DNA from: Paramecium tetraurelia | Lineage: Eukaryota > Ciliophora > Oligohymenophorea > Peniculida > Parameciidae | Reading direction: 5' to 3' | Length of the DNA: 64,000 nucleotides | Assembly (NCBI RefSeq): GCF_000165425.1 | Contig: NW_001799016.1 | Span: 124,001 to 188,000 of the forward strand | Made by a program: the position numbers and the translations under genes | The notes under the pieces: generated by a model | Databases searched by the model: none | Told to the model about the DNA's origin: nothing | The model's input: only the letters and a program-made list of their open reading frames with translations | Shown: in pieces, positions 1 to 64,000 of the stretch | Position numbering within the stretch: the first letter of the stretch is position 1 | Layout of the letters: each line of letters begins with the position of its first letter

Positions 1-54
1 CAACTTGAAATGCCTGGCAATTTTTTGAAGGTCAATTTGATTCACTGTCTTTGA
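1..54 (+). CDS. C-terminal end of an upstream gene (partial)
   Basis: Frame 1 is open from the window edge and ends at TGA (52-54), giving 17 residues ending in HCL. The stretch is clearly richer in G and C than the AT-rich DNA that follows, as coding DNA is here. Too little remains to name it. The next gene starts only about 60 bp downstream, which is normal for this compact genome. Confidence 0.35.
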   Translation, partial: QLEMPGNFLKVNLIHCL

Positions 55-112
55 GTATAGATTCTTCTAATATTGCGCTTAAAATATATAATATTAAATA
101 AATTATTAATTT

Positions 113-706
113 ATGTCGAAATAGTAATGGACACTATTGACTACAGACACTTAAAAACTATAATTATTTGGTATGCAAGCCAAAGTCACAACAAATTATG
201 GTGATGTATTTCAAGGCCTCATATATTATTGCGATGAATCAATCATTATTTTAAGTATGATTGAAATAGGAATATAATAGAAAATGAAGAGGACTTCTTT
301 TTAATCAATCAACAATAAATATAAGATTTGCAAACTATTGATATTCAAGATCCTAAAGTATACGTTCCAATAAGCGTAGTAAACGTTATCAAATTTATTG
401 GCAATCGATTTGGCAGCTATGGCATAAGAGATGATAAAAAAGGAGATGAAAGAACCTCATTAACAATTATTCGATCATCTATAAAAATTGTATAGAGATG
501 TTGATTGGAAAGATTAGGAGATCATTATTCCATCTATTTCGATAAGGATTTCACCGCCTTATAAATCAGGTAATATTATTAGTGATTTTACTCATAGATA
601 ATATCTCAGGGGATAATAAATTGGGAGTTGAAAGACTAAGGAAAATTGTAAAGTATATAATAATGAACTTTTTATTTAGGTTGATAAATATGCCAAAAAT
701 TTTTGA
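113..706 (+). CDS. LSM12: LSM12-like protein (LSM domain + anticodon-binding-like domain)
   Basis: Encodes 161 residues once four introns are removed (255-280, 358-379, 570-597, 648-679; 26, 22, 28 and 32 nt); the joined length is an exact multiple of three. The N-terminal third reads like an LSM fold (FGMQAKVTTNYGDVFQGLIY). The C-terminal half matches the LSM12 anticodon-binding domain: WKDQEIIIP, then ISPPYKS, then LGVERLRKIVDKYAKNF, as in the animal family ending. Known LSM12 proteins (about 195 aa in human) bind RNA-binding partners such as ataxin-2 and act in translation control and mRNA handling; that role here is inferred. ATG at 113 is the first in-frame start before the LSM region. 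TAA/TAG codons are read as Gln throughout. Confidence 0.88.
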
Positions 707-772
707 ATATAGTTAAACATTATATAGATAAATATAATATTTTTACATTGCAATTTTGCAATATTTAATTTT

Positions 773-1325
773 ATGAATAATCGAGAAGAGGAGAAACAGA
801 CCCAATAAGGAGACGATACGTAAATATTTAATTTAAGTAAGAGCTAATAATAACGATGAGGAATAGAGAAAATAATATTTATAGGATTTGTAAAAACGAG
901 TAAAAGAATCTAGAAAACAACCTGATTGCTTTGAATGCTGTTTTGCATATTGGTTATTTATCTTATTAGGATTTGTGTTTAGACAACTCTTCTAAAAAAA
1001 AGTAGATGAAACACCTGAGGGCTGCGATTTCATTGGATTAATTATATCAATACTTTTGATTGTGTTTTCATTGTCTGCTTTTTGCAGATTTATAGATGGC
1101 TTTTGCATTTTAATACCTTGCAAAAATACTAGTTGCTTTCATTTATCTTTAAGATTCCACGATCTCAACAACCTTATCAATTTTTAGACATGCAAATGGG
1201 GTTTAATTATATTGACCATCATATGGCTACTCAATTATAGCTGCATTGTATTTTGGCCGATGTTTATCTTCCTATTGATAACTTGGATATTGGTATTAGT
1301 ATGGAAGGCAATGGAAAATGAATGA
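773..1325 (+). CDS. Small cysteine-rich multi-pass membrane protein
   Basis: From about 867 to TGA at 1323 one frame is open for 150 codons. It encodes a charged N-terminal stretch, then about four hydrophobic segments (such as CFAYWLFILLGFVF and DFIGLIISILLIVFSL) with many cysteines between them (CFECC, CRFIDGFCILIPC, KNTSC). The ATG at 773 opens a convincing polar N-terminus (MNNREEEKQTQQGDDT) but lies in another frame. No intron of suitable length (1 mod 3) joins the two: the GTA...AG options at 820-837 (18 nt) and 837-866 (30 nt) do not change frame. Either one base is wrong or changed here, or the start is not annotated correctly. Family not recognised. Confidence 0.6.
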
Positions 1326-1393
1326 TAGATTTATTGAATAATAATTTTAAAACCAAAAAGAAGCAAAAACGATTTTTAATAATAATATAAATT

Positions 1394-1859
1394 ATGATTA
1401 AGGCAATTCTCATCTGTGTCTTATTATTATCAGTAACTGCAGGACATGTAAGAAAAAGTCACAAAGCAGTCCATAATAAAAAAGCAAGGACCTTTAATAG
1501 TGCATTCATTGAATTTGAAAATTTGGGAGATAAAGATTACCATTTGAGCGCAAAAGAAGCATGTAATTACTTAATTCTCTATATTCTTATTAGAACATTG
1601 GGCTCAAATTACATCAGACGTAGAGACTTAAACCAAAAAGCACACCTCATTCACAGAAACTCATGCTGAATATGTTCCAGGAGTTGTTGGAGAAGTACTC
1701 GATCTTTCAAACAATGCTGGAGTTATTTCCTACACAGCAACCGACATCAATGGAAATATTCTTGAATCTGAGACAGGAAGTGATTTGGCAAGTAAATTGA
1801 ATGCTGCCTATCTTGAAACGACCTCAAAAATTTAGGATTCAACCGCAGAATCTCTTTGA
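1394..1859 (+). CDS. Short secreted protein
   Basis: Encodes 144 residues after removing one 31-nt intron (1563-1593). The start MIKAILICVLLLSVTAGH is a typical signal peptide, so the product should enter the secretory pathway. The mature part is polar, rich in Glu, Thr and Asn, lacks membrane segments and cysteines, and ends in TAESL. Without splicing the frame runs into an early stop; with splicing it is open to TGA 1857-1859. I do not recognise the family. Only 68 bp separate it from the preceding gene. Confidence 0.75.
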
Positions 1860-2676
1860 GATTTATTATATAAACATAAACAAATATCATAATTAAAATC
1901 TTTAGAATTTATAGCCTTTTCTTTAAAATATCGATTCGTAAGAGCTCAAATACAAATACAGTTTAATTTAATCTATAAATTTTCACTGTTATGTGTAGTA
2001 CACAAAAGCGTATTATAGCATCAGAAATTATTATACTAAAAATAAAGAAACTTGTTATTAAAGTGATAAATTAATTTTTTGATTTCAAGAATTAAATGAA
2101 CAAACAGAAATTATGTTTGCCTCATCTCTTTGTCCACTTAAAGAAGTAAGGGTATTTGTATTGTATTTTGAATAAGTAGATAAAAAGTCAAAGTTTTTTA
2201 ATCTCACTTAATTAATTTTGCGAAAATGATTGTTTTTGAAACAATAGTTTTAAAAATTAAATATTATTTAAGTATAGCAAAAAAAATAGAGTTCTTGTGT
2301 GACTATGATATGATCGAAGTTAGAGAGATTTAAAAAACGAGAGTTCTAAGGGGGCTATTTTCATTTGTTGAAATATGTTCATTTCATTTGTTTACTAGGC
2401 TTAAAAAAAATTTGAAAAATAGGAAATTCCAACGCTATTTTGAGGGAAAACTATTTTCTAATTGAATTATGGATGAGATCTGAAGACTGATTGAAATATT
2501 TAAACTTAAAAGTTCAGAAGGGATTTTGTAGCAATTGAAATAGAATGACTATTCATCATTTTAACAGAAAATTATAAATGTTTATAAATTATAATCCTAA
2601 TGATGAGTGGAAAAAACGAATTTTCTAGTTATTTTAAGGAATATGATAATACAATATTCATTATTATTTTTATTTT
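1860..2676. other. Intergenic region upstream of the giant gene
   Basis: About 800 bp of AT-rich sequence. A 48-codon open frame starting at an ATG at 2095 has no signal peptide and no recognisable motif, so it is not called as a gene. Short arms that can pair (ATTCATCATT near 2550, its near complement near 2600) lie about 70 bp ahead of the giant gene's ATG. The stretch probably holds that gene's promoter, but no promoter motif is recognisable. Confidence 0.5.
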
Positions 2677-5600
2677 ATGAATAATAAAACGCTGCTTATA
2701 GTGTTATTACTAGCTTGCACTTTAGGAGGTATGAGTTGATCGTTAAATATAGCTTAATAATTCATTTAATTGGGTAGCAATTTAAAATTGCATAGTTTAA
2801 GTGAATTGCATCAATTGGAGACTAATTCCCTGGAATGTAGTCCGACATTGGGTGAAGTAAGCAAATCAATGGATACATGGTCTGAAATCTTAGAAAATCA
2901 AGACCAACTCAATGCAGATTCGCATAATCTTTAATAATTAAAGGTGGCATTGCAAGATTTTCGAGGAGACGGTTACGAAGATGTCGAACCAAGTAAATAA
3001 ATTAATTTAAATTTTAGTATTGTTGCAATTCAGAAATTCATTTTCAGATATCTTGAGTCAAATAAGCGCACACCATCTACAAATTACCCCTTATCAAAGA
3101 TGGAGAAAGGATAGTGCCATGGAATTACAAGGAGTAGTAAGTTTATTAGATACTGCTGAGAATGATAAAGAATTACAAATGTGCTGCGATAGAATAGAAT
3201 AATTGATTAATAGATTAATGTCAGAGAGAGAATAAGTGAGAAAGCAATGTTAAAAGGGACCCTAGGTAAGATTAATTTGAATATTATTAGATTACAATCA
3301 ACATTATAAATTCTAAAGCAGACCAAGTGAGAGAAGTTACAAAAGAATGTTCAGATGGTTAAGGAACTATTATAAGAATTAAACCGCTTGAAGATGATAA
3401 ACAAGTAGTCCCAGGAAAACCTGATGGTCAATAACAAGGAAATGAAGAAACTAAGAAACCTGTCCAACCTATCTAACCAATCTAACCAACATAACCAGTC
3501 CGACCAGGTCCAGCTGATAGAGTTCCAGAAGGAGATGATTAATAGGAATAAAGTGTTTCTGAACCAAGTAGTACAACAGATGAAGAGGATGATGAGGATT
3601 CCACAAATAAAAAGAAACCAGCTGACTTTACCAATCCAGATCCTGTGGTATAGAAGGAAAGAGAAAGTCAAGAACCATTGACTGAATATGGTTACGGATA
3701 TTGGGCTAAATTTTTATTGGCTTATCCTAAGTTCTTACCGAATGGAAAAGATGCTCCTTGGTATTTTGTCTCTAGATTGAGTGCAAATAAGAAAGATGAA
3801 AATATCAATATGGGAGATAGATTGTTGGCTGTTTGGTTGGGTAAAGGATATTATCATTTCACAACTTGTGATTAACCAAAGAATCAACCAAATGTTGCTC
3901 AAAATGTTAATTATCCTGAAGATTTTGATGGTGTTTGGACTTATATTTACTATTCATACAGTGTTGAGAAAAAGAGAGCTGTTGCTTTTATCAAATTTGG
4001 AAATGATGATCTTAAAAAGGTTACTCATGATGTTTTGAATCCATCAACAAAATGGGTTAGATTCACTATTGGAGGTAAAGATTAAAATAGATATCCTGGC
4101 TTCAATGGTTTAATCTAATAAATTTATTTCAGTACTAAACCAGGTGTCTTCCTTGATTCTGAAGATGATGTTATTGGTAAATTGTAAGCATAAAAGAAAC
4201 AACCAAAGGATTTCTTACCTGAATTAATTACTTATAAGGTGGTCTCAAATCCATAATAAAGAGATCCCGATACCAAAGAAATTCTTTCTATTGTTGGAAC
4301 AACAAAAAATCCAAAGTTTCCACATGAATATGCTTTCAGTGGTTGGTTCAAATGGGAAGCACCAAAATAACAATAAGATTGGCATAATATCTTCAGAGTT
4401 CAAATACAACAACCATCAACTGATAAATTCTTGGGAGATAGAACATTATCTGCCTGGGTAGGAAAACAAGATGGAGGTATCATTCATTTACCAACCTATA
4501 CATTTTCTAATTTGGAAGGTGGTGGTAATCCAAATGTGATTAGGAATATCCCACACTAAAATAGACACACTGAATGGTTCTTTGTTTATTTTGGATATTC
4601 AAGACCTTAGAAGAAGGCTGTTGCTACAATTCAATGGAAACAATCAACTGAAAAATAAGAATATGAAAACATCAGACACTTCCAAGTTCCTAAGTTCTAC
4701 ATTTATGTAGGAAAAGACAAATAATTCCCAGGATTCAATGGTAAAGTTGCATTAGTTGCTTTCAACGTTGGAGAAGGATCATTCAAACCTAGCAATGACT
4801 TTACAGGAAAAGGTGATCCCTTTAGTTTTGTGACTGGTAAAAAGAAATTGATTGGAGTTCAACCAGAAATAGACACTGAAGAAGATCCTGAAAAATAAAA
4901 GAAACCATATAAAGCAGTTGATGATGTAGAGACTGATGGTTTGACTAGACCAAGTTCAAGCGAAGAAAATAAACCAGTCATTGAAGAAAATTAAGAAGAT
5001 GAAAACGAATTAGTCGAATATGGTTATGGATTTTGGATGAGATTCTTAACTGCTTACCCTGATAGATTATTGAATGGAAAGAATGCTCCATGGTACTTTG
5101 TTTCTAGATTAACTTCAAATATGAATTACAAAAATATTGATATGGGTGACAGATTACTAGCCATTTGGTAAGGTTAAGGATATTACCATTTCACTACTTG
5201 TGATTAACCAAAGAACCAAGCCAATGTAATTCAAAATATCAATTATCCAAATGACATTGAAGGATTGTGGACATACGTTTACTATTCATACAGTTCAGAA
5301 GCTAAAAAAGCTATTGCCTTCATCAAATATGCAGATCAAGAACCAAGAACAATCTTACACTCAGTTCAACATCCCGCTGCCAAGAAAGTCAAATTCATTT
5401 TGGGTGGTATGGATAATAAATAATATCCTGGATTCAATGGTTTATTTAGTTAAGTCACATTTTCAGCTAGACCAGGAGTATTTTTGGATACAATTGAAGA
5501 CTTTTCAGATTAATTAAAAAGAACAATAATACCAAAGTAAGATTTGGATTAATTCTACAATCATGAATTAGTTTCTGATATCATTTCTAGAAAACCAAAT

Positions 5601-8600
5601 GACATTCCAGACTATGATGAAATTGGTGGTGGACAAGAAATGTTCCCACATGAATATGCCATTTCAGGATGGTTCAAATGGGAACAAACTTAATAATAGG
5701 TTTGGCACAATGTTTTCAGAGTTCAAATAAAGAAGCCATCCACTGACAGATTCTTGGGAGATAGAACATTATCTTGTTGGATTGGTACTGCTTAAGGAGG
5801 TATCTTACATTTCCCAACATACACATACACAAATATGAATGGAGCAGGTAATCCAAATATGGTCAGCAATATCCAACACAAGAATAGAATTTTCGATTGG
5901 TTCTTTGTTTACTTTGGATATTCAAAAAATTAATAAAAGGCATTTGTCGGAGTTAGATTTGCATCAGGACTTGAAACCTTAGAGTATAACAATGTCAATC
6001 ATTATTATGCACCTAAATTCTACACATTCGCTGGCAAAGACTTGCACTTCCCAGGATTGAATGGCAAATTGGCATATGTGAACTTTAACTTAGGAGATGG
6101 AACATTCAGAAAGACTCCAGATTTCAAACATCCAGATGACATCTTTGGATTACAAAAGGGTGAAATCAACATCCTCAAAAAGCCAGATTAAAAGAAAGTA
6201 CAACCAGAAGTTGATAAGGAAACTGGAGAAACTTAAATTCCAAATGCAGTATCTGATAATACACCCAAAGTTACTAAGGAATTCAAATCAGAATAACCTC
6301 TTGCTGAATATGGTTACGGATTTTGGATGAGATTCTTAACTGCTTATCCAGTCAAATTGCCGAATGGAAAGAATGCACCTTGGTATTTCATTTCAAGATT
6401 AGCCAACAGACCTAATTATGATAATATTGCTATGGGAGATAGAACTTTGGCTATTTGGTAAGGACAAGGATATTATCACTTCACCACATGCAATTTACCA
6501 GGACAAGTCAATGTAATTAAGAATGTCAATTACCCAGCTGATATTGAAGGATTGTGGACATATGTCTACTATTCATATAGTAGATAAGAGAAGAAGGCAG
6601 TTGCATTCATTAAATTTGGTGCAACAGATCCAATTGATGTTGTTCACTAAGTTACTCATCCAGATAATAATTATGTTAAATTCATTTTGGGAGGTAAAGA
6701 CAATAATAGATATCCTGCATTCAATGGTTAATTCTAATCAGTTGTTCACTCTGCTTCTCCTGGAGCCTATATTGGATCCCTTGATTAATTCAAGGCTTTC
6801 CTTGATAAACAACCAAATCCTTTAGGATCTAAAGTTCCTTTGACCACAACCCCACTAGTTGATAGTTAAATCACAAGAAATCCAGGAACTCCAGGAAATA
6901 CATAAACTGTTGAAGCTCCATTCCCTAAAGAATACGCGTTCTCAGGTTGGTACAAATGGGAATAACCAACACCCTAATAGGCATGGCACAATCTATTCAG
7001 AGTCCAAATCAGTTAGCCATCAACAGACAACAGTCTTGGTGATAGAACTTTAGCAGGATGGGTTGGAAGTGGAGCAGGAGGTATCATTCATTTGACAACA
7101 TACTCATACAAGAATATGAATGGAGCTGGTCCAAATAATCTACCATAAAATATCAATCATAAAAATAGACATTTTGAATGGTTCTTTGTTTACATGGGAT
7201 ATTCAAAGAATGATAAAGCAGCTTATGCATATGTCAAATGGAGAGATAGCGAAGATAATTTAGAATACAAAGACATCAATCACTACCTTGCTAAGAAATA
7301 TTTTGTTTTCGTTGGTAAAGATGTTCAATTCCCAGGATTCAATGGAAGAATTGCATCTACAGCCTTTAATCATGGAGAAGGATCATTTAGAAAAGGAAAT
7401 GATTTCAAACATCCAACTGATGCATTCAAATTTGATAAAGGAAGCTAGTTAATTCCAAAAGTTGATCCAACAAAACCTGTTGTAGATGATAAGACTGAAT
7501 ATGGAAGCAAATTCAATAATAATGCCCCCAACGTTGATAAAACTTTGGCATCCAACGATCTTTTGGTTGAATATGGTTATGGATTCTGGGCTAGATTCTT
7601 AACTGCATATCCAGCAAGATTAATTAATGGAAAGAATCAACCATGGTACTTTGTAGCAAGATTAACAACCAATGTCCAATATGATAACATTAGAATGGGA
7701 GATAGAGCCTTAGCTATTTGGTAAGGACAAGGATTCTACCATTATACAACATGCAATAAATAAGACGGAAATGTTAATGTGATTTAAAACATCAATTATC
7801 CAGCTGATATTGAAGGAGTTTGGACATACATCTACTATTCATACAGTGCAGAGAAGAAGAAAGCTGTGGGATTCATTAAGTATGGAAATGATGATGTCAA
7901 ATCAATCACTCATTCAATAACACATCCAGAAACCAGATAAGTTAGATTCATTTTAGGTGGTATGGATAACAATAGATATCCAGCCTTTAATGGTATCTTC
8001 ACTAAAGTCTCATATTCTCATGAGAAAGGAGCATTCATTGATAGTTTAGATGTTTTGAAAACAAGATTAGGAATTGTGCCAGATGTTGACACTCCAGCTG
8101 TTAACAAGAAGATTGTTGCAGGATAAATAGAAAGAGTTCCAACTGTTGCTCATATTGGTGAAACTGTTGGAGATGAATAAACTAAATTACCATAAGAATA
8201 TGCTTTAAGTGGATGGTTTAGATGGGATAAATTATAAGGATAGTAAGTATGGCATAATATCTTCAGAGTTACAATTAATTCACCATTCTCTGATAGATTT
8301 TTAGGAGATAGAACATTAGCTGTTTGGGTTGGTACCACCGCAGGAGGTATTTTACATCACACTACTTATACATACAATAATATGAATGGAGCAGGAAATC
8401 CTAATATTATTCAAAATATATAACACAAAGATAGACATTAAGAGTGGTTCTTTTTGTATTATGGATATTCAAAGAAAGATCAAAAAGCTTATGCTTATGT
8501 CAAATTCAAGGATAGTGAGGAATCATTAACTTTCTAGAAAATCAATCACTACTTAGCCCCTAAGTTCTTTGTTTATTTAGGCAAAGATCCTAACTTCTAA

Positions 8601-11600
8601 GGATTCAATGGTTAAATTGGATTTGTTAATTTCAACATTGGTAAAGGTAGTTTCAAAACAGGAAACGATTTCCCAGATGATAAAGATAAATTTGGATTTT
8701 TAGATGGATCTAAAGCTATTGCTAAACCCGTTGAACCACCTAAACCAGATGCAATTCCAGAAGCTGATAAATCAGTATTTGCAAGTGCTTCAAGTGCAGA
8801 TTCTGCAAAGGTTGACAAATAGACTGTTGCGGGTGATTAAAATTTAGTTGAATATGGTTATGGATATTGGTTGAGATTCTTAACAAAGTATCCAGAGTAA
8901 TTACCAAATGGAAAGAATTAACCATGGTACTTTATATCCAGATTAACTACAAATGTTCAATATGATAATATTAGAATGGGAGATAGAGCTTTGGCAATTT
9001 GGTAAGGATAAGGATACTATCATTTCACTACATGTGATTAAAAGAGTAACAATGCCAATGTGATTAAGAATGTCGATTATCCAAATGATATTGAAGGTAT
9101 TTGGACTTACATTTACTATTCATACAGTTCAAAAGAAAACAATGCAATTGCCTTTATTAAGTTTGGAGATAGTGATTTCTAATAAGTGACTCATTAAGTC
9201 GTTCATCCAGCTGCAAAATAAGTTAGATTCATCTTGGGAGGCACAGATGAAAAGAGATATCCTGCATTCAATGGTCTATTCACTAATGTTTATTTTAATG
9301 CTAGAGTTGGAGCATACATCAATTCATTGCCAAATCTCAACAAATTACTAGATACTTAAGGACCAAAACCAAGCATAAAACTAGTTGATTTGGCTACTAC
9401 TATTTTGATTGATAAGGAAAGTTCTAGAACTCCAAAGGATGAGCCTATCACAACTGAGGTGGAAGAAAAGAGGTTACCTCATCAATATGCATTCAGTGGT
9501 TGGTTTAGATGGGGAGCTATAGCATAGGAAGCTTGGCATAATATTTTCAGAGTATAACTCAAGACACCTTCTACAGACAATGTCTTGGGAGACAGAACCT
9601 TATCAGCTTGGTTGGGAACAGCAGAAGGAGGTATCATCCATCTACCTACATACACATACACTAATATGAATGGAGGTGGTAATTCCAATCTTTATAAGAA
9701 CCATTCCACATAAAGGAAGAAATACTGAATGGCATTTCCTATACTTTGGATATTCAAAGGATTAAAACAAAGCTCAAGCTTATATTAAATGGACTCAATC
9801 AGAAGATACTCTTGAATACCCCGACACCAGACATTACTTTGCATCTAAATTCTATATCTTCACAGGAAGAGATAAACATTACCCTGGTTTCAATGGAAAC
9901 ATTGCTTAAGCCAAATTCAATATTGGTGAAGGATCATTTGTTCCAGACAAGAACTTCAACTTACCAAAAGATCCATTCTCATTTGGAAGTGGAGTTAATA
10001 CCTACCATAAAGACTAACCAAAACCATAACCAGAAATAAAACCAGATACTAAAGTGCTTGATAATTCTGAAACACAGAAAGTACCAGTAGTGAACAAAGA
10101 GTTGAAGGATGACAAGGAATTAACAAGTTTATGGATATGGATTTTGGATGAGATATTTGACAGTTTATCCAGAAAGATAAATCAATGGTAAGAATTAACC
10201 ATGGTACTTTGTCTCAAGATTGACATGGAATGAAAAATATGATAACATTGCTATGGGAGACAGAACTCTGGCCATATGGTAAGGAGCAGGATATTATCAC
10301 TTCACCACATGCAACATTGCCAATGGAAATACTAATATGATCTAAAATATCAATTTCCCAACTGACATCGAAGGATTATGGACATATGTCTATTATTCAT
10401 ACAGCAGAGCCAGTAAATAAGCTGTTGCATTCATTCAATATGGTAACGATGCTCCATAAACAATTACTCATTCCACCTAACACAAAGATACTAAATATGT
10501 CAGATTTATTTTGGGAGGTAATGATGAGGGTAGATACCCAGGATTCAATGGTCAATTCACAAGTGTATCAATTGATTAAACTTTATATTGGTACATCTTG
10601 ATGAATTCAAGGCATTTGTTACAAAGATTGGAGTTCCATAAGTTGGATTGAGATAATTGACAACTGTAGGTTTGGTTGATTAAGTCAGCAGAAGTTCTGA
10701 AGCAGACATTACAAAAGAAGCCACTGTTGGAGGAGGTGATTAGAAATTCCCATCTGAGTATGCAATTAGTGGTTGGTTCAAATGGAAACCAACAGCCTAA
10801 GCATCATGGCATAACATCTTCAGAGTCTAAATTAAGAAACCATCAACTGATAACTTCTTGGGAGATAGAACATTAACAATGTGGGTTGGTACTCCTGAAG
10901 GAGGTATTCTCCATTTCCCAACTTACACATATGACAATATGGTAGGTGGAGGAAATACAAATCTCTACAAAAACATTCAACACAAAGGAAGACATACTGA
11001 ATGGTTCTATGTTTATTATGGTTACTCAAGAACAATCTCTAAAGCTTAAGTTTACGTGAAATGGGCATCATCAGATGATGCTCTTACTTATGATAATGTT
11101 AGACATTATTTGACTCCAGAATTCTATGTGTTTGTTGGCAGAGATAAATAATATCCAGGACTTAGTGGTAAGATGGGTTACGTGAAATTCAATCTTGGGG
11201 ATGGATCATTCTTAAAGGATCCAAATCTCGATCATCCTTAAGATGCTTTTGGATTCAAATCAGGAATTGATAATTTAGTTAAGAAACCTTCTGCTGCAAT
11301 TGAACCAGGCACACCAATTACTGAAGAATTAAGCAACGGCTTCGAACAAAAGACCCCAGTTATTGATAAGGCTGCACCAGCTTGAAAGAGAGCTTGAAGA
11401 ATATGGTTATGGATTTTGGTTCAGATTCTTACACAACTATCCAGTCAGATTACCAAGTGGAAAGAATTAACCATGGTATTTCGTTGTCAGATTGGCTAAT
11501 CAAGAGAAATATGATAACATTAGAATGGGAGATAGAATGTTGGCTGTTTGGTAAGGATAAGGATACTATCATTTCACTACATGCAACAAAGTAGACAACA

Positions 11601-14600
11601 ATCCAAATTACATTAAGAATATCAATTATCCAGAAGACATTGAAGGTCTATGGACATATCTCTACTATTCATATAGTGATGACAAGAACAGAGCAGTTGG
11701 TCATATCAAATATGGAAATGATGACATACAATCAATTAGACATGATGTCAATCATCCTGAAACTAAATATGTGAGATTCGTATTGGGAGGTAATGATGAG
11801 GGAAGATATCCAGGATTCAATGGTGTGTTCTCATAAATAACATTCAGCACCAAAGAAGGAGCATTTATTGATACTGCTGATCTCTTAAAAGGATTCATTA
11901 GTAAATTAACTAAGCCTTCTTAAGGATTCAATGATCTAGCCAATTACAAATTGATCGAAGATAGTTTGACAAGAACTTCAGATGATAAACCACTAACAAA
12001 GATTATAGGAAAAGAAACAGAAAGATTCCCAGCTGAATACTCATTCAGTGGATGGTTCAAGTGGTAACCACTAGCCTAATAACCATGGCATAACATTTTC
12101 AGAGTGTAACTCAAGACACCCTCTACAGACAGTGTCTTAGGTGATAGAACATTGTCAGCATGGGTTGGAACAGCTGAAGGAGGTATCATCCATTTACCAA
12201 CATACACTTATGTTAATATGAATGGTGCAGGTAATGCTAATGTTTGGAAGAATATTTAACACAAGAACAGAATCACTAGTTGGTTCTTCCTCTACTTCGG
12301 ATATTCAAAAGATTAATAATTAGCCTAAGCTTACATTAAATGGACAGATGGAGAAGATCAATTATCACATGAGAAGGTAAATCATTATTTAGCAACCTAA
12401 TTCTATGTGTTCACAGGAAGAGATGATCATTACCCAGGATTCAATGGGAAATTGGGCGAGGTTAATTTCAATATTGGTAAAGGTGCCTTCCGTAAACCAA
12501 CTGATTATTCACATGATAAGGATATCTTCGGATTCAAGAGTGGCACAGATAAATTCATTAAAAAACCAAGTGATGAATTCAAGCCTGCTGATGCTAATAA
12601 GAACATTCTTGAAAATGCTTCAAGTTAAGATAAACCAGTTGTAGATAAAGATGTTAATGCTGAAAAACCACTTGAATAGTATGGTTATGGATTTTGGTTG
12701 AGATACCTAACAAAATATCCAGATTAATTACCAAACGGAAAGAACTAACCATGGTACTTTGTATCCAGATTGACTAATCAATAGAATTATGATAATATCA
12801 GAATGGGAGATAGAGTATTGGCCATCTGGTAAGGACAAGGATATTATCACTTCACTACATGCAATTCAGCTACCAATAATCCAAATATGATTATTAATAA
12901 CAATTTCCCTGATGATATTGAAGGATTGTGGACATATATTTATTACTCATACAATGCTGAATAAAATAAAGCTGTTGGTTTCATCAAATATGGCAATACT
13001 GACTTCTAAAGAATCGTTCATGAAACTACTCATTCATTGACCAAATATTTGAGATTCATAGTTGGTGGTAATGATGCTAAGAGATACCCAGGATTCAATG
13101 GTCTATTCACTTCAGTTACATTCTCTACTGAATCAGCATTTGTCTCAGATGCTGATAAATTGAATGCTTACTTGCTCAAGAATCAAGCACCAAGTGTTGC
13201 AGTTCCATTGTAAACAACTGAATTGATTAAAGATCAAATCTCAAGAGATAAGGATGAAAAACCAAGTACTATTCAATCAATCGGAAGCAATAACAAATTC
13301 CCATTGGAATATGCATTGAGTGGCTGGTTCAGATGGAAGCCTACTGCATAAGCTCCATGGCATAATGTTTTCAGAGTCCAAATTAAGAAGACTCCATTCA
13401 CTGATAGTTGGTTAGGTGATAGAACTCTCACTTGTTGGGTTGGTACTGCTGAAGGAGGTATCTTGCATTTCCCTACATACACTTACACTAATATGAATGG
13501 TGGTGGTAATAACAACTTCTATAAGAACATTCAATACAAGAATAGAATTAATGAATGGTTCTTCATCTACTATGGTTATTCCAAAGTTGAAGCCACAGCT
13601 TAGATCTATGTCAAATGGTTTGATTCTGAAGATAGCATGTCCTATGATAAAATAAATCATTATTTGACACCAGAATTCTAAGTGTGGGTTGGTAGAGATG
13701 AAGCATATGTTGGATTAAATGGTAGAATAGCTTATGTTAATTTCAATGCAGGTGAAGGTGCTTATGTCAAAAACAGCAAATTCGATCATCCATAAGACAT
13801 CTTCAAATACAATGTTGGATAAGCTAAATTATTTGAAAAATAATAAGAAGTTAAACCAGGATAAGTTAATAAAGATTAATTACTAAGTGCAACAAGTCAA
13901 GATAAACCAGTTATTGATTAGAATGTTAAGTCAGATAATAACTTGGAAGAATATGGTTATGGTTTCTGGTTGAGATATTTAACTGCCTTCCCAGAAAGAA
14001 TGCTTGGTGGTAAGAACTAACCATGGTACTTTGTTGCTAGAATAGCCAATCAAGAGAACTATGATAATATTAGAATGGGAGATAGATTATTAGCCATTTG
14101 GTAAGGATAAGGATATTATCACTATACAACTTGCAATGCAGTTAATGAAAATGCAAATGTGATTAAAAATATAGATTATCCAGCTGATATTGAAGGTGTT
14201 TTGGACATACATCTACTATTCATACAGTGAAGCTAAATCAAGAGCTATAGGTTTCATCAAATATGGATCTGAAGATACAATCAAAGCCATCCGACATGAT
14301 GTTACTCATCCAGATACAAAATATGTCAGATTCATTCTAGGAGGTAATGATGCTAAGAGATACCCTGGTTTCAACGGTATTTTCACTTAAGTTACATTCG
14401 ATGCTGTTAAAGGAGTTTTCATTGACACAGCTGATTAATTAAAAGGATACATGAACAAATTGGAAAACCCAACAATTGGATAAGTTGATTTACAAACCTA
14501 TAGATTGGTTACAAATGAACAATACAGAGAGAAGACCAATGATCCACTCTTTAATGCAATTGGTAAAGACAATGAGAGATTCCCATTGGAATACTCAATC

Positions 14601-17600
14601 AGTGGTTGGTTCAAATGGTAATAAGCTCCATAAGATGCTTGGTAAAACATGTTCAGAGTTTCATTAAATGAGAAACCATCAGATCAATACTTAGGAGATA
14701 GAACAATGGCTGCTTGGGTTGGAACATCTGAAGGAGGTATCATTCATTTACCAACCTACACTTACGCAAACATGAATGGAGGTGGCAATGCAAATGTTTG
14801 GAAGAATATCTAACACAAAGATAGACACACCAAATGGTTCTTCGTTTATTTTGGATACTCAAAGGCTTAAGCTAAGGCATATTCATACATCAAATGGTAA
14901 GCAGATGATGACTTCTTGAATTACGATAATACAAACCATTATTATGCACCAAACTTCTAAGTGTTCTTCGGAAGAGATAAGTTCTATACAGGATGGAATG
15001 GTAAGATTGCATTTGCTCAATTCAATTTGGGTAAAGGTGCATTCAGAAGTGCTAAAGATTTCACTCATCCCAATGATGCTTTCGGTATTGGAGCTGGTAT
15101 TGATAAATTAAGAAAGCCAGACACTGGATTTAAACCAGCTGATTCAGATCCTGCAGTCAAAGAAAATGCATTCAATTAGGATAAACCAATACATGATAAG
15201 AATGCTAATTCAGAGAATCCATTTGATGAGTATGGTTATGGATTTTGGATGAGATTCTTGACAGCCTACTCCATAGAGATTAAATAATGGTAAGAATGAG
15301 GCTTGGTATTTCATTGCTAGATTGGCCAATTAAGAGAAATATGATAACATTAGAATGGGAGACAGAATGTTGGCCATGTGGTAAGGACAAGGATATTATC
15401 ATTTCACAGCATCCAACATATTAACTGGAAATCCAAATATGATTCAAAATGTTAATTATCCAGAAGATATTGAAGGATTGTGGACTTATGTTTACTATTC
15501 ATACAGTGTAGAGGAGAACAAAGCTCAAGGTTTCATTAAGTTCGGAGAGGAGAATTTCAAATAGATCACACACTAAACAACCTAACCATTGACCAAATAT
15601 TTGAGATTCATAGTTGGTGGTAATGATGATAAGAGATACCCAGGATTCAATGGTTTATTCACATCAATTACATTCTCATCTTAAATAGGAGCTTATGTTG
15701 ACAGCATTGATGCTTTGAATAAATATGTTAATGCTAATCCATATCCCAAGTTGGATACTACTCCATAGAATTATTTATTAATCAAGGATCCAATTACTAG
15801 AAAACCAGAAAACGATTTCTTTTTGAGGGAATTCGGAGAAGACAATTAAAGATTCCCAGTTGAATACTCAATCAGTGGATGGTATAAATGGGTTGAAGGA
15901 ACTCCAGCAAATCAATGGTAGAATTTATACAGAGTATTATTGAAGAAGGAGCCAACAGATACTGCAATATTGGGAGATAGAACATTGGCTGGTTGGATTG
16001 GATTTGGTAATGTTCATTAGAGTACTTACACTTATGTAAATATGAATGGAGCAGGAAATAATAATATTTGGAAATAGACAGAACATAAAGATAGACATCT
16101 GAGATGGTTCTTTGTCTACCATGGATATTCAAGAAATGATCGATTATCATATGCCTATGTATAATACAAAAATGGAGCTGAATCATTATCATGGGATAAA
16201 GTTAACCATTACTTCGTTCCAAGATTTTATGTTTATGTAGGAAAGGATGCTATAAATGGATTCAATGGTCAAATTGGAGCTATTAATTTCAACATTGGAG
16301 CTGGTTCATTCAGAAAGGGAGATGATTTCACTCACGATAAACATTTCTTTGGATTTGGTGCTCCATTCGTTTAGACTAAAGTGAAACCATTCGACATCAA
16401 GGAGAGAACAACTGATATTTTAGTAAGTGCAGCCCCAAGTTAAGAGAAACCATCATTCACAAAAGTATTGCCAGAAGATGAAGTAGCAAGTTGCGAGGAG
16501 TATGGTTATGGTTTCTGGGCAAGATACTTGACTTAATATCCAACTCCATAGAAATCAGGAATGCAAGGTGAATGGACATTTGTTTCAAGATTAACAAAGA
16601 ACTCGAAATTGTAGGATATCACTTTAGGAGATAGAACTTTGGCAATATTCTTGAATAGAAATAGTGCTTTCCACATTACAACTTACAATGCTGGTAATCC
16701 AAACTCAATTGTAAATGCAGCTGCAAGACCAGATTTCGAAGGAATTTGGATCTACATTCATTTCAGTCATAATTTAGAGAAGAAATCAAGTGTTGCCTTA
16801 TTGAAGTATGGTGATGAGAAACCAGTGAAATATTAACAAGCTGCAGCTCATGTAGCACCAGCATTCCTACAATTCTATTTGGGAGGTAAAGACTTCTATA
16901 ATTCATGGAATGGTCAGTTCAGTGATGTTATGGTTTCAGCCAGCGAGGGTATCTTCATTGAAGATGAGGCTGCATTGATTAAGCATTTGTCAGGATTCAA
17001 GATGCCAGCCTAATTCAACTATGACTTGAAGACTTTCGAAGTAATTCCAAAGGAGTAAACCTTTGATGGCAAGTAAGAAGTCAAGGAATAAATGTTTGAG
17101 GAAGACGTTGCTTTGAGACCAGAGTATGCTTGGTCAGGATGGTTCAGATGGGATAATCTTCCAGCAGGTGCCTTCTTCCTGTATGCTAGATTGAGTATAT
17201 TCTAAGGACCAACAGATTTGTCTTATTTGGGAGATAGAACATTATCAGCATGGGCAGGACCAGGTAATATGATGCAATTCTCCACATATACATATGCTAA
17301 TTTAGTTGGAGGAGGAAATGCTGATAGTTGGAATAGAATAAACTCTGGATAAGAGTTGGTAAGATGGCATTATGTTTACTTTGGATATTCTTTGATTGAG
17401 AGAGCAGCTTATTACAGAGTAGAATTTAAGGGAAGATTGGAAGAATTCACTTTCAAAGATCACAAACACTACTACCCAAATAAATTCTCATTGTAAGTTG
17501 CTAGGGACAAGTTCTACTAACCATTTGCTGGTACCGCATCCTATTTCAGATTAAATGTTGGTGAAGGTGCTTACAGAATAAGTGGGTATGATAAAGCCAA

Positions 17601-20600
17601 GAATGACATCTTTGCTTATAATCTAGGCAAATAAGCATATGTTAAACCATCTCCTACCTTCGATTTCAATAGAGACTAATAGAAGGGAGTTTCTGACTCA
17701 CCAGTTGATGGAAAGGATCCAGTATGGTCAAAGAAAATGATTGGATCAGATTTGGATGATGTTAATGAATATGGTTATTCAATGTGGTTGAGACATATGG
17801 CCCATTATCCAGTTCAATTGCCAATAGGATTATACGATAAGCCCTGGTCATTTGTTGTCAGATTAACTAAGAATCAATAACTATAAGATATTACAGTCGG
17901 AGACAGAGTCTTGGCTAATTGGTTATATAACGGCAATTACTATCACTTTACTACTTATCATCAAAATAATCCCAACTTGATTTAGAATATCAACAATCCA
18001 GATGATATTGATGGTGTTTGGTATTATTTACACTTTGCTCACAGTCTTGGTAGAAAATAATCAATAGGTTTCTTACATAATGGACAGAAATTGAATAAGG
18101 TCGTTTTTGCTGCTGAACACATTGCACCAACTTTCTTATAATTATATTTGGGAGGAGTCAATCTCAATTATCCAGCATATAATGGTCAATTTGCTAATGT
18201 ATTATTCTCAGTAGGTGATGGAATCTTCAAAAAGGATGAGGCTGAGTTCAATGCATTCTTTAATGACCTTAAGTAACCAGATCCATTCAACAGAAATCTT
18301 GTAACCAAGAACATTGTTGAAGCACCAAAAGAATTCGGAAAGGATACTGCTGTAGATGAAAAGGTTTTCACTGAATTTGCTTTGACAGGAGAATACTCAT
18401 GGTCAGGTTGGTTCAAATGGACTCCAACTGTATAATAACCATGGCATTTAATGGTGAGATTGTCAAGTCTTCAAAACTCTGCTGATTTGAAATTCTTAGG
18501 AGACAGAGTCTTGAGTGCATGGGTTGGATAAGGATATCTCCATTTCACTTGTTATAGTGCTGTCAATATCGTAGTTGCTGGATATCCAAATCAAAATTAG
18601 AATATCAATTATGAGACAGATTATACAAAATGGCATTATGTTTACTTCGGATATTCAAGACTATAAAGATTAGCACATGCTAAAGTAGAATTTAAAGACA
18701 GAGTTGCTGAAGTACAATTCAAAAAATACATTCCAATACTTACCAAACAAATTCTCACTTTGTGCAGCCAAGGATAAATTCTACGCAGCATACAGTGGTA
18801 ATATTGCACATTTAAGATTAAACGGAGGTGATGGAGCTTTTGATCCTAAATCTTATGGTGATAACAAATAAGATATCTTCGGATACAATATTGGAAAAGA
18901 TAACGTCAAAGAGAAAGAACCAGAAGTAGATCCACTTAGATCATAAGAAGTATTAGATTCAGCATGGAATCAAGATAAACCAGTTTATTAGACTGAATTC
19001 AAGAAGGAAGATCTAGTTGGTATTTAGGAATATGGTTATGGATTCTATTATAGACATTTGGAATAATATCCAGCACAAATGAGAGAGGGTAGATTGGAAC
19101 CATGGTACATGATGTCAAGATTGTCATGGAATAAGGATGAAGGAAATATTAGAATGGGAGATCGATTATTGGCTACTTGGTAAGAATAAGCAGCTATTTT
19201 GTTTGTTACCAACAATTTACCAGGAGATCCAAATATGTTAGGTAGAATTAGTGTTGCTGAAAGAGAAGGATTATGGACATTCTTATACTTCAGTTATTCA
19301 TTGGGAAGATTAATTGGCAGTAGGTATTTTGAAATTCGATAACAATGATGAAGTATTCCATATTCCAATGAAATGCAATCACGGTAAAGTTGATTATTTG
19401 AAATTCACTTTGGGATCTGCACCTCCTCATTTCTACCCAAGATTCAATGGTTAATTTGCTAACTATGCAGTCAAACTAGGACCAGGTGCATTTGTTAAAA
19501 ATTATGATGCTAAGAAGAAGTATTTACTCAATAGAATCCCACATCCTGCTGGTGATGATAATAAATTCAGATAATTCAAAGTAGTGGAAGGTTAGAAACA
19601 ATTCAAGGGAGACAGTTAAGATGAAGTTATAGTTGAAATACCAAGTGATTTCAGCAAATTTGCAACAGAATACTCAATTTCAGGATGGCTCAGGTGGGAT
19701 ACTCCAGCTCTAGGTGCTCCATGGTTCAATGTATTCAGATTAAGTTTGTATAACGCAGATTTGAATGCTGAAAACAGATTTGGTGATAGAGATTTGGCAT
19801 TGTACAAACATAATACTTACTATCAATATCACACTTATAACTATAACCCAGGACAACCGTGGACATTTGAACATGTGATTCCTCATGCCGATTAACATTT
19901 GGCATGGCACTTCTTCTATTCTGGATATTCAAGAGACAAAGCAATTCAATACCATTTTATTTCCTTCTAAGAATCTGATGTCGAGAAAATATTTGATAAA
20001 TAGAAGCATCTTATAGTCAATAAACACTATTTGTCATTTGGTAAAGATTTCAAGAAATTCTACCCATCACACAGGGGTTTCACTGGTACTGCTAGTATGG
20101 TTAATTTGAATTATGGAGATGGTGCATTCACCATGAAACCATTCACCAAGAAGAATGACTTATTCTAATTTGCTGATGGAGAGAAGAAATACAGAAAACC
20201 ATTCTCATTAGTAGAAATCTGGAGTGATAAGAATAAATAAATACCCTCAATTTCTGATAGTAATGATATAGTCTATAATGTTGAATTGACAGATGCTAAG
20301 GACAATATCAGAGGATTAGATGAATATGGTTGGGTCGCATGGGTTAGATCATCCAGAACTGAACCAAAGAACTTACCATTTAGACCCCATACTCACTCTA
20401 TTGCTAGACTTTCAACTTAAAGAGTCAACAGAAATACTCAATAACCAGGAGACAGAGTACTAGTAGCATGGTAGTATTTCCCAACTTATTATTTCGCTAC
20501 TTACACTACAGGAAATTATGATGTAGGCTAACAAACTCCATTTAAGATTGTTGATGGTTACTGGAGATTCATCTCTATGTCTTATAAGAAGGGAGAAGTA

Positions 20601-23600
20601 AAGGCCTATGTTTACTTTGATGATAAAGATATTGCTGAATTAAAATTCGATGTTAAACATGAATTAGTTAATGAGTATTTGAGATTAACATGTGGTGGAG
20701 AGACTGAAATATTCAAATATAATAACTTCAATGGTCATTTATTAAATATTGGATTAAGATTAGGTTAGGGATCCCATATACCAACTAAAGATGACCTATT
20801 GAGATTTTTGTAAGGACCATGGAAATTACCAGATTAAGTTTAAATTGACTAATCAAGAGCGAGTTTGGGCATTTTGAAGGAAAAGAGGGAGTTTAAGGCT
20901 GATGCTGAACCATTTTGGGTAACTGTCAAACCAGAAGTAGCCAGAGGAAAAGATGAATATGCAATTTCAGGATGGGCAAGATGGGTAGATCCAGCTTCAA
21001 TTTAAGCATGGCATTTACTTTATAGAGTATAGATTTTCAATAAAGATACTGAGGGATTAAGGAATGCTGATAGACCAGGAGATAGAACATTATCCTGCTG
21101 GAAGGGTCAAGGATTTTTCTATTTTGCTACATATACAGTCGATTAAGGTCATGGTGGAGCATGGAACATTGAGAGAACAAATCCATATGATGAAGTTATG
21201 CACAAGAATTGGGTTTACTTCTATTAAGGATATTCAAGATCAAAGTAGAATGTTCACATTTACCTTAAATATCCCTCCAGAGATGTTCACTTTGATGTAC
21301 CAGTCAATCACTTTGTCCCAACTCAATTTTATGTTCAATTTGGTAAAGATCAATGGAGTGGTGGATGGAATGGTTACCTTGAATCTTGGTATTTCAATAC
21401 TGGTAATGGAGCATACAAGACTGCAGATTATGATAAAGATGAATCAGATTTATTATCATTTGGATTTGGTGGAAGAACCATTCCAAAGCCAAAGAATTGG
21501 GATTCTAAAGATATGTTCTAAAACAATTGGGGACCCTCTGACCAATCACTAGGAAAGGATGTCGAAATAACAGATGATTACATTAATGGATTGACTGAAT
21601 ATGGATATGGAATGTGGACTAGATTTATTTGGAATGGAGAAAGAAAACTAGTAGACAAACCAGCTTGGATGGCATTATCTAGATTGACATACAGACAAAA
21701 CTATTAAGGAGATGCAGCTTAAATTGGAGATAGATTATTGGCTATTTGGGTAGGATCTGGTTTCTATCATTTCACTACTTCTCAACCAGGAAATGCTAAT
21801 GTGGTAAACAATATAAACTACAATAATTTATTGGATGGATCTTGGAATTACATTTACTATGGATATAAGAAATTTGATAAGGGAGGAAATGTAGTAGGAC
21901 ATGTACTCTTTGGAGGCTCAGCCGTTAGATCAACCACTTTCCCTGAAATAGTAAATCATACTCCATTATCTGACTACTTATACTTCTGTGTTGGTAGTTC
22001 AGGTGCCAAATTGAGAACAAATTATCATTCATTTAATGGACATATCTCAAATGTTGAGTTGATGTTGGGAAATGGCGCTTTCTTCTCGAACCCAGATGAT
22101 CTAAGGAAAAGATTGCCAGAAATGCCTAAATTCCCATAATTAGCACCAATCAAAGAGGTCATCTTTTAGGATTAAAGAGATATGAAGAGAGAAGTGGGTC
22201 AAGTGGCACCTGTTGAATTTACTGATAAGTTTGCTGGATAAACTGAGTATTCAGTGTCAATTTGGTTCAAATGGTCTTCGATTTCAAGAGCAACTTGGGA
22301 AAATGTTTATACTCTCTCCTACAATGAACAAAATATCAGAGGAAATCACGTAAGACCAGGAGACAGAGTGTTATCATTATTCTAATATGCTGATCACAGA
22401 CAATTCTTCAGTACTTACACTACTCCAGATGTTGATGATGCTTTCTAATAAATCTTCACAGAATGCCCAACTCCAGCTCTTGATCAAATTGCTTGGGTTT
22501 ATGCTTATTATGCATACAGTAGAAAGCTTAACACTGTTTACAGTTTCTACAAGACTAGAACCACTGAATGTGACAAGAAATTGATAGCTTTCCATAGAGT
22601 GCCAAGATATTTAGGATTATATGTTGGAAAGGATGGAATTCACACTCCTTACAATGGCAAATACCAATAAATGTATTTGATGGCTGGAAATGGTGCCTAT
22701 AGAGACAAGGATATCTTGAGTTTTGATCCATATATTGCAGGTGCATTAGGAGTCTAATCTAAACCATATAAATGGGCAGAGAAGAAGGATGATTTCGATT
22801 TGTCATTTGATGGATACCTTGTAAAAGAATTTGATCCAGAAGCAGTAGATGGACATTCAGCCTATGCAATTGGATTCTGGAGTAGATACTTAACTGCAAT
22901 TCCAAAGAGAGTCTTAGACAAACCAGCATGGGTATCTATGGCTAGATTCACAGTCAATAGAGACTATTAAGATTAATCTAAGGTTGGAGACAGAACCCTT
23001 GCATTATGGTTAGGAAAAGGATTTTATGGATTTAGAACATATAATTTGGCTACCAATACTCCAACTATTGCTTAAGATATCAAGTATGATGACAAATTAG
23101 AAGGAGAATGGAATTTCATTTATTTCTGTTTCGCCAGTTCAAAACAATAAGCTATAGGTTATGTCAAGTTCGGCAGCTCAGGAGATATCAGCAGAGTTAA
23201 CTTCCCAGAAATCACACATAAACCAATTGAAGGTTTTGGTAAATTAATTATTGGAAAAGAATTCAATTATCAAGGATTCAACGGTAAGATTTCACAATTC
23301 TAAATGCTCTTTGGTGGACAAGGTTATGCTCCTGATGTAGAGACATTAGAAACCTTAATCAAGACTACTTTCCCATAACCAGATCTCAATATTCCTGATC
23401 CTTAGGTTCTAAAAATATAAGAAGATGAAGTCTAAAAGAGAGTTGGCGATTAATCCTCAAGTCTATGAATGGCCATATCAATATCAAGAGTCTCTTGAAT
23501 ACTCTATCTTCGGATGGTTCAGATATTCTTAACCTAAATTGTAGAGAGAAAATAATGTCTTTTTGAGATTGACAAACAATGAACCAGGTTATAGAAAAGA

Positions 23601-25515
23601 AGCAGCAATCGTAGGAGATAGAACACTCTTGATCATGTACTAGATAAATGAAGTAGTCTTCTCGACATACACTCTTGGCACTATTGATGATGGTTAAGTG
23701 GCTAACATTAGAAAACCAGCTCCACTTGGAAACAACTTTGGAGTTTGGACTTACGTTTGGTTCGGATATAGTTGGTCAAAGAGGCTTGCCTCGGGTATTG
23801 TGAAATTCCCACAAGACAAGGTTATTGTTCCATATGAGAATGTCTTACACATGGTACCTAAATATTTGGCCTTTTTCGCAGGATCAGATGGATTCTTAGG
23901 TGGATGGGAAGGACCAATGAGAAAAGTAGGAGCAATCTTTGGAAAAGGTGCTTACATTGATCCAAATAAAGGAAATTATGAGAATATGTTACCTAACTTG
24001 TTGGGATTGTAACCAAAGAAAGCAGATTGGAAACCCTCCAGAGAAGAAATTATTTTTGTTCCAATCAGAGATAGACCAGGATATGATTTGACATTCAGAG
24101 ATGAAGTAGGTGGTGTTACTGAATACGGTTATGGATTATGGACAAGATGGTTGATGACAACTCCAGAAAGAATTGTTGAGAAATCTTCATTCCATCAGTT
24201 AATCAGATTGACCAACACTGAGAGATATGAAGACAATGTTGCTCTTGGAAATAGAGTGTTGGCTATTTGGGCTGGTAAAGGATATTATCATTTCACTACT
24301 TATGACAAGAAGACTAACAAGGCATCCATATCTGCCAATACAAATTACGATGACTACTTTGAAGGACATTGGAACTACATCTATTATTCATTCACTGCAT
24401 AAGACACACCTAGGGCAGTTGGATTTGTTCACTTTGGAGATGTACCAGGATAAACAGTTTCTAGAATCGAATTAATTGATATTGCTCATAATCCATTAAA
24501 TGGATATGCTCGAGTGGTGGTTGCCAATAATGAATTCGGATACCCAGGATTTAATGGTATGATTACTGGCTTAAGAATCTTCTTTGCTTAAGGATTTGTT
24601 GGTTCCAAAGAATAATTCTTGAAAGATGTCTTAGCAGTCTAACCAAAACCATAATTGACAGTTCCTGCTAGAACAGACATCAATGTTTTGAAATAAGAGA
24701 GAGTAGTCAATAAAGGTGATTCTGGTATCCCCATTAAGACCTCTTATACTCAATTTTAGGGAGTACTTGAATATGCAGTTTCCGGTTGGGTACAAACTAG
24801 AAGAGGATAAATTGATGAATTGTCAAGAATGATCTTCAGGTTGACTATCAATGATCCAGCTATTCAAAAAGATAAATCATTGCCAGGTGATAGAACACTT
24901 ACATGTTTCTTATTCAAGGATGCATTAACATTCTCTACTTATGATTACGGAGAATTAGATAACAATGAGGATGACGAAAATGATATCTAATGGCCATCCA
25001 AGATAGGAGCCAATGGAGGAGAGTGGGTCTTCTTGTACTTCGGTTACAATTCCAAAATCAGAAAAGCCTTTGCTTACACACTCTTCTTGAACAGAGAATT
25101 AGGAAATCAATATAATGATTTGAAACACTTTGTTCCTAATAAGTTCTGGTTCTACTTGGGAGGAGATGGATTCAATCAATAATTTGAAGGTACAATGTTC
25201 AATTGGAATCTCAATTTCGGTGATGGTTCCTTCACAAACAAAGGTAAATCAGCTATTACTTCATGGCCCTATGAACCTTAACAATAAGCAGCTGATCAAC
25301 TTCTCTCAGTCTTACTTGGTAATCAAGGATTGAGTTCTATCAAATTGGAAAGATCAGCCGGACCAGCATCAGGATAATTGGATGTTAAAGGAGCTAACTC
25401 AGGAGTTGTAGAAAGAACAGCTGGAGCTAAGTCAGGAGTTACAGAACAATCAGAAGGAGCAAAATCTGGTAAATCAGAGACCGCCCCTGGACCTAAATCA
25501 GGATCTTCATAATGA
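2677..25515 (+). CDS. Giant secreted protein with 34 tandem LamG/ConA-like modules
   Basis: About 7,585 residues by protein homology between repeats. A signal peptide (MNNKTLLIVLLLACTLGG), three introns (2729-2752, 2993-3017, 3266-3290) and a 300-residue helical then Pro/Asp/Glu-rich stalk precede 34 modules of about 210 residues. Type A opens EYGYGFW; type B opens EYAFSGWFKW. Both carry GDR(T)L and end with PGFNG, the F-x-G-x-I/V pattern of laminin-G/concanavalin-like folds. No membrane anchor is seen; the end is a small G-A-K-S-G-rich tail. Likely a secreted or cell-surface carbohydrate- or matrix-binding fibre (inference). Nine single-base frame changes, near 9701, 10128, 10595, 11384, 14200, 15270, 18735, 19312 and 23460, interrupt an otherwise perfectly aligned repeat array; none can be an intron. 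Eight behave as one extra base and one (10595) as a missing base. Start, introns and TGA at 25513 are clear. Confidence 0.85.
3681..25330 (+). repeat. Tandem array of 17 A-B module pairs (period about 1,275 bp)
   Basis: Module starts (first codon of the E-Y motif). Type A: 3684, 5016, 6306, 7569, 8850, 10127, 11399, 12677, 13949, 15228, 16498, 17767, 19028, 20322, 21597, 22860, 24121. Type B: 4326, 5652, 6930, 8196, 9483, 10756, 12035, 13307, 14589, 15862, 17122, 18391, 19668, 20955, 22245, 23497, 24769. Pair length stays between about 1,260 and 1,330 bp. A signature: GDR.LAIW..GYYHFTT, then DIEG.WTY.YYSYS, then F.LGG....YP.FNG. B signature: WHN.FRVQ, GDRTL..W, TYTY.NMNG.GN, EWFFVY.GYSK, F.GFNGK. 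Pairs 1-10 resemble one another closely; pairs 11-17 diverge (A opens EYGYSMW, EYGYGFYYRH, EYGWVAWVR; B opens EYSIFGWFRY, EYAVSGW), which suggests repeated duplication or conversion of the 5' pairs. Confidence 0.9.
25351..25512 (+). repeat. Degenerate G-A-K-S-G repeats at the giant protein's C-terminus
   Basis: The last 54 residues carry at least five imperfect copies of a roughly ten-residue unit: AGPASG, KGANSG, AGAKSG, EGAKSG, PGPKSG. The tail is small, polar, and free of Trp and Cys, unlike the modules. It may be a flexible tail or a linkage site; no function can be read from sequence. Confidence 0.7.
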
Positions 25516-25893
25516 ATGATTTGATTATTCATATTAAATAAACATAATAAATACCATTTCTAAATTACTTAAATCCGTTGTGTTTTTATACAAAACCAAA
25601 AGATTAATTGATAATCATCTATTAACTCTAAAACCAGATTTATGTTGACCAGTTATTTTTAATTTAAATTATGTATACTTTTTTAATAATGCTTTTTTAT
25701 ATATTTAACAAAATAAAATCTTTTTTTTTTTATAAATATTTTAATATTCTGGCTTTTTCTCTTTCTAATCATCTCTGTACATAAGTAGTTTGATTTTATG
25801 AATTTTTTGATGAATATGCGAGCATATATAAGCGAATAATGGCATTTAAAGAAATTCTAATTTTTTATTTAAATTACGTTTTATATCGATTAT
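25516..25893. other. Intergenic region
   Basis: 378 bp of AT-rich DNA between two genes on the same strand, including a run of ten T at about 25721. No coding, RNA or repeat feature seen. Confidence 0.6.
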
Positions 25894-27278
25894 ATGAGTC
25901 ATTCACCTAAGGCTTTTACTTGGACTTAAACTTCCTGTACTGTGAAAATGAAAAGCAATTACTAAAACCTCGTTTAAACAGTTACTCCAAATCAAGGACC
26001 TGTTGGTTTGAAGATCGATACAGAGAGAGAATTTCAACACTCTTGTGATTTAGGATGGAATTGGCACAAAAGTTGGAATATCCCAAATATTTCTGTTAAA
26101 TTGAGCCTAAAAAACGATGAATGTGCTTAATGGATAAATTGTTAGGTAAAATAAAAAGAAATCTATTTTTAGGTTGAACTCAAGGCAGTCAAAGAACTGT
26201 AAGCAGATCTATTTGAAGAAGTTGGATTAGAAGGAACAACTAATTATGAATTAGTAGATGGAAGAGCATTTTTCACAGTAATTTCCTTAAACGATTTTAG
26301 GGTGTAAAATTTAATAGTACCACTTACAATCACCAAGGCCATAAATTTTAATTGCTTTTAATTATTAAAGAAAGAGAGAACATAATTATTTCATTACAGT
26401 CACCACCTATTTTTGTTGACAGTAGAAAAAGTGCTCGTGATGAACATCGATAAATACAATCTATCTCGCCTTTTGAACCTAAATACTTAGAAAGAAGCTT
26501 CTGTAAGAAGGAGAAGTATTAGAATGACATTGTTGATGCCCCAATTGAAAATAATGAAAATGGATTATATAATTATTTAACAGCTCCAAATATCAGAAAC
26601 AAAGTAAAAATATTTATTCATAAAGATTAAACATCCACTATTTCTGGCCTTAAAGTTTTCAAGATGTTTCAACGTTTACTATATGCCCGATGCTGAAGTC
26701 GAAAATCATCTTGTTGAACTATAGAAACAACTCTTGTCCAAATCACAAATTTCCCAATATCTTTTGGTGTTTTAATCAAATAATAACAGAATTAAGAGAA
26801 AGGTATACTTTGTATATATCAATTTAGATTGAGGATTCTTTGAATTAGCTATTTGGGTAGAGTAAAATCTAAGTTGTGGAAAAGAAGCATCTTAATGAAT
26901 TCACCCACCGTAAATTAGAATTCACTGCAGAGGATTATTAAGGATCTTATAATTAATTGACCCTTTTAATGAATCAGTTTACTCTTAATTAATAATAACC
27001 TTCAGAATTTTAATCATAGATTCCAAATCAAACACAATAGTAGGCTATTGAAATTGAACCTTAATCTTAATAATAAATTAAATTGCCCTTAAATCATCTA
27101 GAAAGAAAATCCGCTTTTAAAAAATACAAAGACTTTGATAAATTGCCAACCAAAAATTTCGAAGAAGAAAAGGCAGAACAATAATAAAGAGTAGAGAAGT
27201 TAAATAATATTCGAGAAATGGAAAAATATGAAAAAATTCAAAAAATAATTAAGATAGAGGAGAATAACAAAGATTAAT

Positions 27279-27326
<48 letters not shown>

Positions 27327-27512
27327 CATATTAGTAATTGTAAATTGCATCTAATTATTATACCAACTAATATAATTGCTTTAATCCTAATGTATATAAA
27401 TTTAATTATTTAGGTTTCAATGCTCTTTTAATAAAAATTGTAAGAACAACTATTATAATTTTATATGATTTAGTAATAGTTATTGCTCCTATAAATGCCT
27501 TCTTCTGTGTGA
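25894..27512 (+). CDS. Possible DNA-binding protein with poly-Gln tail
   Basis: Encodes 499 residues with five introns (26146-26172, 26278-26300, 26604-26625, 26803-26827, 27392-27413), all GTA...AG and giving an exact reading frame. The first half holds a compact region with GWNWHKSW, then FFTGVKFNSTTYNHQGHKF, then SPPIFVDSRKSARDE. This order (F..V.F..T...H.G..F followed by SPPI.V.SRK) recalls, from memory, the core of protist CudA-type transcription factors; that assignment is tentative. The second half is low-complexity: Gln-rich, a charged Lys/Glu coiled stretch, a run of about 15 Gln all coded by TAA, and a Gln/Leu-rich end. Nuclear regulation is an inference. It sits 68 bp ahead of the EF-hand gene on the same strand. 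Confidence 0.72.
27280..27325 (+). repeat. (TAA)n microsatellite coding poly-Gln
   Basis: About 15 uninterrupted TAA triplets inside the preceding gene. In this code they give a pure Gln run. Since no TAG or CAA breaks the run, it is likely young and prone to slippage. Confidence 0.85.
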
Positions 27513-27580
27513 TATTAAATTTATTATTAAACAAATTGATATTATCGAAATTAAAAATAAATAAAATTTAATTTTATCAG

Positions 27581-28811
27581 ATGTCAGAGAGTGTTCAACA
27601 GGAACCCTAATAATAATCCTCATCATCTAAATAACCAGAAGAGTCTAATTCGGATGAAAAGATTACTAGTGCATGGGAGAAATCATAAAAGGAATTAATA
27701 AATTCACATTAAAATAAATTTGATGCATTTAAGGCTATGGCAGATTAGAGTGGAACAATAGATGAAAGTCACTTTACAATAGGAGGGGAATAGAAATCAG
27801 AAATATTTAAAAGATTTGATGCTGATCATGATGGAAAAATTAATTAACAAGAATGGAATTAGGGTTGGAATAATCTTGATGTATAAGTGTTAGAAACGTA
27901 ACATAAAGTTGCAATTGCATAACAAAAAATGTAAATTTTAGATGCTTTAGAAGCAAAAGTAGAACCTGGTTTAAACTTAAGTTAAAAAAGTTCAATTATG
28001 ATAGATAGATTTAAAAACTCATCAAATTTGGGTGATTTAAATGATTTATTCAATAAGAAATCTCCATTTTAAGACCACTAGGAATATTCAGAGAGTAGTA
28101 ATTATGACATTAGGTAAAAAGGTAGTAACAGACCTTTGGATCAATTATTATAACAATTTAAAACACCGAATAAAACGGATATTTTATTTGATTCAGGTAG
28201 TGGATAAGGATCAGGTCAATATTTAGGTAGTAATAAGCAAACCTAAAAATTTGGATTTGTTTAAGGAAGTGCTTCTCCAGCATTTAATCCCACAACATTA
28301 AAGAATGAAAATTAATACAACTCGAAAGTTCATTAACAAATGAATATTAATATTGATATTAAGGAAAAAAATAAATCTAATAAAAGAAGAGAAGAATTAG
28401 CTAGCTACATGGGTAAATTGGGTTTGGGAGGAAATGACTCAATTTCAAGACCTTCCATAAGTTCTGAGCAACCAAATTCAAGTAAAAATGAATAATTATC
28501 ATTTAGATGTTTTCGAGAGAATGAAAGTTTATGTAAGTAACATTGGATAGTAAAATTTCAAGAATTAACCATAATCTGGACTAAATGAACTTACTAATGA
28601 TAACTAATTCATTACTAGCACATTCAAATAGCAATTAAAATAATATAGAAGAGAGAGAGGTGTAGAATAAGTAGACAATCAAGCTGGCAAATTCTCAAAG
28701 CATTCCAGCTTCTTGGAGAATCCATTATTGCAGGATTAATCTTTAAAAAGTTTTCATTTAAAACTTATGCACTCTTAAGGCGCATTGAACTATAAGAATA
28801 CTAGAATTTGA
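27581..28811 (+). CDS. Gln-rich EF-hand protein
   Basis: Encodes 401 residues with one 25-nt intron (28482-28506). A single clear EF-hand lies at residues 75-95: FKRFDADHDGKINQQEW, with Asp, Asp, Asp, a central Gly and a closing Glu in the 12-residue loop, so calcium binding is expected. A second, weaker helix-loop region just upstream (FKAMADQSGTIDESHF) may be its partner. The rest is long, Gln/Ser/Asn-rich and probably disordered, with DNDLF-type short motifs absent and no membrane segment. Splicing is needed to reach the C-terminal exon (FERMKVYVSNIGQQ onward). Possibly a calcium-responsive scaffold; the partner is unknown. Confidence 0.8.
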
Positions 28812-29148
28812 TAAATTGAGATATTTATATAGTAATAGAATTAAATAATATAATCATCTGTTAAATTGAATACTAAATTCTCATAATGCAACTATTTTTA
28901 TGAGTTAATTAATACTGCAATTGATATCTTTTCTTTAAGTTTAACACACTTGTAAAAAAATTTGAATATTAAAGTTCCTAATTTTACAACTAATGCAAAT
29001 TCAAACTCATTTTTAATAAAATATTGATGAATTTCAAGTGGGAATACTTTTTTTTAAAATGGGAAACCTAAATAGATGTTGAGAATTGGGGAGTATAATA
29101 ATAAAAAAAAATTTAATAAATATTTTGATTATGATATGAATTTGATAA
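28812..29148. other. Convergent intergenic region
   Basis: 337 bp between the ends of two genes that point at each other. AT-rich; nothing coding or repetitive stands out. Confidence 0.6.
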
Positions 29149-30798
29149 TCAATACTTTTTTTTCTTATGATCTCTTGATCTGCTTCTACTTCGACTTCTC
29201 TTTTTAAGCTTTGATTTTTTATCTTTTCGTTCCTTACTTTTTTTCCCTATTATAATTTGAATTATGATACTTGATATTCTTTTTTCATCAGAGGAACTTC
29301 GATCTCTATCCTTCTTCTTTTTATGCTTTTTAGAACGACTTGATGATTTCTTTTCTTTGTCTTATTTTTCAGTTCCTTTTTAAACCATTTATAATAAGGC
29401 TTCCGCCATTTTGGTCTGCTTTTAACTATATTTCTATAGAAATGGATGTGGATACTACACCTTTCCTGTCAATCCAGGTATTTTACCCACATTCATCTTA
29501 TTCCAATTCATTTCCATTTATTATTATTATACCAATGATGCTATGGTTTCATTTAATAAGGCATGTTATGCCTAATTTAGTTGAATCTTTTGGGAAGGGA
29601 TGTTCTGGTTGCTAGGGGAACGACTGGGTGATTTTTTTGGTTGTTCTTTGATTGGACTTGCATTGACAGGAGCTTTAATTAATTGTAATTAATTGAATAT
29701 ACAAATTATTTGATTGTAATCCCATTCTATCTCTTCGTTCTTTGGAGTAGGTTCTTATTAAGGTTGGGGCACCGGTTCTTATTCTTCGTCGTTTTATTTG
29801 ATTTATTCAAACAATAGACATATACGTTGACCAATATCCTGATAAATAAAATTAATAATAGGATCATTACAGCTGGAACTTCTTAACAATCTTTACTCCT
29901 GATTACTAGATCGCCAGTTTTTGGATTAATGGTGTCTTACAATTTGGCAAAATCTACAGTACCCTTCCTTAACCATTCAATTGAAAAATTATCAGCCAAT
30001 TGAATAGTGGATGTACCACACCATTACCATTTGGGATCTCGAGGCACTTGTATATTCTTCATCTTAGCACAACCTAAAAACTTTTCAACACGATTAGCAA
30101 TAAAAATCAAAATGACTTTTTTGTTATTAAATTAATCCATAAGAGTCCCAAAGTTACGACGAGTAGTAGCCCAAACATCGTGAGTTTTGGCCAAAATCAC
30201 ATTCTGCTCGGTGTTACTCTTAACAATAAAGAAAACAGCATTTTTAATTTATTATTCCAACTCTGTGTTGGAAATCTCAGTTTATTACTTGATAGTCTAA
30301 ACTTGATAATTGACATATTTAAATGGACATTATTGTAGCTCATTAAAGAAACACTTCGTAACTTTGATAAATTGTTCTTCACATCCTTGGCATATCCTCC
30401 TCTAACAACAAGGGGTCTAAGATGCACTTCTCGCAGATAGGCATGACTCACACAACGATTGGCCCTACTGGTATGGTTGTCTCACCACTATCACGGTTTA
30501 TTTATTTCTCACCTAAACAACCATTACTTTAATTATTCTACTTTATCAGCTAATCCTAATGGTTTTTCTTATCCACCATTCTATTCCAATTCTCCATAGA
30601 TAACTAACTCTTCAAAATTTTAGTTGGACTATCCTTTCTAAGGCTAAGGCATTTCTAGATTTGATTTTTAAATTGATTACTTAGAAAATCCTTTATTTTT
30701 TGTCGTAAATCTTTTAATTGCACATTCACTCCTTATATTGGAATTTTATATGTTTGTGCCTCGTGTTTCATTTTAAAATACACGATGTTCTCAGCCAT
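29149..30798 (-). CDS. RING-like + YTH + RS-rich protein (m6A reader fused to an RBBP6/MPE1-like scaffold)
   Basis: 501 residues with introns at 30655-30680, 30481-30512, 29839-29870, 29673-29702 and 29247-29270. Order of parts: N-terminal beta-grasp-like stretch (VYFKMKHEAQTYKIPIQG, then LKDLRQKIKDFL), possibly DWNN; a zinc-binding region CESC...PCCQRRICQGC...C...CPF with the CC pair typical of RBBP6/MPE1 RINGs; a YTH domain (FFIVKSNTEQNVILAKTHDVWATT, FIFIANRVEKFLGCAKM, NFSIEWL, ending DIGQRICLLF) with a Trp at the first cage position; and a Lys/Arg/Ser tail (KKRSRSRSRSRDHKKKK). YTH domains bind m6A RNA; RBBP6/MPE1 belong to the 3'-end processing machinery. A combined role is inferred. The second intron would end in GAG rather than TAG; a 25-nt alternative (30488-30512) breaks the frame. 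Confidence 0.8.
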
Positions 30799-30939
30799 TA
30801 AGATTTTTTAATTATTTAAAATAATTATTCTTTTAATATAAGACAAATTTTACATACATACAATTTTATATTATATAGATTGAGTGATTTTCTATTTTAA
30901 TACTCAAGAGACTCTTGAATTCAGAGAATATATATTATT

Positions 30940-31752
30940 TCAAAATTTTGTCAATAAAAATTAAGCAATCAGAATTTAGATTTCAAACATCATCTCAGAA
31001 AATGGTTTCTCTTCTTTAATTGATTTTGGTACTTATTTCTCAAGATTATCAAAACCTTAACTTGAGAACTATTAGAAACAATTTATTTGACGTATTTCTT
31101 ATTCATTCATATTTCCTAGTACATTAATCAAATCAAACATTGAGTCCTTTATCTAAAAATTAATATTAAGTAGTTACAGGCTTTTTATATCTATTTTTGA
31201 TCCTGTCTTTTAACCATGTCAAGTTCGAGATGGCTTTATCTTCATTCAGTGCATATCTAATGTTGGGAGGGCAAAATAACTTAGATTTTATGTATTAAAT
31301 ACTTATGTTTTAATATCAAAATATCTTTAAATAAGTACTATTTCGATATCACAGAGTGTTTATGTTCCAATGATAATTCTGTTCTACTTGTATTCTTGTT
31401 TTAGTTTTTGAGTAGATTGATCATGGAAATAGGAAGCCAACGAATTTGCAACTGGTGGTATGTATACTTTTTATTCATTCACACAAAACTGATTAGAATT
31501 GTTAAATTAGAAGCTTGGCATAGACAATCCTTACAGAAATGAAGGAATTTATATGTTATCTTTATAAACAGAATCAGCTAATTAATATTTGGTAAGTTTA
31601 CTTGAATTCCTCATCTGGAGTTGTGGAATTGAAGTATTTGGAAACTCCATTAAAGGGGCAGGTGGGAAATTATATACGAAATAAGGATAGTTGGATGCTT
31701 AATTTTGCTGTTCCTTTGATTACGTCGATATATCAATACAATCACTCAACAT
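30940..31752 (-). CDS. Conserved-looking protein of unknown function
   Basis: Encodes 246 residues with three introns (31578-31601, 31280-31302, 31153-31177); the joined frame is exact. The N-terminal half is Pro/Phe/Asn-rich (YPYFVYNFPPAPLMEFP). The middle is well structured: VYIPPVANSLASYFHDQ, RIIIGTQTLCDIEIVLI, LFCPPNIRYALNEDKAISN. The C-terminal part is helical and charged. No signal peptide, no membrane segment. I do not recognise the family. It lies 141 bp upstream of the RING-YTH gene on the same strand. The middle intron ends in AAG, so that junction is the least sure. Confidence 0.65.
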
Positions 31753-32106
31753 AATTTATAATTATAATTATTAAATAGTGTACAACGCAGAATCTCAGTT
31801 TAAATATGCACATTAATTCTATATACATATCATATAGATGCATTTTTTTATCCACAAAACATCCCCAAAATCATCACCCTTTTTTCACAGTTCAAAATAT
31901 CAATCATTTAATTCAATATCTTGATCTCAGCAATATTAACATTAAAAATGCTTCATTTAATGTTTTTGTGAAATTTCGAAGAGATCTCTCTAAATAGTAC
32001 ACAATTAGGTAGGTGAATTGATGAATCACTTTTATAGATTTATTGTTTAACATTATTCCACATTTTATTGATCAAGTTATTACAAATACTATGTCTTAAT
32101 AAAATT
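31753..32106. promoter_or_regulatory. Divergent intergenic region
   Basis: Lies upstream of the minus-strand gene ending at 30940. Very AT-rich. A 63-codon standard-code frame from 31806 has no motif and no coding-like composition and is not called. No promoter element recognisable. Confidence 0.4.
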
Positions 32107-32760
32107 ATGAATTTGTTTAATTCATCCTCATTTTGTGTATCGTTATTTTAATATGATGATTACTTTTCTTTTTACTATGAATAAATACATTATTTATGTT
32201 AACAACACAATTTAATTATCATGCTATTATAATTTAAGATATATCGAACATTTATCAAATAAAAGTTATCTACCTGAAAATCAATGTTGTTTAACAGATG
32301 CAATAAAACATATATTTATTAAATCTATAATTAATAATATTTCATATTGTAAATAGCAATATATAGAATTAATCAACACAGTTTATTCATTTTATGTTTT
32401 TTAATCCTATTTTGGCAAAAATAAGTTTCATTTAGCCTTCATTTCTAATTAATTTTGATCTATAGAATTGGCATTGAATTAAATAGATAGTTCATTATTT
32501 ATATTATATTATTAATACAACATGTTTTAGTCCTATATATTATCTTTTTATTAGCTGTTTTCACAAGTTCTCTGAATTTTAATGAATATTTATGTAAATA
32601 ATCAACATGAATTTGGAACTATAATTGTAAAGAATTTTGTATAGGAATAATAAATTTACAATTTGAACAATATTTAATTTATCAATCATTCTATAATTGA
32701 ATTATTTGACAAAAAAAGAAGATGCCAATTGATGAAAGATTTTTAATATTATATAAAATT
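32107..32760 (+). pseudogene. Possible decayed gene upstream of VPS13
   Basis: Coding-like translation continues for about 200 codons, but in two frames and with in-frame TGA codons near 32455 and 32570. An ATG at 32107 opens MNLFNSSSFCVSLFQYDDYF; a frame change near 32230 leads to LRYIEHLSNKSYLPENQCC, and later to HEFGTIIVKNFVQEQQIYN. No 18-33 nt intron repairs these breaks. It could be an old gene relic or chance open sequence in AT-rich DNA; the residue mix (Leu, Gln, Tyr, Lys, balanced charge) leans toward a relic. No family recognised. Confidence 0.3.
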
Positions 32761-32767
32761 AATAATA

Positions 32768-35700
32768 ATGTTTGAAAAATAACTCGAAAAAATATTGAAT
32801 TGGGTTTTGGGAAAATTTATCGATGGATTTGACGCATAAAACCTTCATATTGGAATATGGAGTGGAGAAGTTACCATATAAAATGTTGCATTGAAACCTG
32901 ATATCATTAAAATGCTTGAATTACCTATCAAACTGTGTTTTAGCCATGTAGGAAAATTGAAGCTAAATGTAATGTATAATTTAATTTCCTTTAGGTACCA
33001 TGGAAATCTTTAACTAGTTCGCCAGTTGAAGTTGTTTTATCTGATTTATATCTGATAATTTCTTTAGATCATCCAGATCACTGGTAATTTATGGATTACT
33101 CAGGTTTCATAAAGAAAATGGAGATTCTTGAAAAATTTAAGGAATAAATAGTTAAAAGCATTTCAGAAAATTCAAAGTAGTAAAATGATAAGGATGATGG
33201 GTATTTCATGAAGGTAGTGTTTAAAATAATTGATAATATATAATTAAGCGTAACGAATATACATATAAGATTTGAGGATACAATAAGGAATGAATTTGCA
33301 TGGGGAATATCACTAAAATCAGTAGAGACCTTCACCTGCAATTCAGAATGGAAAAAACAATACTTCGATAGAACAAAAGAAGAGAATGTATATTAAAAGA
33401 ATTAATTATATAGAAAAAAGTGCCTCTATAAAAATTGTTAACATTAATTAATATTGGAGTATACTGGAATTAATAAGAAAAAGAGTTATTCAATTCCTTA
33501 GAGAAGGATGAAATATTAAAAAAGATGGCAGAATTAGTAATATCTCAATAAGATCCAAAAGATCATCCAAAGTTTGCTTAATTTATGTTATTACTTAATG
33601 CTTCAGGTAGATATTATTAGAATACATCTGGCAAATTTGATTCTCCTGAATACTCATTTACCCTTGAATTGAATACAATTGATTTGGCAATAGAAAATTC
33701 ATAACTCTAATAGTTGATAAAAATGGCAGAACTATTCTCATTATATTAAAATAGATTAAATAAATAGAAGAAATAGAAGTTATTGTTGACAAAGCAATAA
33801 ATTGAAGATTAAATATTAATCTTTTAAAATTTATATGAAAAAATATTAAGAAGTTCTGAGCAAACAAATAAGGCCTTGACAAAGAATGAAAATGATCTTT
33901 TTGAACAATCTGTTAGTAATTTAAGTATTGATATTCTGTGTGAATCTGCAAGAGAGATAATAAAAGTAGTTGAAAAAGAAAGAGCAATAAAGGAAGCTGA
34001 GGATAAAAAGAAAAAGAAAGGAGGTTGGTTTAGTTGGGGTTCAAAAAAGGATAATACCTTAATAGATGAATAAGAAAAGGATGAACTATTTAAGTTTATT
34101 GATAAATTAGCTGATTTCCCAGACGTAAAGGATTTGAAAAGACCACCAGAGTATGTTAAATTTGCAGCTAAATTCTCTTTAAAGTCTGGAACAATTCATG
34201 TGTTGAAATAGTTTGAAGCAAAAAGAGAAGGAGTACAATTAAAATATTTTGGATTTGAAGGTTAGTTAGAAATTAAAGAAAGTGGAATGATTCTAAATTT
34301 AGGATTAAATAATATTGGAATTGATCTTGTAACTGAGCCGATTATAAATAATGTAGTGATGTACTCTCAACAAACTAGAAAAGTATTCGTCGAGTAAGTG
34401 AACAAATAGAAATTTATAGATTTTACTTTTGAAACCAATCCAGTACATCATAAAGGAGTAGATAAATATATCAAATTAGAAACAGGATCTCTTAAATTGG
34501 TATTTAATCCAATCATTTTGGTTCGAATTCAATAATTTATTGATTTTTAAATAAAGGATGAAACATTGAAAAATGCAGCTTGGGATTAAGTAGAGTATGC
34601 TTAAGATTTAGCAGTCAATTAAATGGCTAAAACACAATTATCATCATCTATTTTATTTGTGGATGTGAAGGTAAAATCCACGATAGTTTTGGTTCCAATC
34701 CCTGATACAAATGAAAATTGGTTATTGAATTTAGGAGATATTTCGATTGTTACTCCAAATATGAATGAAATTAATTATGATAAGTTTGAGATTACATTAC
34801 AAGATTTCACATTTAAGCATTATAAATCATTTTAAGAGTGCTAGAAATCTATCACTAATGGAGCATACTTAAATAATATTGATGATTCTTTTAGTGTAAT
34901 TTAAAATATCAAAGTGTCTATTATTGCCAAACTTTTGAGAGGCAGTTCAAAACCTCCCAAGGAATTGGCATAAATTTCAGTGGATGGTGTGCTTCCTTAA
35001 TTGAATGTCTTTGTCAATCCATTAATATATAATCGAATCATCAAGGTGGGTGATTGTTTTATTGCACCAATTACAGAACCTGAAGAGGCAATGCTTAGAT
35101 AATCTAGATTGACTATTGAGAAGGCCTAAACTGAAAGAACTGCTTTGGTTGAGACAGCTACTAAAGTTGGTAAGATTTGGAAAAGGGGGTAATAGTTGAA
35201 ATGGTCTTAATATACTGGAGTATTAAGTGGGGGTTACATCTATCTATTTGCTAAGCCTAAGGACGAATAGGCAGAATCCTTCTTTTGGGTTAGGAATAGT
35301 GATTTCGAAGATGTGCCCTAAGAGGAAGCAGGGATGAGTAATGCATTCTATATAAAGAATAAATATGGAGACACATTAGTAGCATTTGATAAACAAAAGA
35401 TGGCCAATGATTGGAAGGAGGCCATTGAAGAAATGAGAACATAATTGAAGGCTGAGAAAAATATTGAACATGTACATACACATAGTAATACAAGTATGAG
35501 TAAAGAGAGTCGACCATTAAATTTGAAATTTGAATTATCTGGATTCTGTTTACATTTACAAGACGAAAAATTAAGTGATTGGTTATAAGTAGTAATTAGT
35601 GGTTTGAGTGCTGGTACATCAATACTAGATGGATCGATCGATTTGGATTTGAAATTAAGAGATCTTTACGTAATAGATAGTGTGTAAAATTATTTGAATC

Positions 35701-38700
35701 CATTATTTAAGTATATTGTGAAATCGGATCCAGATCCAGAATCAAACGAATTAATAAACATTAATGTTCAATAGATTAATAAAAAGGATAAGAGATACAA
35801 TAAAAAGAATCTGATCGTCTAAGTTACTTTTGGTACTTTATGTTTAATTGCCAAACCTTTAGTAATTGCGAGACTACTCTTATTTGTTACTCCAGCAGAT
35901 TAATAGAATTAGATGAAAGGTTATGAAGAAATGGATCAAGCAAAGAGGAAGATAGAGTAGACCAAAAAGGAATTAGAAGGTGCAGCATAGACTGTGAAAT
36001 TAGATAAAATGTAAGACGTAATTTTGATGGATGTCAATGTTAAAATAAGAAGTATAAATGCTATTTTAGTACACAGATTCACTATTTTACCATTGGCTGA
36101 AATCAAGATAGAGAACACTGAAATAGGACTCATTAAATATGTTGATGAATTACAATTGAATGGCACATTGGGGAATCTACAACTTTTTGATCTAACCAAT
36201 TATCCAAACACTCTTAGTTAGGAATCTGAATATGATCAAATCTAACCTAAATAAATGGTTGGAGTCAAACTACAATAATAGTCATTATTAAAAATGAATT
36301 TAACCTTGTTCTCAGATGGCTCATCCAAGATATTTAATAATGTTAATATCATCATCGATGTAGAAATGAGTTAATTAATTATACATGTAATGATGTAACC
36401 AGTCTTGAGATTATTAGATTACACTCTCTAATAATTGCTTTACGCTCTACAAAATCCAAAGTAAACCATATCTCCCAATTCAAATTTAATCTAATTAGAA
36501 GAAGAATCTATCGAATAATATTAATATTAAAGAACCCAATATGCTAGATAAACTATCAAATTGTCAGAGGAAGAAGCATCTGTCCTATAAAAATTATTAA
36601 AAAATCCACCAGGAATGAAATTAAATGTTAAAATTCACAATCCTTAAGTGATACTTAAACCAAACTAAAATTCAAATTCCGCTATGATCATTGATTTGGG
36701 AACCATATTTGTATCAAATAAAAGAATCTAAGAAACAAACAGAGTAATTGGTTAAGGATCCGAACCTGTTTGGGTAGAATAATTTATATTAAATATGAAG
36801 GATATCTAAATTTATTAATAAAACGAATAAACTAAAAGGGAATTCAGTTTACCATTTGATTTTAATATAAACGTTGAAATATTTACACTTGCTGAGAAAT
36901 ATGCTTTGAATTATCCTAAATTGAAATTTGATGAATAATTAAAGATCAATTGTTTTGTTGCTCCAATGATTTTGTAAATGACCCATTCTGACTACATGTT
37001 CTTAATGAAATGTCTATTTCACAATATTGCATATGATGATGGATTTGATAACATGATAAGAATTAACAATCCGGAATATTTTAAAGCCTTCTTTGCATAA
37101 TAGGATTTGTAATAGATTAAATTAAAAGAAATGCTTAGATAGTAAAATGAGAATCCATAAATCAATTTCTAATTAGATATCGAGAACTTTACTATATTTT
37201 TACTAAAAGATATTTAACCAAAACCAACTCCCTTTTAAAGAATGACTTTGATTTTAATGAGAATAACATTTTAAAAGTGTAATAATGGATCAATGAAAGT
37301 CAATCTATTGATAAGAGATATGGAGGGCAGCATGTTTTAAGGGGATTAATCCTTACAAGAATTTCATGAATTGCCTTTTATTGGTAATATGAATTTTCAT
37401 TAAAAATATACTTATGAACAAGTAACCAATTTAAATGGTTTAGTAAGAGGAAAACAAGGAGCATAAAGTAATGCAGATCAATCAATGATTTTGGCAAGTA
37501 CTGGTTAACTTAGTTAAAGGACGAAGAGAGATTAAATTTTTAGGTTTGAGGATGCCTTTGAATAATAGAATGATGGCAATATTCAATACAAATTGATGTT
37601 TTCATTAATAATGAATCTTAACGGAGATAAATTAATTAATGTTGAATTGTCTGATTTTAAGTTGTAATTACATGCTGGCCCTCTATTTGAAGTACTTTAA
37701 TTAATAGCTATGGATGATCCAGACTTAAATGCAAAACCAGGAAAATTTGTTAATATTTAATTATAATAATAACTATAATAGTAATAATAATAGTATGGGG
37801 TATTGTAAATAAAAGTAAACTTAAGGAATGTAATCACTTGTGTCCCATCGTAAGTTGAATCTAATGTCTTAGCTATTCGTGGGATATTTGAGATTACTTT
37901 GAAAATGTATCCATAAAGAACTTAGAAATAAGTTTAAGCAGAAATTATGGAAAAGAATATCCCAGAAAAAGATTGGAACAAATTGAATATTGTTATGTCA
38001 ATAAATGCTAAATTATAAAGGATAGAAATCTTCCTATGTAAAAGCTATGATTTAGGAAAGAAGGATGATTTTAAGTAAGTTAAAAAAAGAGAAATTTTGT
38101 AACCTGCTGACATTGAAGTAACGATAATCAAGGCCGCTGTGTACTATGCAAATTCAACAGAGTTTGGAGATGATATTGATATTGTTTGTAGAATCACTCC
38201 AATCAATTTAAAAGTTTCCTTTAAAGACTTACTCACTATCCAAACTGGTTTAACATATTAACTGAGCTAGATGCCAAAATAAATCCCTGCCGCTAATAAT
38301 GAGCAAATGAAAAATAATGAATTGTCTAAATTGGACACTTCTCATCTTGATAAAATATCAATGAATTCAATGAGAATAGATTTGGAAATTGAAAAAACAA
38401 AAGTAGTAGTATTAAATGATATGGGCAACACCTTTGCTCCATTATTCGATTTATAAGTAGATCTAATCAAAATTCTATTACAAAAGAAACCTATTCTTAC
38501 TGAAATTAGTATTTTAATCCCCTTTGAGTTTAAGAATTTTAATCCTCTTACCTCTAAATGGGAACCAATCATTGAGAAAATAGAATTTCAAATAATTTAC
38601 TTATCTAGTTTGTTGGGTGAAACTAAAAACCTAATCACAATAGAACAATTAAAGGAGGATGCATCTTTTAATCTTAATATATCTTCAATCTGTATTTAGA

Positions 38701-41700
38701 CTGTTCTCAAGGTGCTGAAAATTATGAATAAGATCTTTAAGAAGTCAAATGCTAGAGAATAGAGAAGCATGTCAAAATCATCGTTAACGTCTGAGAATGA
38801 GGCGAGTGAAGTACTCATTTAAGAATCACCATATGCAATAAGAAATTTAACAGGGAGAGCTCTTCAAGTTGAGTATATTGATAAAAATAATTAATCACCT
38901 TTGAATGTACCTGTAAATCAATAATTAAATTTGGTGTATGACGAAGAAATGGAATAGATGAATAGTAATAAAATAAGAAGAGTAAATGTAAACATTAAAT
39001 TGGATAAGACGACATTTCCATTGAAATATATTGATTTAGACAAGACTAGAGGAAAGCTTTACGAGCATCAAAATCTACAAGTCTATGGTATAGTCAAATT
39101 AGACTAAGTAACAAGTTAGAAGATACTAATAGTTTCATCTCCAATTATAATTGTAAATAAAACAAGCAAATCTATAGTCATACAAATTAGTGATGATAAA
39201 AACTAATAAATATTTAAATTATAGCCATTGATCAATGAATTAGATTTAACAAATGTTGTACCTGTGCCAGTTGGATTTGATAATTCTAAATTTTGTTTAA
39301 AGGTTGATAATTGTCCACAATTTTCAGAAGAAATAAAAATTGATGCTTTAATTAGAAATTCAGCTGTAGGATAGCCATAAGCAATACATACAAGAGATGG
39401 AATTTATATTCAACTGAAAGTATATTTAGATAAGGAATACAAAGATAAAGTTAAAATAGAATTTCAAGCACCTTATAGAATAACAAACTCATTGCCAAAA
39501 GAAATTTACGTTCAAATGTTAAATCAAAGAAAAGAAACAACATATATCAAGAAAATATAACCAAAGGAAACCATGGAAGATTATATGCATAGTCTATCTA
39601 GTATTGAAAACAAAAACAACACTTACATTAGAGTATTATTGTAAGGCTTTTATTGGTCAAGTGAGTATCAACTATCATCACCATTAATTGAGGAAGGATA
39701 AAAGAACAAAAATGATTATTTGGGAAAATTATAATTAGTTGATGGAATAGATAATCAATTATCATTATTAATCTTTGAGCCTTGGCGATAATCAGACTAT
39801 AATAAAGCAACAAGAGAGTTTGTAATTCATAGTACTGGCTATATAATAAATAAAAGTGGAATGGATTTGTAATATTATACATCTGAAAAAAAGAAGAACT
39901 TAGCACCAATTGCAGGATAGAATCCAATCAATTCAGGAGATTCAATAGATAGAAATATAATCTTCATTGGATAAGAGTGTGGAAACATATTGCAGTTGTC
40001 TCATTCATCTGCTCCTCAAAAAATATCATAATTCCCAATTTAAATATCATCTAGTATTGGTGAACCATTCATTGATGTCATTAGGGTAGATGAAGAGGAT
40101 TCTAGTAGATTTCTTTAAACATATCTAGGAGCTAAACTGGATTTGAAGGTTTGTAATAACAAATACACTCTTTTTTCAAAGGTGATAACAATAGAGCCTA
40201 GATTTATATTGGTAAATAACACTGATAAAGAATTGATAATACACGATCTCGATGGAACTTATCATTAAATTATTTAACCTAATCAAAGAGCCATTTCCTA
40301 AGTTAAATATAATGTCAAGCAGAAAGATCCATTTGATTTCCAATATATAACAATGAATCTAAATGAATATACCTATCATCCAAGTGGCAGAATCAATATA
40401 TGCTGCGTTGGTATAGTAAATTTTCAATTGAGAAAAACTCAAAACTCTTAAGAGAAATTATATTTTAGTTGTGACATTAGAAAAGAAGGATGCAGTTTAT
40501 ATGTCATCTTTAGTTAACTCTCTCTCGATTAAGCACCATATAAAATAGAACTTGAAGCTGAAGCATTAGAATTAGTAATTTAAGAGTTGAAAGTCACTCT
40601 CAGATAAGATAATTAAGTTGCCTACTTTGCTTCTGATGATCCTTAATAAACCAGTAGGATTTTGAATGTAGAATTGAGAGTTGCAGATGATCCTTATAAT
40701 GATTTTACCCCCTTTAAATATAAACTTAATCCAGATATCATTGGTGTATTTAAGATCTACACTTTTAAACCTAAAAAAGGATCTATGGCTAATCCTATTT
40801 CTGTTGCTTTGACTATCATGCCTTAAGGTAATCAGAAACATGTTAAAGTGGCCATAGCCACATAGGAATAAATAACACTCTATCAATCAAAACCAAAATA
40901 GGACTTCTTAAAGTAAGTCAAAGAGAAGGAAAATCTTGGAATAGAAATGAATGAAGACTCCATAAGATAATCGTATTCGCTATAGTAATCACGTCAATCT
41001 CAATAATAAGATGGTGATAAAATCTTGACGAGAATAAATCTTAAGATTAATGCATTTTCATTATCTGTTATTCATAATTCTCAAATGAAAAAGAGACCAG
41101 CAGAATACTTTCACTTTTTATGTAAAAATATAGAATTTGTTGTTATCTCAACAGATATTAGTTAAGTTGTTTAATTGAGAGTACAATATATAAATTTTGA
41201 TCATAACGCATAATTTTTTGTTCAATTTCCTGTTATTTTAACACCTTAAAAATATTCAATATATTAACCAACTTAAATCTAATAATAATAATAACAATAA
41301 TAATAATAGTAATAGTAATAATAGGAAGCTGTCAAATAATTTTAATAGAGCGAAAAATACTTTTTCAACTTCTTGATCATGAAGGATAATAGAGTTACAT
41401 CAATCAACTTATTTTAAAATGTCACTTTGGAAATAGATCCATTTGAAGTTAAAATAGAATAGCTATTCATTAATAATTGCTTAGATTTTATTTGGGCTAT
41501 AACATCGTATTAAGGATTAATAAATGATTATAATAAAACCTAATCAGAAATTTTAATGAAATAAAAATAATCAGATACTCAATCATTATAAGAAAAGTAA
41601 TAGAGTAGCAATAGTCAAGCATAAATTGAATCAGTTTACTTAGTGAATGAAGAGTGGAAAACTAAGTAATTACCAAAAGCATAATTACCAACTTATATCA

Positions 41701-42957
41701 GTGAAATCATCATATCCCCAATAGCCATAAATGTCACTTTCTAAATGACAGGCAAAGGAGATCTAAAACTAAAATAGTCTGCCTTATTTTCATCCATAGC
41801 CTAAGCTTTGGGAGTTGCATTAACAGATGTAAGTGATGCACCAATTGTTATTTCAGGATGGCAACTCGAGAATTGTTTCGATACAATTCCAGGAATACTT
41901 AAGAAAATGTAGGAATTTTATCTTGCTGCAGGTTTGAAGTAACTAGGCAAATTAATTGGAAGCTTATCAATTATAGGTAATCCAATTAGTTTATTTAATA
42001 ATGTATCGACAGGCTTTAAAGATTTCATTGATAAGCCAGCTGCAGGATTAACTTAAGGTCCTTTAGAAGCTGGTTTGGGATTAGCCTAAGGAGCTGGATC
42101 ATTAGTATCTCATACTATATTAGGAGCAATAAACTCAGTTAACAAAATAGCTGGGAGTGTAAGTGGAGGTTTGGCAAATTTGGCTATGGATGAAAATTAT
42201 TTAAGAAAGAGAGAAAAGATGAAGATGTAGAAACCAAAGCATATTGGCGAAGGTCTAGGATAAGGAGCCCAATCAATAATGACAGGAATAACAGATGGAA
42301 TTGCTGGAGTATTCTTGAAACCCATATAAGAAACCAAAGAAAAGGGTTTGAAAGGAGTCTTTACTGGAACAGCTAAAGGATTTGCTGGACTCATCATAAA
42401 ACCAATAACTGGGGTTTTAGATGGATTCTCGTAAACAGCAGCTGGAATTCAAAATACAGTTCAATATTTTGAAGATAAACCTAATAATAATAGATCTAGA
42501 AATATCAGACCTGTTTATGGATATGAGGGATATATTACTGATTTCGTTTCACTTGATGCCGAAGCCTATGCTACTCTTTAGTTCATACGTAGGGGCTAAT
42601 TAATAAACAATAGATTTGTAGCATCCTACTTTTTGAATTCCGAACAGGATGGTTATTGCATGCTAGTCTTGACTATTGAGCATTTTATATACATGTCAGT
42701 AAAGACTAAGAAGAAAGTATAATTCCTATTTAAGTTTAGGTTTGGATATTGGCCTCAAATGAAATTACTCATTTAGAGATCGTTCCTTCAGGACTCAAGA
42801 TTTAAGTGAACAAACCTTAAAAACAATTGAAAGTATAGAATAATTAATTATTTAGAACAAATACATTACTTAATTAGTCTTAGGAGAAGACTTGAAATAT
42901 GATATCTTTTAGACTATGTAGAGCATATGGGATTCGGTAAAGGTAAATAAAAATTGA
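32768..42957 (+). CDS. VPS13: VPS13-family bridge-like lipid transfer protein
   Basis: 3,363 residues, close to animal VPS13A (about 3,170), four introns (32969-32994, 33388-33413, 42717-42739, 42833-42855), no frame break in 10 kb. The chorein N-terminus is plain: MFEKQLEKILNWVLGKFIDG, LHIGIWSGEV, GKLKLNVPWKSL, SPVEVVLSDLYLII. An inserted PH-like domain sits at about residues 795-880 (GVLSGGYIYLFAKPKD ... FYIKNKYGDTLVAFDKQKM ... WKEAIEEM). The repeating-beta-groove region follows, then the central adaptor-like stretch, and the C-terminal conserved part at about 3,070-3,240 (AGLGLAQGAGSLVSHTI, GVFTGTAKGFAGLIIKPITG). Known family members move lipids at membrane contact sites; the PH insert may add a phosphoinositide contact. 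Two poly-Gln tracts break the linkers. It converges on the kinase gene with 46 bp between stops. Confidence 0.93.
37757..37793 (+). repeat. Poly-Gln tract in VPS13 (TAA/TAG)
   Basis: A run of TAA/TAG codons broken by two Leu codons, in a linker of the VPS13 protein. Mixed codons suggest it is older than the pure TAA run at 27280. Confidence 0.7.
41277..41325 (+). repeat. Second poly-Gln tract in VPS13
   Basis: About 15 Gln codons (TAA, TAG and CAA mixed) between two structured parts of the C-terminal third of VPS13. Likely a flexible insertion. Confidence 0.7.
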
Positions 42958-43003
42958 GTGGTTATTTAATTAAATAATAATTTATATTATCATATTCAAA
43001 CTT

Positions 43004-46000
43004 TCAATTCTCATCTAACTTAATTAATATTCTTTTTCCATATTTTAATATTTATTAATCCTTTGTTTATGCCTTATAATTAATGTTAAATTTACCAAGT
43101 TCATTTCGATTATCTATCTAATTTACAATTCTTCAAATTTTTTTCGACATTCAGGATAGGCACAAAGATTCCCTATAGAAAATAAGGATATTCTTGTTGG
43201 TTGAGACCCTTTGTCTGTTTTCACCAATTCTAACAATTAATGTAAAGCTCCATGTTTTATTAAATCCTTTGTTAAGGCATTAGAATTCCTTACAAAATTT
43301 CCTAATGCTCCAGCTGCATTTGCTCTAGTTTTTTCCTTATTATTTTAGATTATAAATATACTTCCTAATCTCTTAATAATTCAACTAACATTGGTACAAC
43401 TGGTCTTAACTATTCATACAATCTATCACTATGAAATCCTGCATTTCCAACTGCAAAACAAGCAAATTTACGTGTATGCTTATCTGGATCTTGGCAACAT
43501 TTGATGCAAAGATTAATTAAATCGAATTTGAGTAAGTGCTCATAAAAGAAGGAAGAATGTCGACACAAATTACCAATCAAATTGCAAACCTTTGCTCTAA
43601 CATTAGAATCAGGAGATTAGATTTACTATTTCAAGTCAGTATACAAATTAATCGAATGAATATTTGGATAAAAATCTTTACTAATCCTGGCTAGTTATGA
43701 CAAGATATTAATAGAATCAACACTCATTATTTAATATTTCTACAAAATAGCCAATCCATTGTTTTATACAAAACTTTATGCAAATTGTTTGTCTTCCTCA
43801 TTATTTCCAACTAATCTTGAAATGAATGAAATAACTAATGATATGTGATCTTTTTATAGATATTTTATCAAATTTAAAGTTAAAGCTACTATCTCTTGAT
43901 TACTCAATTCTTTAAAGACATTATCACAATTTTATTCTTAAAATGCCAAAATGAAAATTCGAATGATTTAAATGCTCATTACATTTACGCAAGCCAAACC
44001 TCCTCCACTTGAAGAAGGCCATTCTTGAATACTTTGTAATTAAGCTTCTTTTAAAAAGGAACATAAAATTCTGATAGAGTTTTCTTAAAAGATTAATTAT
44101 CCTAAGGCTTTGAAATTTGAGTATATTGAATCATGGATTAGAATTAATAAAGATACGAATCCTTTTGGAGATACATCATTCCTACTAGTAACATTTAATA
44201 AAATCTAAAACAATAATTGGTGTATTTCATATTTTTCCAATAATTAAAACAGATCTGTCAATTTCTTTTACTCCTTATTATATCTAAATAGTAATTTTTA
44301 TAACAATGTAATAACTCCATCAACGAATCCATAACTAGGACATCCAAAACTACTACCCTCTAGTTTTCTAATTTCCTCTGTTCTATTTTGTTTCTTATTC
44401 GGATTGACTAGTTCGCTTAATAGTTTGTAAGGTAGTTATTAACTAAAATAATTAAGTAATTGATTTGTAAAATTGGTTTCTTATTAAAGTAATTCTGCAA
44501 TCAACTGAATTGCTGATAAAGAAACAATAGGATTTAACTAAATATTATTCTCAAAAATTTCAATCACCTATTATAAATTAACTTAATATTCCTAATTTTT
44601 ATTCTTATATTATTAAACTAAGATCAACAAGGCAGTTCCTTAAAATAATGCTTCATCAGAATTAAGTGCTTGACTAATCAATTCCTTTGAAACATGGACA
44701 TCTTTACTAACTCTAATCATTTATAATAAAATTCTCAATACAGAGATTCTTGTTAAATTTTACTAGTCATCTTGTTCATTATAAATTTTCATATGATCAA
44801 TATCAGCATAAGCAGCAACTATCTGATTTTTCATTGATTCAAACAGAGGTAATGCCTCATTAAAATTTAAAATTTAAATTGAATATCCTTTTTTCCAAGG
44901 AAAACTAAATATTTCTCCATGAATAGGATGTATCAATACTCCAATTACTTAGGTAGCAAATTTGTGAAGGGTAATGTTATTTTTTGTCAATTTAGCAGTT
45001 TCTTAAGCTAAGTTATGTTCAACTAATTCTTTATAAAATAATACAGATCTTACTGGATTAAGACTAGCTTAATTAGCAAATATCCCAATAGTTTTGATTG
45101 TGTTAATTAATTCATTATTTTATCCAATCTTCAGAATTTGGGCAGTCATACCTATGAATTTAATAAATATATTGTCAATTCCAATATTTTTATCAAAGGT
45201 GGCTTTGGCCAAAAGTCCAATAGTTTTAATTAATTCAGATAGCAATTCAGAACTGCCTTATTTTAGAATACTCTTAACATGAGTAACCAATTAAATCGGA
45301 ATTTATTAATTTTTCACAACATCCAAGCCTTCTTATAAATTCCCTTTAGTTATGACTTATCCAAAGACTTTCAAAGCACAATGCAAAGATGGTTTCTTTG
45401 GAGGAGCTAATACTTGAAGCAATTTATCTAGAAATCCAGGATCGCACCTTAATTATGTAGCACCTTGAACATCATTGGCAATTTATTCACTTTTCACCCA
45501 ATATTCATCATTACAAGGCATTCTTCTAGGAGAGATATCTCTTGTATCTTTACCCTGATCGTAAGTTATGATATCTCTTGTAGGCGTTAAAGATCTTTTA
45601 CGTTTATCAATTACTTCATTTTCAACTCCAGCCCATTAGCTATATTATTCTAATCTTTTCTTCCTATCATATTTTTCTTAGTCAGACTCTTATATGAATG
45701 GATGGTTTAGTAGATCAGGCCATCCTAACCTATCAGAAGGTGTTTTATTGAGTAGCCCTTTTAAGAAACTTTTGAATTCAAGACTCATATTATCTGGATA
45801 TTTTACAGGATCCTTTATGATAAGTTGAATTAAAGAGTAAATTTGATTTGTATAGAATGGAGGTTAGCCAACGAAAAGTTCGTATAAAATCACACCCAAT
45901 GACCATAAATCAACTGTGTGATTATAAGGTTATTCTTAAACTAACTCTGGAGCCATGTATAGAGGAGTACCTTTGATTGAATGCAACACCTGAGTATTTG

Positions 46001-46480
46001 TTGACATCGCTCTTGCAAAACCAAAATCACACAATTTAACAATCCCATTCGCAGATAGTAAAATATTTTAGGGTTTCATATCCCTATGAATAATTCTGTT
46101 TGAATGCAGATAATGAAGTGCTCTAACCAATTATTATGCTATTTTTCTGACTTCACTTTCAGGAAGATTACGATCATCCTCCAAAATTTCATACAATTCT
46201 CCTTGTGCGAACTAATAAATAAAACAATATAAATTACTTCAGTTACTAAGCAAAATTCGCCTTGTGTCTCAAATGCATCTAATAATAAGATTATATTTTC
46301 ATGCTTCAATCTTCTCAATATTTCAATTTCCTATCTCAAATTTGCTAAGTCTTTTTCTGTTTTTCCCCTTTTACTTATGAACTTCAAAGCTGCCATTTAA
46401 TTGCTTTTCTTCTATCTTCCCTTAAATACCTTTCCAAATTAGCCTTCCCCGATTAAATGCAATACATGATAATTTTCCAT
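43004..46480 (-). CDS. STK36: FUSED/STK36-type serine/threonine kinase with helical repeats
   Basis: 1,133 residues; introns at 46212-46237, 43336-43361 and 43073-43095. The kinase domain fills about residues 1-260: [21 protein letters not shown] (Gly loop), AALKF (Lys), HRDMKPQN (catalytic loop), [25 protein letters not shown], and a final [10 protein letters not shown]. This order and the wording RAMSTNT...SIKGTPLYM match FUSED kinases closely. The long remainder is helical, with ARM/HEAT-like units best seen at the end ([19 protein letters not shown] ... [12 protein letters not shown] ... [15 protein letters not shown]). All catalytic residues are present, so it should be active. In animals and other ciliated organisms this family acts in Hedgehog signalling and in building motile cilia; a ciliary role here is inferred. 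Confidence 0.92.
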
Positions 46481-46572
46481 TTGATTTTAATTTATAATGT
46501 ATATGTTAATTTTAAATAACTTCTTATTTACTATAGAATATTTGATCAAAATAATATTCGTTTTTATAAGTA
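46481..46572. promoter_or_regulatory. Very short bidirectional promoter region
   Basis: Only 92 bp separate the ATG of the STK36 kinase (minus strand) from the ATG of the secreted crystallin-like protein (plus strand). Both promoters must fit here or overlap the genes. It is strongly AT-rich; no specific element can be named. Confidence 0.5.
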
Positions 46573-47352
46573 ATGAAAATTCAATTCCTTTTGGCATGCA
46601 TTGTTCTAGCGTCCACTCAATCTTCATTCCTTGAAGAATCCTTAATAAACAGATCGTTTGCCCCCATGATGAATATACTCATAGAGAAATCAACTGATCC
46701 AACTTAATAATAATAATTAGAAACAGCCACTCCTCCTGATACACTTCTCACAGCCACCCTTGATAGTTACATTGATGCTTCAAAATAATAATAAATTCTT
46801 ATTGCACAGCAATATGAGTAAAATTTACCAGCCAACGGTGATTGTATTATTCTTTATGGAGAATGTGAATATAAGGGACCATCTTTCAAATATTGTGATT
46901 AACCAGGAGAATACATCAAATTTGATATCCCTGTACATTCAGTTTACATCCCTATTGGGTATTTCATACATATATTTTAGAATGTCACTCAAAATTAAAG
47001 ATGCCCTCTAAGGAAATAAGCTTAATTTAATTTATAGTCATGAATGCATATCTGAAGGTATTCACATTCCAGAACCCAAAATTTATGAGGATCATCCAAA
47101 TGAATGGTTTGGTGAAATTAAAGAATCTGAAAAAGCTGTTCTAGATGCTGGAGAACTTGCAACTCCATAAATTAAATATTATGACAATGATGGAAAGGTC
47201 ATTTGTATATTAATAATATTATTTCATTAGCTAAAGAAGAATACTAAAAATTAGTCGAAGCTGATATATAGAGATCCCATAATTTCTATCTTGGAATTGT
47301 AGAATAGCCAGATTATTCTTAACCATAATAATAAACAGAATCTAATGAATGA
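46573..47352 (+). CDS. Secreted beta/gamma-crystallin-like protein
   Basis: Encodes 243 residues after two introns (46959-46980, 47205-47230). The signal peptide MKIQFLLACIVLASTQS is clear. A Ser/Thr/Gln-rich segment follows, then a region with the beta/gamma-crystallin look: CIILYGECEYKGPSFKYCD, a later SVYIPIGMSLKIKD, matching the family's Y-x-x-x-x-Y/F-x-G turn and second strand set. The C-terminal part is acidic and Gln-rich. In ciliates such domains occur in proteins stored in secretory granules (trichocysts, mucocysts), so storage and regulated release is a fair guess, not shown. Conserved cysteines (two in the motif) may pair. Divergent from the kinase gene with 92 bp between. Confidence 0.7.
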
Positions 47353-47949
47353 AATATTCACATAGTAAACATAAATTAATATAATTTCCCTTCTTTGAAT
47401 TTATATAAGATTTGTTAGTAAATGCAGTATATTACCAGAATTATTTGTATTTTGAAAGGTTGAGCTAAATTTAATAATACAGTGTTTGATATATTCTAAG
47501 TTTGTTATTATCAAGGTTAAAACAATCAAAAATATTTTTGTATCGAAATCATATCTAGATTTCTTAATTAATGAAGGAATCCTGTATTTCGACGATATTG
47601 GATTAAAATAACCTTTATTTATGTTTTATAATTAATAGCCTTTGTTTTTATAAATTTTCTTATCTCCATATACTTCCAGAATAAAAAACCTATAAAAAAA
47701 TAACATTAAGCAAATTGAAATTTTAATGTACATATTTATTTTGAAAAAACGATTGTTTTCTTTATAAAAGCTGCAAAATTCTTTTGAAATATCATTTAAT
47801 AGTTTATTATGTAAATTCCTTCGATTAATTTCTGAATTTAGATGTAATAAGTAAGACATCTTTAAGATAACAATAAATGCGCGAAAAATTTAGATGAGGT
47901 TATGTTTATTAGCAGATCATTAGTTAATAACAGGAGTAGAAAATTATTT
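47353..47949. other. Intergenic region
   Basis: About 600 bp, AT-rich. The antisense strand is open (no TGA) for about 210 codons from 47859 down to 47229, overlapping the end of the secreted gene, but its Phe/Ile/Leu-heavy translation has no motif and is judged a chance frame. Confidence 0.5.
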
Positions 47950-49330
47950 CTGAAATACATAATAAAGTCTTATGATTATTGAAGAATTTGAAAAAGGATT
48001 AATCAAATTTTAGGCAATAAATAGAAGAAAAAAGTGGTAGAAAATGTGGATATTTTAAAGAATTTTATAGGTAATATTGTTTAGCTAGAGAAAACTGTTA
48101 CTACAAAATTAAAGATACTCATTTAGTGTATTGATAATTTTATCGAAAAAAATTTACCTACAAAGATAGAAACCCTGTAAAAAGTAAATTTCAGTAATTT
48201 AGATAATATAGAATAATTTAATTGTTCAAATATATTTGACAAAATAAAACAATCTAATGAATTAGATATACGGGCTTTCAAATTTTGAATTTTTAGAGTA
48301 GAACAAAAATTAGTAGAATTAATTGATTCATAGGATAATAACTATTAATAATTTCTAGACCAAGAAGATATTTAAGATTTTTAATTAAATCAGCTAACAA
48401 AAATTAAGAAATGATTGGGTTTTTGAAAAGGATTAAGGTCAATTAAAGATTATAGATCTGAAAGAAGAAGAAGTTCAAAAAGGGATATAATTCTGGTGGC
48501 AAATATTTTTAGTTAACAACATAAAAATTACCAACTAAGTTAAAAATATGAAGATTAAGTTTTTAACAAATTATAAAAATTAAATAAAATTTTCTAAGAT
48601 TCTATAACAAATATTAGGAGATTTAAGACCAGTTTACATTTCAATTAATGATATTCTAAAATCAGAGTCTTAAACATATAAATACTTTAAGAGGAACAGA
48701 GCATACTAATAATAATGACAGATTTCCATAATACTTCATAAAAATAAGAATATAAGCGAATTTAATACGAGCAAATGAAGGATTATTTAATTTATGAGTC
48801 AAACTTAATTCTATGATATTCTGTTTTGATTCCTCAAAATTTATTATAGGATATACAGATGGAAAAATTAAGGTATTTGAATTTATATTTGAAAAATTAT
48901 GTTAAAGGTAAGAGTTGCATGAATCTAGGTGAGGTTGATTGTTTAGAATCAAAAAAAAGATTCTTTGGATTTATAACTGGAACCAAGGACAAAATCATTA
49001 TTGTATGGAAAGAAATTGTAATGGAAAAGTCTTTGCTATAGATAAAAGCTCACCCAAAACCCTGGCATAATTCATTTTTTAACAATCAACATAGATGAAA
49101 ATCTCATAATTTTAGGTTGTGATAAGGTAATCCTTATATGGATTAAGGAGAAGGATAAGGATTGGATGCTTTCATATTTGATAACAGAAAATATAGGTTA
49201 AGTCCCAAGTATAAGTTTGAATAATTCACAAGATTTATTCATTGCTTCAATTAAAATTTTCAAATCAATTTTCATATTTAAAAAGCTATAAAAGATTTAT
49301 GGTCAGTATAATAAACGATCAAAACAGATG
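47950..49330 (+). pseudogene. Decayed WD40-repeat gene
   Basis: Remnant of a protein with an N-terminal coiled stretch (VVENVDILKNFIGNIVQLEK, NLPTKIETLQKVNFSNLD) and WD40 repeats toward the end: LESKKRFFGFITGTKDKIII then VWKE, and IILGCDKVILIWIKEKD with SISLNNSQDLFIAS. The repeats carry the usual G...DK-I..W core. The copy is broken: in-frame TGA near 48287 (after RAFKF), a frame change near 48410, TGA near 48718, another break near 48810 and others between the repeats, with no 18-33 nt intron to explain them. Members of this repeat family are abundant in Paramecium as I recall it, so a dead duplicate is reasonable. Host gene relic, not a mobile element. Confidence 0.7.
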
Positions 49331-49484
49331 ATTGGGCATATAATCTATTATTTATAGACAATTCTTTATTTACATTTCAAGTATTTTAGTAAGCTATTTA
49401 TAAAGTAGGAAATTATATATTTAATTTTAATAATCAAGGTTAGATATATAAATAATAACAATTTATATATACATATAAACAATT

Positions 49485-52400
49485 TCATATTTTTCTAATT
49501 TCCAGAGGTATTGTTTCAAATATTGTTATTTTTTTATTTGGCTATTTTTATGTGCATGCTTTTATGAGTTTATCCTTAATGACTCTTAATTACTATGCCA
49601 AATCAAAGACTACAGAAAATATTAAGATAAAAGTAAATATTGCAATATGGAACCATCCTACGATATATTTTTAGTCTAAAGTTAGATTAGGCATTGAATA
49701 CAAAATGAAGAAACTAGTGGCCAAAGTGATTTTGGATTCCACAAATATCATTTTGTAGTACTCGTAACAATTTGTCATAGGTCTCTTAGATACAAGGTAT
49801 AAAGCAAATGAAATATGAGTAATCGAAATAAGGGTTGTTTGTAATTATCCAGATTATTGCATAAAAATGAGTAAAAGCATAAATACTAATTTTTTAATTA
49901 ATAGTAGCGAATTGAATTATCTAGCCCACAATCCATGATTTTCTGTGACTCCTTCAGATAAAACAGTGAATTAATCAGAAATACCATTTGATTACTAGTT
50001 TTGTTTTGATAACATCAAGAATATGATGGTTAATACTAGGCAGAATGACATTCCAGCAATTAAGACACTAACTGATGTAATAAAGAGGTGAAATTCAGGG
50101 TAATATAACTAAAGCAAGACAGTAAAAAGAATTTCATATGTATTGGTAAGAAAAATTCTAATTATTCCAGAATAGAAAAAGTAAATTTAGAATCTTACTA
50201 ATAATCGATATAATTAAGTCAATTTTAAAAAGTATTTATGGTTGTATAAATAGTGGATATATTTGTTTATAGCATGAATGAGTAATAAGCTAGCATAAAA
50301 GGATGCAAAGGTAGTACAGAAAATCATCATGGAGATTCCAAAATTATAAAAGTAAAATGCATTAATACTGTCTTCTTTAAACTTGTTAGTGGTTTCAATG
50401 AATATAGTTTCACCGAAACTAAATAGATTGACGATTGTTTAAAAGTGGATGAAATCTAAAAATGGTTGTAAAGTTATTACTCTAAATAAATCAAAGAATG
50501 AATTCAAGTTAGTGGGAAATTGTATATTGATATACTTAATATATGATAAATACTGAACCATGTCTAATAGATTCCAAAATATATCTAAGTTTCTAGTGAG
50601 AACAGAAATTAAAGCTATGGCTAAAAGTATGTAGAGCAATATTGAATTAACAATAGTGGAAGTTGATGATATCGTTTTATCTAAGGCTGATTCATAATAG
50701 CATGTAAATAAACGAATATTTTACTTGGTTTTGACAGGATGCTAATTATTTTCATCAATAAATTCTGAAGGTTTAAAAGAGACCAATAGCGATGGACTCT
50801 CCACACTTACAAAGAACTCAACATTGATTACATACAGTACAGGATCAAAGGTAGTGGTTGAGTAAGTGTTGTTATTTACTATATCTATTTTATATAGATT
50901 TGGATTCAAATTTAGGATGTTAGCTTCAATGAGATTGTAATTAGATTTATTATTTACACCCAGATACTTAAGATTGGATGTAAATGATAACTAAGTGGAC
51001 TGTTTCAAATTTGGAGCAATAGTTAATAGTGTTAAGACCATGGAAGGCTATTGAGTAAACTCGCAAACAGATGGTAAATTTACGTTATTGACACAATTCC
51101 AACTTTCCTCGATCATGCAACCAGATGAGCATCCATCAAAGGAATCGATATTAGCATCATCGCATTATTCATACTATATATCAGTTGTAGCTACAACTAT
51201 GCCATCTCCACAAATAACTTCACATTGTCCTTATATTGATATTGTCCATCCAAATTAACACTCTAAACAGAGTCCTTGGGAACATAAATTGCAGGCGTAA
51301 TGACACTGATATTAGCAATTGTAACATCCATCATACTTATCAAAGTTCCCATCATCACATTGTTCTTTCCCTTAAACAATTTCATCACCACATTTTGTAG
51401 TACAATTATCATTATTATCTAAGTAATATCCTTACTCATAGTCACATTCTACACAAATACCTTCTTAACATATTAAACACCCAATCACACAACTATATTA
51501 ACAATTATAACATCCATCATTTGCTCTAAGATTACCATCATCACATTACTCAACATCTAAGTTAACAATCCCATCCCCACAACTATTTTGACACCGTGTT
51601 TCGTAACACTTCCCTTAATACCAGATGCATGTTAAGCCATATTTATCAAGAGAGCATGATTCTTGATTATCGTAATCCGAACAATCATCAATCATAACAC
51701 ATTTATTCTAAACAGTACTAAATGTGCAAGTAGCCATAAAATTCTGACATTAAGGATGGTTATGATAATATTGAACATCAGCTAATTCACACTTTCGATT
51801 AACACATTAGTTATTGTACCACAAACATTAAAACCCTTATCTTGAGATTGTACATTGATAATCAAATCGGAAATCGCTGCAACTATATGAGGTAATACAT
51901 TAAACACCATTGGTGATGCATGCACCATCGAGGATCGCTTTGCAATATTTATCACTTTAATAGAAAAAGTCTTCACATACAGTCATTTGACATCCTTGGA
52001 CACAATTTCTTTAGGTATTATCTCTAATATTGAGAAATTTGCAAGTGTTGTTGTTGTAGCTATTGCAAGTTGCTTTGTCTTAGCAACCGGATCCAGAATT
52101 CGCTAAGGTGCATTGATTTAGTAATGATTCACAACCAAGTGCAGTTGTGACAGTACTATCAATATTGGAACATGTAAGTTATTTACATACTCCATATTAT
52201 TTGCTCCAGTAACATTTATTCCTACTTGCATCTATTACGCATTGAGTTCTAAATGCTAAATTACAAGTCACTGGTATATTTGTACATCCCCCTTGAACTT
52301 AGGAGATGGTACAGACTTGATTGGTTGGAGATATGAATTATTCACATTTAGTGATTGTATCAATCTCTTGGGGTGCTGTTGTGCAATCCACAATATTAAT

Positions 52401-55400
52401 ACATTATGTCTCTTGATAGTTGACTGTGCAAGTGGTTAACCATTATGAGCAACTCGTGTGATTAAAAACATTAAAAGGATAATTAGAACAAGTCTTACTT
52501 ACACAAGCATTACTGATCCAAGCACAATTGTTTAGGGATAAATCTGTTGTTGCATTACACAAAGTTTCACTTAAATAAGAATTGCAAGTTGCTAATTTAC
52601 TTTAACAAGTGCCTCCGATTAGATTGCATTTACTGAATTGCTCACATGATAATGGAGGTGACACTAATGAACTATATTAAGAGCATTAGGCATCTATACA
52701 AGAAGCTCCATTCCAGTGACAATAATTATTGGCTGTGATGAGTGCATAATCACATAATTATTAAGTCGTATAAAGATTACAAGTGGCTAATATAGTTCTA
52801 CAACCATTTAATGTTGTATTTAACACGCATAGCTTATTAAATTATTGGCAGATCTGATTGCTATAAACTCCATTTAAAGTTACATAAGTTGAACATTGAT
52901 TGTAAATACAAGTAGATGTACTCAAGTCCCAATAACACAAATTTCCATAAATATCTTTTGTACATTAATAAATCGATGTATATTAAGAACAACTCCCTTT
53001 TTTAGTTTGACAGTAACTATTTTTATCACTAAAGGTATATTTAATTACACATCCATTGTTTTAATTATTACAATCCTCAAATGTCAAAGGATTCTTAATT
53101 CCAGAACATTAGTACTGTTCGCTACAGACACTATCTGCCCATAAACACTTATTTCCACTCTTTAAAATAACTTATGAACATAGTAATTGTGTTGTTGCAG
53201 TACTACAGACATTTTATTTGCATAGGGTTGTGTCCCAATAACAATAAGTTAAACTTTAACAGCTTGTTAGATTTAGTTAGAATTTACATTCCGATTTATT
53301 TTGGCATACACTATTACTCCATGTACATTAGTTGAGTTTGTTACAATATTCCATTTGGGTATACTCATCACACGATTTGAATTCACATCCAACAGTGGTC
53401 TTGGATAATCTACATAAGTCATATTTTATGCATTGATATTCGTTGTATGTATTAGTGAAAGCATTAGTACAATCAAAATAGTCAACACAAGAGGAATTCA
53501 ACCATAAGCATTTAAGGTTGGAACTATTATAAGCTAATTGGCAATAAATCTCATTAGTAATCTGATTGCAATTAGTGATATCTACACAATTGGAGGTTCC
53601 TTCAATACATTTATTATTATACAGCAAACAGCTGTTGGCACCACTGATCTGCGAACATTAGATTGTTTAACAAGAAGTCCCATTCCATGAACAATATGAT
53701 CCACCTGATACTTTGCCTGATACGCATACTGTTGAACCAGATGATGTTAAATCATTGCAGTTCAATAGAGTTGCACATTTAGTTCCATTGTAATAGCAAA
53801 AACTTTAAAAAGATTAGCAATTTGCCATGTTGGCTGTACCAACAAAATCAGTACATAACTTTTCAACACATGTTCCTGCGGTCCCAATTTTACATTAAAC
53901 ATTTTAAACTGTAATGGCATTGCAGTTTATATGAGATCCGTTGCATTTATTTTGAGAATAACATTTACCATTATATGAAACACATTTATCACCTGTGGGC
54001 AATTTAACTGTACCATTAATAGATGCACAGAGAGTTTAATCCTTGATGAACTCACAATTATTAGAATTCATGCAACCTATACCTGTAACAATATTGAGAA
54101 TGCAATCAGGATTATGCTTTTGGCAATCGTAATTACTTGTAGCATCAGTAATCCATTCACATAGATTTGCTAATATTTGAGCACAACATCCATTACCATA
54201 ATAGCAGTACGTAGTTTAACATCTTGGAATGGTTTCATTACATACAATGGCATTTAAGATTGAATCACATTTTTATGGTCTGCTTATGCAACCTACATTG
54301 TCTAAATAGCATTGTTGATAATTAAGATAGTAAGTACATTCTCTTTCAGTGGTAGCAGTAGTATTATCTTCACAAACAACATCTTCGCATTTTTCATTAA
54401 CTGAGTTCCATTTACATGGTTAATCACTATTATTAATCTTACAGTCCAATTTATTTTTGTATGCTGAACAATAGGTCTTAAAAATACAAACTGCAATTAA
54501 ATTATTAAGTTGACAGGTTGAATCAACCGTCTAACACTCATTTATATCCACAGTCTCATTAGAATATCCATTGCATTTCTTAACACATTATATTCCATCC
54601 CAAAAACATAATTAATTATCAATACCTACCACACATTGATGTTAAAGGAAATAGCTTTCGCAATTAAGTCTGGGTTCACATCCATAAACCTTTTAAATTA
54701 CTGTGCATAAACCATTGAATCTATTGCATTTTTCATGTCCATCATATTGACTTGTATTGCTAGCAACATTGCATAAAGTATTGTTCTGCTGAGGTTAACA
54801 TAAAGAACCTGTCCATTCACAATAGACTCCTGATTATAATCCAATATAACATTATTATTCGCTTATTAGTTCTAAACAATTATTTGGCCAATCTTGACAA
54901 GAAGTTCCAAATTCATTTATTATGCAATCACTTTTCCAAACTTAGCAATCTTAATGAGTTGTAAAATTTCCCATTCCACAAGTTTTGTCTTGACACTTAT
55001 CATCTAAGAAAATACATTATATTCTATCTAATGTGCTTTTACATTAAGAAGCATTATTATAATCTGAACAATTTTAGTTCTTATAAACACAACCAGTTCC
55101 AGTATTCGAATCTTTCAATTCAACAGTACAATCAATATTCCATTGCTCACATTGAGTATGATTATTGTAATTTTTAGGAGCCTTTGAACAATATGCAATT
55201 GTACATGAATAAAATTGACATATATCACCAGATTTTTATTTATAACAATAAGTCATGTCTGTTACTGATTAACAATATTATGGCAAATCAATACAATATC
55301 CATTTAAATCACCAACACATGAAAGGTCATCTTTCCATAAAGCACAAGCAGTATATTATGGTGCAATTTGACAAGTCTTCAACACACATTAATTACTTGT

Positions 55401-56384
55401 CCACAAACATTATTATTATGCAGAATCAAGCTAACAAGAATCTTCAGTTTCGAATTAAATGCAATTTTAAGGTCTAGATTTACAATTCCCTGATTAAGTT
55501 GGCACACAATCCAATTCCTAAAAATAGCTATAACAATCATTTCCGATTGGAATTTATTAACAAACTTTTTTTATGCAAATTATTCCCGTCCAAAAACATT
55601 CATTACCATCAACATCTATTACGCAACCATTGATGTGTGTAATGTCTTGACACTATTGTCTCAGAACACAATTAAAACCATTTGTAGTGCAAGATGATAA
55701 AAATTATTTACATTATTTGTCTGTAGAAAATTATGCATTCAAACAGATTTTTTCCATACATTTACCTTTCATTTAGTTCCAAAAGCATTCCTTTCCATCA
55801 ATTGTATTGAAACATTGGAATATCTTATATTCAATACATTAAGAGGCTTTAGCTGTACAGAAACCTTTCTAATCTATTGTACATTAACTTATTGCATTTT
55901 CACATTAAATATGCGATTTCAATATTGGTAAATCAGAACATTCAAATATCTTAAAACAATTTGGAGTTTATTTTGTATTCCATTAGCAATATCCTTAATG
56001 TAAATCTTGATTTTTGCATGCTTCTTATGTTAAATAATTTTGGCATTCACTTTTTTATATACAAGTGCTCCCATCTGATATGCAATTTATTGATGACGCA
56101 CATTTATCAATTGCGAATATTTCACAGCCTTTGAAATCCATACATGAACCATCCTTAAATGCACAATCTTCCTATTAAACGCATTCTTCCGATAAAAACT
56201 AGTCACATTTGTTTTCAATTTTACTGATATAAGATGGATTGTTATCACACATTTTGTTTAACCATTGACATCTTTTAGAGATCTCACAAGTGAATTAATC
56301 AGGAATTTGAAAGCATTGACATTATTGAAGTTAGGTATTAATAGTTCTGAATAACAATAAATAAGGTAAGATGTATTATATCAT
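49485..56384 (-). CDS. Giant cysteine-rich surface protein with multi-pass membrane C-terminus
   Basis: 2,299 residues, intronless, one unbroken frame. The start MIQYILPYLLLFRTINTQ is a likely signal peptide. Residues 20 to about 1,590 are dozens of short Cys modules of about 45-55 residues with patterns such as C.W....C..., Y..C, and repeated KCLW/ECFW (C-L/F-W) cores that recall PSI-type modules. At about 1,590-1,740 come units of another type, CGDGIV...EQCDDGN...DGCYNC, known in ciliate and bacterial surface proteins. Residues about 1,740-1,900 are a Cys-poor beta-rich spacer. The end (about 1,905-2,299) holds roughly eight to ten hydrophobic segments (SILLYILLAIALISVL, MIFCTTFASFYASLLLI, FHIAIFTFILIFSVV). 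Likely a large receptor- or channel-like cell-surface protein; ligand unknown. Confidence 0.85.
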
Positions 56385-57061
56385 TTATTTTAATTATTCA
56401 AATCAGCCATGTTCAATTTATAATTAAATAATATTGGATAACATAATCAACAAGAAATTAATATATTAATAATTCTATATTATTATAAATTATAATACAT
56501 AATTGAAACACCCTAGTATTTTTAGAAAAATCCTAATCATCGAAATAATTTGGATTTGTAATTCAAGAATATAATTTATTTAATGTGAATTCAAAACATT
56601 ACTTACATAATATTAATTAATTAATTGGAAAAAATGGGTACGTTGCTCAAAAAAATGAATGAATTATTTGGGGATATAAAAGAATATAATAAATATGAAA
56701 CATAATATTGTACTTTTTACATATTTTTCCCTATTATGCAATCGTATCAAGTATTAAGAATTGAGTGAATATTGATAAATCTTCAATTAGTATTTATTAT
56801 AATAATTTACTTTTTATAGTTGTTTTTTATCTTATGCTAATCATTTTATGTGGTTTCTACTTTTTTGAGACTCAATTTATCAGTAGTTCGAGATATTTTA
56901 TATTGATATTTATCATTTGAATAAATAGGAAAATAAAATAATATAATATATCTTAAATTTTAAAATATTTAAATTCATTATAAAATAATCATGCAATCCA
57001 AATTAAAATCAACCAATTTTTATATCATACTTAATTTCAAAAAAATAATAGGTTTTTAGCA
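56385..57061. promoter_or_regulatory. Divergent intergenic region
   Basis: About 680 bp between the Cys-rich gene (minus) and the following plus-strand gene. Very AT-rich with short poly-A/T runs. It must hold both promoters; no motif, RNA gene or repeat recognised. Confidence 0.5.
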
Positions 57062-58084
57062 ATGAATAAATTAAAACAAGAATATTAAACTAAAGAAGAT
57101 TCCAAGAATAATAAGACAACTAATAATCAAATCAATCTAAGCGTTGAGAAATAACTATCCAAAATTTACAAATAAAAAGATAATTGCATGTTGTGTATTT
57201 CATGTTAATAAGATATTATGAGACAGAACATATACAATCATATATTTGAACCATTACATATACTCAAACTCTAAGAATACTTTATCTAACAAAGTAGTAA
57301 TGCTTAAAATAAAAGAGAAAAGATTTAGAAAAAAGTTGATCGTAAAACTCAGTCTTTTCAGACTTAATATATCAAAAACGAATAAATAGGGAAGGAAGAT
57401 AAAAAACACTAAACAATTGAGATTCCATAAATAGATCAAGAACTTAATTAGAATATTAATAGAAATCAGATTGAAAGGTTTGTAGAAATCTTATAATATG
57501 ATTTGAAATGTATTGGTAAAATATAATTATCACTTATTGTGTCAATATTGGTTAAAACTTATTGCACAATAAACGAAATAATAGAAATGAAGTTCTCCCA
57601 AATTTTAGATAAATGTACTTTTTATTATATCAATATTAATAATTCTTGGGAAAAGAGTTACTTAATTCTAAAATAGAGGTTTCCAGAGTATTTATAAGAC
57701 TTTATGAGTAGGAATTTAGGATCCAATAAACATTTAATTAAATTATTAGGATAAAATAAGAGATAGACTTTAAGTAAAGAATTATGGCTCAGCTGTAATA
57801 AAATATAGTCCCAAACTACTGATGCAGAATATATTAGTTTTTTGTAGGGTTTAACTTTAAAAAAACTGAAAAAGATTTCCCTTGAGAAGATGGCAAAAAA
57901 GAATAAGATTCAAGTTTAAGATGAATAGATTACAAAGGAGATAACCCAAAAGAATTAAGCTTAATCAAAAAATCAAGATTTTTAGAAGATAGAATAGATA
58001 AAAAACCCAGAAAAAAAGTAGGCAATAAAAATAATAATTAAATAAAGATCCATTGAAAATTAGAAATAAGAATTGGTAGATTGA
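57062..58084 (+). CDS. Lys/Gln-rich protein with a small Cys/His motif, function unknown
   Basis: Encodes 340 residues in one intronless frame from ATG 57062 to TGA 58082. Near residue 42 there is a compact Cys/His cluster, NCMLCISCQQDIMRQNIYNH then H five residues on, which could bind a metal. The middle part is structured (ERFVEILQYDLKCIGKIQLS, INNSWEKSYLILKQRFPEYL); the end is a Lys/Gln/Glu-rich coil (LEKMAKKNKIQVQDEQITKE). No signal peptide or membrane segment. I do not recognise the family. Its stop lies 77 bp from the stop of the convergent E1-like gene. Confidence 0.75.
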
Positions 58085-58161
58085 CATAATGATATATTTA
58101 TTTCTATTTCAGAAATATTAAATTAATGAGGTACATTATATTATATGAAATATCTCTAATA

Positions 58162-61100
58162 TCAAACTCTATAGTGATACTTTATTAGTGGAAAATCGAC
58201 ACTTACTTCCTATCCATTTATCATTTAATAGGAATCCAAAATTACATCAAAACTGATTTCATCTTCTGGCAACTTTTCTTTCGATACTTTTGCATATAAA
58301 TCAGCACAGTCTTTCGTTAGTCTACAAGAATTACAAATATCTATACAATTCTTAAGACGATTTTTTAAATTTTGAATATATCAAATGCTGATTGAATCCT
58401 ATAATTTACACATTTACATTATATTTCTGTTCAAAATATTCTATAAGTCCCCCTACAGTCATTTTCTTATTAATCCTGATTCTATCCCAGGATGTCCAAT
58501 CTAAGGATTAATTAAATAATACTTTTAGGGACTGCAATAGTTCGATCAAGAAATTATTAATTAAATTCTTGATCCACATTTTAATATGGAGGCTTTGGTT
58601 AAGCAAAAATAAAAGTGGGTATGGCAAGATTAATATATGTATTTCTAATATATTTAATATTCTTTTATAGAATATTTTTGAGTATTTCAATTCCCACTAT
58701 TCCAGTTATAGCGGATTTGGTTGTTATCAATTAAGGAATGATACATTCAACTCTTTCTCTCACTTATTATCTAGATGCTGGTGGAATATTATAATTGATT
58801 CCTCTTAGATTAGCAGCAGATGTTATAAATTCCAATTCTACACAGCTTAGTTTATCCTTTTAGTAAGAAAATGGTCTAATTTATTGCATATTTAATATAT
58901 TCTCTTAAACTAGCTTCTCTAATTTAATCATACGCATATCATTCTCTTATTTAATTTCATTTTCATTAAATTACAAATTTTCAAATAATTCCTTGTTCTT
59001 ATTTATATCAATCGAACCAACAAGAAACGATATCTATTCTGAATCAAACTGTAATTGTTATCCAAGTATTTTTATAACTATTTTTACCACACTATGAATA
59101 AATTAACAATGAAGTGGATCAGTTGAATTAAATTCTATTGACATAGGTAATCTTCTAGGGTTTGTCCAAAATAATAATCCATTTTATTATAAAAAATCAG
59201 CTGGATATCTACTTAACAGATACTTTATCTTAACATCGAATAAGGAAGAAAACAATTCTTTTGCATATCTAACTAGGTTTTCTAAAGTAGGATTAATAAC
59301 TAATAATACGTATTTTTCAATCAATTCAAGTTGATCTTTTAAATAATCAATATAACGTTAATTTTAATTATAAACAGTGTTAAGAAATGTCTATGGGTTT
59401 TGTGATAATTAATATAAATCCTTTGAAGCTTTTTCGAATAGATTGTTGAAATATTCCAAAGCCCATTCAATATTATGATCTTTTGTATATGGAAAATTCA
59501 TGAATGTACTTTTAGGACTACTCATTTCTGGGCGATCCTTAAATTCGCTGAATGATTCTGTTTAATATGGAAGAATAACTTGAGAATGGCATTAAGTACC
59601 TTCAGATCCGCTTTCAAAATTAGGCTTACTATAATAACAGCATTAAGAATCCATGTAATGTCTTGCCCTAATATTATCAACAGCATTAACTGTAAAATCT
59701 ACTTAATTCCAGAATGATTAATTAAAAATTTGTTCACTTTCTTTTGACATCGCATATGGATATGCTTTGCATTAAATTGATTGATTAATCTAATTAATCA
59801 CAGCACAAGCAACATTAGCCTTATTTGAACCAATATGATGTTTACTAAATAAAAATTGCCTATTCAGATTTGACACTTCTATTTAATCATTATCAACAGT
59901 AATCAATGATCCTTTTTGTCCACTTCCAATCCCCATTAAAGAAAATATCTTAAGATATTCATTTCCTAAACCTCCAATACCCATCAATAAAACATTTTAA
60001 TTTTATAGCTTTTCCATTGTTTCTTATCCAAATATGGCATAATAATCATCATATTAACAATTCTTTGACTTTTTATTTACTTCTATTTCAGGAAGCGCCT
60101 CATAAAATTCTAAATGAAGCCATTATTTGATGGGTGTAAATTTCCCTGTAAATTTAATTACTTCAAATGCAACAAGTCCACCCCAAAATGATGTTAAAGG
60201 TGCAATTTGAGCTTATAAATGCTATGCAATATTTCTGATTAATTGAATATCTAACTAATATTGCTCTTTTGTTATTTTTAAAGCTAACTTCAATACTAAA
60301 TCTGCATCATCATGATTCAATAGATTTGGGAGCCTTCCATTTTGATTCATAAAAGTTAAGATCGAATTATATGAAATTTATAATTGTAGTGACCTGTCTA
60401 AATTATTTTTATTTTCAAAAGATAACATATTTTTAAATGATTTATATGACGTATTTTGGGGGAACTTTATTTATATTGCTTTTCCATTTCTTTAATATGC
60501 TTAAAACTTGGTTGTATCACCAATACTAAATCTATTAGGAGATAATGTCTAGATTTGAATATCGATTAATTACAATAATCTTAAAGACTGAATCATTTAC
60601 TTCAGTCATCCCTAACACTTCTTTGAATTATACATAATCTCCATCTTAAAGACCTTATATTGTATCAATTGTATGAACTACTCCATTCTGATTTTTTGTT
60701 ATTTCTTCTATTAAGTATTCTTTACATGTCTATCCATTATTATTTTCAATTACAAAATTCTAATAATACTCTTAATTTATGCTTACATCTGAAAAATCTA
60801 CAAATATTGATCCAAACAACCCAGAAGAATGAGCTAATATAAATCCATTTCCCTTTTTCCTTGTAGCTTCATTAATTTCAGAAATTAATTCTTAATCCCA
60901 CATGTCTGTCATTACAACAACCGAAAACTCACTTAAGTTTTACCCATTTATAATTCCATCATAGAGATCGACAATCACATTATCATTTAAAGCTTTTAAA
61001 GATTAAATAACAGCCTTCTCTCTTGTAACTTTATCAACTTAATTAGCATTAGCATAAAAATTTGTGCCCAGATCGGAAATAGATAGAATTGTTTTATCAT

Positions 61101-61281
61101 AAATCACAATTCTTTTCAAACCCATCAATATTAAATTTTTAGCGATCTCTAATCCTAACTACCTTATACTAATTTTATACTCCTCTTAATCCATAAATAA
61201 AGCAATCTAATTATTCTAATTTATCTTATGTATCCCATCCCAAAGCAGCTGCTTATCGTGAATAATATATTTCTTTTTCAT
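58162..61281 (-). CDS. Ubiquitin-activating E1-like protein with Ser at the catalytic Cys position
   Basis: 1,015 residues (UBA1 about 1,058); introns at 60549-60573 (25 nt) and, near the 3' end, 22 and 25 nt. Order: inactive adenylation half (IRQLGLEIAKNLILMGLKR), FSIGDTTKFQAY segment, active adenylation half (LLMGIGGLGNEYLKIF, VSNLNRQFLFS, NKANVA, NAVDNIRARHYMD, FESGSEGT), catalytic Cys half-domain, second adenylation segment (ITSAANLRGINYNIPPA), and ubiquitin-fold domain (WTSWDRIRINKKMTVGG ... VDFPLIKYHYRV). The ATP-site Arg, Lys and Asp are present. At the active site the family reads P-E-K-S-I-P-I-C-T-L-x-N-F-P; here it is P-E-M-S-S-P-K-S-T-F-M-N-F-P, so residue 583 (AGT at 59508-59510) is Ser. 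It may adenylate but should not form a normal thioester. Divergent paralogue or dead enzyme; the frame is otherwise intact. Confidence 0.9.
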
Positions 61282-62202
61282 ATAAACTTTATTAGAACAT
61301 AAATATTATTTATATATATTATGTTATAATTTAATGATATTAATTATTAATTAAATTCCGTTATATGTTTATGATGATTCGAATATAAATCAATTAAATT
61401 TATATATTCACTCAACTTAGAAAACTTACATTATAAAATCAAAAAAAGTAAAATATAAGGCCTTTTAAGATTTTTAACATTGATTGCAAATTCTCAGCGA
61501 TACGTTAGGGTTCTCTATTATTTCTGTGAATTTAAACAATTATCACTGAAATTCATCAGTTTCAAGTAATTCAATAAAAAATCAAGGTTTAATAATATAA
61601 AATAATTATAAAGTTTTATTATTATTTATTATATATTATAACTAGAGAAAATAATTTCAGCATAGCCAATTTGTTAAAGCAAATTTTACTTGTTATTTAC
61701 TGAATCATAAAAATTTGTTTTAAAGTTGTATTTCTAAATGTTCACCATTAATGAGATTCTCTAGAGTCATTCCAAACAAGTTCGTTGTTTAAAATTAATA
61801 TTTTTAAATAAAATTAAAATTAACTCTTGAAATAGAAAAGATAAAAACTCTCAGCATCAATAAGGATAACCTATTCATAAATTGAAAACAAAGATATCAC
61901 CATTACACAGTTCTTTTTTCTTGAAATACATCCAAAAATATGAACAAACAATCCAAATTTCTAAAATTTTTGAAATATATATCATTTAAGGAGTTTTTAT
62001 ACTGATGAAAATCACATTATAATATAAAACACTATATAAAGTATCAAAAATTAACGCAGAGTCGATAATTATAAAAGAATAAGAAAAGCTGAATATCGAT
62101 TAGGGCAAATAAGAGGGTTGTATATGACAATTTTTTTAATTAAAACGAATTCAGGATTGCTAAATCTAAGTTTATGGAAGGAATTATTAATAATTATAAT
62201 AT
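61282..62202. promoter_or_regulatory. Divergent intergenic region
   Basis: About 920 bp between the E1-like gene (minus) and the H-lectin gene (plus). AT-rich, no long coding-like frame in the Gln-TAA/TAG code, no RNA gene or repeat recognised. Confidence 0.5.
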
Positions 62203-63500
62203 ATGATATATTTAACTTCTCTCTATCTTTTAAATTCAGTATTGGGACAACTAACTTATGATTCTGGATTATTTTCTGGATTTAGTTCATCTTGTGCTAA
62301 TGGACGAATAGAAACTAAGACTATTTCATTTCATGGAATATTTGATAATATTCCTTAAGTTATATTGGGGCTTGAACATCTTGATATGTATTTTGGAGCA
62401 GATTTTAGAATTCAGACTCAAAACATTAAAAAGAATAGTAAAAAATTTGATTTATTTTAGGTTTTGACTTGCAAATTGAATGTTTAACAAGTACTACCTT
62501 ATGGACAATAAAGTATTATTGGTATGCAATCGATGATAGCAGAATCTAAGTCATAAATAACTTTAATATGGTGAATGTAAATGATAAAACATTCGATCAC
62601 TTGAATCCAAATGCTAATTATGGGATATTGTCTTTCATCAGCATGGGAGTGACAGGGAACGTTGATTTTAAGTTGTCAGTAAAAATGATGTAATTATTTA
62701 GATAACTTCAATTACTCCATCTTAGGTTTCAGTGGGCATCACTAAAGTCGCTGGAAAATTTACAAACTTAAACCAAATTGGATATTAAATTATATTGGGG
62801 ATTCAAGAAGCATTCTATGACACAAAAATACTAAAACATACAAGTGATTATGATAGTGGAACTGTTACTTAGCAATAAGATAGATGGCTATTTTTGGCTT
62901 ATAATGGACTACAATTAAGTTCAAGTTTCAGACAAAAATCTATTCGTACATAAGTTTCCAAATCCTACACAGTTGAGACATGTATACATTTTCAAATATT
63001 TAGGGTACGGTACCTACGTTGTGAATTATCACTTGAGTAGTTGGGTAGCCTATCAATATACAACCGAATTTAAGGCCTTTTTGTGTTTCACTTTAAGAAT
63101 ATCTTAATCTCTTGACATGGAAGTATCCTAAAAACCTTCTATATTTGTTGAAATCAGTGAATTAAATTAATCATTCTAATCATCATCATACTTATTACTT
63201 GAGAAAACAGTAAGCCTTTTAAGTTTCAAAATATATATGAAATGCGTTAAAACAAAGACAATTGTTAGTCAATTTCTTAAATGTTAGAATTGCTCAACCA
63301 GTAACAAATTTTACTTATTCTCGCATTATTGCCATGGTTAAATTGATGCAGTTACATATTTTCCAAAATTTTAATTGATTGAGTCTTCATATAAAGAATT
63401 AAACATTAATTTTTTAGTTGACAGGCTAACAATTACTTAAACCTTATTTAATTAAATTCAATCTATAGAAACACTTGTGGAAATAAAATTTAAAGTTTGA
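62203..63500 (+). CDS. Secreted H-type-lectin-domain protein
   Basis: Encodes 409 residues with three introns (62491-62513, 62679-62701, 62982-63003; 23, 23 and 22 nt). Without splicing the frame changes three times; each intron repairs one change and the total is exact. The start MIYLTSLYLLNSVLG is a signal peptide. The H-type lectin region follows: ISFHGIFDNIPQVILGLEHL, WYAIDDSRIQVINNFNM, SFISMGVTGNVDFKLS, then VAGKFTNLNQIGYQIILG. A C-terminal part has paired cysteines (YMKCVKT..., KCQNCSTSNKF, YCHGQIDAVTYFP). H-lectins bind sugars such as N-acetylgalactosamine; here the protein is probably secreted or surface-bound. The first intron ends in AAG, the others in TAG. Confidence 0.8.
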
Positions 63501-63859
63501 TATATATTCGAAATATTAATTTAATCATTATTGCTTTTCTATTAAAATAATTATTGCTTATGAATAAAAATATTTAGTAATTAAATATATTTACAATAAT
63601 TATTAAATACAAGGGTTGTTATAAATTTCAAAAATAAAATATATTATAATTTATAAGTAATTTGAACTTTTTATATATCTTTAACCAAAGTATAATTTAT
63701 TGATCAGAATCCAATATTCTCATCAATTTTACAAAGTTATCATAGAATGTATTTAAACTATCAAGTTGAAATTGGATATTAATTAATTAAATTATACCTC
63801 CAATGATAAAATAAGAACAAACTTTTCTTAAACTCCTTAGTTTGTTATTGTTTTAAGAA
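63501..63859. other. Intergenic region
   Basis: 360 bp of AT-rich DNA between convergent genes. Some short coding-like pieces occur on the minus strand near 63750-63850 but no consistent frame could be built, so part may belong to the gene at the window edge. Confidence 0.4.
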
Positions 63860-64000
63860 TCATAAAATCAAACAAAGAATTTGATTTTATAATTATTCTA
63901 AATTTGTCATTAGATTCTTCCCTTTTGAATCATGCTTAATTCCTTTCTCTTCAATATCTTTTTGATTATCTAAGATTTGCTACTTATATTTATCAATCAA
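63860..64000 (-). CDS. C-terminal part of a minus-strand gene (partial)
   Basis: The frame is open from the window edge down to TGA (complement of 63860-63862) and gives a charged helical sequence: LIDKYKQQILDNQKDIEEKG, then NLMTNLEQLQNQILCLIL. It looks like the end of a coiled-coil protein. A coding-like stretch beyond the TGA (QQQTKEFKKSLFLFYHW) leaves open that the stop is inside an intron and the gene extends further. Family unknown. Confidence 0.45.

Follow-up and report, generated by a model that had tools for sequence, protein, structure and literature searches.

Positions 2677-25515 of the window (the whole 64,000-nucleotide stretch of Paramecium tetraurelia DNA that we analysed) raise the question of what is encoded by a gene that starts with a signal peptide and continues through a stalk into 34 homologous modules of ~212 residues, whether this gene is intact and where its product might act. 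Read with translation code 6 and the 24-25 nt introns found in the window, the gene begins with the signal peptide MNNKTLLIVLLLACTLGA at the ATG at 2677, which is split by an intron of a length typical for Paramecium, and has three introns in all, one of 24 nt followed by two of 25 nt (Table 1). Joining the frames across nine frame switches in the 22-kb last exon yields a read-through product of 7,576 residues (~871 kDa), in which the junction residues are unsure because 1-5 bases were omitted per junction and some junctions are flanked by a few misframed codons. The initial annotation had proposed a protein of ~7,600 residues, and this length holds for the read-through, not for any single open frame. 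Secretion, also proposed there, is supported by the signal peptide and strengthened by the loss of glycosylation sites described below. Beyond residue 30 the mean hydropathy over 19 residues peaks at 1.09 in the whole protein and the tail is hydrophilic, so that no GPI signal was seen and no membrane anchor, the latter in agreement with the initial annotation. The same window also contains a neighbouring gene in which the Paramecium surface antigen family (PF01508) is matched 17 times. Together with the code and the intron sizes, this gene is characteristic of Paramecium DNA.

Table 1. Features of the giant gene, in window coordinates.
Feature	Position	Strand	Remark
Exon 1, signal peptide MNNKTLLIVLLLACTLG...	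2677..2728	+	sole strongly hydrophobic segment of the protein
Intron 1, 24 nt, GTATG...TAG	2729..2752	+	joins frames
N-terminal stalk	2753..3674	+	five-Cys stretch, then Pro/Gln/acid-rich stretch; introns 2993-3017, 3266-3290
Pair 1 (A1-B1)	3675..5006	+	frame intact
Pair 2 (A2-B2)	5007..6296	+	frame intact
Pair 3 (A3-B3)	6297..7559	+	frame intact
Pair 4 (A4-B4)	7560..8840	+	frame intact
Pair 5 (A5-B5)	8841..10116	+	frame switch in B5
Pair 6 (A6-B6)	10117..11389	+	frame switches at start, in A6 (ambiguous) and at end
Pair 7 (A7-B7)	11390..12667	+	frame intact; modelled with AlphaFold2; one sequon, in the B7 linker part
Pair 8 (A8-B8)	12668..13939	+	frame intact
Pair 9 (A9-B9)	13940..15218	+	frame switch in A9
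Pair 10 (A10-B10)	15219..16488	+	frame switch in A10
Pair 11 (A11-B11)	16489..17757	+	frame intact
Pair 12 (A12-B12)	17758..19018	+	frame switch in B12
Pair 13 (A13-B13)	19019..20312	+	frame switch in A13
Pair 14 (A14-B14)	20313..21587	+	frame intact
Pair 15 (A15-B15)	21588..22850	+	frame intact; second remaining sequon in A15, then Pro
Pair 16 (A16-B16)	22851..24111	+	frame switch near A16 end
Pair 17 (A17-B17)	24112..25434	+	frame intact
Tail	25435..25515	+	GAKSG-like, hydrophilic; TGA stop at 25513-25515; no GPI/membrane signal seen

The layout given by the initial annotation, in which the signal peptide and stalk precede 34 modules in 17 strictly alternating A-B pairs, was borne out, as the G[DN]R motif is present in 34/34 modules, a leave-one-out HMM test recovered the own type of all 34, and the branch between A and B modules has a support of 99/97 with each type wholly on one side. 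The two types match each other by hhalign of their profiles (probability 99.8%, E 6e-29), and the repeat quality is far above chance. Moreover, the identity matrices of the A and the B modules correlate (Mantel r 0.90, 0/5000 permutations), indicating that the modules behave as though duplicated in A-B pairs. Some lag-2 partners are sisters in the tree (A7-A9, A8-A10, B5-B7 and B6-B8), and a two-pair higher-order repeat was considered and dropped as a claim because the excess at lag 2 is weak (p 0.054 among the A modules and 0.19 among the B modules). Cysteines are scarce, with none in 14 of the 34 modules and two only in B12 and B15.

Structure prediction, which the initial annotation had proposed as a check, gave a beta-sandwich for pair 7 (pLDDT 84.4, pTM 0.80), with low confidence at the B-to-A linker; as the model ends before the next A module, we do not infer from this that the linker is flexible. 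Among PDB entries, the best eight Foldseek matches of this pair model were chains of laminin alpha-2 LG4-5 and of neurexin, with E values from 6.2e-9 to 3.9e-7 and with query TM scores of 0.22-0.27 that mark a match of the domain fold and not of the pair geometry. When a single A module was modelled, C-reactive protein came out on top (TM 0.52/0.54), the best single-module matches in the PDB being pentraxin-like jelly rolls at TM 0.52-0.56, and neurexin LNS domains ranked below it (query TM 0.40-0.45). As the fold matches span the ConA-like superfamily (legume lectins, ERGIC-53, VIP36, a galectin and others), LG is the best match, not the sole one. These models support an LG-type, LamG/ConA-like beta-sandwich as the predicted module fold.

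The LamG/ConA-like jelly roll of the initial annotation thus stands as a fold, on two AlphaFold2 models and Foldseek, but not as a LamG sequence-profile match. In scans of 26 of the 34 modules (12 A and 14 B; the eight with a frame switch were omitted), 0/26 matched Pfam LamG families at E up to 1, and hhalign against six of the nine phage LamG_3 matches gave probabilities of 0.8% and 0.3%. PF01508 had no match in five scanned segments of the giant protein, and the five-Cys stretch of the stalk matched no family above the Pfam cut-off (sub-cut-off stalk matches only, E 0.06 and 0.14). Single modules gave three stray Pfam families, each in 1/12 A modules (best E 0.014), and none in 14 B modules. 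NCBIfam gave one stray match (E 0.02) among 16 rows. We therefore read the Pfam matches of long segments as chance sums over repeats: DUF4882, Rap1_C, Herpes_TK_C and others lie below the cut-off, and Tudor_3 reaches 27.4 against a cut-off of 25.8 bits over 25 residues, with a single-module E of just 0.04. No relatives were found in viral contigs (50 pattern-matching stretches for A, 82 for B), in genome contigs (20 and 23 such stretches), in plasmids (tblastn with one B module) or by sequence in the PDB; the DNA collections were viral, prokaryotic and plasmid, and are silent on other ciliates. A literature search, mostly at abstract level, recognised no such Paramecium protein.

The frame switches lie near 9.70, 10.13, 10.59, 11.38, 14.20, 15.26, 18.72, 19.30 and 23.43 kb; the initial annotation mentions neither these nor the codon bias described below. 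One surplus base is the best fit for eight of the nine, and for the ninth one missing base and two surplus bases fit nearly equally well. None is accounted for by introns: two 28-nt introns proposed by the gene model at 18685 and 19293 score 241.8 and 193.5 bits against the module profiles, below the one-surplus-base readings of the same sites (281.6 and 253.4 bits), and both were rejected. The codon preference exceeds that of four neighbouring genes, with GGG used for 3/600 glycines (31/298 in the neighbours) and AGA for 273/291 arginines (135/181), a bias that may reflect length or accuracy and not abundance.

The cause of the switches is probably assembly error and possibly a recent lesion. 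We consider it likely, as part of the best explanation below, that the gene is intact and that errors in assembly or base calling created the switches, since the predominance of one surplus base fits such errors and one-sided switches should arise more easily through a sequencing method than through drift. Against this stand the other genes in the window, which needed no frame switch in the same gene-model run, and the modest number of repeated 21-mers among the modules (just 146), which makes ambiguous mapping a weak excuse. The confinement of the switches to the giant gene would instead suit a decaying pseudogene in which they are signs of lost function; the chance that nine of nine fall here, set against 21.4 kb of four neighbour frames, is 0.002, a post hoc figure that is biased because these frames were picked for being open. 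Such decay is nonetheless improbable, as TGA occurs in 0/7,396 codons although 416 codons sit one transition away, AGA is the main arginine codon in 10/10 segments, and the absence of sequons persists. Because the probability that 50 random substitutions create no TGA is 0.36, a recent loss could still have occurred. Programmed +1 frameshifting that links the frames during translation would explain why at least eight of the nine switches share one direction, but it is very hard to credit, since inspection by eye revealed no common slip motif at the sites and nine events per protein would leave little product. Full-length translation requires all nine switches to be errors.

A new observation, absent from the initial annotation, is the purge of N-glycosylation sequons: the mature part contains 2 where 53.9 are expected, and 55 copies of the reversed motif. 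Of 984 residue pairs, NxT and NxS show the strongest depletion; two places after N, S occurs 2 times versus 27.4 expected and T 3 times versus 29.2, while 17 residues besides S, T and C stay at 0.5-2x expectation. Column shuffles gave 12.2 sequons for A and 16.1 for B, compared to one observed in each, and 0/1000 shuffles were as low in either type. The near-complete loss of N-glycan acceptor sites suggests a sticky or tightly packed sugar-free fibre. It may, however, merely be a folding constraint, the beta-sandwich surfaces of this family being intolerant of N-glycans, from which no binding or packing function would follow. The module cores, with 1 sequon versus 41.6 expected, agree with such a constraint, and so in part does a published rule that N-glycan sites are lost at buried positions and gained at exposed ones; the available portion of that paper also reports positive selection in exposed regions (PMC5562741), which speaks against it. 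The linker parts are purged as well (1 versus 9.3 expected, 1/2000 shuffles equally low), although 'linker' here means all module residues past 160, which are partly modelled as strand. We hold a pure folding constraint to be rather unlikely. If the purge reading is true, it predicts a product free of N-glycans and provides a clean instance of selection against N-glycosylation across an entire giant secreted protein.

Our favoured reading, to which we assign a probability of roughly one half, is a secreted polyvalent fibre of ~870 kDa that serves as a scaffold or in adhesion, with 34 divergent LG/ConA-like beta-sandwiches forming 17 A-B didomains that follow a short stalk. The protein would pass through the ER and be made in quantity, acting as extracellular or granule-lumen material; N-glycans would be kept off it because almost the whole surface serves packing or the binding of putative partners (glycans or glycoproteins), and many weak LG-type contacts would sum to strong binding. 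Its likeliest home would be extrusome (trichocyst) cargo or sheath, and next the cell coat. For trichocysts, a published experiment on expression following exocytosis covers 176 annotated genes for trichocyst matrix proteins (PMC3091696). A more specific and distinctly less probable version is a 34-site lectin rod from which the N-glycan sites have been eliminated to avoid self-binding in the secretory pathway, a polyvalent on-demand glue for which the sugar-free surface would be a condition of function. The product might also be a plain cell-coat protein, constitutively secreted and held at the surface by partners, much like a surface antigen that lacks an anchor. Its secretion, huge size and lack of a visible anchor would fit, as would the surface antigen gene in the same window. 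This antigen is not sequon-depleted (26 versus 31.2 expected), so that surface location alone demands no purge, and the tail of the giant protein shows nothing apt to hold it at a membrane; we regard such a coat protein as a doubtful alternative. Of the sites suggested by the initial annotation (surface coat, trichocyst tip or cyst wall), a cyst wall is unlikely, as Paramecium is not known to encyst. To our knowledge, the scaffold or adhesion fibre that we favour would rank among the longest single lectin-like fold chains in any organism, and it would give the ciliate field a definite protein to consider as coat or extrusome material.

Among known systems, laminin alpha-2 LG4-5 and neurexin LNS domains share the beta-sandwich by Foldseek and likewise occur in tandem, but lack a sequence-profile match to the giant protein, which also differs in its 34 modules behind a stalk with no other domain recognised. 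LG domains have a C-terminal intradomain disulfide, a conserved version of which is impossible here because 32/34 modules have fewer than two cysteines. Pentraxins, represented by the best single-domain fold match, are free ring subunits with the signature HxCx[ST]Wx[ST], whereas the giant protein is a tandem chain and its read-through contains 0 matches to this signature. Paramecium surface antigens are similarly large, repetitive and secreted, but have PF01508 repeats and no sequon purge, and end in a C-terminal hydrophobic GPI signal that the hydrophilic tail of the giant protein lacks. Likened by description, the alveolate Plasmodium proteins LAP2/4 and LAP6 have two LAMG domains each, but also several other domain kinds, and the accessible part of the source reports them absent from ciliates (PMC11285972). 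LamG-domain proteins are abundant in a ciliate, Colpoda, although they are described there from resting cysts (PMC11237667). Tetrahymena Mdl1p differs in having 346 residues and one LamG domain and in being thought transmembrane; it appears N-glycosylated by a PNGase F test and its authors think that mucocyst proteins are glycosylated, so that, as far as the available excerpt goes, a sequon purge is no known mark of extrusome cargo (PMC9159632). By the same excerpt, Mdl1p resembles the giant protein in description as a ciliate protein of the secretory pathway with a LamG-like domain, and its place at the mucocyst tip provides a parallel within the same phylum (PMC9159632).

The giant gene of the window encodes a signal peptide, a stalk and 34 lectin-like modules, and its product is nearly devoid of N-glycosylation sites (N-X-S/T sequons, X not Pro). 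The mature protein, with 524 Asn and 814 Ser/Thr, carries 2 sequons versus 53.9 (sd 6.6) in shuffles, none of 1000 of which was as low, and the reversed motif occurs 55 times. Two places after Asn in the whole read-through (the translation joined across nine frame switches, see below), Ser is found 2 times versus 27.4 expected, Thr 3 versus 29.2 and Cys 0 versus 1.9, and the remaining 17 residues lie at 0.5 to 2 times expectation, with Asn (71 versus 36.5), Trp (7 versus 13.1) and Met (3 versus 5.9) at the extremes. Of the five N-x-S/T occurrences, the signal peptide accounts for one, and two more are NPS/NPT and so do not serve as acceptors. Ranked by depletion, NxT and NxS head the list of 984 residue pairs (distances 1-4, expectation at least 15).

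Shuffling within alignment columns gave 1 observed sequon versus 12.2 expected for A modules and 1 versus 16.1 for B modules, with NxT first, KxK second and NxS third in depletion among 325 gap-2 pairs. Both module cores (1 versus 41.6; pairs 1-10, 0 versus 25.9; pairs 11-17, 1 versus 15.3) and linker parts (1 versus 9.3) are purged, while the stalk (0 versus 1.6) is too short to show a purge or not. No depletion relative to shuffles was detected in five other frames of the window, namely those of the surface antigen (26 versus 31.2), the VPS13-like protein (22 versus 22.4), the kinase-HEAT protein (8 versus 6.6), E1 (4 versus 6.4) and the EF-hand protein (9 versus 6.7). We take the purge as independent evidence that the giant protein passes into the ER and that its N-glycosylation would be harmful.

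Features of the window (window coordinates)
Feature	Position	Strand	Description
Upstream ORF	113-628	+	anticodon-binding domain match (PF09793)
Giant gene, start	ATG 2677	+	3 introns within first 614 bases
Giant gene, last exon	TGA at 25513-25515	+	single, 22 kb
ORF directly downstream of giant gene	26690-28585	+	EF-hand match
VPS13-like	33300-42806	+	3,169-aa ORF, open over 9.5 kb; VPS13 adaptor-binding domain
Protein kinase domain and HEAT-like repeats	43224-46627	-	split by likely short intron
Surface antigen gene	49488-56384	-	2,299-aa ORF; 17 stretches matching Paramecium surface antigen domain (PF01508)
Ubiquitin-activating enzyme E1	58434-61281	-	

The window translates by code 6 (TAA and TAG as Gln) with introns of 24-25 nt; together with the surface antigen matches, these traits mark it as DNA of Paramecium or of a very close relative. 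The read-through yields 7,576 residues (~871 kDa, 28 Cys, 189 Trp). A 33-nt short repeat (25388-25512) encodes its GAKSG-like hydrophilic tail. Nine changes of reading frame in the last exon have no intron explanation; two 28-nt intron candidates scored 40 and 60 bits below the surplus-base reading and were rejected. When one-base changes were scored against module profiles, a surplus single base was the best fit at eight of the nine switches, and at the ninth, in module A6, one missing base (345.0 bits) and two surplus bases (347.4) fit about equally. Gene models of the other genes needed no switch, and the chance of all nine falling in the giant gene was 0.002 against four neighbouring frames (21.4 kb), a figure biased because these frames were chosen for being open. 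The switches are probably assembly errors. Old decay of the gene is unlikely: TGA is absent from its 7,396 codons, but since no TGA would appear after 50 random substitutions with probability 0.36, this absence speaks against old decay only. Stronger signs of function are the purge and a codon bias present in every segment. Compared with four neighbours, the giant gene avoids Gly GGG (3/600 versus 31/298) and prefers Arg AGA (273/291 versus 135/181) and Pro CCA (284/378 versus 113/218), with smaller differences for Leu CTG and Gln CAG (p 0.014 each); ENC is 36.5-38.4 in three of its segments and 39.3-41.6 in five frames nearby. This bias would fit an abundant product, although length or accuracy could yield the same.

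The 34 modules (205-230 aa; end of the last, B17, placed by hand) alternate as 17 A-B pairs, as the initial annotation had proposed: a leave-one-out HMM test assigned 34/34 to their own type, and in a tree A and B occupy opposite sides of one branch (99/97). G[DN]R is present in all 34, and Tyr5, Trp10, Gly47, Arg49, Thr64, Trp88 and Gly145 are invariant across the 26 modules without a frame switch. The homology of A and B (hhalign 99.8%) leads us to infer that one module first duplicated into A and B and that the pair multiplied afterwards. A and B identity matrices correlate over the 17 pairs (r 0.90, 0/5000 permutations), and within pairs 1-10 (r 0.41, p 0.05; identities 37-62%) and 11-17 (r 0.69, p 0.005; 20-42%). 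Modules A1 to A9 (3675-14579) share one Cys (TTC, module position 65) without a second Cys; it may serve to bond chains or modules to each other. An SQDKPV.DK-like motif is visible by eye in several B-to-A linkers (3675-25434), and a DDKP/DEKP resembling it in some A-to-B ones; the linkers may therefore represent homologous first strands of the following module.

AlphaFold2, given alignments of the window's own modules only, modelled pair A7-B7 (16 rows) and A7 alone (12 rows) each with pLDDT 84.4 and pTM 0.80, the pair being nearly all beta. The eight best Foldseek matches of the pair were laminin alpha-2 LG4-5 and neurexin chains (E 6.2e-9 to 3.9e-7), at query TM-scores of 0.22-0.27, indicating that the relative placement of the two domains is not matched. 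For a single A module, C-reactive protein was matched at E 1.6e-5 and TM 0.52/0.54, and neurexin LNS domains at query TM 0.40-0.45; viral ConA/LamG-like proteins, legume lectins and other ConA-like folds were further structural matches. The modules are thus predicted to have an LG-type fold, and the LamG/ConA-like fold suggested earlier holds at the level of structure but not of LamG sequence profiles: none of the 26 switch-free modules matched any Pfam LamG family, and the hhalign probability for six of the nine LamG_3 matches in a phage was <1%. A disulfide is typical of LG domains and is impossible in 32 of the 34 modules. LG-like working of the modules is plausible from the models.

We propose that the giant protein would be abundant and secreted, that its LG-like domains may make many weak contacts with glycans or proteins or may lie packed against one another, and that the chain would have to stay sugar-free. 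A cyst-wall role, raised in the initial annotation, is unlikely because Paramecium is not known to encyst. Extrusome cargo or sheath is our first guess for its home (probability about 0.4), with the cell coat a more doubtful second. A LamG protein sits at the mucocyst tip in Tetrahymena, which gives the extrusome guess context, not proof; the guess is weakened in that the Tetrahymena protein appears to carry N-glycans, and mucocyst contents are also glycosylated in the authors' view (PMC9159632). In published work, sequons were lost from buried positions, were scarce at interfaces and were acquired at exposed positions (PMC5562741); here the linker parts are purged as well.
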